Of a stretch of 64,000 bases of DNA, positions 1 through 64,000 are shown in pieces. The notes under the pieces were generated by a model, which was not told the origin of the DNA, searched no databases, and worked only from the letters and a program-made list of their open reading frames with translations. This stretch comes from Bugula neritina. Taxonomy: Eukaryota; Bryozoa; Gymnolaemata; Cheilostomatida; Bugulidae. The translations under genes and the position numbers were made by a program. Location of the stretch: the NCBI GenBank assembly GCA_964035545.1, contig OZ037765.1:35043504-35107503 (forward strand), in the 5' to 3' direction. Position 1 is the stretch's first letter. The number at the start of each line of letters is the position of its first letter.

Positions 1-1421
1 TAAATTACAATTAAAATATCTAAACTTAGCTACATGCTAGAATAGATACATTTCAACACATGGTAAACCCAAACAAAAACAACATAAGAGGCACTCATAA
101 TTTTGCGCCCGTAGGTTTTAGCAGAGCGTTCTAATTTGTACGAGGTGAGTTACGAGGTGAGTTACTTATAGTTATAGTAAATGTAATAGTTTTTCAAATT
201 GAAATGCAAACTAAAAGTAAAAGTAAAAGTGAAACTGTTGCGAACAAACATGATCAATTCATGACCAATATGAATTAGAATATCAATTAATATTATAATT
301 ATGATTATCGGTATGACTATCACTATGAGTATGAGTATGACTATGAGCATGACTGAGATTCAGATTGAGTATGAGTATAAATCAAAATATGCCATAGAAC
401 AAAAAAACTCAATAGATACAACCTGAAAAAATAATCCCGTTTAATTTATTACCGATTAATAAATAATAAGTTATTTTACCATAAAAATAGAGATAACGTA
501 GATATTTAAGTTTCAAGTAGTAAAATAAAGGCGATTTCGATACCAATCGTTTTTAACAATAACTGACAGAAGCAAGTTGAACGAGGGGTTTCCGGTGAAT
601 GAAGCGCCTTTGCGCATTTAGGAAATTTCAAGTTGTTATCCGATTCAAATCGCAATTGGGGAAGCAACACCCACGAAATCAAACTTACTTGTATACCACT
701 GTAAAAATTATTTGTAGCCTAAAACCACTGTCTTCATAGGATAGCAATAGTTACCCTAATTTCACAGTTGAATAAGTTAACAGATGCCAAATTTGACCTA
801 GGCCTAGAAACATTAGGTAAGTGCAGACAGTCACAGATAATTTCTTTGTTGCATCATATTACTGCTAATAATAATGATTTATTTCCAACCTTAAATAACA
901 CATTTAAATCTATGAAATCCTCAACCCATAACACGAATACCCGTATTAACGCCTTCAATGCTATAGTCTGCGATTCGAGCCTGTACCTGCAGGGTTTCCT
1001 GTTGCGCACTGTCCGGGAGCTCGGTATGGGGGAGATAGTAGCGCATTTCTGAGCCTGGATAGATCCGAGGGACCTACAATAACTCTCTCCTAGAAGTCTT
1101 GGGACTTAACCCAATCAAAATCAAATCAAACAGCATTCATATGCTTGTCTCCTCACCATTTATAAAGAGGCAGTCACAAGAAGATTAACGGTGACGAACT
1201 GGTTTAATTTACTTTATTATTGTACATTATCACGTATTAGAATAAAACAGAAATCAACACTACTTGCAATGTATGTTCAATAAATAAGTTGCACATAAAT
1301 TTATAGTTAAAAAATTAAAAATTCCAAGTTAAAACAAGAATGAGCAAATATAAATAGAGAAACTCCAAAGGCAACATGGATTGTAGGAAGTAAAACGACT
1401 TAAATTATACAACTGGAAGAG
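1..1421. other. Gene-poor AT-rich flank
   Basis: No recognisable gene. Positions 160-370 hold a low-complexity run built from triplets such as tat, gac and gag. On the plus strand an open stretch at about 768-1052 has no ATG at its start and resembles no family I know. The more GC-rich piece ending near 1130, followed by a short a/t/c-rich repeat, could be the 3' end of a decayed retroelement, but this is only a guess. On the minus strand an AATAAA-type signal lies near 1212, about 205 bases past the GLOD4 stop, and may end that transcript. Confidence 0.5.
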
Positions 1422-4400
1422 TTAAGCTGTATCCTTCGACTTTCCTTTCTTTGAATACCACTCATCACTTTTATCTGCCTCCAGTGCCTAAGAGTATGAT
1501 ATAAGGTATAATATATACTATACAGTATAATATATACTATACAGTATAATATATACTATACAGTATAATATATACTATACAGTATAATATATACTATACA
1601 GTATAATATATACTATACAATATAATATATACTATAGAGTATAATATAAACTACACGGTATAATATATACTATACAATATAATATATACTATAGAGTATA
1701 ATAAAAACTATACGGTATAATATATACTCTATACAGTATAATATATACTATACAGTATAATATATACTATACAGCATACTATACAGTATAATATATACTA
1801 TAAAGTATGATATGTACTATAAGGTATAATATATACTCTATACAGTATAATATATAATATACAGTATAATATATACTTTACGGTATACTATACAGTATAA
1901 TATATACTATACAGTATAATATATACTATACGGTATAGTATATACTATACAGTATAATACATACTATACGGTATAATGTATACTATACACTATACAGTAT
2001 AACATATACTATAATGATTCACCTGTTTGAGAAGCTCATCAGCTTTAGGGTCAAGTTGAGACAATTCCCGGAATGCTTTGTCTCCAACAAAACATATTTC
2101 ATGGCCATCCTGTAACACCACAACACTAGATACATACATTTATGTAATGTATATACAGGTAAGTGTGCATACAGGTAAGTATACATAGGTAAGTATACAG
2201 GTAAATATACACAGGCAAGTGTTTGTACAGGTAAGTATACACAGGTAAGTGTAACACAGGTAAGTATACAGGTAAGTGTAACACAGGTAAGTATATACAG
2301 GTAAGTATATACAGGTAAGTATATACAGGTAAGTGTGCATACAGGTAAGTGTGCATACAGGTAAGTATACACAGGTAAGTGTAACACAGGTAAGTGTAAC
2401 ACAGGTAAGTATACAGGTAAGTGTAACACAAGTAAGTACACAGGTAAGTATAACACAAGTAAGTACACAGGTAAGTGTAACACAAGTAAGTACACAGGTA
2501 AGTGTAACACAAGTAAGTACACAGGTAAGCGTAACACAAGTAAGTACACAGGTAAGTGTAACACATACGGGATCTGACAGAATGACGACCTCCACAGTGG
2601 ACTTGCCCGGAGTGTCTAAACTGACTAACGGAGTGAGTATCTTATGACCCTTGACCTTCATAACTCTTTCTAGCTCTGCTAACTACAACACAGTGTATAG
2701 TAAGTATATATATTATATTATACTTAAAGCAAGTATGCACAGTAAGTATTTACACATATTATGGTAAGTATAGTAAATACACACGTACCTCACTGCGGTC
2801 ACAGGAAAAAGCTATCCGCCCGAACGCCTTTGCATGATCCACCTCCCCGTCTACCTTTACCAGCTCCAACTTGGCCTGCACTTTCAAACAACGAAATTGA
2901 TAAACATACTGGAGTGACACCGGCTGGTAGAATAAATATGATACGCAACCAGCAGTATGTGTCGTGTGAAAGCTGTGTGGCTTGCGAAACACTGTGTGTC
3001 CAATAAGAAAGGGTTTTACATTATAACACATAGAGTAGGGTGAAATGTGAATATAAGCAGCGATTAATCCACTCGTCCAATCAGAGCTAAGTGAGCACTA
3101 CTCAGCCAATCAGAGCTAAGTGAGCACTACACAGCCAATCAGAGCTAAGTGAGCACTACACAGCCAATCAGAGCTAAGTGAGCACTACGCAGCCAATCAG
3201 AGCTAAGTGAGCACTACACAGCCAATCAGAGCTAACTGAGCACTACACAGCCAATCAGAGCTAAGTGAGCACTACTCAGCCAATCAGAGCTAGAGCTGAG
3301 AAGGTGTACAATATACGTAATCATCAGGAGTTGTGCCCACCTGAGTGTCAGCATAACCTAAGAGCAAGCTGGTGTCTGTTTGGGCGTAGCACTTCATGCC
3401 CAGCAGAGTGACCCAGTAGTCATGTGACCTCTGTATATCTGAGACTGAGAGAGTCACCTTAACAACAGGATCACCTGTGGAACACACAGGTCAAGGTTAA
3501 TATCACACAGGTCAAGGTTAATATCACACAAGATAAACTAAATGCTATAACCAATGCAACATAAAGGTAGAAGCTGTTCTGTAGAGACATGTCAAGGTAG
3601 TCTTTAGCAGTTCTACAGAAACTCTGAGAGATGCAGAATGTCCACATCATGTGCTGAATAATTTGGTACCTTTTAAAGAGCCTCACATCCCTTCATATTA
3701 TATTGTATCAGCTTGCATTAGGATACTTTGTGTTGCTTCGTGTTGATTATGTAATAGATGAACAAACCTCAGCAGAATTCTCTACATTTACTGGTCCCTC
3801 TAGTTAACTAGTAACTACTAGTTTACTAGAGTAACTAGTGACTACTAGTAGTTAACTAGAGTGACTAGTGACTACTAGTCACTCTAGTTAACTAGTAACT
3901 ACTAGTAAACTGTAGTAAACTCTAGTAAACTACTAGTAAACTACTAACTACACAGAAAGGACACATACCCTCCTTGTTTTCACTCAGGATGTGGAAAGGA
4001 TAACCCCCGGAATCTCTAACAGTGATCCCGGCAGCAGATTGAACGTGACCTTCGACCTCTGCTGCCCTAGCAGCAATCTCTTTCCCCTTAATGGTGATGC
4101 CCTGTAAGGAGGAGCTGATCATATCACTATCTGTGTATCAGTTGGGGTATAGTACAGGTTATACAGTACTAGTATAGTAGAGGTTATACAGTACTAGTAT
4201 AGTACGGGTTATACAGTACTAGTATAGTACGGGTTATACAGTACTAGTATAGTACGGGTTATACAGTATTAGTATAGTACAGGTTATACAGTACTAGTAT
4301 GGTACGGGTTATACAGTACTAGTATAGTACAGGTTATACAGTACTAGTATAGTACAGGTTATACAGTATTAGTATAGTACGGGTTATACAGTACTAGTAT

Positions 4401-6039
4401 AGTACGGGTTATACAGTACTAGTATAGTACGAGTTATACAGTACTAGTATATTACAGGTTATACAGTACTAATACGACAATTAGCAGCGAAAATAAATTA
4501 TAGATAAATATTAAAGTATTATATAAATTATATAAATATATTTATATTTATATAATACTTGAAACTAAAGTTAAAATACTGTACATACCAACATACATGT
4601 AACCCATAAGTAGAATTTACCTGAAAGTCATTGCCGAGGGCATAACTCCCAATACCGTAATTATAAGTTAACTCAACGACGAAGTGGTTATCTTCACTGC
4701 CATAGCCTATCATAGACTTGCTCCACCGCCCGTCATACGGTCTGCAAGATAACATATATATACCAGGTGGAGAAAGACCGCAAATACTACTAGCAAGTCT
4801 TCAACGTCGGAGAAAAGTAACTGGAGTTATAAGTCAAGCTACTCTCTAAGTTCATGTATGAAGTAACATATTATATGTTTGGTAGTAACCAATATACATA
4901 CATAGATGACAATGTATATAATATGTAGATAGAGTTATATGTATAACCATGTACATACTCAACTCTCTATCACATGATATACTGAACTCTATCACATGAT
5001 ATACTGAACTCTATCACATGATATACTGAACTCTATCACATGATATACTGAACTCTATCACATGATATACTGAACTCTATCACATGATATACTGAACTCT
5101 ATCACATGATATACTGAACTCTATCACATGATATACTGAACTCTATGATATACTGAACTCTATCACATGATACACTGAACTCTATCACATGATATACTGA
5201 ACTCTCTATCACATGATATACTGAACTCTATCACATGATATACTGAACTCTATCACATGATACACTGAACTCTATCACATGATATACTGAACTCTATCAC
5301 ATGATATACTGAACAGCAATGAGACTGTGAATCTTACCCGTTGCATGAGGCCTTGCAACCCTCTTCAAACTCCTCGTGTCTCAAAACCTGAAACAATCAA
5401 GCGAATCTCTATGGCAACTGGTAAACAGTTAAGTGAATCTCTATAGCAACTAGTAAACAGTTAAGTGAATCTCTATAGCAACTAGTAAACAGTTAAGTGA
5501 ATCTCTATGGCAACTGGTAAACAGTTAAGTGAATCTCTATGGCAACTAGTAAGCAGATGAGCGAATCTCTATGGCAACTGAAGAGATAAACTCTACACAA
5601 TACTTGAATAAGCTGGTTTCTATAGTAACCGGTACACTAACAAGTACATTTTGAAGGCAGATTCCGCACTGAAGTTTAGTGAACAATCACATGAAAACTT
5701 GCATAAGTTTAATAGTTTAAGAGTGGAGCAGTTCAATAAAGTGTTTGGGCAACTCTAATAATAGAAACTATATTTGTATGTTATATTTATACACTATACA
5801 CTAATATACATAATAATATACTAATATACATAATAATATACTAATATACATAATACTATACTAATATACATAATAATATAATAATATCTATCATACAGTA
5901 TTATAGACTGATGTAGATGATACACTAACACACTGATATACATACAAACCTCCATCCCGAGAACATTTTTGAAAAAATCAACTGAGGCTTTCCGATTCCC
6001 AATCTTGAGAACAAAATGCAAAGCTCGGCGTGACGTCAT
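1422..6039 (-). CDS. GLOD4: Glyoxalase domain-containing protein 4 (two VOC domains), 9 exons
   Basis: A 293-residue VOC-superfamily protein read across nine exons: 5950-6039, 5338-5387, 4621-4741, 3969-4101, 3341-3474, 2789-2875, 2569-2682, 2023-2109 and 1422-1487. They total 882 bp and phases match at every junction. Family hallmarks seen are [13 protein letters not shown] at the start, [20 protein letters not shown] with [17 protein letters not shown] opening the second VOC domain (about residue 133), [39 protein letters not shown] and the C-terminal ADKSDEW. Length is close to that of vertebrate GLOD4 (about 300). GLOD4 proteins have the glyoxalase fold, but I know of no settled substrate. 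Start chosen: the ATG at 6039 opens directly into the conserved N-terminus; upstream codons in that frame look like non-coding sequence. Most introns carry a private tandem repeat, listed separately. Confidence 0.95.
1495..2016. repeat. About 19-bp AT-rich tandem repeat, GLOD4 intron 8
   Basis: Imperfect copies of a unit containing tatactatacagtataata fill almost the whole last GLOD4 intron. The unit is self-complementary (tatac/gtata), so the array can form many small hairpins. Confidence 0.9.
2140..2568. repeat. caggtaagt-containing minisatellite, GLOD4 intron 7
   Basis: Dozens of copies of acaggtaagt alternate with gtgtaac or atac spacers. On the plus strand each copy is a consensus 5' splice donor, but the host gene runs on the minus strand. 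The array starts immediately at the exon 7 donor. It keeps several reading frames open and so produces spurious ORFs on both strands. Confidence 0.9.
3070..3290. repeat. 29-bp minisatellite, about 8 copies, GLOD4 intron 5
   Basis: The unit carries ccaatcagagctaagtgagc and is nearly perfect from copy to copy. Low divergence suggests recent expansion. Confidence 0.9.
3785..3950. repeat. actagt palindrome cluster, GLOD4 intron 4
   Basis: The cluster is built from ctagt/actag words. It contains an 18-bp perfect inverted repeat (arm gttaactagagtgactag) separated by about 6 bases, with further imperfect symmetry outward. It could extrude as a cruciform. No protein-coding potential is seen. Confidence 0.8.
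4140..4475. repeat. 25-bp minisatellite, about 13 copies, GLOD4 intron 3
   Basis: The unit includes ggttatacagtactagta and varies mainly at one a/g position (tacagg or tacggg). It lies between exons 4 and 3. Confidence 0.9.
4955..5315. repeat. 22-bp minisatellite, about 16 copies, GLOD4 intron 2
   Basis: The unit includes tgaactctatcacatgata and is almost invariant apart from a few shortened or extended copies. It ends about 25 bases from the exon 2 donor. Confidence 0.9.
5393..5590. repeat. About 39-bp tandem repeat next to exon 2 acceptor, GLOD4 intron 1
   Basis: About five copies. Read on the minus strand, each contains gttgccatagagattc followed by a degraded version of the tract that forms the genuine exon 2 acceptor at 5388. 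The array therefore looks derived from the splice-acceptor region. Confidence 0.85.
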
Positions 6040-7190
6040 GGTGACCTGAAATATTGGACAGTCTAAGCCACACCTCCACAAGCCCCACCCCCTCCCCACC
6101 AGTCACAATAACTACCTCATCAAATGTACAGATCTTTATTTAATAATTCAATAAGAGTTTTCTGGTATATAAATAATATATAACATAATATTTAAAAGCT
6201 GCTTATACTGGTACTAATTAAACTCCTGATTGACCAAAATCTAATGCTAGCAGTTGTTCTATAAGGTTATAGTAATTTATTATGCTAGTTATTGCTAATT
6301 ATTATTGATAATTCATTTACAATCATACAGGAAACAAAAAGATGACTGAAATTTAGTAGCAGTAATAAAAGGAGGTATAAAACTAACTTGGAGGTAAAAT
6401 TGTTATTAATGATTACTTATAGTTATGCTGATGAACGATGGAAATAACATATTCATACTGATACCCATAGTGATAGTCATACTGATATTCATACTGATAC
6501 CCATAGTGATAGTCATTAAGATGACTTATGTATTCATACTAATACTAATACTAAGTCATGAACATATCTTATAGTTAACTTATATACTAAGTCCCATAGT
6601 CATACTGATACTAATAGTCATGATTTACGGAAATGAGGCATATACTAATACTTAACTTACACTTATAGTCTACAATATACTTACAGAATTACTATTGCAC
6701 TATTAGTATTACTATTAGATATTAATATTATACATATACTTATTCTTATACTCGCTTATACTTATAGTTATAGTCATATAGACATACTCACTATTACTAA
6801 TACTAATGCAGTATTACTATTAGTATTAGTATTAGTAATACTATTAGTAAATGTAATACCCAGAGTTAGTCTGATCTCATAGTCATAGTGATACTAATAG
6901 TGACAGATAGTGATACAGTGATACTGACAGTCAAACACAATCACTATCAGTCAATGTCAACAACTTCGAGAAGAAAATGACTTATACTTATAGTTATAGT
7001 AGTTATACTTATAGTGATTTACTATTAGTATTAGTATTACTATTACTATTAGTATTATTATTAGTATTACTATTACTATTAGTATTAGTATTATAGACTA
7101 TAGTCAATCTCCTAAACTTAGAGATAATGACACTCACACTGAGTCTGATACTAACAGTAACATGTACTTATAGTTATAGACTATAGACAT
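6040..7190. other. Intergenic low-complexity DNA
   Basis: No gene seen. From about 6430 to 7150 the sequence is a quasi-periodic string of att, act, agt and ata triplets (for example attagtattactatta). It is not a clean tandem repeat. The same texture returns at 8560-9250, 37000-37480 and 38130-38640. Confidence 0.7.
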
Positions 7191-7872
7191 ACTTGACTTA
7201 CTTGACTTACTTGAAGATGCAATCACGTTAGACCACTAGATTAGTGTAAGCGACGTGCCTCGTTTGGTGAACAGAATTATTAAATGTAGTTAATACTTTT
7301 ATCGCATAAGTGCAGTTCTGTTTTAAGACTTTGGTGCCAGTACAGGGCCTTATGAGTCCTGTCTGTGAGCAACATTTGATGTTATTTTCATATCACGTAT
7401 TGTTCTGGGTAGGAAGCTGGCATGAAATAGTGAGGTGTTAGTTCTAAAAGTGGTGGGCATGCCATTTGACTGGGACCTGGTGGTAACTGATGTAGTGGGC
7501 TGATCGATGAGGTGTTCATACGACTTTGAGAGTGAAGGATGATATTCCTCTTTGGCCAGGATCCGCATCAAGAGACTAAGTCGTAGGTCTTTGCGCCTGT
7601 TTTGCAGGGGGGTTAATCCAAGCCTAGATCTTGCCTCATCTGAGCCAACCCTGCCTTTAATACCTGCCACAAATCTCACAGCCTGCTCTTGCACTTGCTC
7701 AATATCTACTACAGCCTTCTTGGAGCTCGGGTCCCACACAGCAGCAGCATATTCTAGGTGAGGACGACACAGGGCTTTGTATGCTATTAACTTCGCCTTT
7801 TCTGGTGCCCAATACAGTGCCCTTTTAATCATCCCGAGTTGTCGTTTTGCTGTGAGTAATTTCTGCTGTTAT
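7191..7872 (-). mobile_element. 5'-truncated LINE, 3' end of reverse transcriptase ORF plus 3' UTR
   Basis: Minus-strand ORF 7350-7872 encodes the C-terminal part of a non-LTR retrotransposon reverse transcriptase. The diagnostic stretch AYKALCRPHLEYAAAVWDP matches the post-catalytic region shared by Jockey/CR1-type LINEs, followed by VQEQAVRFV. The copy has lost everything 5' of this, including the catalytic YADD region, so it is dead. Bases 7191-7349 are the 3' UTR, ending in short aagtaagtc repeats rather than poly(A). A nearly identical 3' terminus recurs at 38238-38473. Confidence 0.85.
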
Positions 7873-10390
7873 ACTTAATTTTACTTTTACTTTTAGTTTT
7901 AGACTTGTACTTGTAGTTCAAGTTGTAGTTAATCACTTAAACTTAAAGTTAATGTTATTGTTATAGTTTAAGTTACACCTACCTATATAAATACTTAAAA
8001 TAGTTATATATAGTTACACTTACTATACTTATAGTTATAGATTAAATAAAATACTTATATAATTATTAGTCTTAATGACCTTTGAACGTTCACCTACTGT
8101 GTTATTATAATATTTTTTATAATTATTGGAATTATTTTGCAGGCAAAACATTAGTCATTCATGTTTTCACATGCCTTTTTGCACTTCTATCGAAATACAC
8201 CCTCTTGCGCCAAAGAGAGTTTGGGTTTGTCCTTCCTTATAGTGGTTGAAGGCTAGTAAGCATTATTGATTGTTTATAGCATCGTCATTGTGATGGCGCT
8301 TGCCAACAGAAAGCAGACGAGGCGAGTCTTTGAAAACTGATCATTGTAACAACGTCATCATTTTCAGCATCATCAGTAAAAAGTACTGTGAGTATTGAGG
8401 AATAATTTGTTGTGCTATCAAGTATCAATATCACCAACTAAGTTTTTTTTATACTGGGCTCTTTGACTTCAATTGATATTATAATTATTATAAATTTGTT
8501 ATTATAAATAAAAATATATTTATAATAAGGATAATTTATTAATTATTATTATTTAAATCGTACTTATACTTCTTTACTTTTAGTTTTAGGTAATCGAAAG
8601 ACTAGAACTAGAAGTTTAAGTTAAAGTTGAATGATTAATCTAAAAGTAAATGTAAATCTTATAAATTATAATATTAATTATATCGTCATCTTCATCTTGG
8701 TAATTACTAATTACTATTAGTATAAGTATTAGTAATACTTATAGTTATACTAACAATCACAATGTCAATATAACTATAAGTATAAGTAATAACTAATAGT
8801 AAAACTAAACTAATAAGTAATACTAATACTAATAGACATAGTAATACTGATACTGATAGTCATAGTGATACTGATAGCTATACTAATACAGTAATAGATT
8901 TAGTAATACTAATAGTAATACTACTACTAGTAGTACAGTAGCACTGGTACTACGTCTACCGTACTAGTACTAGTAGTACTGCTAGTAGTAGTAATAATAC
9001 TACTAGTACTACTATTACATTAGTGTTACTATTAGTATTAGTTTAAACTTATAGTTAATCATATTGTTATACTAATACTTATACTATTAGTAATTGTATA
9101 AGTATTAGTATAACATTATGATTAACTATAACTCTATAAGTATAAACTAATGCTAATAGTAATAGTAATACTAGTATCCATATTACTGTTATAATGTAAC
9201 TACAATCATTATTGATCTAATAAGATTATACTAATTAGTATCCTAATAATCATCATATAAATTATAGGAGTAATATTCAACTGTTACTTAGATTACAAGT
9301 TGTACTCAAACATACTGAGCCTGATGCTTATATAATAAAACTTGAAAGATATTATATTCATATTAATATGGTTGTATATCTGTTATAGTAATTCTCATAC
9401 CCGTGCCAGTTGTGGCACTATATTGTGACAATTAAATGTATAGCCATTCTCTCACTGATATTAGTACAACTAAAAGTCTCGACTGTTGTTATAAGTAACT
9501 TGGCACTGCTTTTTTAAGTCTTAAAGTTTGTAGTGCAAATTTTTTCCAATATATAGTTGTAGCTTACTAATTGTGGGCAAGGGTTACCACTCCCTTGTAG
9601 CCTGTGTGCTCTGCTAATCTCCATCACTTGTTGGGTTCGTGTCTAGTGGAAGTCCATTATTGCGTTAGGTTTGGGAAAGTTATAAACACTTAACAGTACT
9701 AACTCTTCATGAAAGGGAACCAATGCCAACTTAAAATCTGCAACTTTGTATCTGCCCTGCGTCTTTTGTTGGATTACTGATTTAAAAGCTGTGGTGAACA
9801 AAGTTCCTTCTTAAACTTCTATAATTATGGCTGATGCAAAATTTGACCGGCAATATAAATGCAATTAATTCCCTATTTCTATGAAGCTTACAAACACATT
9901 TCATAAGTATTGGGATAAATCTACTCAGCATACTTGAAACACACAGTGTTATTCTGTGACTAGACAGCAGGGTGGCTGTACTCTATTCAGAGATTACTGT
10001 AATATGCAATTAAGGTGCTATTCATGCTGCTTGGCCAGCAGGTGCTGTAAACACTTTGATGAAGGGGTTGCAAGACTCCAATACCATCTAATAATTCTAG
10101 CTTGTATTCAATATACACTTAGCTAAGCTCAGTTTCACATCTTCAGCACTGCACAGGTGATATTTCTTCTCTAGCTCAAATAATACTGTAACAGGTTTGG
10201 AATATTGTATATATATTTATATTCAATCAATGTGAACATAACATCATCAATGTATAGTGTATGAGAGCTAACAAAAATTTAATATTTGCAATATGAAAAG
10301 CATAATAAGCAAGGTGTGCCATGTGGTGTTCACACTACAGCTTTTGGTCTGCATTCACCACCTGTTACTCACAGCTGTCTCTCTATCTGT
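7873..10390. other. Intergenic DNA without a recognisable gene
   Basis: AT-rich sequence with triplet-like low complexity at 8560-9250, including a dense tract of act/agt words near 8930-9010 (tactagtactactag types). Nothing that I can read as coding or as structured RNA. Confidence 0.6.
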
Positions 10391-10394
10391 ATTC

Positions 10395-10760
10395 GGTTGT
10401 TGAGTGTTAGTATATAGTGTTAGTATATATAGTATATAGTGTTAGTATATAGTGTTAGTATATATAGTATATAGTGTTTGTATATAGTGTTAGTGTACAA
10501 TATATAGTTATATAGTGTTAGTATACAATATATAGTTATATACTGTTAGTATATAGTGTTAGTATATAGTGTTAGTATATATAGTTACATAGTGTTAGTA
10601 TATAGTGTTAGTATATATAGTATATAGTGTTAGTATATAGTGTTAGTATATATAGTTATATAGTGTTAGTATATAGTGTTAGTATATACATAGTTATGCA
10701 GTGTTAGTATATAGTGTTAGTATATACATAGTTATGCAGTGTTGGTATATACATAGTTAA
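10395..10760. repeat. tatagtgttagtata tandem array
   Basis: Irregular copies of a unit built on tatatagtgttagtata, with length variants. It lies downstream of the LRR-Roc-COR-caspase gene, outside any gene model. Confidence 0.85.
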
Positions 10761-11324
10761 ATACTACTAGTGCACATACACTGCATTTCCATGAAGACAA
10801 TGGATTCGTTTAGCATTCCTAGATTACATTGAAAGAAAACCGCAAGATTCTATGCAAATGCGCCAGCTGAATTAAAATGTAAATCAATGTGGCCAACTTT
10901 GAGTTAGTGCTCATTCACTATGACAATTAAATCACCACATCTACCCCTAATTTTGCTAGATTAAATTCACTAAATACACAAACTTTGATTCAATTTGTTT
11001 TAAATTGAAATAACTGAACCAGTGGAGGCATAAAGTGCTGTGTGACCAGTAAACCAAAGCTTGAGAGTAATTTAAAATTTCAAAATGAAAATAACTGTCA
11101 ATTTATTTTTAGCTTTGGCTTATAGAAAAGTTTTATAGATTTAAGATGATTGGTGATTATTCTAAATAATAGCAGCTAAGATAAATAAAATAATTTAAAT
11201 AGTTGTTATGGAATGAACTGCACTTTAGCATAGAAAGGTTATAACTTATAACTATGTAAGTAGCAGCCACAAAGGGCTTTCTTTGATATAATGAAGGACC
11301 CATTTCCAACGTTAGCATAATGCA

Positions 11325-11970
11325 ATGTTATATATTGTTAGTATATAGTGTTAGTATAATATATATAGGTATGTGCTGTTAGTATATATAGTTATGTACT
11401 GTTAGTATATATAGTTATGTACTGTTAGTATATTATAGTGTTAGTATAATATATATAGGTATGTGCTGTTAGTATATATAGTTATGTACTGTTAGTATAT
11501 TATAGTGTTAGTATAATATATATAGGTATGTGCTGTTGGTATATATATAGTTATGTACTGTTAGTATATATAGTTATGTACTGTTAGTATATTATAGTGT
11601 TAGTATAATATAATATATAGGTATGTGCTGTTAGTATATATATAGTTATATACTGTTAGTATATGTAGTTAAGTGCTGTTAGTATATACAGTTATGTACT
11701 GTTAGTATATATAGTTATGTACTGTTAGTATATTATAGTGTTAGTATAATATATATAGGTATGTGCTGTTAGTATATATAGTTATGTACTGTTAGTATAT
11801 ATAGTTATGTACTGTTAGTATATTATAGTGTTAGTATAATATATATAGGTATGTGCTGTTAGTATATATAGTTATGTACTGTTAGTATATGTAGTTAAGT
11901 GCTGTTAGTATATACAGTTATGTACTGTTAGTATATACAGTTATATAGTTAGTAGATATGTAGTAATATA
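11325..11970. repeat. tactgttagtatatatagttatg higher-order array
   Basis: Related in sequence to the array at 10395-10760 but organised as a larger repeating block of roughly 110 bp, each made of several sub-units. Probably a common origin with that array. Confidence 0.85.
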
Positions 11971-12367
11971 ATGTTAGTATACCTGCTTGGCTAAAAGATA
12001 TTACTGAGTCATGATTAATTATTCTAGTAATCAGTTAATTAGGCTATTAGTTACCACTAGTAAGGCAGGATATGCTGAGCTGCATTCATACTGACTAGGC
12101 CATTAGATGCTCACAGCTAAACAGTGTATGACTTGCCTCACAAAAGCTGTAGTGTGAACTAGGCATGAGACAGGCAGTAGAAGAGTATATAATGTTATAT
12201 TGTCACTGCAACAACTGTTAAGAATAGCTGTTCTGCTTAGCACACAGGACTTGTTTGAAAATAGTTAGAAACGCCATTTCATGTTGGGAGAAATTCCGTT
12301 TAAGCAATCTCTGTTTTGATAAAATTATTATAGAGCAAGTCTGTTTTCACTCTGTGTAATATACTAT

Positions 12368-15300
12368 TTACTTCAAAGGTACTTTATCATGAAATTTAGG
12401 AAAAAAGAAAAGTTTCCTTAGATGAGTAAAAGAGCATTCTAGTCTGGCTGGTACATTTCCACCAACTGGTTCTCCTGTTTTCTTGCAATAAGCAATACTG
12501 ACTCGTCTAACTCTATCTTGTATCTGTGAGTGTGCAGATACAATATTATGGCTATTAAATTGTTAAAAGAAACATTCAACAGTTGTCTACCAAAGGAGCA
12601 AAGCCAATATAATTACTAAGCTCGTATAATTAACCTTGTTGAAAGCATCTTTCAATAGACCATGTAAGTTTGGTACATTTAGTACCTTGTACCAATTCTA
12701 GAATACTCACCACTATAACTTATATAAACTTCTGCAAGTTCAAATGCAAAATGCATACTTCTAGGAAATAGCTGTGCAACTTTTATTACATGCATTATTT
12801 TATTTCGTATCTTAAATTTATGAATCATGAGTTCATTTTTCAAAATGTTTAATTTAAGTGCTTAAAAAATGCAAATAAAAAGTACAAGTTTAAAAAAATA
12901 CCCTGGTGCAAATTGACCACAGCCCCAGCTGTTTTGGCAAAACACATTTAATGACATTTTCATCGACATAGTGGTAAATGGGCTGGTTGTTTTTGGCAGA
13001 TGGGTAGCACGCTGGCTGGCTGCAACTTTATACAATTCTGATTGGCTGGACTCTACATGACCAGCTAATGATTGTATCTGATTGGCCTAATAATTCATTT
13101 GCATTTGAAAATGTAGAGTTTTATATAAGTTATAGTAGTGATATTTTAGGGTTGGTACACACCCCTTTTTTGGTTGAGTTTTATAGTCTGATCACGCTGT
13201 AGTCATCTACAACACTTCAGTGTATGGGGAAATTATTAGTATTACGAAATCTGTTTTGGCTTATATTGCTATGCTAGTTTTCTGACTTAGTTTTTCATCA
13301 ACCATATGCAGGCTGTTCTAACTTGAGTGATTTCATCAAAGGTAGACATTACTTAGACCTTAGAACATCAAATCAACCAGTGCTGTTACTTGGTTTTATT
13401 GCAAAGCAGTAGTGAGAGCATAGCACACTTGCACAGTCACCTAGCTGCAATGGCAGTGGCCACACTAAACTCACCAGTTTTATTAAAATATCTTATGTAA
13501 GGCACCTAAATACACTAGCCTAGTCTGTTAGTATGTAGAGCAGTAGCACAGTTACAGCAGTCACACCACCCCTCTCTATCCTGTCTACCAAGTACAGAGG
13601 TTGCAAAAATGATAATCATTTCATGATTTAGTTTTAAATCAATGCATATTACTGAATACATTCTCATAGTCTGATTATTTTGTGCTTCAGCTTATTTTAA
13701 TGTGATAATTTAAAAAATTGCTTCACATGCATATTACAAATGCATGAACCTACGATAACCATAAATTATTTGCTTGTGCACTCACTACTGTTTTATTTTA
13801 AATTTATATAGCAGTAGCTTTTTTAATCAATCACATATTAATCTGCAAGAGTTTAATTGCACAAATAATGTAGACATTTTGTATAAAAATTAGTATTAAC
13901 ATGTAATGCCTTGCATGTGGGTCTATATTGCCAGTTGGTATCATCACCTATAATACCATGTTGATAACCCTTTCTTGTATACGATTTATTTAGCGAAACA
14001 GCATGATTATCTTACAAATGTACTGACATCAGCCATGGGACAATATAGTCTAGAGTCTAGACTCTAGAATCTAAACTCTAGATTCTTTTAACTGTGAAGT
14101 AATCAGCCTCAAACTATTGCTGGATGAAGTGCCTACACTTAGCTGTGAAGCTACTGCAATAACATCAACAATTTTACTAATGAGTTTTCAATACATGTTT
14201 TAGTCAGTCGGGTAAAATACAAAGGTTCTCTGGTATACGCTAGAATAAATGATGATTAAACATTGGATTTGATGAACATTTTTTTCATATTGTGTGATGC
14301 AACATGATATTTACAGAGAAACCGCTGATTCCACTAAAACTGTAATGAAGGCATTATATTTCAACACTGACTGCATACAACAATGTTACCAACAGAATAT
14401 TATCCAAAATAAGCATCGAGTCTGAGCTGCCATTTTATTTCACCCAAAAACCATTAATATCAGACTTTAGCTTACAAAGCATAGTGGTATAGCACATGCA
14501 TATACAATAGCACACCAAAAAATTTTTTATAAAGTGCTACACTTTATTGGTTACCAAGGGTGGCTGCAGAAAGCACAGCAGAATATTATAATCTTTTCTA
14601 AAAGAGGTGCAAACAGTAAGCTTACACCTCCAGGACTATTTAGGATATCAAGTCTTTTATGGGTTGATTGCTCTTTTAACCTGGATTCTAAGGATAGCAA
14701 TTAATTTAGTTTAGAGTTACTGCATTCTAGTCAGTTGAAAATGGCCTTTCTTTCCAGGTGGCATGGCCAGGAAATAAGTAAATACTGTAAGAAGATCGCC
14801 ATGGTATAGTAGAAATAGGTGTGCTCCGGAAGCACTATAGTGAAGTTTTAATGGCTGGCATATGGTATTGGATACTAGCCCTCAGAATGTTTTTGTCATC
14901 TTCCTGCCTCAATGGTGGTTGATGATTACTTTGAGTGAGGAAAAACATGTATTGAAAACTCATTAGTATAGCTTCAGAGCTAGGTGCAGATATTTCCTCA
15001 AACAATGACTTGAGACTGAGAAGCTCACATTAAATATCACTTAAAAATGAAGCAAGCTGCTAACAAAATTACTTCATAGTTGAAAAAACTGGACTATATT
15101 GTCCTATGGCTGATGGCATTGCATTTGTGGGATAAACATGCTGTTTCACTAAGGAAATCATGTACAAACTGGTGATGATACCAATTGTAACAGTATAAAC
15201 TAGCATGCCAAGCACTACAGGTTAAAGCTCAGTTTTATGTAAATCGTCTATGTTGTCTATTGCTAAAAGCTGTGCATTTTAACTCCTGCAAATAAATATG

Positions 15301-18300
15301 CAACCAAGTTGAAAAAATTACTGTTGTAATTTTTTTAAGTAAAATAATGGTGGGTACATAAGCAACTAATTTATGCTTAGCACATGCTTATACATGTGTT
15401 CGTCAGTGTGCTGTAAATATATGCTAGTGATGATAAATATGGTGCAGCACTGCCATTACAGTTCGCTGACTGTGCTATGCTATTGCTACTGTTTTGCAAT
15501 AGTAACAACAGTGTTTGATTTGCTGCACCTAAACAGTGTCTACCTTCGATGAAATCACCTAAGTTATATAGCTGCCTATGGTTTATTACAAACCAAGTCA
15601 GAAAACTGGCATAGAAATATAAGCCAAAACAGATTTCGTAATACTAATAATTTCCCCATACACTGAAGTGTTGTAGATGACTACAGCGTGATCAGACTAT
15701 AAAACTCAACCAAAAAAGGGGTGTGTACCAACCCTAAAACATCACCACTATAACTTATATAAAACTCTACATTTTCAAATGCAAATGAATTATTAGGCCA
15801 ATCAGATACAATCATTAGCTGGTCATGTAGAGTCCAGCCAATCAGAATTGTATAAAGTTGCAGCCAGCCAGTGTGCTACCCATCTGCCAAAAACAACCAG
15901 CCCATTTACCACTATGTCGATGAAAATGTCATTAAATGTGTTTTGCCAAAACAGCTGGGGCTGTGGTCAACTTGCACCAGGGTATTTTTTTAAACTTGTA
16001 CTTTTTATTTGCATTTTTAAGCACTTAAATTAAACATTTTGAAAAATGAACTCATGATTCATAAATTTAAGATACGAAATAAAATAATGCATGTAATAAA
16101 AGTTGCACAGCTATTTCCTAGAAGTATGCATTTTGCATTTGAACTTGCAGAAGTTTATATAAGTTATAGTGGTGAGTATTCTAGAATTGGTACAAGGTAC
16201 TAAATGTACCAAGCTTACATGGTCTAAGAACAGAACTTTTCTTTCAAGTATCATGTCTAGGAGAGTAGATTTAGGTAGACACAAAGGTAGCATGGGCATT
16301 ATGGCATTTAGAGGTTAGTTATTGTTCTAGACTTCTAGTACACCAGCAGAGATCACCAGCAGAGATTTTATATGGTGAATCAGGACCATTCATTTGACAA
16401 CTTACAATTTTAAACAATTCATCTATATCCCTGTGACAGCTGTGTCTGTAGAATGTAGCCACCAGTATTCTGATAAACCAGGTACCATAATTCTCATTCC
16501 TACCAGCTCTATAACCTACAACACAACAATACTTATTCACGCCTTTTTATAGCATCAGATTCAAGGTGCTTTTTCATCAAAACTTGGCTGTTGATACTTA
16601 CTCTCCGTACTGGGTTTCACTACATAAAAATCATCTGCATCTAAGTAGGTAGTCTTGTTGAAGTCGATGTTTGGTGGAACATTTTCAGCCATGTTTGGTG
16701 GAACATTTTCAGCCATGTTTGGTGGAACATTTTCAGCCATGTTTGGTGAAACATTTTCAGCCATGTTTGGTGAAACATTTTCAGCCATGTTTGGTGAAAC
16801 ATTTTCAGCCATGTTTGGTGAAACATTTTCAGCCATGTTTGGTGAAACATTTTCAGCCATGTTTGGTGGAACATTTTCAGCCATGTTTGGTGAAACATTT
16901 TCAGCCATGTTTGGTGAAACATTTTCAGCCATGTTTGGTGAAACATTTTCAGCCATGTTTGGTGAAACATTTTCAGCCATGTTTGGTGAAACATTTTCAG
17001 CCATGTTTGGTGAAACATTTTCAGCCGCTAAAGGTTGGTGTTGAGTTGGTGCTGAAGAGGCTGTTGTTGGTAGTGAGAAGTTGACAGAGTTTTGTGTGTG
17101 TGCATCAATTCCCATATCAATTCTACCTGCAATAATACAAAGCTGGTATACTTATCCACTTACACACTCTCAATAATACAAAGCTGGCATACTTATCCAC
17201 TTACACTCTCTCAATAATACAAAGCTGGTATACTTATCCACTTAACACTCTCAATAATACAAAGCTGGTATACTTATCCACTTACACACTCTCAATAATA
17301 CAAAGCTGGTATACTTATCCACTCAACACTCTCAATAATACAAAGCTGGCATACTTATCCACTTACACACTCTCAATAATACAAAATTACAGTTCTACTA
17401 TTCACATGTTGAACAATAAAGGAGTGGTCTCACTTGAAATAATTTTGAGTTGGAATTAAAATGGAGCTACTTAAATTGCTTAGCAAATAACTCCTATTAT
17501 GCTAATAAAACCATCTCAAAGTTTAAATTTAAGATAGGTGCTTGTGCAACAAAATAGCAAAACTATCAAATATCTGAACACTAAGTTTATGAATCTGAAT
17601 ATTTGAGGAAAACATAATTTTAATTATAAATGCTTGTACTTTATTATGAAATTTTAGTTGTTTTGTTGAATTAATGGTAAATGCTAGATTGTAGTAATTA
17701 ATAAAAGTATTAAATTTGCTTACTGCCAGAGCAGGCATGGAAAATGATGAGTTTGGGTTTTCCTCTCATGGCAGGAAATTTACTAGCTGAGAGTAAATCT
17801 TTGACTTCTGACAAGTTGACAGGCTTACAGTGTCTGTCATAGAAGATGTTTCCAGAAGTTCCGTGTGACATGATGACTAGAATGAACATGCCTAGATCCT
17901 TGTGATCTCTGTGGGTGGTCTCTTTCCTCACTTCTGATAATATTTCCTGTTGGAATAATTTTTTCCATCAGGTGTGTAATAATATCAAAAGAAAATTTAC
18001 GATAAATGAAAAATATTTTGGTATTTTTAAAACAAAATACAGTATTTTTCTGTAGACAAGAGATGCACCCAAAATACAGTATATTTCTATAGACAAAAGA
18101 TGCACCCAAAGAGTAAATTGGACTGCAGCAACTATGAATGCACCAGCACTAATTTAATCACCTTTTTACTTAAGTCAAAGAGAGGATCATCTTCATTAGC
18201 TACAATGAATCCCATGTCTTTGAACAGTTTACTGATATTGTAGTAGTCAATATAAGAACCATCTCGGGTTGCCTCAGTCAGTTCACTGCCATCATCCCGA

Positions 18301-21300
18301 AAGAATCTCTCATTGTTTATGATCATGACACGACCTCTAACAGGGTCACTCATCGCATAAACCTCCAAATAAATTAAACAGTTAAATTTACCTATCGAAA
18401 TTTTGAATTCACTGAAACAACCTGTTTAAAGTGAACATTGTTAAACTCAGCAATAACTTGTCAGTTGCACACATGCATTTATAACATTTAAAAAGTCTCA
18501 TTTGGGCCCCATAATAAGTGTTAACAAAAATTCACCTCTAAATTTTTAAGTTGCCTTAAATATTGAATGCCAGTCTGAAAATTTCTACGTTACAATTATT
18601 GTTCAGTAATAGCCTCTAGTCAAATTACAAAATTTTTCTCAACATTTGCTGCTGCAACTTTTGCTAGTTGAACATGCCAGCGACTTAAGCTCACGATTCT
18701 CACTAGCACATGAAAAATTTGAAACCGCAATGAGATATAACCCAATATTCTATGAGTACTTAAATAAGAAGCAATTGAAGTGATTAAATAGAAAATTACT
18801 TGTCTGTGGTCATCAAACAACTGCCTAACTCGTTCATTGTTGGTAGGCCTTAGTTTCATGCCATCAACCATAGATATGAAAGGTTCAAGGTCATCTTTAG
18901 TAAAATCAGCATATCCTTCCTCTTCTACATCAGAGCATTCACTGATGTTGTCATCTTCCATCTGGGTTTTAACAACTTGCTGTGGTTTACCTTTAGCATA
19001 CAATTTAATTCATCAGTATTAGCATCATGGTGATAATTAGGTTAAACAGTATAATTGTAACTATTTTATCATTTTTAGGCCTTTGAAGATGATGACAAAC
19101 TGGAATAGACAATAGAACTTTTATGGGATGAGCTAGCCAAAGAGACCAAACATCAAGTAAGTTGAAGGAGCATGTGTTTAGAATAGATGAAGTCTAGAAA
19201 CAAAATATCATTAAAAGTCCCCATATAGGTGTAGTCATGTGAATTAATGATATATAATGAATATTGTACCATTGTCATTGAATGAATTTTGTTTCAGTTG
19301 GTTGACATGCTCCTTGATACTATGAGCTTCATCTCTGGAAAGTGGACCACCTGTTGCAAGACGAATAACATCAGCTTTTTCGTTGAACATAAGTAATGAA
19401 ATACAAATGAATAATTAAAATTAATAAATAATTTTAGCACATACATGGATAAATCAGAGCACTTGGTATCTCCTCATCATTGCATAAAGTTGTTGAAAAC
19501 CCACTGCACAGCTGCACATTTTTTGGCTGATGCTTTAAAGAGCGAAGGCACCATTGGGGCCTCAACACTTTCTTTGGGCAAGTATGTCCAAGTAACAGAC
19601 AGTGAGCACAAAAACTGGTAGTCACTGGTCTACTCGCTGGCCAGGTTTCCAAAACATTCTTTAAAATATTGTTTGCAGTTACAATGATTTTTTCCCACAT
19701 TTTGCTGATATTGGCAGCATCAGATGAGACATAGAGCAGGATCTTTCTGTGCTTGTAGTCATGCATCAGTTGGGTGTAAATCCCATCCTGGTACACATTT
19801 GCTCCATTTCTTTTCACGTGCAACACAGCAAAATCATCAGGAAAAAGTTCCAGCAAACCAACAGTCATCTGATGGTAAACATATTGTGGAAGTGCCAATC
19901 CATTGAAATGAGTCTCAACTTTGAGGTGCATGTTCTTTTGTGAAGAGTCAAATGAGTTGTAGTACTTATTTGCAAATGGTGGTATAATAAAGCATGGTTC
20001 CTTGAACTCTTCATATAAAGGACCATACAACAATCGGAATGTCTTGAGTAGACAAACTGCAATTCTCATATCAGTGGGACTGCTGAAGGAGGTTTCTGTT
20101 TTTATTAGATAGAGGAGAAGACTTTGCACCATCAGGCCTGTTTCAGAGAAATAGTTCACAAATTCTTCAAAATCTTGTTTTTCAATGCAAATCTCATCTT
20201 CTGAATAGTATGGCTGAAATTTTTCTATTCTTTTCTGCCATATGTCCTGTTCATGGTGGTAAAAGACACACAATAGTTTTGTGACCTCTTTTATTTTGTG
20301 GAATATGTACTGTTCCAAGGAGCCAATGTTTTCATACCACAAAACTTTCCCACAGTCATGCATGTACGTCAGAATGGTTTTCAATTGATTTTGTTCAATT
20401 TGACCAAGTTCTGCTTGCAATGCAGCCAGCGTCTCATCAATGGTACTGTATGCAGACTGCATGGACATAACCCTTTGATTGACTTCTTCCCACACTAGTG
20501 GGAGAGGTTTGACAAAATCATGACTACTTTCAAGGAGGGACTTCTTGATTAAGTCAAATATGTCATACTCATCATCTATTCCTACCTCATATATATTGCC
20601 ACGAGGAAAAACCCCTTCAGGTGATTTGCTAAAATGCTGTATTTGGGCAAAATCACCTTCTAGTGCTTTTTCTTCTTCAAGAATTTTTTTGCACAGCTTA
20701 TTGGAGACTTCAAGAAAGCATTTTTTTAAATTTTGAAACCTGACATTTTCAAACTTATCTTTGTGAGTAAAGATAAGCTTGGGTGCACTAAGAACTGGAT
20801 TGGCCAGGTAAAGGTGTGACATGTAGTCAAATGCCAGCTTCCGGACAGCTTCATCTCTCGTTGATTCAGCTGAAGTTTGTTCATATTGTTGCATGTTCAC
20901 TACAATCACTGGTATACAGTTTTGTCTCAGTGTTAGTTGATATGTTATATGGTAGACCTCCTGACCTCCCATATCAATGAGACGAAGTGCTATGCCATCT
21001 ACCTCTACCTCTTCAATGTTGAATACTTTTGTTATTTCACTTTTCGCGGCCTCTGGGCTCCTATTTGTTAAAATTCTTTTTCGGTCGGGATTTTGCAATG
21101 TTTTAATTAGACTAGTTTTTCCCGCCATTGTGTTACCCAACACAGCTATTGTAACAAATGGTAAGTTTTTACCACTACCTTTAGCCATATCTTGGTAATA
21201 CTGTCTTACAGCATTTATTCCTCTCCTGCATACTTCCTGTGGGGGAGAGTTCAGGTTTTTGCTTTCTTGGACATTCAGCATTAATAGTTCAGTCATGTCT

Positions 21301-24300
21301 AATATACCAGGATCTAAAGATGTCAAGTAATTGTTTCTGCTAATGTCCAGCTTTTGCAAACTCTTCAGTGTAAATACACAAGAGGGTAAGCTGGTAAAGT
21401 TGTTCTCAGATAAGTCCAGGTTCCGTAACTTCTGAAGACTCTGTATGCTAAATAAAAATGTAAAAATGTTACATATACCCAGGTATTTTAATTGAAATTT
21501 TAGCTAAAAGTAAAGTCAGCAAAAATTTTACGTTGTCAAAAACCCATCAGAGGTGCCTAATATGGCTGCATTTTGTAGACACACATGAGATATACTACAC
21601 TATCTTATAATTTGTTGATGCCTTTTTTTCAGTTTTTTCCATGCACTGCTTTTCCGATTTGCCTTGAATAATTAATTTTGGACAAATCACCCATTTATCT
21701 GCAGCAGATTTTGATTTACATGTTCATTCATTCATTATATTTTTAACAATGAAAATGATGGGATATTTCAGATGTAATAATTTTTTTCTCTTCTAAAAAT
21801 TCAATATAATGGCACGAAGTTTACTCATTGTCATTTTTAGCATTAGTATTAGAGTGTGTAAATAAAAATTGAAGGTGTCGGTTCTGAAGTCTTCAATCAA
21901 CATGATTTGGTTACAACAAAGTTAACAAATAATGTGCTTGTTTAACCTATGAACACCAAGGTCTTATGAACTTTGCTAAGATAACTCCCAAATTAGCCTC
22001 GTATAGCTGCAGCGCCAAAGAGGCTTCGCTTGTGTTTTTTTTCAGTTATACATTTTTTTCTTTCACTTTTGACTAAATATAGCAAAACAAATCAAAAATG
22101 TGTAAAAGGAAGCTAATTTTTACTTTTCCTACAAAGTGTTTTAAATATATACATGTACATGTAGTTATTTAGTTATTTCAACTACGGACCCTTTTAATTC
22201 TGTAGTTATTTCAACTATGGACCCTCTTAATTCTGTAGTTCTTTTAACTATGGACCCTTTTAATTCTGTAGTTCTTTTAACTATGGAACCTTTTAATTCT
22301 GTAGTTCTTTTAACTATGGACCCTTTTAATTCTGTAGTTCTTTTAACTATGAAACCTTTTAATTCTGTACTTTTAACTATGGACCCTTTTAATTCTGTAG
22401 TTGTTTTAACTATGGACCCTTTTACAAACACAAGCTTGTGGCAAAATCTTGTTCTTCACAAACTTTTTTTTATAAGAATAAATTTTAAATTAACCTGAGT
22501 ATCAGAACACTGACCTGTTTGGCAGAGTTGTAAGACCGCAGTTTCTCAAATGTAACTCTCTCAGGGATACCAAAGGAGCCAAAGCATCATCTAGCAGCCC
22601 TTCAGATAAATTGTTACCCGTCACATTCAAGAATTCAATATTCTTCAGGTGAAAGATACTGAAACAAAACACAATGGTGTATAAAGTTTGGTCAATATGA
22701 TTACCCAATAGATTGTTGGTTTTTTAACCTTATTATGAAGCCACTTTGCCCCATCCTAAAAAAACGTATCCAGAATACTATTTCACCAGTTTTTTAGACA
22801 TGTGTGGGTCTTTTTGCCTACTTGCATTCTCAAACTTTACGCTGATATAATAAGTATATTAGGGCTAAAAATACGAATTTGAAATGATTTTTCAATGTTA
22901 GTACCAGTGCGCACACTAACTATGTTCAGCCCAGAGCCGGCTTAGAAAACTTTTGCTCAGTATGTTTGTAAGGCCTATCTAAATCCACATGATCAGATAT
23001 GATATTACTTCATCCTCCTCCCGATGTAGTAAGTCTGGCTTCAACAACCCCCTTCTCCGATGTGTAGTTCAGCTAATACCTCATATCCCTTTTCTAAGCT
23101 GGTTTTAATAAATTCAGAAATTTTTATTTTGGACTCTCAGATTTTAAGCAGTTTTTGGAGAATATGCCGGCTAGTCTGGGCTCTCTCGATGAGGTTCTCA
23201 TGCCTGTTCATTCCGTATTTCAATCGATTGTCATTAAGAGATTATATCTCATGTGGTTGATTCATATGTCATCTCGTCAAATCAAGATTTATAATAAAGA
23301 TATAGATTTTAAAGGTATGCAGCTTCACAAGAACATTACAAACTTTGTTCAACTTTTTTTTGCAATAGTTGCACAATAAAAACATCTGCAGCCACGTAGT
23401 TTTTTGATTTGCTTCATTGTGTTAGAGCCTCTATTTCTTTACAAAGCAAATGTTGAGCCAAGAGTTTTTGCATATACCCTTTGATATTTAAACAGCTTTT
23501 ATTTATATTGAAGCTTTTCAAATTCTCAAATTTTCAAACTAAACTTTTTTATTTTTTTTAATCTTGGAACTTGAAGCAATAAGATTTGCTCTCAATACAA
23601 CAACTTCCTCTACCTTTAGTAGACTTAATTTTTTGTTGCTCTAGCATTGGTGGTCTTTTGAATAGTTACCTACTTTTTTAGCCCTCAATATTGTCTCCCG
23701 GTAGTAGTCATCTATAAGTGTTTATAATATATTTTCCCACCTATAACTTGTGATTTTATCTCAATAGCCTCCTCACCTTGTCAAGTACTCAGCTGCTCAT
23801 GAGTCTGTCAAAATCTTTTTTCTTGATGTAGTTTTTATATTTATTGATAGCTACACTCAAGCACTCCTTAGACTTGGGCATTCCATCAGCTTTATACCTA
23901 ATTATATGTATGTAAACTTCTCCAAGGTTGGGAAAAGCAATTTTTTTCTTAATTTTTTCCACTTGAGCTTTTATCCTCTGACCATTGTCTCAGCTTCATA
24001 CCTTGGTAGCACCAATTAAATGTCATGTTTTCATGTGACTGTTTCAGGCATTCTATATGCATTTCAGTGATGCATGTTTCATTATCATTTATGGCTTTAA
24101 ACTTCCATTTTCTTATGTTTGTGCCAGTTATTTCATACACATTACCCATACACATTACCCATACACATTGCCCATACACATTACCCATTCACATTACCCA
24201 TACAAATTGCCCATACACATTACCCATACACTTTACCCATACACATTACCCATACACATTACCCATACACATTGCCCATACACATTACCCATACACTTTA

Positions 24301-27300
24301 CCCATACACATTACCCATACACATTACCCATACACATTGCCCATACACATTACCCATACACTTTACCCATACACATTACCCATACACATTACCCATACAC
24401 ATTACCCATACACATTACCCATTCACATTACCCATACACTTTACCCATACACATTACCCATACACATTACCCATACACATTGCCCATACACATTACCCAT
24501 ACACTTTACCCATACACATTACCCATACACATTACCCATACACTTTACCCATACACATTGCCCATACACATTACCCATACACTTTACCCATACACATTAC
24601 CCATACACATTACCCATACACATTACCCATACACTTTACCCATACACATTGCCCATACACATTACCCATACACTTTACCCATACACATTACCCATACACT
24701 TTACCCATACACATTGCCCATACACATTACCCATACACTTTACCCATACACATTACTCATACACATTACCCATACACATTGCCCATACACATTACCCATA
24801 CACATTGCCCATACCCTTTTCTCATAAAAAAGGTCAATGATTCCTAAAAATCATATAGTTCTAATGATTTTCCGCATATTGTTTGAAACTGCAGTTGGGA
24901 TTTTGCTTTTTTACCAGTCAGCACAATGTTTTGTATATTAAGAAAGATAAGCATGCCTGCTTTTAGTTCTGATTTTTCTCTGAATTGTTATGCTAATGCA
25001 AAAAAACCCATAATTTATGTATTTTTCTAGCTTTTAAATGCAGCAATGATGTGGTTTTTAGAGTAGAGATTATTGCGGTCCTAATCTCATTTTTATGGGA
25101 GACCTTTTTTTCAGGACATAATCAAATGACCAACTCCTGAGCATTTGGCCATCAAACTAATCTACAGCTCTTTCAGATACTTCATCTTTTTTCCTAATAA
25201 GTTAAAAATATATTGTCAAGTAAGCCAAATAGCTGCTAGACCCTATGACCACTTTTGTCTGTGATATTCTCCAATGTTACATTCTGCTCATAAGCCTACA
25301 CCATTCATAGAAAGGATATCTGAGTTGACTGTGCCATCTATCATAACTGAAATACAAGCTCGTAGTAGCAACTCCATATGATCTTATAGTTTATGTCTCA
25401 TTTCATCAGCTTGGTAATCTAGAATAATTTTTTAATGTCAAGAAAAACTATTTTTACCATTATTTTCCATAAGTAGCTATGTATAGCCAAGTTTTTGTTA
25501 TAATAATAATGTGTACTACTGTGAAAACTACTGCCCCCCCCCCCCCCCCCATGGCGAAATGAGCAGCTAGTGTGCTAACCTTCACACTATAGGCTCTACT
25601 GGAGCATCACAACCCCACTGTTACAACTAATCTTTATTGCTGGTTGAATTTTAATTTTTCCTATGCTCAATATTTCTTTGACTTTTGATATTGGCAGCAG
25701 GTATATACATTCTCTTACTTAGTGGTACTGAGTGCCTAAATTTAAAGCTTTTAAATCATCCTAGTGATTAATATGGTATCAGCCAAGAAGAGAATGTGAC
25801 GCAAGTTAACAATTATCAGTAATAATTCTACCTCCACTGACCCAGGGCGATATCATGAGCAGGTAAGCTTAAACTATTATCAGCAAGTTAAAGGTTTGTG
25901 TGGGCAGAGCTTAATTGTAGGAGTAGAAAACTTTAAAACTGCATTCAGCTGATTGATGGCCGTATGTTTCTGAATATTTTAACATCACAGGATACAACTA
26001 GTTCATCCTGCTTATTACAAAACCAAGTCAATGCTAAATGAAACAGCTGTAATACTATTTGTAGATGGGCTGCACCAGACTATGGAAACCATTGACTGCT
26101 AGGAAACATTAAGTGGACCATCAAGTGACTCATTAAGAATGTGGTATAGCAATCCTAAGTCAGGGATGGTGCATATGAAGACCACAAGGTGTGCTCATAT
26201 ATGGCTATCTATGCAGTGGGGAGAACTTTAACTAGAAGGACCTGGCTAACATTCTGAACACTAAGTTAAATAAGTCAATTGAAGAACTAAATTTACATGT
26301 GCTATTAAATTGTCTAGCTCTAAAACTGAATAAATTTATTACAAATTTACAATGGAGAGATTATTGGATCCAGCAAGTTGTTGGGAAGATGGCCAGAACA
26401 ATGTCTACTAGTTTGCTCTCACCTGTTTGGTAGAGTCGTCAGGTTACAGTCCCTCATAGTCAGCTCTCTCAGTGATTGTAAGGATGTGAACATGTAGTCA
26501 GGCAGGCCTCCAGATAGCTTATTCCCCGATATATTCAATACTTGAAGATTCTTGAGCAAGGTTATACTGTAACATAAAACATAGCAGAATACACTGTAAT
26601 ATAACACATAGCAGAATACACTGTAATATAACACATAGCAGAATACACTGTAATATAACACATAGCAGAATACACTGTAACATAAAACATAGCAGAATAC
26701 ACTGTAATATAACACCTAGCAGAATATACTGTAATATAACACATAGCAGAATACACTGTAACATAGCACATAGCAGAATATACTGTAATATAACACATAG
26801 CAGAATATACTGTAATATAACACATAGCAGAATATACTGTAATATAACACATAGCAGAATATACTGTAATATAACACATAGCAGAATACACTGTAATATA
26901 ACACATAGCAGAATATACTGTAATATAACACATAGCAGAATATACTGTAATATAACACATAGCAGAATACACTGTAATATAACACATAGCAGAATATACT
27001 GTAATATAACACATAGCAGAATATACTGTAATATAACACATAGCAGAATACACTGTAATATAACACATAGCAGAATACACTGTAATATAACACATAGCAG
27101 AATACACTGTAATATAACACATAGCAGAATATACTGTAATATAACACATAGCCCACTTATGCTCTAGCATAGCATACGACAAGATTTTTCAATAATGCAA
27201 TACTTTAATAAGTGATTGTGTTCAGGAGTTGTGTTAGGAGACCCCATCTCTAAGTAAAAGTGTAGTCACATCAATATAATGTCACTTGTGTTGGTGTAGT

Positions 27301-27707
27301 AACAGGAGTCACTGAAACTTGTCTAATAACAGTCCAGTGACAGTCTAATAACAGTTCTAGTAACAGTCTAGTAACAATCCAATAGCAGTTCTGTAAGCCT
27401 AGGGCCGCACTGTGCGTATTTTCGCATGCGAAAATTTAAATTACAAGTAGCAAAGGTGTCCACTGTGCGCGTTGAGAAAACATTGACACTTGTCGCTCTG
27501 CATTCTCAACGCAAGTGTGAATCGTCTTTGTGGTCGTCACCTAACTGGCTGGTAGTTATTTAGCGAGCCCAATTCTTTTATTTTAGTGCTACATTCCAGT
27601 AAATTGCGTTTTATTGAAAGCGAGTGCGATTTAAAAATGACAGCTTTATTTATCACGCATCACTGACGCTACAGTGGACACCTTGGCTACCTGTGGTTTC
27701 AATTTTC

Positions 27708-27792
<85 letters not shown>

Positions 27793-30698
27793 ATCAATTG
27801 TAATTACTTAGATGTAGAACTAGACTTGTAATAAATGGTAATAATGTAATAACCTAAATTTGCTTCCCTCTTGTACACTACACAAGTACAAGTAGTGTAT
27901 CTTCTATCATTCTACTATATTATTACTCTAGTGTTGAGGTTGTAAGAGTGAGTGTAGTGAATGAAATGATCATCTGTTAAACACACCTGTTTGGTAGAGT
28001 CGTCAGTTCACAGCCCTCCATGTGCAGCTCTTTCAGAGATAGTAAGGATGTGAATGTGTTGGAGAACAGGTGGGTAAATACTCTGTTCCCAGAGATGTTC
28101 AGCACAACGAGCTTCCTCAGAAGAGATAGGCTACAAAATACACCTCACCTTATCTAACTGATCATAAGTTGCTACTATAGAATATACTATAGAATATACT
28201 ATAGAATATACTATAGAATATACTATAGAATATACTATAGAATAGAATAGATGGTTTGTATAACATGGAATAATATACATTAATTAATGCAATTATTACT
28301 CAGGGAGATGGTTACATACAAGTACACAATTAGTTAAATGTATTGTATGTGTAATAATCCAATAATTCTATTTGTTTCATTGAAAATAAAAGCCTAGTAC
28401 AACATGATGCGTAGTTAGTAGTTGCTGCCAGGACTATAACATTCAGTGAGAATAATGTTTATCCTTTGTGATACAGGGGAAGATAATATTTCTTTACGAT
28501 TTTAAATACTTAGTTTAGATTAGAATATTGCAGTCTAATATTGAAATGACTAGCAATAGCTGCTGCAGAAAAAAAGCTAAATGATACTAAGACTAAATTT
28601 GGCCAGCAAATAAGGGAATCACTAACCAACCCTCTACCCTGAGCAGTATATTGAGTGCTGCTACTCTCAGCTGAAGGTATGTTTACTAATGTGCACACAA
28701 CTCCATGAAGTATATACAGCCACACTGACCTACATAGTGAATAGAAAACTTTGTACCTGTTGAAGTTGGCATTTCTACATAAACTTTTCAGTCTCAGATG
28801 TGTGAGATGAGGAAAGAGAGTGTTGAGATTTGGGGGAAATTCACCCTCCAGTATGACATGAGTCACTGCATGACGTCTGCTTATGTCACTGAGCTCTCCT
28901 ACAGTGTAGGCAGATGTTATATTCCTCACCCAGTTGCGATCGGCTGCATGGACGATGTGCCTGTTGAACCAAACCTTGTACCTCCCTACAGTTTATATAA
29001 GACAAAGTATACCCCAGTGTAGACCTACTAATGCAGGCTAGTGACTTGGAGCTACCCATGGTATTGTCCCATCACGCAGACAAGTATAATGGTCTAGGTA
29101 TTCTAGGGTCACACATGTGTTCAATTCACAAGAGATTCCCATTTAATCTAATTTAACTAGTTTATATTTAATCATGAGCACCTATAAGATGGGCTGGGTG
29201 GTACACCTAGCAGGTAAAATTTTCCCTGGAAATAGGCATAAAACATAAATGTTTATAGTATCGGAAAATTATTAGTTGGTGAAACATTCATGTGTATTTT
29301 ATTCTAGAACTTGTCAGAGCTAGACTGTAGTTTTCTCCATGTTTTACTCAGTTTACATTATCAACAGGAATATTATTAAACTACTGCTGAGCCAAGAGGC
29401 ATTGTTTTTCATTTAGTAAATAAGTTACATTAGCTGCACGAACTCCGAACTCTGTGTTGCAACATGTTTTTGTCAGTAAGAGATATTTGGTGCAAGTTGA
29501 TGATTACCAAACAGTTTGAATGAGGAAACAAGATGTGAAGTGATGGCCACACAGTTCCTACTAGCACAGCACTGAACACTGAATATTACAGCTTTTAACT
29601 TACTATATTTAGACTGGGTTATACACCAACCTATAACACAATGATTCCATTAGTTTTGGTATACATTCTATATAGTATATACTGTATAGTATGTACTGTA
29701 TAGTATATACTATATAGTATAATATACTATATATAGGGACTTCTTGTAGATAAGAATTGGTTCACTGACTCCACGAAGATGGCATATAAATAATATCATA
29801 AACATACAAATTACTACTTGATAATATCCGGATTCGTGACACTTGAGAGGTCAATGAATCAGGAGAAGGCAAAGGTCATCCCTTAGCTCAATGACCTTTG
29901 CATCAACTCTGATTGTTTTTCTTGGTAATGCGGTGGAAATGTTTCACTGTGTTATGAATATACAGGAAATAGAAACAGTGATGACTTGTGGCTCTTGACC
30001 TAAATTTTCACAGTTAGCTGAGAAAATGGAGTATTTTTGAGAAGTGAGTTCCATAAAATAGTTCAAAGATTTGAATGTATAGTTGGAGTCTGGTAGTGCA
30101 TATATCTCAATATTTTAGTTCTGACCACTAGAACTCCTTAAATCAGTACTCTTTCAGATTGGGGCCAGTTAAGCAATGCTATATGATGTTATAGTCAGAT
30201 TTTAAGACACCTAAGTCAGGGGTAACACCACGTTGTGTTATATTAGTAGTTGTGTAGATTATAATCTCCAAAGAGTTATAGTATAAAGATTGTGTACATA
30301 TATATCTACCATTCTCACAATATTATTCAACATTTGGAAGGTTTTTAAGACCTCCTTCTCCGTACAGTCACTGTTCAACACTTGCAACACATCCTCAAAG
30401 TGTTGATAGAATTAATATTATAACAATTATGGAGTATTACCACTGAAATATATTTACACAACTACTACTAGCTGTTGTTATATATATTGTCGTTATCAGT
30501 AAAATGCGGAGAAATCAGAAATAATTTGCAAACTTAAATGTTCATAGTATAAACATGCAGTTTCCAAAATCTTAGCTATTCACTGCTTCAGTTTCTATTT
30601 ATAGAAATTGAATGAAAAACTGAGAACATTGTAATTCACTCACCTCTGGTAGCCGAGAGTTGAGCAGGATGGCCAGCTACCAACTTACGTTGAGACAT
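12368..30698 (-). CDS. LRR-Roc-COR-caspase fusion protein, 13 exons, 1409 aa
   Basis: Thirteen exons with matching phases join into one 4230-bp frame: 30644-30698, 28757-28985, 27987-28130, 26423-26566, 22515-22658, 19445-21447, 19270-19374, 18800-18990, 18162-18362, 17724-17946, 16602-17126, 16406-16515, 12368-12523. Domains seen: leucine-rich repeats (about residues 60-300); Roc GTPase with P-loop GNTMAGKTS (about 343-351), switch II DMGGQE (397-402) and THKD (466-469); COR region to about 880 ending in CAHC and GHTC; an acidic linker; caspase p20 from about 1006 (RGRVMIINNERFF, TRDGS, catalytic His in IMSHG about 1100, catalytic Cys in HACSG about 1144); a 175-residue linker; p10 from about 1322 (YRAGRN, GTWFIRIL, then RLECSFTHLRKLFFF). 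ROCO proteins are GTPase switches and caspases are Cys-Asp proteases; linking them implies GTPase- or ligand-gated proteolysis (inference). The start ATG precedes a strong donor. The weakest junction is 19374/19445. The least certain claim is single-transcript continuity. Confidence 0.88.
12656..16226. mobile_element. Long inverted-repeat (foldback-type) element in the last caspase intron
   Basis: Two arms of about 1.5 kb (12658 to about 14210 and about 14940 to 16224) are inverted copies of each other around a loop of about 0.7 kb. The outer ~640 bp of each arm is nearly identical: the first 40 bases differ at one position, and the terminal tagaccatgtaag appears as cttacatggtcta at the other end. 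Inner parts are diverged and gapped but still alignable, for example at 13930-14040 against 15080-15190. A TA lies at each outer boundary, consistent with a TA target duplication. Each arm also contains a smaller internal inverted repeat (tataacttatataaa region). No transposase ORF is visible, so it is non-autonomous. It lies wholly inside the intron between exons 12 and 13 of the LRR-Roc-COR-caspase gene. Confidence 0.85.
16667..17027 (-). repeat. 24-bp coding minisatellite, 15 copies, in the caspase linker
   Basis: Fifteen in-frame units encode AENVSPNM or AENVPPNM, inside exon 11 between the p20 and p10 halves of the caspase. A 24-bp unit preserves frame whatever the copy number, so length variation would be tolerated. 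All other frames also stay open, which explains the overlapping antisense ORFs here. Confidence 0.95.
17132..17393. repeat. About 41-bp minisatellite next to exon 11 acceptor
   Basis: About six copies. On the minus strand each contains ctttgtattattg, identical to the tract directly before the genuine exon 11 acceptor (17127), where the next bases are cag. The intron array is thus built from acceptor-proximal sequence. Confidence 0.85.
22165..22425. repeat. 30-bp minisatellite, about 8 copies, intron 5 of the caspase fusion gene
   Basis: The unit carries ctatggacccttttaattc. A 30-bp period keeps frames open on both strands, giving spurious short ORFs. Confidence 0.9.
24127..24820. repeat. 13-bp minisatellite, about 52 copies, intron 4 of the caspase fusion gene
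   Basis: The unit is cacattacccata, with substitutions giving cattg or ctttac variants distributed in a patterned way that suggests larger-block duplications. All three plus frames are open through it, purely because the unit lacks stop codons. Confidence 0.95.
25532..25551. repeat. Poly-C tract
   Basis: An uninterrupted run of about 18 C within intron 4 of the caspase fusion gene. The opposite strand is a G-run able to form a quadruplex. Confidence 0.9.
26570..27152. repeat. 27-bp minisatellite reiterating the exon 4 acceptor
   Basis: About 21 copies in intron 3 of the caspase fusion gene. On the minus strand each unit ends in ttatattacag or close variants, matching the genuine exon 4 acceptor (ttatgttacag at 26567). 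The spliceosome therefore faces a ladder of similar 3' splice sites upstream of the real one. Confidence 0.9.
27709..27788. repeat. (TA)n microsatellite
   Basis: About 39 uninterrupted TA dinucleotides in intron 3 of the caspase fusion gene. Confidence 0.95.
28172..28245. repeat. 12-bp tandem repeat (tatactatagaa)
   Basis: About six copies just upstream, in gene direction, of the first 144-bp LRR exon. Confidence 0.85.
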
Positions 30699-30939
30699 CG
30701 TTGTGTTAAGTACAGGCTGCAGACATCAAGAGTAGCTGTAAGAGTTCAGTAATGTAGGCTGGCTGCATTCAACCATTCTGATCCGAGTTATGATTACCAG
30801 GAAAACTATTATAATAAATACTGTTTATTTGTCTAACTAGATAGCCGTATACCGATGGTAAAGTTATGGCACGTGCTATATGCAATCAGTTTGAAAAATG
30901 TGAGCAAGTAGCAAAAGCCATGGCAATCATTTGGCAGCT

Positions 30940-31582
30940 ATTAGAGAACCCTACAGCGTGCGCATAAACGTGATTCAATACTCGCGTCTACTGCTACCCT
31001 ATTGTTATACTCGCACGCTGTATATCTTACTCGTACTAGATTGGTTTAAACTCAACCAATCAGAGATGCAAGATGCGATGCGTTATCTTTCATCTGTAAC
31101 TTATATAAATTTCTGCAAGTTTTCTTGCAAAATGCCCGCTTCTAAAATTTAATTGTGCAGTGTTTGGTACGTGCATTACTTTTATGATGTTTTAAAGTAA
31201 TGAGTCGTACGTTAGTTATTCAAAATCATAAATGAAAACAACTGAAAACTGCAATTAGGAGTTGCATGTCTGCAAAATATAACATAACCTAGATTCGTAT
31301 CATAACATCAGCAGAATTTCACGACTCTGATTGGCTGAGTAGTCTAAACACGCTCTGTATTGGTGATAACGAGGCACTAGTATCGCAAGCTCTTTAATCA
31401 TGTTTATGAGCTATTTGAGCCCTAGATTTCAATGTTACAGTGTCGTCCTCGTTTTAAACTAGGCAAGCTAGTTAAAATGTGACACGAATATAAGCTGTTG
31501 CTAGGGACAACTTTTTTATTTTGTTTTTTTTTACAGATAATGTCTCAGTGAGGATATGATTTCAATCAAATGGTTCTCTAAT
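30940..31582. mobile_element. Possible MITE-like element related to the foldback arms
   Basis: Bounded by 11-bp inverted repeats (attagagaacc at 30940-30950 and its complement at 31572-31582). Inside, 31085-31180 resembles the outer arm of the element at 12656-16226: both share the motif taacttatataaa, then tctgcaagtt and gcaaaatgc in the same order. Boundaries are tentative and no clear target duplication was found. It sits directly upstream of the caspase fusion gene start. Confidence 0.4.
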
Positions 31583-32221
31583 GCTAAATAGACCTGCTAA
31601 TAGCTCATATCTGCACATGCTGAATATACATGTGGTACTGTAGAGACGTTACAGAGTCTTGTTTGCTACTGTAACTAAATGGAAGTTTATTTCACTGCCT
31701 TGATAGATACTGGTGATGTGTATACATATAGGCACTACCAGCAGGAGTAATGAATATGGAATACTGTTCCTTATACATATACTGCTATGTTACTTAAACT
31801 TGTAGTCACAGACCACAGTCACAAGACCAGGTTTGCAATTCCACTGTGAAAGTCATATTTTCACAAATCAAGTTAATGGTGACTGGCTGAATAATAGACA
31901 GCAGCAACCTCGCGCTGTTATTAATATATAACATTAACATATAAAAATGTATATAATTTTTACAATCTAGGATACATAATATTGCATGGATTTTAACCCT
32001 GAAATGGGTTTCTGGTGCACACTTTCCTCTAAGGTACAGCCTGGACTAGTTAATATTCCGTTTAGAAAATGCAAACCAAATGAACCATTCAAAAAGCTAT
32101 ATAAATTATAATTATACGCTGATGCAAGATATAAACATGGTGTTATATACTGTTCCAGCGGGAGTAATTTTTATATACAACTTGCAATGTGGTTCATACT
32201 TTGTTTTGTATAGCATATGAG

Positions 32222-32632
32222 TTGCAGACCTGTATTGTAGCAGACACCTGTATTATAGCAGACACCTGTATTATAACAGACACCTGTATTGTAGCAGACA
32301 CCTGTATTATAGCAGACACCTGTATTATAACAGACACCTGTATTGTAGCAGACACCTGTATTATAGCAGACACCTGTATTATAGCAGACACCTGTATTAT
32401 AGCAGACACCTGTATTGTAACAGACACCTGTATTATAACAGACACCTGTATTGTAGCAGACACCTGTATTGTAGCAGACACCTGTATTGTAGCAGACACC
32501 TGTATTATAACAGACACCTGTATTGTAGCAGACACCTGTATTGTAGCAGACACCTGTATTGTAGCAGACACCTGTATTATAGCAGACACCTGTATTATAA
32601 CAGACACCTGTATTATAGCAGACACCTGTTAG
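32222..32632. repeat. 18-bp minisatellite, about 23 copies
   Basis: Unit cagacacctgtattgtag with atta/attg and agc/aac variants. Being a multiple of three and stop-free, it opens ORFs on both strands that I do not regard as genes. Confidence 0.95.
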
Positions 32633-33527
32633 GTGAGATGAATAAAATTACCCCTTGCCTCTGAATACCCACACCTTGCTAGAGGTGACAACTAGGGGCT
32701 ATTACCCACAGTGACCTTGATAGGTTATCACAAATACTTTTATTTGCTATCAATATAACAATAATTCACAATCAACTCAAGACATGGTGGTATACTAAGG
32801 ATGGTGAACTGCTAATCTTATATTATTCAAATTTAATCATTTTTATTCGTGATAAAATATTCATTACTTCTTGCAAACCTTTTGAAAATAAAATATTTTA
32901 GTTTACATTTGAGAAAGATGTTTAGAGAAACTAAAAAAGGCTGAAAGGTTAAAATTACTTTATTTCCCGAGCAAAAGAAATGTTAAACTAGTATAGGATA
33001 TGAATAATAATGAAAGATTTAGGATGAAATAACTGACTGGCACGTCATTATGATAAGACAAGCCCAACAAGATGTACCAAACAGCGCCGGGGAGAGAGAG
33101 TTCCATTCTGTGAAATGGAATGTAGAGTAGAAATATATTTAGTCGTAAGATTAGTACACAAATGAAGAATTCACAACTAGCTATGATGTAATATCAGATA
33201 TTGCTCGGGTATACACTTAGTAAGCACAAAAATAATATAAATTACATAGAAAGTACATTAGGGCTATGGTGATAAATAGAGCTCATTGCGAGCTCGGTTA
33301 TAAGAGACAGGAAACGGCATGCTGTGCCAAGTGGGCGGTTCTTAATTCACAGCCGGGAGAATAGTGTTTAATTTCTGCTTTTACCACAAGAACATACTAG
33401 TTTACCGCAAGAACATAAAATAGAGTTTCAATTATTTATTTTCACTATTCAAACACGTCTACAGAACCGCTGCCAGCTGCTGAGAGTCAGCCTGCCGATG
33501 TTTTATATGATTTCCTATCCACATTGT

Positions 33528-37734
<4,207 letters not shown>

Positions 37735-39767
37735 TTTATTTTCCCTTCACACTCTTGATAATTATGCTTAATTCCAGAAGACAAAAATAACAGAGATTAT
37801 AAAAACGAAGTCGACAACGTATAGAATACAGAAAACATAAACCTAGTCCTACGGCTTTAGAATTCTAAACCGGATGTTTCCTATTTCAAGCTCTTTGGTA
37901 GTAGAAAATCCTGAAAAGTTGTCTAAACATTGATGTCTAAGTAAATGGTGTCGACAGTATTGTTATTTTGTTGAAGAGATTAATTACACTTGCGCATTAT
38001 CAATAGATAGCAGGTAGCATATATAGTTAGTTACCTGTAATAGTATTAAACAATACACCAAAGGCACACGATTATGCCAATCTGACAAAATCATGTTGAA
38101 AATAAAAAATAATATCAAATTCAACTTGATAAATTATTAATTATTACTATTACCATTACAGTACTACTATTACTATTAGTATTAGTAATTACTAATTCAG
38201 TAATTAGTAATTACTATTACGTATTATTACTACTAATACTTACTTGACTTACTTGAAGATGCAATCACGTTAGACCACTAGATTAGTGTAAGCGACGTGC
38301 CTCGTTTGGTGAACAGAATTATTAAATGTAGTTAATACTTTTATCGCATAAGTGCAGTTCTGTTTTAAGACTTTGGTGCCAGTACAGGGCCTTATGAGTC
38401 CTGTCTGTGAGCAGCATTTGATGTTATTTTCATATCACGTATTGTTCTGGGTAGGAAGCTGGCATGAAATAGTATTAGTTTTAGTATTACTGATAGTAAT
38501 GCTTATACTAAATAACTATAGTATTAGTATTACTATAGTAATAGTATTACTATTACTATTAGTATAAGTATTACACTATTAGTATTACTATTAGTATTAG
38601 TATTACTATTACTATTAGTATTACTATTTGAGTATTCCACCAGTCAGTATTACTGTCAGTGGGACCTAGACCGATTATGAGAGTAATCATTATCATTATG
38701 ATTATCACTATCAGTCTAGCTTCAGCCTGATTTTCTCAAAAATACGATAAATTGAACCTCAAGTAATTGTGATTATTTTCTAAGTGATAGTGATAGTGAT
38801 GCCAACAAATAATTGACACATATTTATACTAACTGACCATATTCATACTAAGAGTAAATCTTAGTCTTACTCTTAGTCTTACTCATAGCTTTAGGCTTCA
38901 AGCTATGCCCATAGGCTGCGGGCATATGCCATAGTGATAATCATGGTGGTGCTCATGCTGGGCTTAAATTGGTAATAATTATACTATTTATGATATAAAA
39001 AACTAAATAATGCTGCTGTTAGATTTACTATTTCTATCAGTATCAGCATTAAATTCAATTGTGTAAATTGTAGTTACTCACTGATAATTGTAATTTTACC
39101 ACTTTTAGCGGTATTTAGTTTTACTTGAGTAAATGTAAAACTAAATCAAAATGACTAGTTGCCCCTAAGGATAGTGAACTTTGGCTTATGCTTACTGGTT
39201 CAGACTTTGTAATTGACAACAATGACAGTGCTACTGATGCTTGTTGTTTATGAAATTATATAAGTTATATAATAATTATCATACGATATTTAAGTTGAAT
39301 GCATATTCATATTCTCAGATGGTAACTGTGCCAAAGCTACTACTAGTACTTCAGAATAGAAAAAAAATTAACTTTTTGATATCTAATAGCTGACTAATGC
39401 TTTTACAGTTTACTATTAGTTTCATTCTTTCTTCTCAGTGTTTATTCACTTTGCCAATCACTTGAATTCAACAATACCTCCTGCATACAAAATCTCTGCA
39501 TAAAACTCACTTATTGGTGCATATCTTTGTTTCATATATTGACTAATTAATTTCAACTTAATTAATTTTAGATATTGTTAAAATGGAACTAGGCCCTGTT
39601 TGGTTGTAGTTTCAGTGCCTATCACCAAAATTACAATTAATAATAAATATGTGTGCGTATTTTTAAAGAAATTTTTTTATAGGCATTTTATCAACAAAAC
39701 GTTGAGTGAACTTGTAAAATAAACTTTACTGCTTAAGGTTTTTATTTTAGCATCAAGTTTACAAACT
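37735..39767. other. GOLPH3-ELP5 divergent intergenic region
   Basis: Carries the presumed promoters of both genes. Triplet-like low complexity occupies 38130-38640, with a LINE 3' terminus embedded (listed separately). No additional gene recognised. Confidence 0.6.
38238..38473 (-). mobile_element. Severely 5'-truncated LINE copy (3' terminus only)
   Basis: Matches 7197-7430 over about 235 bp with a single difference noticed (agcagc against agcaac). It retains only the last ~27 codons of the reverse transcriptase ORF and the 3' UTR with the aagtaagtc tail. The near-identity of two copies 31 kb apart implies recent activity of this family. Confidence 0.85.
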
Positions 39768-40016
39768 ATGTTCTACACTTCTATGTTCTACAGTTCTATG
39801 TTCTACAGTCTATGTTCTACACTTCTATGTCCTACAGTCTATGTTCTACAGTTCTATGTTCTACAGTTCTATGTTCTACAGTCTATGTTCTACAGTTCTA
39901 TGTTCTACACTTCTATGTTCTACAGTTCTATGTCCTACAGTCTATGTTCTACACTTCTATGTCCTACAGTCTATGCTCTACAGTTCTATGTTCTACAGTT
40001 CTATGTTCTACAGGTC
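39768..40016. repeat. 15-bp minisatellite upstream of ELP5
   Basis: Unit ttctatgttctacag with shortened copies. Every copy ends in ctacag, a 3' splice acceptor, and the last copy abuts the sequence leading into the ELP5 start. It may be an intron end in the 5' UTR. It keeps all frames open, so the apparent N-terminal extension of ELP5 through it is artefactual. Confidence 0.85.
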
Positions 40017-40039
40017 TAGGGTCTATCGAGAAACAAGTC

Positions 40040-41299
40040 ATGCTTGAAGACTTAATCAACAACTTGAGGTGTGAGTCCTCTCTACTTATCAAAGACTCTT
40101 TGAGGAAAAGTGGGGCGTGTCTTATAAAGTCGTTGACCAATCAGGCTTTGAGTCAACAGAAACCTCTCCTTTATATAAACACAGAACCTCTATTCGGCAA
40201 CAGACATAGCCTTGGCTCTCTAGGAGTCCAGAATGTCGACGTGTTTGGCCAGTATGACTCGCTAAAGGAGAGAATTATGAGCAGCGTCAGCTCTGCTAAC
40301 ACCGTTCTGGTCTTTCCTTCCATCTCGCTTCTCCTTCTCAGCTACTCTGTTGGGCGCTTTGCCAAGCTGTTACGGGCACTTCGGGAAAGTGATAGGGTCA
40401 ACTCTGTTATAGCGCTGATGCACACAGATGTTGTATTGAATGAAGAGGTCGTGGACAGGCTAGACTACTTTTTTAGTTCAATAATTCACGTTCTACCGCC
40501 CGAATCTGAACTCTCTGTGTACTACGCTCAAGTGAAATGTTTGAGACGCAAATCTAACGGTAAACTGGAAACTTCCGAGGAATATTTTACACTGGATGAC
40601 TCATGCAGTTTGAAGCTGGTCCACTCGTCGTCTTCTGCAGTAGTGAGGTCGTACACTCAGTCTCAGTCTGGTGATGTTGTCTCTAGCCTCACTTTCAACC
40701 TGTCCCTCAGTGATAAAGAGCGAGAGGCTAAGAATAGACTCCATCTTCCCTATCTCAAGAAAGACTCGGAGAAACAGGCACTGCTTTCACAGACCCACAA
40801 TGGAAGGTAATAACAGCTTCAGCCACTACATAGCACTACATAGCACTACATAGCACTACATAGTACTACATAGCACTGCATAGCACTACATAGTACTACA
40901 TAGCACTACATAGCACTGCATAGCACTGCATAGCACTACATAGCACTACATAGCACTACATAGCACTACATAGCACTACATAGCACTACATAGCACTACA
41001 TAGCACTACATAGCACTACATAGCACTATATACTCAACATAGTACTATATTCTCAACATATCGGTGATAGTTTGGTCACCAAGAGAGATAACTCTCATAA
41101 TTTCTTCTTTTTTGTCTGATATAAAAATTAGTCAATAATTTCTTGTAACTTCATTTTCTCTAATTTCAGTTCTGGACGGCCATTAATTTCTATCGGTGAT
41201 GAGTCATCGCAGACAAACCCCGGAGGGAAGATTTACTATCACTACGACGAGGCCGATGACTTTGATGATGAAGACCCTGATGACGATTTAGATATTTGA
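40040..41299 (+). CDS. ELP5: Elongator complex protein 5, 2 exons
   Basis: Exons 40040-40806 and 41170-41299 join in phase to 298 residues, the usual length of animal ELP5. The ATG at 40040 gives MLEDLINNL, comparable to the family N-terminus. Upstream codons come from a minisatellite. The family-diagnostic C-terminal half is present: LTFNLSLSDKEREAKNRLHL, then the acidic tail YHYDEADDFDDEDPDDDLDI. ELP5 is part of the Elp4-Elp5-Elp6 RecA-like ring of Elongator, which modifies wobble uridine 34 of tRNAs in the cytoplasm. Animal ELP5 lacks ATPase motifs and none is seen here. An AATAAA lies near 41673 on the plus strand, about 375 bases past the stop. Confidence 0.95.
40825..41040. repeat. 10-bp minisatellite (tagcactaca), ELP5 intron
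   Basis: About 20 copies, nearly invariant, starting some 20 bases after the donor. Confidence 0.95.
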
Positions 41300-43175
41300 A
41301 AAAATACTTCAAATTCTGGAATATAATATTTGCACTATGAATATACTATTATATAAATTATTTTGATATGTTTTGAAATATAATGTAGATAATAATCAAC
41401 GGTTATCTGGTTATTTTATGTCAAATATAACTATAGCAATCATGGTGCTATTGTATCTGTGTCGCCTTACTGTTGCGAGTCTGCATAAACAACAAAACAA
41501 ATGACTCATTGTATATATATTGTGCCTCTATTTCAAGCAATCTAAATATTGAAAACTTTGCAAATGCAATAACCAATTCAGCTGTAACTTTTTTGTTATT
41601 GGTTAAGATATAGCAAATATGAAGTCTAAATATTATTGCAATGAAAGTTTACTTTAATTTTTATGCAGATAAAATAAAGCTGTTAAATAAACCACATACT
41701 ATTATTGTAAAAAAAATGTTTCAAATATAGTGTTAATTGTAGTAGTTAGTCCTGAACTTGCAGCTAGTTTACTTTGTAAAACTGTATATGCATGTATATG
41801 AAAATTCTTACCTCTTTAGAAATTAACCTCCCTAGCTTTAATTGGCCGAATTCCAACACGAAATCCTTGGGGTATTTGTCGTTATGCAATCGTAATTTTA
41901 TCGACTTGCTTATAGTGGAAATTTTCACGCTTAAACTTGCATCCACCGGTCTGCTCTGCAGCAGAACAATTTTGCTGACCCTCCTCAACACAACTTGTCA
42001 GTAGCTTAGCTCTGACTGAGGCTTCGTGAAGAGCCTATCAACACATCTAGTTATTTAGCCAGTGTGAGCCGGTGCTGGCTCCTTTTTATCAAAGTATGCT
42101 AATTTTTTATTTGTTTTGCATTACTTATCATTCATGTTAAAGCTGCTGGAAGTTTTAATTTCTGCAACAGACTTTAATAATAATTTAAGATTAAGAATAA
42201 TATTTTGGTTTAGTTTATGTTTTACGTTAGTCATTATGATTATGATTATATAATTTATTATTAATATTATGATAAATTTATCATGGGTTACAGTTACTCA
42301 TCCCTGAGTTAGTGTTACAATATCTATCAGTAACAGGTATCGTTAATGTTGTACCAATACTCATACTGATAATCATAATGTTGATGATTATAGCATTAAC
42401 TGTTAACAAGTTAAACACTGTTTTGAACTTAGAAAATGTTTAAGTTAATCTATCATCATCATGATACTGATCGAACTAATAATAATATATTCCATTCATA
42501 TATTAATATTCAAAATTTACTTTACAATATTTGTTTTTAATTTTATATCAGTATTGCTGTTTTTACTTTCACCACTATGATTATTGCCAATAAAATACTA
42601 AATGATATTTATATTGAAATAATATGAGGATAACACTGAAAGACAAAAAAAGCTCAAAGTTAATCATTATGACTATGACCATTTGTTTTTAATTTTATTA
42701 TGTTAACATTATAATATTATTTATTATATAATTATTTTATGTATATATAATATATCACTACCAATTGAAGTTAAACTGAAAGCATTACTGATTACTCAAT
42801 TTCAGAGGATTCAAATCTAGTGTGGGCTTAGCCATAATCATAATGATAATCATAACTCCATAGTAGTAACTGTAAGAAGTTCTAAAATCAAAGAAAGATT
42901 ATTTTTACAGTATAGTTCAGGCTTTATTCAATCTACTAGCATTAACAGCTGTTAGAGTAATGCTACAGTTGCAGAGGTATATGTCACTAGATGTATATAC
43001 ACACAATTAATATTATATATTCAATAATCATTCTGGAAGCAAACTATAAGCACTATATGTTGTACAAATATGAAATAGCTGAAACTGTACAATTAGTTAC
43101 AGTTGATAATGTTCAATAAAAATGCTCATGATTAAATATATATTTATTAGACAAAAATTAACAACGATAATCTAA
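41300..43175. other. ELP5 3' UTR and intergenic DNA
   Basis: No confident gene. On the minus strand 41811-41991 is an open, slightly less AT-rich stretch that ends in a good donor (agag then gtaaga). It lacks an ATG, and no partner exon is visible before ELP5. It may be an orphan exon or chance. The remainder is AT-rich with atgattat words. Confidence 0.5.
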
Positions 43176-43657
43176 ATGGAAGAAACTGACACAGCTTTAG
43201 AATCAGAAGAAGGGGTAAATGTGAGTAAAATTATTGGTACTAGAAACACAGACCCCGAGATTGAGCCAGTGGAGTATGAGAAAGCTTCTGAAGTGGTGAC
43301 AGAATCACTACTAACTGTTCAGCATTTATCAACAGAAATGCTTGATATACAAGGTAATTGAAGCCTGATTTGTATTCTTGCATTCAAGAAATTCAAAATA
43401 ATGACGCAAGTATAACATGGTTGTGTATTCCAGTGAAATGTGTTGAATACCTGGTTGACTGGTGTTCACAATGGGGTCCAGAGATGGAGGTGCAAACAGC
43501 AGACGTTATATCTGCGTGTGATGACTGCCATACATACTATGACCAAGTGATGAATAGAATAGACAATCTACAAATGGAGCTAAATCTTCAAACTAAAACA
43601 ATAGATGCACCAGATATCGGCCATGAACTTGAAATGGGTGGAAATACTGACTGTTGA
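43176..43657 (+). CDS. Unrecognised small acidic protein, 2 exons, 133 aa
   Basis: Exons 43176-43353 and 43434-43657 are separated by an 80-base GT-AG intron with matching phase, giving a 402-bp frame. The protein begins MEETDTALESEEG and is acidic. Residues about 40-110 look helical (EYEKASEVVTESLLTVQHL, then YYDQVMNRIDNLQMELNLQ), suggesting a short coiled-coil subunit. It also has four cysteines in CVEYLVDWC and CDDC. I do not recognise the family; small adaptor-type subunits of multi-protein complexes look like this, but that is not evidence of function. AATAAA lies at about 43726. It converges on WASHC5, with stops about 210 bases apart and 3' UTRs probably overlapping. Confidence 0.6.
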
Positions 43658-43869
43658 ATTTAACTGTAATAATTTTTTATTTGTTTAAATATAAATATAA
43701 AAGTTGACATTATTTTTGTTGAGAAAATAAAATAAGTATTACCAATCGACTTTGAGTGCTTTGATTGCTGGTGAGTGCTATAAAAACTTTCAAGTAAAAG
43801 TTCAACAATATCTACAAAAATAGCAGTGTATAAAATGCTTGAATAATAATGTTTATTGTTGACCATCCT

Positions 43870-46800
43870 CTATCGTGCTAGAACTTCTCTGTACTGGTCG
43901 AATATGAATGTTGGAATATGAGCCTCAATAACCTATAAAGTAAAATACACAACAGCTAAAACTTAAGCTCTCTTCTCACAAATTCAACTTTTACATTTGT
44001 GGCCATATAATAGTTACAGGGTAATGGCATTTATTGATTGCCACCTCCATAGAAAACAACTGATTCTAAATCATTGTCAGGTGGAGATTAGTTGGTTTTT
44101 TATGTTATGAATATTTTAACTAGTGAATAAAAGATTCAGTCAAATTAATCACATACCTTTCGGCGTATTCTCCCATGATATATAAACTCTTCAAGGAACA
44201 GCATCCCACATACTGCATCGGCTGGAAAATCTTGCATCTTCTGACTGAAAATATTTAAATTTCTGCAATAATGTGCAGTGTTGCCTAGTAATCAACTATG
44301 CTTTATATAAATTCATAACATGAGAAATTTCTGAATAACACATGTGAATGTTGAACGAGCAAGTATAGAACTTTTTAATGATATAAAAGTGACAAGAGAC
44401 TTTCACCAGTGAGAATATTGAGCTAGTAATACTCATACTTAGCTGATCCTTCCAGTGACAGAGTCTTGATATACTGTGCCAAAAGCTGGAAGAAAGTGTC
44501 CGTCAGTGTAGAGTTGAATTGCTTCAATACCGTCAGACAGCCAATGACAAATGGTGCACCATCCAACCCATCTGTCATTCGTTTAGACATCATTGTGCCT
44601 AATTAAAGAATTACTCAATACTGTGAGAAGGTATCATCGGAGATATTTTAGTGTAATTTGTTGGTGCAGAATGTTTTATATTTGAGGTTTAATGTCAGGC
44701 TTAGCCTTTATAAAATGGCAAATTCAGAGCTTTACGAGTGAAATTCATTATGATAATTTATTATAAACACAACCTCCTCTGTTATTTCGCAGAGAAAACT
44801 TTACATTTTTAAAACTGAGTGAAAATAGTTTTATTGGAAAACTTTTTACGTTGGTAAATGGGAAAACAACAAGTTTGCTAAAAGAAGTCTCAGTACACAA
44901 GGATGTATTTATAGACTATAGCATAGTCAATAGCAAGTGAAAGTCTCAGTACACTAGGATGTATTTATAGACTATAGAACAGTCAATAGCAAGTGAAAGT
45001 CTTAGTACACTAGGATGTATTTATAGACTATAGAATAGTCAATAGCAAGTGAAAGTCTTAGTACACTAGGATGTATTTATAGACTATAGAATAGTCAATA
45101 GCAAGTGAAAGTCTCAGTACGCTAGGATGTATTTATAGACTATAGAATAGTCAATAGCAAGTGAGCACTTGTTGACTGCAATATGAGACTGCCTTAGGTT
45201 TCAACAGGTCTTGAAAAGCTGATAATCAGTTGATACTGTGTATCACAAGAGATTGCACTACGTACCGACACTCTTGATATATTGCAGCTTGGGAAGTTGT
45301 GTGATCACCAGCATAAATATAGCTAAGGGTAGAGATGGTATGTTCTTGGTAGTTATGTATATCTACAACATGTAATAAAATATACAAGTAAAACAAGGGC
45401 TGAAAATTCTTATCATTAAACTGCTTATACAGGTTTCTATATTTTCTCTCATACAAACAGTAAATCTATGTTCACTTAAGCTATAAAAAGTTCCAATTGG
45501 CAATTCAAGTCTTACATTAGAGCAGCACAAATAATCAAATGATTAGACCACTAGCTGTCACACAAACTAACAATTATTGTGACTAGCTGCAAAATCAAGA
45601 CTCTTTTTCTCTACTCAATTATTATTATACCACCAATATTGATTATTAATGGGAAACGAAAACCACAATTCCTTCACATGAGTCACTGCATCACTAGCAT
45701 GGTTTACTAAACACAAACTGAGTGAGAACTGGCACAGCCACACAATATACAACCTTGTCAAAGGGGTTTGAGAGTCCTATAGATTCCAGGTAACTGGTCA
45801 GTTCATACATGAGAGGGTTTTCTTCACTTGGATAGGGTAGACTGGGCTCCTTGTAGTGCTTCTCAATATCATTCAGCAATGACCTTAATCAATCATATTG
45901 TATACAGAGTGCACAGAACTACTAAACAGGTAAAACAAACTAAACTATAGTCACTAAAAGATAAAAAGTTGCTATTTAATAGATTGCTAACAATTGAAAA
46001 AGCAATTTTCAAAGCCATAAACATTAACGAATATAAATATTATTAAAAAGAATAAAAGGTGGACGATAAATAACATAAAATAAAAAAATAATCATCATAA
46101 TTGCAAGTCCTGTAATTTAAACATTGCAAGTAGATATTTGACCAGAGTTCGGATTGGTGACTCACACATTCATATTGGACAAGGCACTGGCCAGGAACTT
46201 AGAGTCAAACTTAGAGGAAGTGGCTAACTCATGGGCTATCTGTTTCCTTAGTAACTGCATTTGTCCAATCTATAAAATACCACATAATTCAGAATGTTAT
46301 ATCTGTGTACTAGTCGGTGTATAATATATCAGTTGGTATATAACATATACTAGTGAGTACAGAGAACTCTAACTCACCTTGAGGATGGAGTTGACAAACG
46401 GAGGCCACAGCTTGGCTCCAGCTTGTGAAATCTGTTGATAAACTTTCTGATCAGCTAAACATACGAACATAGCATTTCAAGTAAAATACAAACCAAGTAG
46501 AATGTGTAAAAATAGAGGCTAGATATATAGATATATATTCTGCTAGCTGCGTATTTAGAAAGCTGGAGAGTTGGCAGTATGCATTGAATACAGCAGAAAT
46601 ATTCTCTGATACGGAAGAAGATTAACATGACCAAACATGGTGCTGATGAGATATTATTCAACATTACAAAATACATTCACAAGAAACTTTCACTCTTATA
46701 AATCACTAAATTAATTTTTTTATGCAAATATCTTTATACTGATTAGAGTAAGTAAATATTACGTTTTCTGATTATATGAAGAGTAAGTAACAGAGTAGGT

Positions 46801-49800
46801 AACAGAGTAGGTAACAGAGTAGGTAATAGAGAAGGTAACAGAGTAGGCAATAGAGTAGGTAACACAGGAGGTAATAGAGTAGGTGGACACATGTGACTCA
46901 CCAGGAAGTCTGTCTATAGGCATCAGGGCTGACTCAGCAACCGACTTCACTTCCAACCAGACTTTCTCCCTGGCGACAACTCTCTCAAGGTACTTGACAA
47001 GTTCTTGCAGCTGCTGTACTATCATGAATGAGAAGAGCCTGTCTAGCCCTGTCAGCCCCATGACATCCACACTTTGCTACCAAAGATTATATATACTTAT
47101 AGTGTAGCTCCACACTCTGCTACCAAAGATTATATATATTTATAGTGTAGCTCCACGCTGTGCTACCAAAGATTATATATATACTTATAGCGTAGCTCCA
47201 CACTCTGCTACCAAAGATTATATATATTTATAGTGTAGCTCCACACTCTGCTACCAAAGATTATATATATACTTATAGCGTAGCTCCACACTCTGCTACC
47301 AAAGATTATATATATTTATAGTGGTCAGGTCAGGATCTAATAACCTGCTACTGGTACCATGTAATCCAGTACCACCTGTTTCATGATCGAGCCGCTGGCG
47401 ACTAAACCAGTGTACACCCGCTGCCTTGCGGGATGTGTTTCAAATAAACACAAAGGCTATGGGAGGTGGTCCCTATACAAACACAACGGGTCTGTGAACA
47501 CTCGTCAGGAAACTGAAAGGGCGAATGAATTCCATGAATCAACGGCCATTCACTGCAACTAGGTATGTTTTCCAGTCGTCGAGGCTCCCTTGCCACTGGA
47601 TCCATACATGCCTAGCCAAGCTTACAGAGTATCGTTTCGTGCGACAATGCTCTATACCACGCACAGCTTCTGCTTGCAACCCTCCTCAAGCCCTGCGGCG
47701 ATTGGAGCGTAGCGACGGGAACAGGGAAGTGAAGCCTGGAAGTTTCCAGTTACAAACCAGCACGTAGGCGGTAGAGATTTATCAGTCGCTCAACTTAGGA
47801 CAGGGAGCAGTATGGTTGTTCGGTAGTGATCTCTATGACTGAGCAGTCCTTTTTAGGACCCACTCTGCTCACCTCAATCAGAGGAGAGGGCTAGAAAAGG
47901 TGCCCCAAACATAGTCTGCTCCCAACTCAACCTGGCTGGATTACCGCGTCCAGCGGGTTCACCTCTTTGCGGTCAGAAAATACAAATGAACATAGCAACC
48001 TGGAATGTACGGACAATGATGGACAATGATAAATCAAACAGACCTGAGAGAAGAACGGCTTTCATAGCTCGTGAACTCAGAAGACTAAATGTAGACATAG
48101 CAGCCCTTCAGGAAACTCGCTTAGCTGATGAAGGGCAGCTCACGGAAATTGGTGGTGGGTACACTTTTTTCTGGAGAGGGAAACCAGCTGATGAACAGAG
48201 AGTTCATGGGGTTGGTTTCGCTATCAAGAATGAGGTTGTGAGGAAACTCGACCAGCTACCAGTGGGAATCAACGACAGGATGATGACTCTCCAACTAAAC
48301 CTACGCCGCAACAGGAAAGCAACATTGATTTCAGCATATGCACCGACATTGCTTGCTGATCATCAGGAAAAGGAGCAGTTCTACTCCAATCTAGATATGG
48401 TTCTATCAGGGATCCCCAAGAGTGCGAAAATCATGGTCCTTGGAGATTTCAATGCTCGGGTTGGAAAAGATCACCATGTGTGGAAAAAGATAATTGGTAA
48501 AGATGGGACTGGGAAGCTAAATAGCAATGGGGAAATACTGCTCACCAAATGTGCTGAACACTCCTTGGTAATCACAAACACTCTTTTTAGACAGAAAGAC
48601 CGACGCAAGACCTCATGGAGACATCCCAGATCTGGCCACTGGCACCTTATCGACTACATCATTGTCAAACAACGGGATGTGCAGGATGTGTGTATAACCC
48701 GAGCTATGGACCTATCTGATGCTTGCTGGACAGACCATCGACTGATTCTGGCAAAAATGAACATATGTATTCATCCAAAACAAATGAACAGGAAAAGAAA
48801 GCAGACAAAAATAAATCTATCGCTGCTCAACCAGCCAGAAATAAAGCAGAGCTTCCAAAGTGAGCTCACAGAGAATATCCAAGATATTGATATAAATTCT
48901 ACTCATGGCAGCTGGGAAGTTCTGAGAGATTCGATCTTGAAAACATGCCACTCAACCCTGGGTAAACCAGAACGAAAACATGAAGATTGGTTTGATGACA
49001 ACGAACAAGAAATAAACGAGCTCATAAAGGAGAAACGCCATGCTTTCAGCTTATGGCACCAAGACTATAGAAATGTGGAAAAAAGGGAACATTATCATAA
49101 AATGAGAAGGAAAGTACAGGCGAGAATAAGGACAATAAAAAATGACTGGTGGATCCGAAAATCTGAGGAGCTTCAGAGACTTGCTGAGACAAACAGTAGC
49201 AAAGAGTTCTTTTCCGCTACGAAGAGATTGTATGGCCCAATTTTTGGAGGATGTGGGCCAATAGCTTCCAAAGATGGTTCCACAATACATAAGGGGAAAG
49301 ATGAGATCAAGGGCAGATGGGCTGAACATTTCTCAGAGCTGCTTAACCAAGACACTATGGTAGATGAGAAGACCTTAGAATGTCTGCCACAACTGTCAAT
49401 ACTGACCCACCTAGCCGAACCCCCAACGATTGACGAACTTGAGAAAGCATTATCCATGACTAAGTCAGGAAAAGCTGCCGGACCGGATGGAATACCTGGA
49501 GAGATTTTTAAAGGTGGTGGGCTAGAATTGAACAGAAAATTGCTGGAGCTCTTTCAGCTGATTTGGGAAAAAGAATCACTTCATCCTGATCTGAAGGATG
49601 CTAATATTGTAACTCTTTACAAGAAGGGTAACAGAGCCGATTGTGGAAACTATAGGGGTATCTCTCTGCTATCCATTGCTGGAAAGCTTCTGGCGAGAAT
49701 AGTTAGTTTTAGACTTGGCCAATTGACAGAGAGATGCCTACCAGAGAGCCAATGTGGCTTCAGACCTTACCGAGGAACTGTGGATATGATTTTTGCTGCT

Positions 49801-52800
49801 CGGCAGATTCAAGAAAAATGCCTAGAGCAGCACCGTGATCTGTTTATGGCATTCATCGATCTAAAGAAAGCCTTTGACACAGTTCACAGACCAACGCTGT
49901 GGAAAGTGCTAGGCAAGATTGGATGCCCCGACAAATTAGTTACCATCATTCGCATCTTACATGATGACATGAAGGCATCAGTATTAGTTGATGGAGACCA
50001 CTCTAAGGAGTTTCCTGTGAACACAGGAGTAAAACAGGGATGTGTGATAGCACCTACTTTGTTCTCGATTTTCCTCACTGCTGTACTTCAACTAGTGAGT
50101 GAATGTATGCCATCTGGAGTAAGAATCAGATATAGATTTAATGATATTTTCAATGTCAGACGTCTCAGAGCTAAGACGAAGACAGCTACCGAGGCTATCC
50201 ATGAACTGCAGTATGCTGATGATAACATGATCATGGCTCATTCCGAGGAGGAACTTCAACTTGCTCTCACAGCATTCAATACAGCATACACCTCTCTTGG
50301 TCTAACACTCAATGCCAAGAAGACGCAAGTAATGTACCAACCACACCCGAATACTGAAAGACATGAGGATTTTTCCCTCAAGGTGGGAGACCAAATATTA
50401 GACCAAGTCACTACCTTCAACTATTTAGGTAGCTGCCTATCCTCTAAAGCAAACATTGATGCTGAAATAAACCGAAGACTCCAGGCCGCCAGCTCCGCAT
50501 TTGGGAGGCTGCAAACACGCATTTTCAACAACAAGGATATATACAGACAGACCAAACTAAAAGTATACAAAGCCATTGTTCTCCCGACACTACTTTATGC
50601 CTCTGAAACTTGGGTAACCTACAGCCACAACCTGCTGTCCCTCGAGAGATTTCACAACCGCAGTCTCAGGCGAATCCTCGGAGTCAAATGGCAAGACAGG
50701 CAGACTACTAACAGTGTCCTCGATAAAGCTCAAACTACAAGTATTACTACCATGATTGTGAAGAGACAACTGAAGTGGTCTGGCCATGTGGTAAGAATGG
50801 ATGATAACCGGCTACCAAAAAAGATCATGTACTCTGAGCTGAACACTGGAAATCGCTCACAGGGTGGTCAGAGGAAAAGGTATAAAGACACTCTACACGA
50901 GAGCCTTAAGCAGTGTTTCATTCGACCACAGACCTGGGAAGTTCAGGCCTTGGACAGAAAAAATTGGAGAACTGTTGTGCATCAAGGGACAGCGATTTTT
51001 GAACAACAACAACGCCAAAAACGAGAGCACAAACGGTTGTTAAGGAAAAGCAGGGAGTTAGGCTCTGTTACACACCCACCAGTGACTAACTCTAGTAACA
51101 TTTGTCCTCACTGTGGCAAATTATGCCGATCTCGAATTGGGCTTGTGAGTCACCTCAGAACTCACAACCTCTAGTAGGATTTTACGGATTTTTGAACTGG
51201 AACGGATTACGGATCACGGCACAGACTAGGGCTTGCAAGCAGACATCATACTCGTCACACGAGGGATTGCTGACACACATATTTATAGTGTAGCTCCACA
51301 CTTTGCTACCAAAGATTATATATATATTTATAGTGTAGCCCCACACTCTGCTACCAAAGATTATATATATTTATAGTGTAGCTCCACACTTTGCTACCAA
51401 AGATTATATATATATTTATAGTGTAGCCCCACACTCTGCTACCAAAGATTATATATATTTATAGTGTAGCTTCCCACTGTGCTACCAAAGATTATATATA
51501 CTTATAGTGTAGCTCCCACTTTACTACCAAAGATTATATATACTTATAGTGTAGCTCCACACTGTGCTACCAAAGATTATATATATTTATAGTGTAGCTG
51601 CCCACTCTGCTACCAAAGATTATATATATTTATAGTGTAGCTCCCCACTCTGCTACCAAAGATTATATATATTTATAGTGTAGCTCCCCACTCTGCTACC
51701 AAAGATTATATATATTTATAGTGTAGCTCCCCACTCTGCTACCAAAGATTATATATATTTATAGTGTAGCTCCCCACTCTGCTACCAAAGATTATATATA
51801 TATTTATAGTGTAGCTCCCCACTCTGCTACCAAAGATTATATATATTTATAGTGTAGCTCCCCACTCTGCTACCAAAGATTATATATATTTATAGTGTAG
51901 CTCCCCACTCTGCTACCAAAGATTATATATATTTATAGTGTAGCTCCCCACTCTGCTACCAAAGATTATATATATACTTATAGCGTAACTCCCCACTTTA
52001 CTACCAAAGATTATACACACAGATATGCTGGTGCTCTACCTGCAACTGATGGGCAAGCCTGCTGTTCACAACCTCTTCCTTTGTCTTGTAGTCATACCAG
52101 GCACTCATCTGGTCTATGTACACAGTTGATCTACAGAAAAAGGTTCTGAGGCTATGTAGCTATATATGACAGTACTATGTAGCTATATATGACAGTACTA
52201 TGTAGCTATATATGACAGTACTATGTAGCTATATATGACAGTACTATGTAGCTATATATGACAGTACTATGTAGCTATATATGACAGTACTATGTAGCTA
52301 TATATGACAGTACTATGTAGCTATATATGACAGTACTATATAGCTATATATGACAGTACTATGTAGCTATATATGACAGTACTATGTAGCTATATATGAC
52401 AGTACTATGTAGCTATATATGACAGTACTATGTAGCTATATATGACAGTACTATGTAGCTATATATGACAGTACTATGTAGCTATATATGACAGTACTAT
52501 GTAGCTATATATGACAGTACTATGTAGCTATATATGACAGTACTATGTAGCTATATATGACAGTACTATGTAGCTATATATGACAGTACTATGTAGCTAT
52601 ATATGACAGTACTATGTAGCTATATATGACAGTACTATGTAGCTATATATGACAGTACTATGTAGCTATATATGACAGTACTATGTAGCTATATATGACA
52701 GTACTATGTAGCTATATATGACAGTACTAAGCTATGTAGCTATATATGACAGTACTATGTAGCTATATATGACAGTACTATGTAGCTATATATGACAGTA

Positions 52801-55800
52801 CTATGTAGCTATATATGACAGTACTATATAGCTATATATGACAGTACTATATAGCTATATATGACAGTACTATGTAGCTATATATGACAGTACTATGTAG
52901 CTATATATGACAGTACTATGTAGCTATATATGACAGTACTATGTAGCTATATATGACAGTACTATGTAGCTATATATGACAGTACTATGTAGCTATATAT
53001 GACAGTACTATGTAGCTATATATGACAGTACTATGTAGCTATATATGACAGTACTATGTAGCTATATATATGACAGTACTAAGCTATGAATAACCCCAAA
53101 GGGGAGATAAACCTGCAGTTAGAATCTCACCGAGGATCCGTGATTCTGAGAATCTCCTGCGCCAACCTGCCAATGAAGTTCACGGAGCTGTCAACAGGGG
53201 GAAACCGGGGAATGGGAATTGTCTTACTTTGATAAATGCTTTGGAAGTCTAACACCTGCAGAGAAGAGCATATTGCTGCTATTATTACAAGACATAGAGA
53301 CTTGAGTTGACAAGACATAGAGACTTGAGTTGACAAGACATAGAGACTTGAGTTGAGAAGACATAGAGACTTGTCAATTCAAGTTGAAAAGCAAGCGCTA
53401 GCTGGTGGTTTTATTATTCAATATGCATGTTGCATGGCAGGTTTATGAGCTACACACCTGTTCATTTACTACAAGCTTTAGTAAGAATTATGTCAACATA
53501 TTTAAAGGTTTCAAGCAGGTGAGTCGAGGTAATATATAGAGACAACATCTACATAGTGACAGGAAGTAGCAGTGACAGGAAGTAGCAGTGACAGGAAGTA
53601 GATGTGACAGGAAGTAGACTACCTTAGTTCGGAGGAAGCTGTTACACTCTTGCTCGACGTTGTAGTTAACAATACGAGACAGCTCCTCCTGCCATATCTT
53701 GAGGCCGTAGATATCCACGTAGTCCTGGATGTACTCAAATGACCTCCTGAACCCGTCCATCTTGGCACCGAGCTCACGCAGACGCGGCATCAACTCACTC
53801 GTCTGCAAACGAGAGACAGACACAACTATCGCCAGAGTAACAGAAGAAATAAGTTCACCAGTTGTAATAGAACTTCAGACTACCACAAATAGGACTGACA
53901 ATTTCTACAGACAGAGCAAAGAGTAGAACACACAAACTTTGAGTAAACATAAACAAACATACTGCTGTTAAATTAAAACATTCACATCACTTTTTCACAT
54001 AAAAACTAAATCTTGCACTTCTAAAATAATGTCTACTGGCAGCATTCTATATAACTCTCCTTGAGTTCAGAAAACTGCTACCTATCTATGCGAAACCGGG
54101 TGACAAGGTGACCTTGACTTGACCTCAACTGTTGACTGACAAGAACAGTTAGCCTGAGTAACTTTTGACAGACCTTAGCCTTAGGATTGAACATGAGTCC
54201 TTTGTGTAGGGCGTATGCCACCTGTTTGACCAGCTCTTTTCTGATTCCATCCTCGAGGAGCTGCTTGGGGTCGACCTTGATGATCCCCATGAGGGTCGTC
54301 TTCATCATGAGTATCCCCTCGGTGAACACGGAGATTGCGTAGGTGAGTTCTGCAACCTGCACACAGTACCGAATATGCAGGTAACACCCTCACTGTAGCA
54401 GTGTACTATACATAACACACAGTATTCTGCAGGTAACACCTTCACTGCAGCAGTGTACTATACATAACACACAGTATTCTGCAGGTAACACCTTCACTGC
54501 AGCAGTGTACTATACATAACACACAGTATTCTGCAGGTAACACCTTCACTGTAACAGTGTACTATACATAACACACAGTATTCTGCAGATAACACCTCAC
54601 CTTGTATCTCTCGTCCAGCTGTGCATACTCCTTCATCTTGTCTTTATCCAGTCTGGTCGGCACTTCTCTGATCTTACTAGTCTGCAGCTTGATGATCTGG
54701 TCCAGCAGGGAGAACATCGTCTCAGGTATAATCTACAGAATACTGTCTCAGGTATAATCTACAGAATACTGTCTCAGGTATAATCTACAGAACATCGTCT
54801 CAGGTATAATCTACAGAACATCGTCTCAGGTATAATCTACAGAACATCGTCTCAGGTATAATCTACAGAACATCGTCTCAGGTATAATCTACAGAACACT
54901 GTCCCAGGTATAATCTACAGAACATTGAAGCTGTAATCAAAGTTCAACACGGACCTGCAAGACTTTCCGGACGTAAGAGACCAGCTCCCCTGAGTAGTAC
55001 TGAGAGACACTGATGAGGTCCGGACTCTTGGCCTGGCTAATTCTCATCAAGGGAAGGTCAAGGGCAGATGCTAGCTATAAATAGTACGACAAGCGATAGT
55101 AGTCCTATAAATAGTATGAGACGTGGTGTAACATAGGACAACATACACATTTAATCATAATAAAATACCTTCAGGAAAGTTGCTCTTAGTTTAATGACAA
55201 GATCTGCTTTCTTCTTCACTCCTTCTTGCATATAAAACGTGTAACTAAAGCAAAGTTTGAAATACATAAATAAATACACCAACAACTTCATGATAGTAAA
55301 AGATTCATTACTTTCCCCCAGTAGTTGGAACAAAAGTAAGCAATGCAACCTATTCTGGAGTAGAGTCACACAGTGACATTTACTCAGTCACTCAGTCACT
55401 CAGACACTCACTCAGTCACCCACTCACTCACTCACACACTCACTTACACACCCACCCACTCTCTCACTCACTCTCTCACTCACTCACTCACTCACTCACT
55501 CACTCACTCACTCACTCACTCACTCACACACTCACTCACTAGCTCACTCACTCACACACTCACTCACTCACTCACACACACACTCACTCACCCACTCACT
55601 CACTCACCCACTCACTCACTCACCCACACACGCACTCACTGACTGACTGACTGACTGACTGACTCACTGACTCACTTACTGACTGACTCACTCACTCACA
55701 CACTCACTCACTTACTCACTCACTCACTCACTCACCTGTCTATGATCTGCCAGGCATAACTAAGATCCGATACAATTTGCAGATTAATCAGGACTTCCTC

Positions 55801-58800
55801 CTTAATATTAATAGTTCTGATCATCTGGTGGAGGTACTGTCTGGTGTCTGCTAGAAACTGCTTCACTTGTAAGTTGGAGTCTAATTGGTGGAACTCTTGC
55901 ACCTGTGAACCAATCATACATCTTCTTGCATACTCACAAGTTTAGAGCAACACACAACACCTTTATTTTATCGGTAGAAACGTATACTAAATATCATCAG
56001 AACTGTCATGGAGAGGTTAGTGAAACTACGACACTACCTCTTCCAGTGCCTGCATCAGCTGAACTATCTTACGACCAGCTGACGTGGAGTCGTCGTGGTT
56101 TAGTGAGTCCATTTGAGCACTCATTGAAGAAAACCATGTCTGCAATTTATCTACAAGAAGAATAACACAAGTTTATAATATAACTTATAGTATTTCATAG
56201 TGACAACCACACACTATAGTATCATTACGCCAGACTAACACACACTATAGTATCGCTACGCCAGTCTAACACACTATAGTATCACTACGCCAGTCTAACA
56301 CACTATAGTATCACTACGCCAGACTAACACACACTATAGTATCACTACGCCAGACTAACACACACTATAGTATCACTACGCCAGACTAACACACTCTTGT
56401 ATCACTACGCCAGACTAACACACACTTGTATTACTACGCCAGACTAACCGTTCTTCTGCACTCTGGTTAAAGGTTTAGTTCCAGAAAAGACGTCAGCCAA
56501 CTCCTGCATTCTCTCTCGGCATTCCTTCTTACAACTCTCCCACTTCTTCTCCTTTTCATCCAACATTTTTCTAAACATCTACCAACATAAGATTCATTGC
56601 TTCAACCAGACACAGTGTTAGTTGAGTTACAGTTTACTCAGAGAGAGTTAGTTGAGTTACAGTTTACTCAGAGAGTGTTAGTTGAGTTACAGTGTACTCA
56701 GAAAGAGTTAGTTGAGTTACAGTTTACTCAGAGAATGTTAGTTGAGTTACAGTTTACTCAGAGAGTGTTAGTTGAGTTACAGTGTACTCAGAAAGAGTTA
56801 GTTGAGTTACAGTTTACTCAGAGAGTGTTAGTTGAGTTACAGTGTACTCAGAGAGTGTTAGTTGAGTTACAGTTTACTCAGAGAGTGTTAGTTCAGTTAC
56901 AGTGTACTCAGAGAGTGTTAGTTGAATTACAGTTTACTCAGAGAGTGTTAGTTGAGTTACAGTGTACTCAGAAAGAGTTAGTTGAGTTACAGTTTACTCA
57001 GAGAGTGTTAGTTGAGTTACAGTGTACTCAGAGAGTGTTAGTTGAGTTACAGTTTACTCAGAGAGTGTTAGTTCAGTTACAGTGTACTCAGAGAGTGTTA
57101 GTTGAGTTACAGTTTACTCAGAGAGTGTTAGTTCAGTTACAGTGTACTCAGAGAGTGTTAGTTGAGTTACAGCGTACTCAGAGAGAGTTAGTTGAGTTAC
57201 AGTGTACTCAGAGAGAGTTAGTTGAGTTACAGTGTACTCAGAGAGAGTTAGTTCAGTTACAGTGTACTCAGAGAGAGTTAGTTGAGTTACAGTTTACTCA
57301 GAGAGAGTTAGTTGAGTTACAGTTTACTCAGAGAGTGTTAGTTGAGTTACAGTGTACTCAGAGAGTGTTAGTTGAGTTACAGTGTACTCAGAGAGAGTTA
57401 GTTGAGTTACAGTTTACTCAGAGAGAGTTAGTTGAGTTACAGTTTACTCAGAGAGTGTTAGTTGAGTTACAGTTTACTCAGAGAGAGGTCATCTTATGTT
57501 TCATCTTCAGTAGAAAATATAATTCAGTGTATAACCACTAGTCTATAGTGAGAGATTAATTATATGCTGCTTAATGAACTTGTAATCAGAGTAATAATAT
57601 AAATAGTAATATATAAATAATAATATAAATACAATAATCTACTCATATAGATAGAAGTCACATGTTGCAGAAAGCTGCAGGGCGGGAGTTATCATACCAA
57701 ACATATTCTACTTATTATTCTATATTTAGAAAGACTCACTTCTCTTAGCTTCAGTTCCAACTTGGCCACATCCATGAGAACTTGTAGAAGTTGGAGGGGG
57801 TTAGCTTTACTCTCCTGAGTGACTTGCTCCCGTATCAGTTTGCATCTCTTGTTGGCCTCCACCACTGTACAGGATAAGAGTATGTTACATAGTAGAGTAG
57901 AGCTGTGACAGGTGGGGGGGGGGGTTACCAGCCCGACCCAAACTACTCACCAGTTGAGAGGACCTGAGTGTGCAGCATGAGCCACCTGATGGATACGTTG
58001 GCCTCCCGGATGAGTGCCATGAGTTTAGAGATGTTGTCCAGCACGTACACTTCCTGTAGCACGCCCTCCTTTAGCGCCTGCACCAGCTTCGGCTGCACTT
58101 GCACCAGCTTCTTAGCGTGCTGCGTATAGACAGAGTACTGCATGGTAACAAGGTGGTTGTTATGGTACTGCGTAGTAACAAGGTGGCTGCTATGGTACTG
58201 CGTAGTAACAAGGTGGTTGCTATGGTACTGTGTAATAACAAGGTGGTTGCTATGGTACTGTGTAGTAACAAGGTGGTTGCTATGGTAACTTGTTGCAAAC
58301 AAACCTTGATAGACTGCTCTCGCACGTTGTTGACATCCAGAGTGTTGTTGAGTGCAGTGGACGCTGCCTTAAACTGCTGCCAGGAGTCCACCAGGTTGAT
58401 GGTTATTCCCATGTAGACACTGATAACCTGCAGACACACAGTGAGACATGTCATCTGAGACAGGCTGGTTGGCAGGTGTCACTGGTGAGCACTAACAAAC
58501 CTACTCAACACAGACACACAGATATGCAGAGGACACACAAACAGACACACAGACAGACACACAGACAGACAGACACACAGACAGACAGACAGACAAACAC
58601 ACACACAGACAGACACACAGACAGACACAGAGACAGACAAACACATAGGTAGGCAACAGAGACTCACCCAGTTGTCCGGGAAGTGTTTGTCCACGATCTC
58701 CCTCATCTTGGCCGGCTCTGAGTGGAGAATCCCGGGAGAGAAGAAGAGGATAATGTAGAGCATGCCGGCCTGAGTGGCCAGGGCCGTGCTGCGGTGCTCG

Positions 58801-61482
58801 GGGAGGGGGTAGGCGGCTATCTGGTTGTACACGTCGTCAGATCTCAGTCTACCTATCAGCATGTCTACATACTCTTCATTGACTGGAACTCTCCTGGCAG
58901 ATATATTATATGATATATTACTACGAGATATATTATATGATATATTACTACGAGATTTATCATATGACATATTACTACTAGATATAACATATCATATATT
59001 ACTACAATATATTATATATTATATTACCAAGAGATATATTATAATATAGCAACACGCAAAGAGACGTACTGGAAGTAAGAGACGGGGTAGTTGGCCGGCA
59101 GCTTAGCTCCCGGCAGCTGACTCAGTCCTGTACTCCTCATCAACTTGCAGACGTCGTCTATGTTAGAGTTGAAAGATGCGTTCTGTGCACTGCAAGGAGT
59201 TAGCTGCTGATTACACTCGGTATAACTGAACACATTTCATTAGGAGAAACAGGAGATAAGCTGTTGATATCCACACTTCAATCGTAACAGAATATATACA
59301 GCTATGTTATTCTGTGTTATTCATCATAGCCAGAGTTCTCGGAAATACCTGTAACGGTGGTAGGAGACGAGCATTCTCTCTCTCACTATTCCCTCAACTT
59401 TGAGATCCACAACTAAGAGTATAACACCGTAGAGATACAAGGCTTCACACTGCAAGTATATACCACTTAGTATTATATGTATGTATATAGGCATATATTA
59501 TACCACTTAGTGTTATATGTATGTATATAGATATATATTATACTAGTTAGTGTTATATGTATGTATATAGATATATATTATACCACTTAGTGTTATATGT
59601 ATGTATATAGATATATATTATACTAATAACTAGGAGTTATCTACTCACAAGGAGTTGTTTCCCATCACCATTGAGTAGCACACTCTCCAACGTCTGCTGT
59701 ATGTATACTCCTTCTTCCAGTTCCTCCAGGAATCTACACAAATGGAATAGCTGTGAGAAACACCTCAATAGAGTCATCCAAGAGAGGGCAATTCTGTTTA
59801 TTGATCACAATATACCACCAATATCATCTCATACTGCCAAACTGATGTCAAATTATTCTTATGTTTAAATATTTACCATATAAAATATGATAGCTATACT
59901 GAATCTGATACAAAGTACAGTATTGTAAGGCCACACCTACCTGTTCAAATCTGTAATATACTTATGAATTCCTTCAAAGGCCGAGTAGAACCTATTCAGT
60001 ATATCAATATGATTCTCTCTGAACTCATCGTCAAAATCTTGGATATCCTAAACGATATATCATTATAGTAATATGTTGAATATCCTATACAATATATAGT
60101 AATATGTTGAATATACTATACAATATATAGTAATATGTTGAATATACTATACAATGTATAGTAATATGTTGAATATATTATACAATGTATAGTAATATGT
60201 TGAATATACTATACAATATATAGTAATATGTTGAATATCCTATACAATATATAGTAATATGTTGAATATACTATACAATATATAGTAATATGTTGAATAT
60301 CCTATACAATATATAGTAATATGTTGAATATACTATACAATATATAGTAATATGTTGAATATACTATACAATATATAGTAATATGTTGAATATCCTATAC
60401 AATATATAGTAATATGTTGAATATACTATACAATATATAGTAATATGTTGAATATACTATACAATATATAGTAATATGTTGAATATACTATACAATATAT
60501 AGTAATATGTTGAATATACTATACAATATATAGTAATATGTTGAATATCCTATACAATATATAGTAATATGTTGAATATACTATACAATATATAGTAATA
60601 TGTTGAATATACTATACAATGTATAGTAATATGTTGAATATATTATACAATGTATAGTAATATGTTGAATATATTATACAATATATAGTAATATGTTGAA
60701 TATCCTATACAATATATAGTAATATGTTGAATATACTATACAATATATAGTAATATGTTGAATATCCTATACAATATATAGTAATATGTTGAATATACTA
60801 TACAATATATAGTAATATGTTGAATATACTATACAATATATAGTAATATGTTGAATATACTATACAATGTATAGTAATATGTTGAATATACTATACAATA
60901 TATAGTAATATGTTGAATATATTATACAATATATAGTAATATGTTGAATATCCTATACAATATATAGTAATATGTTGAATATACTATACAATATATAGTA
61001 ATATGTTGAATATACTATACAATATATAGTAATATGTTGAATATACTATACAATATATAGTAATTTGTTGAATATATTATACAATATATAGTAATATGTT
61101 GAATATACTATACAATATATAGTAATATGTTGAATATACTATACAATATATAGTAATATGTTGAATATACTATACAATATATAGTAATATGTTGAATATA
61201 TTATACAATATATAGTAATATGTTGAATATACTATACAATATATAGTAATACAACAAACTCACTATGTTGGTTTCGATCTTGTGGTCGTAGGATACGGCG
61301 TTGTTGAAGTAACTGAAATCAAAGATAATGTCAGCGTGTTTGTCCTGCTGCTTGATGTCCATACGAAACGCCGGAGGTACAAACTCCGAGAGACGGAGTA
61401 TTTCTGCTATGATGGCGTTACCTCTGGACACGAGACGCAGAAGAGTCTGCCCGCAGGCATTGTTCTCAGCCAGGAAGTCCAT
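43870..61482 (-). CDS. WASHC5: Strumpellin, WASH complex subunit 5, 27 exons
   Basis: Twenty-seven exons join in frame to 1167 residues (human about 1159). Order: 61264-61482, 59941-60047, 59649-59733, 59349-59449, 59070-59189, 58668-58893, 58305-58427, 57951-58137, 57740-57864, 56449-56578, 56038-56150, 55736-55902, 55169-55244, 54955-55074, 54601-54732, 54174-54356, 53623-53802, 53131-53255, 52040-52130, 46902-47076, 46378-46454, 46166-46269, 45754-45883, 45266-45362, 44439-44598, 44157-44244, 43870-43932. Conserved blocks include [96 protein letters not shown] and FLEEF. Strumpellin is a scaffold of the endosomal WASH complex, which activates Arp2/3 during retromer-linked sorting. No disabling change was seen despite large repeat-filled introns and a LINE in intron 19. 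Confidence 0.96.
44888..45165. repeat. 57-bp tandem repeat, 5 copies, WASHC5 intron 24
   Basis: The unit contains gtacactaggatgtatttat and an internal near-palindrome gactatag with a shifted ctatagaatagtc. Copies differ at only a few bases. Confidence 0.9.
46785..46885. repeat. 12-bp tandem repeat (aacagagtaggt), WASHC5 intron 20
   Basis: About eight imperfect copies close to the exon 20 donor. Confidence 0.8.
47077..47323. repeat. Acceptor-derived minisatellite, proximal block, WASHC5 intron 19
   Basis: Units of about 43 bp. On the minus strand each reads tctttggtag then cagagtgtgga, copying the genuine exon 20 acceptor and first bases (tctttggtag then caaagtgtgga at 47076). The LINE at 47324-51278 splits this array from its continuation at 51279-52015. 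Confidence 0.92.
47312..47323. repeat. LINE target site duplication, left copy
   Basis: atatttatagtg, identical to 51279-51290 at the other end of the element. Because the target is itself a tandem repeat, part of the identity could be inherited from the array. The exact abutment at both ends still supports a 12-bp duplication. Confidence 0.75.
47324..51278 (+). mobile_element. Full-length LINE inserted in WASHC5 intron 19
   Basis: A 3955-bp non-LTR retrotransposon antisense to its host gene: about 660 bp of 5' UTR, one ORF (47986-51174) and a short ~104-bp 3' UTR with no poly(A). Flanks are the two halves of one minisatellite, and 12 bp (atatttatagtg) is repeated at both junctions as expected for target-primed insertion. 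The intact ORF and apparently complete 5' region point to a young copy. Confidence 0.9.
47986..51174 (+). CDS. LINE endonuclease-reverse transcriptase polyprotein, 1062 aa
   Basis: N-terminal apurinic-type endonuclease (about residues 1-260): WNVRTMM, catalytic Glu43 in [14 protein letters not shown] at about 152-160, and TDHRLI with Asp250/His251. Reverse transcriptase (about 450-780): Asp625 in [29 protein letters not shown] and the YADD catalytic pair at about 743-746. The C-terminus has a C2H2-type finger, CPHCGK then SHLRTH. All catalytic residues are present and no stop or frameshift interrupts it, so it is potentially active. Such ORFs are often auto-named craniofacial development protein 2-like; that name has no bearing on function here. 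Clade not resolved by eye. Start: first ATG of the open frame, leading directly into the endonuclease. Confidence 0.95.
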   Translation: MNIATWNVRTMMDNDKSNRPERRTAFIARELRRLNVDIAALQETRLADEGQLTEIGGGYTFFWRGKPADEQRVHGVGFAIKNEVVRKLDQLPVGINDRMMTLQLNLRRNRKATLISAYAPTLLADHQEKEQFYSNLDMVLSGIPKSAKIMVLGDFNARVGKDHHVWKKIIGKDGTGKLNSNGEILLTKCAEHSLVITNTLFRQKDRRKTSWRHPRSGHWHLIDYIIVKQRDVQDVCITRAMDLSDACWTDHRLILAKMNICIHPKQMNRKRKQTKINLSLLNQPEIKQSFQSELTENIQDIDINSTHGSWEVLRDSILKTCHSTLGKPERKHEDWFDDNEQEINELIKEKRHAFSLWHQDYRNVEKREHYHKMRRKVQARIRTIKNDWWIRKSEELQRLAETNSSKEFFSATKRLYGPIFGGCGPIASKDGSTIHKGKDEIKGRWAEHFSELLNQDTMVDEKTLECLPQLSILTHLAEPPTIDELEKALSMTKSGKAAGPDGIPGEIFKGGGLELNRKLLELFQLIWEKESLHPDLKDANIVTLYKKGNRADCGNYRGISLLSIAGKLLARIVSFRLGQLTERCLPESQCGFRPYRGTVDMIFAARQIQEKCLEQHRDLFMAFIDLKKAFDTVHRPTLWKVLGKIGCPDKLVTIIRILHDDMKASVLVDGDHSKEFPVNTGVKQGCVIAPTLFSIFLTAVLQLVSECMPSGVRIRYRFNDIFNVRRLRAKTKTATEAIHELQYADDNMIMAHSEEELQLALTAFNTAYTSLGLTLNAKKTQVMYQPHPNTERHEDFSLKVGDQILDQVTTFNYLGSCLSSKANIDAEINRRLQAASSAFGRLQTRIFNNKDIYRQTKLKVYKAIVLPTLLYASETWVTYSHNLLSLERFHNRSLRRILGVKWQDRQTTNSVLDKAQTTSITTMIVKRQLKWSGHVVRMDDNRLPKKIMYSELNTGNRSQGGQRKRYKDTLHESLKQCFIRPQTWEVQALDRKNWRTVVHQGTAIFEQQQRQKREHKRLLRKSRELGSVTHPPVTNSSNICPHCGKLCRSRIGLVSHLRTHNL
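51279..51290. repeat. LINE target site duplication, right copy
   Basis: atatttatagtg, identical to 47312-47323; directly follows the LINE 3' end. Confidence 0.75.
51279..52015. repeat. Acceptor-derived minisatellite, distal block, WASHC5 intron 19
   Basis: About 17 units of about 43 bp continuing the array at 47077-47323. Each carries a minus-strand tctttggtag acceptor copy. Variants (ctccac, ctcccc, cttccc) cluster regionally, indicating local expansion. Confidence 0.92.
52145..53085. repeat. 23-bp minisatellite, about 40 copies, WASHC5 intron 18
   Basis: Unit gctatatatgacagtactatgta, almost invariant over 0.9 kb, with rare atatag variants. One of the most homogeneous arrays in the window. 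Confidence 0.95.
53275..53375. repeat. About 23-bp tandem repeat, WASHC5 intron 17
   Basis: Four copies containing gacatagagacttgagttga. A second short array (gtgacaggaagtagca, about five copies) lies at 53545-53615 in the same intron, next to the exon 17 donor. Confidence 0.85.
54365..54600. repeat. About 59-bp tandem repeat spanning both splice sites, WASHC5 intron 15
   Basis: Four copies. On the minus strand the first begins at the donor (aag then gtgaggtgttatctgcag) and later copies repeat aggtgttacctgcag. The genuine acceptor before exon 16 also lies in a degenerate unit. The intron is essentially the repeat. Confidence 0.88.
54733..54930. repeat. 26-bp minisatellite duplicating exon 15 acceptor and exon start
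   Basis: About 7.5 copies. On the minus strand each unit contains tgtag followed by attatacctgagac and gatgttct, exactly the acceptor and first ~20 bases of exon 15 (starting at 54732). This is the clearest case of an exon-intron junction seeding an intronic array. Confidence 0.95.
55375..55735. repeat. (ACTC)n microsatellite, WASHC5 intron 12
   Basis: Tetranucleotide array with actg and acac interruptions. On the minus strand it begins as gtgagtgagtgag directly at the exon 12 end (55736), so the splice donor is itself the first microsatellite unit. Confidence 0.95.
56200..56448. repeat. Donor-derived repeat, about 30 bp, WASHC5 intron 10
   Basis: About eight copies. On the minus strand each contains gttagtctggcgtagt, the intronic side of the exon 10 donor (exon end at 56449). 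Confidence 0.9.
56605..57488. repeat. 30-bp minisatellite, about 29 copies, WASHC5 intron 9
   Basis: The unit contains gagttacagtttactcagag. Variants tgt/ttt and gtg/gag alternate so as to form 60-bp and larger higher-order blocks. The 30-bp stop-free unit opens a 314-codon plus-strand frame that I regard as artefact. Confidence 0.95.
58138..58300. repeat. 30-bp minisatellite reiterating the exon 8 acceptor, WASHC5 intron 7
   Basis: Five copies. On the minus strand each reads ccttgttactacgcag then tacca. The genuine acceptor is ccttgttaccatgcag then tactc at 58137. Confidence 0.9.
58505..58652. repeat. (ACAG)n/(ACAC)n microsatellite, WASHC5 intron 6
   Basis: cagacagacacacagac-type array beside the exon 6 donor. 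Confidence 0.9.
59460..59632. repeat. About 40-bp tandem repeat, 4 copies, WASHC5 intron 3
   Basis: The unit contains cttagtgttatatgtatg then a tata run; copies are nearly identical. Confidence 0.88.
60055..61258. repeat. 31-bp minisatellite, about 39 copies, WASHC5 intron 1
   Basis: The unit contains actatacaatatatagtaat then atgttgaat, with c/a and gta/ata variants. It fills the first intron from just past the exon 1 donor to near the exon 2 acceptor. Confidence 0.95.
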
Positions 61483-64000
61483 CTGACCTTCCAGTGACCT
61501 TCGAGTGGTCCTGCTGTAAACTATATAGACATTCGCTGATCAGCAGTATTATGTATTGAATGGAATTCTACTGAGTACAGGTTCTAATTATGACTACTTC
61601 TTATTGTAGAAATCAATTGGATGCTGTGGAAGATAGCATTAATAATGTATATGTTGCAGTGCATACTATGAATTCTGCCTCATCACTTTGATAAATATAA
61701 TAACTGATAATACTAGTAACAGTAGATCAGCTCCTACAACTTCTCAATTTTGATGCAAATAAAAAATATGTAAAACTACAATAAATTACTATTAACAAAA
61801 CATATATTAGGCTATCATGATCATTACCTCATCACAAATCATATTTCAAATTATTCTCAGCAACTAATTTACAGCAACTTAATGTTAGTTAGTGAATGGT
61901 TATCAGTGAATGTTGAATAAGATCATGATAGCAACCAAAGAGTATGACTAGGAATAGAAGTTACTTCTAGTGAGTAGGCTAATCCTTAATCTTATATTTA
62001 TTCAACATTAACAAACATTACTGAAGCTTCCTTATGATAGATTATAAGTCACTGTTTCACTGGTCGTCAATTTTCAGCTGAATCACTTTCAAATAACTTT
62101 GACTATCAGCATCATTATTATTACAATTACAAATATGATTATAGATAAATATTTTAAAAGATTTTAAATAAAGATAATAGACTAAATCTCAGGCTGATAT
62201 GAAGACCACAACTATTAGCAATAGTCCATTACAATTACTAAAAGTATAACATTAACTATGAGTATTAAAATTCAACATTTTTACTCCAGTCTATAAATCG
62301 AAGTATAACATTAGTAATACTAATAGTAACAATAGCAGTAATACCAAAATAAAATATCACCAATATGCATCATAAATTACATATCCACTAACTAATGATA
62401 ATAGTTATACTTATAGTGCTTCCTGTACTACTGCTAGTAGCAGTAAAATTAAATAAGTGAACGTATTGCTTTATTGTTATTACTAGTAACATAAGCTAAC
62501 ATTAAATTTAGTGATTATCATTCAGCTGAAGTTTTACTGTGCTGCAATATTAAGTATAACTATAGATACTATCAGGCATAGGCATAGGATTAATTAATCT
62601 AAACTTTTAATTTTATGTTAAACATATGACAAAGTTTAAGTTAATAAATGATATTTATAATTTGCACTCATAACTTAGTTATGATTTATGACTATGAGCA
62701 CAAATAGTATTTATTGCCATTACTGAGCATTACTATTAGTATTACATCTTGATCTAGTTCTACTGCTAAAACCTAAAAGTTTAACTCTAAAAGAAGAGCA
62801 AGTCTATCAATATTAATATGGAAATCATTTTGTTATTGTAAGGCTAAGCATAAGTGTCAGTAATAAGATCAAGATTAAGTATTGGATTTAGTAATAGTTA
62901 TACTTATTGTTAACTTAAAGTTAAACTACAAGACTAAGTTTTCAGAGTTAATCTTAGTTCTGGTTGACATGAACATGATCATCATGCCATTAGCTAGAGC
63001 GTGACTGATTACTATAACACTAAAATTATAACTATTTTAAATTACTTCTACTTTTAGTGAAACTAATTAAAATTTACATTTTTATGTTGATATACTTTTA
63101 GTTTTACTTTTAGTCATTTTGATTTACTATTTTAATTTTATTTATAACAATAACATCACATTTCACATCAGAGTATCACTTGAATTTATGAAAGTAAATG
63201 AGAAAGCGTCAACTGCTCATTTACTTTAACCATTGCTTATGTGAATGTGGCTTCAGAGTCATAATGATAATCATCATGAATGAAATAAATTAAATTTCCT
63301 GTAGCACTACCAATTTTAATTTAGCATTATGAACCCCCCTCCCCTTACAGCAGGAAACAGCGCATGATAAACTAGCCAATTACATTGTCTCAATAATTGC
63401 GCTTAATAAATAGCTTTCGATCCAAAGTTATTGTCGTATTTTCAATCAAAGCTACGTTATTTTGTAAAGTGTTTTTTTAATTACTTGAACTAAGCCTTTC
63501 TTTGATTCGCTACAAGTCTTTTCCAAGGGTGATAGGTAAACAGTTTTATCACATTGACATTGCTATGCTATCTTAATCCTGACAATTCCTAGTCATTTGT
63601 TTAAAGGCAAACTTGAAATCAATAGCACTAGTAACAAAAATGATGAGAAAAAGATCCTTTTTTGTAAAATTGTTATATTCATTGCTGTGTTTTAGTACTT
63701 CTTTTCATATCGATATCATTATATACTTATAATATTAATAGTATTGTACTATTTAGCTGAATGTTTTAATCTTTACAGTTGAAGCTCAAATTCTGAGTGA
63801 GACGTTTTTTAGATAAGCAGAAGGTAAAAACTATAGGTATGATCAAAAGTAAATGTTTAAGACTTGAAGTAATATAACTGCATGTATCAAAAAATAAAGT
63901 TTAAGCAATTGCCTATAAAATGGTTTTAAATAAAAATCCCAGACGTTTACTCACCAGTTTAGTGCTCAGTTAGTTAAAACAGTAACAGTCACTAAACTGA
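61483..64000. other. Upstream flank of WASHC5, no gene seen
   Basis: Presumed WASHC5 promoter just above 61482. The rest is AT-rich with degenerate tta/agt/cat words (62100-63300). No ORF of interest, RNA gene or repeat array was recognised. Confidence 0.6.

Follow-up and report, generated by a model that had tools for sequence, protein, structure and literature searches.

The window, a stretch of 64,000 nucleotides of Bugula neritina DNA, carries on its minus strand a predicted gene (30698..12368) whose encoded chain runs through LRR, Roc, COR and linker to caspase (p20, then p10). When the gene is rebuilt from the sequence, its 13 exons have GT/AG borders and keep a consistent phase across the joins, as a preliminary description of this DNA had proposed; the length given there (4,230 bp, 1,409 residues) was revised, after a small boundary difference, to 4,161 bp with the stop codon and 1,386 residues. 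For comparison we took 10 kb around each of 20 paralogue loci, the best-scoring of 64, which lie on contigs C1, C3 and C5, with no copies from C6 (Table 1). Ahead of the Roc-COR exon, each paralogue stretch reaches only ~2 kb, which limits the count for exon 2, and no start exon was identified in the stretch upstream of exon 2 at L017 and L020. Elsewhere in the window are matches to GOLPH3 (GPP34; 33528-33953), an Elongator subunit (Iki1; 39737-40810) and strumpellin (58482-58991), and a LINE-type open frame (47857-51174) in which an endonuclease and a reverse transcriptase are encoded.

Table 1. Exons of the predicted gene, the insertion in its last intron, and matches to the exons at the 20 paralogue loci.
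Feature	Position	Strand	Content	Paralogue loci
Exon 1	30689..30698	-	10 nt, start codon; doubtful (ATG and GT donor, frame alone)	
Exon 2	28757..28985	-	N-terminal region before the LRRs	2/20 (tblastn), 48-49% identical
Exon 3	27987..28130	-	LRR module, 144 nt, phase 2-2	13/20 (tblastn)
Exon 4	26423..26566	-	LRR module, 144 nt, phase 2-2	13/20 (tblastn)
Exon 5	22515..22658	-	LRR module, 144 nt, phase 2-2	14/20 (tblastn)
Exon 6	19445..21447	-	last LRRs, Roc GTPase, COR region	20/20 (tblastn)
Exon 7	19270..19350	-	linker	12/20, at loose limit E 0.5
Exon 8	18800..18990	-	acidic linker to caspase	16/20 (tblastn)
Exon 9	18162..18362	-	caspase p20 first part, S1-pocket Arg	20/20 (tblastn)
Exon 10	17724..17946	-	caspase p20 second part, His (MSHG) and Cys (HACSG)	19/20 (tblastn)
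Exon 11	16602..17126	-	p20-p10 linker with 24-bp coding repeat	10/20 (tblastn)
Exon 12	16406..16515	-	caspase p10 first part	17/20 (tblastn)
Exon 13	12368..12523	-	caspase p10 end, stop codon	13/20 (tblastn)
Foldback insertion, last intron	12641..16241		inverted arms: 447 nt (98%) and 257 nt (91%)	

Pfam profiles match the LRRs, the Roc domain, the COR region and both caspase subunits in the joined model, in agreement with the preliminary description, with COR-A remaining below the cut-off. LRR_8 gave an E-value of 8.5e-20, and Roc (PF08477) passed the Pfam cut-off with 2.6e-7 on the joined model and gave 9.8e-8 on exon 6, where the P-loop, DxGGQE and THKD motifs claimed earlier are present as GNTMAGKTS, DMGGQE and THKD. 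In an alignment of 13 copies (the window and 12 of the 20 paralogue loci), DMGGQE is invariant, GNTMAGKT has one position changed in a single copy, and the K of THKD is altered in two. The COR-A match is weak in the window copy (E 0.0078 on exon 6, 0.008 on the joined model), is found in 13/13 aligned copies with a best E of 0.0018, and exceeds the cut-off at several more distant loci where a caspase is also present. Searching the PDB with exon 6 returned the Chlorobium Roco structure 6hlu (E 1.6e-14) and LRRK1 (2.6e-11), with LRR-Roc covered and COR not, and a profile of the 13 copies gave no better COR coverage than exon 6 by itself. The LRR-Roc part is thus similar to that of the ROCO proteins LRRK1, LRRK2 and Chlorobium Roco; these proteins and DAPK1 carry a kinase or other domains at the place of the caspase. 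A Pfam scan of the joined model found no NACHT, CARD or DED, the latter two at E up to 0.1. A single-sequence AlphaFold model of exon 6 was discarded as of no use (mean pLDDT 33.5).

The caspase part matches Peptidase_C14 (PF00656) with E 2e-26 over residues 991-1344, p20 and p10 lying in one chain, and a PDB query from which most of the repeat linker was left out matched chains of caspase-3 (E 1.7e-24), the His and the Cys being present. The two subunits and the catalytic residues described earlier are therefore confirmed, the residues lying in MSHG and HACSG. Aligned with caspase-3, whose S1-pocket set of Arg, Gln and Arg we take as the reference, the window copy keeps both arginines and has His for the Gln before the catalytic Cys. 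It shares with animal caspases of the C14A type (caspase-3, -6) the p20/p10 order, the His, the Cys and the two S1 arginines, but differs from them in having LRR-Roc-COR for CARD or DED, His for the S1 Gln, and a long repeat linker. That linker is lengthened by a coding repeat of 24 bp (AENVSPNM) in 15 copies (16667-17026), an array absent from the three paralogue linkers compared (L009, L017 and L028), and the last intron, which holds the foldback insertion, measures <0.8 kb at the 16 paralogue loci where both flanking exons were found. The 3.6-kb foldback and the repeat disturb the window copy, and L022, a paralogue of type A as defined below, has a stop in exon 12, as might be seen if the locus were a pseudogene or an assembly artefact. 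However, not one stop codon lies inside the 13 joined exons and the same structure recurs at 20 loci on three contigs, making this explanation extremely improbable.

The predicted gene, which the preliminary description treated as a lone one, has many relatives in the same genome. We found at least 65 matches to the Roc-COR exon, itself included (65 of 181 candidates scored), the other 64 listed being 59-70% identical to it, and 135 matches to caspase exon 10. A caspase exon lies <12 kb downstream on the same strand of 64 of the 65 listed Roc-COR exons (972 to 11,578 bases away, median 1.6 kb); for the remaining one the distance is 15.4 kb. In the upstream direction, only one of the 65 has a same-strand caspase exon within 12 kb. 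Outside these 65, 22 of 24 COR-A matches are followed 1.9-3.4 kb downstream by a caspase exon from among those remaining, and the two that are not are short exons. A further 15 Roc matches picked by hand comprised three of the 65, two of the COR-A loci, four new pairs and six with no such caspase exon. Together these make 90 distinct Roc-COR/caspase pairs (64 + 22 + 4), called by distance and strand, with gene structure examined in the window copy and at the 20 paralogue loci. In these lists, 45 of the 135 caspase exons have no partner. The recurrence of the pairing, at 64 of 65 listed exons, rules out a chance join, and the window gene very likely belongs, to judge from these genomic matches, to a large family of animal genes built as LRR-Roc-COR-linker-caspase. 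The apparent very long open frame of one paralogue was due to a run of N and was rejected.

The pairing might also arise if a ROCO gene and a caspase gene formed a co-directional pair of neighbours that was kept and duplicated together. The splice borders of the 20 loci bear directly on this. The Roc-COR exon ends at a phase 1 donor at the same codon in 20/20 loci, the exon 8 donor keeps its codon and phase in 20/20, and exon 9, which opens the caspase, has its acceptor in 20/20 (17 exact, three one codon off). As the Roc-COR exon closes with a donor and the caspase opens with an acceptor, two separate genes are hard to square with these borders. Between them, the exon 7 acceptor falls at the same codon in 11/12 loci and its donor four codons further on in 12/12, and the exon 8 acceptor is exact in 0/20, the beginning of that exon being variable. 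Within the caspase, the exon 9 donor is exact in 11/20 loci, both splice sites are exact in 19/19 for exon 10 and at the same codon in 17/17 for exon 12, and the exon 13 acceptor is at the same codon in 15/16. Close to its beginning, exon 9 has a Met in 20/20 loci, which could initiate a caspase-only product, and could also give a caspase-only isoform of a single gene. Exon 8 has an in-frame Met 20-26 residues before its end in 20/20 loci, inside a conserved block, and another 59-69 residues before the end in 9/20; ahead of the block, no Met is common to all 20 loci, which again speaks against two genes. No intronless copy spanning exons 6-10 was seen among 149 listed matches (146 of 275 candidates scored). 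We consider the two-gene arrangement highly unlikely. Taken together, the pairing and the conserved splice borders suggest that a single gene very probably includes the LRR, Roc, COR and caspase exons, as first proposed.

The caspases of the 20 loci are of two types. Compared with the window, those of type A (11 loci) have a dS of 0.16-0.58 over exons 9 and 10, L024 exon 9 (1.28) excepted, with higher values in exon 12 (0.44-0.97) and exon 13 (0.89-1.35; one value not computable). Those of type B (9 loci) share 35-47% identity with the window over exons 9 and 10. Reading the alignment by eye at the 19 loci with exon 10, we found the catalytic His in all 19 and the Cys in 18, with Tyr in L026, while the Gln ahead of the Cys is kept only in L024 and replaced in the other 18. 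The p10 Arg is kept in 10/10 type A loci and in 3/7 type B loci (L026 being among the three, where the alignment is unsure), and is changed in the other four. Such replacements would be in keeping with a single gene whose caspase part acts mainly as a regulator, a decoy or a protease of altered specificity in the manner of cFLIP, and not as an executioner; the S1-pocket Gln, the p10 Arg of type B and the Cys of L026 all point this way. The near-complete retention of His and Cys and the two S1 arginines of the window copy argue against it, as do the median dN/dS values of 0.18 for exon 9 (12 sequences) and 0.26 for exon 10 (11) among type A. We regard a mainly regulatory caspase as unlikely, if less so than two genes. 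The type A caspases, that of the window included, look competent from their residues, possibly with a shifted specificity, and the type B caspases look more degenerate. For the remaining exons, the median dN/dS was 0.29 in the Roc-COR exon (the six of 12 type A sequences that are of equal length) and 0.27 in exon 8 (12 type A sequences), and exon 7 gave 0.52 (10 type A sequences, one row being out of register). These ratios show that the Roc-COR exon and the caspase exons are under purifying selection.

In the Roc-COR exon, the window differs from the 20 paralogues by a dS of 1.6-2.5 and a dN of ~0.2 whatever the type of caspase. A quick tree of exons 9 and 10 separates types A and B with a support of 99, whereas the Roc-COR tree, also a quick one and with the window on a long branch, does not unite the type B copies, a single clade of them being rejected (AU p 0.0001). 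This conflict between the two trees indicates that caspase parts have been exchanged between Roc-COR parts, most clearly around exon 10. Across 21 LRR exons from 13 loci, amino-acid variability was 0.445 at ten exposed positions versus 0.117 elsewhere, a value reached by 4 of 10,000 random sets; the ten positions were set by the LRR pattern LxxLxLxxN, but after the variability profile had been viewed. The concentration of LRR variability on exposed positions is clear from this alignment. The pN/pS ratio is 2.07 at the exposed positions versus 0.74 elsewhere, and as 41 of 300 random codon sets reached the exposed value, positive selection is not shown.

The preliminary description knew of no described protein that has the switch GTPase and the protease in one chain. 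Caspase is reported to be one of the at least 24 C-terminal domains that bacterial LRR-AP-GTPase(Roc)-COR proteins carry (PMC8195603). As a bacterial LRR-Roc-COR-caspase is thus already in print, the architecture is not new as such and the earlier statement is not supported. The bacterial conflict proteins are alike in their LRR, Roc and COR, in the option of a C-terminal caspase and in having several paralogues in one bacterium, but effectors differ among the copies of one bacterium (PMC8195603), whereas ~90 loci share the caspase in Bugula neritina. Furthermore, the Bugula neritina caspase is of the animal p20/p10 type and is split by introns. A search for prokaryotic relatives with two short patterns, which reach only fairly close relatives, gave 45 pattern matches, of which 0 were confirmed. 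Among animals, the closest arrangement that we found is NG1 of sea anemones, an LRR-Roc/Ras-TIR protein with a weak, low-threshold COR (PMC5094078). It is likewise an LRR-Roc-COR chain with an immune effector, the effector being TIR there and caspase here. For sponge NLR architectures, a figure legend names CASc and COR, and the legend leaves the protein unspecified (PMC12909245). We found no description of an animal LRR-Roc-COR-caspase family in the open-access literature; as far as our searches go, the combination is known in bacteria and undescribed as an animal family.

The best explanation as a whole is, in our judgement, one gene of an LRR-Roc-COR-caspase family in which sensing, a dimer switch and caspase activation would follow one another, and we hold it to be likely. 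In such a protein the LRRs would sense a ligand, and the GTP state of Roc-COR would control dimerisation, as in other ROCO proteins. Dimerisation would then unite two caspase domains, leading to activation and to cutting at the p20-p10 linker, and a single chain would serve as a receptor for death or inflammation, with no adaptor. LRR sensing, the ROCO dimer switch and activation of caspases by proximity are each established in other systems, and by analogy a logic of sensor, switch and executioner in one predicted chain is plausible. In the well-known animal pathways, sensors, adaptors and caspases are separate proteins. The NLR inflammasome proteins are alike in logic, having an LRR sensor, an NTPase switch and a caspase output, but the window chain has Roc-COR in place of NACHT and no adaptor. 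If expressed as read, the gene would provide a receptor equipped with its own executioner, as part of an expanded family in an animal, and would link GTPases of the LRRK2 type directly to caspase activation. It would also offer a one-protein system for the control of a protease by the ROCO GTP cycle, and would show an animal using the LRR-Roc-COR-effector logic of bacteria.

A more speculative extension concerns the family as a whole. The ~90 LRR-ROCO-caspase receptors might stand in for the NLR-adaptor-caspase pathway, with exposed LRR residues diversifying for the recognition of pathogens or of self and non-self and caspase parts being swapped like cartridges, so that sensing and killing would evolve separately within one chain. 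We offer this only tentatively, and consider it rather doubtful in its entirety. In the hunt for other expansions of death receptors, an exon-by-exon search of the genome, run with no animal control, gave at least one NACHT match at E<=1e-4, which is a lower bound, and four CARD matches. At C2:9943461-9945862, a Roc exon and a CARD exon lie ~2 kb apart on the same strand and are perhaps parts of a CARD-ROCO gene.

Two further observations concern the source of the DNA. A Hox cluster (C1:22636300-22695900) shares the contig of the window, ~12 Mb away, and there an Antennapedia query matched homeoboxes 92, 86, 64 and 62% identical to it within 60 kb. The homeobox with 92% identity is followed by KLTGP, presumably the Lox5 mark of spiralians, and we take the other three to be Hox4/5-, Hox2- and Post2-like. 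The cluster with its KLTGP motif points to a spiralian, and not to the early-branching animal that the preliminary description had supposed; a sponge origin was rejected on the same ground. Finally, small contigs such as C58, C90, C99 and C282 contain Roc-like matches with several in-frame TAA or TAG codons and no TGA, as would be expected of ciliate contigs in the assembly.
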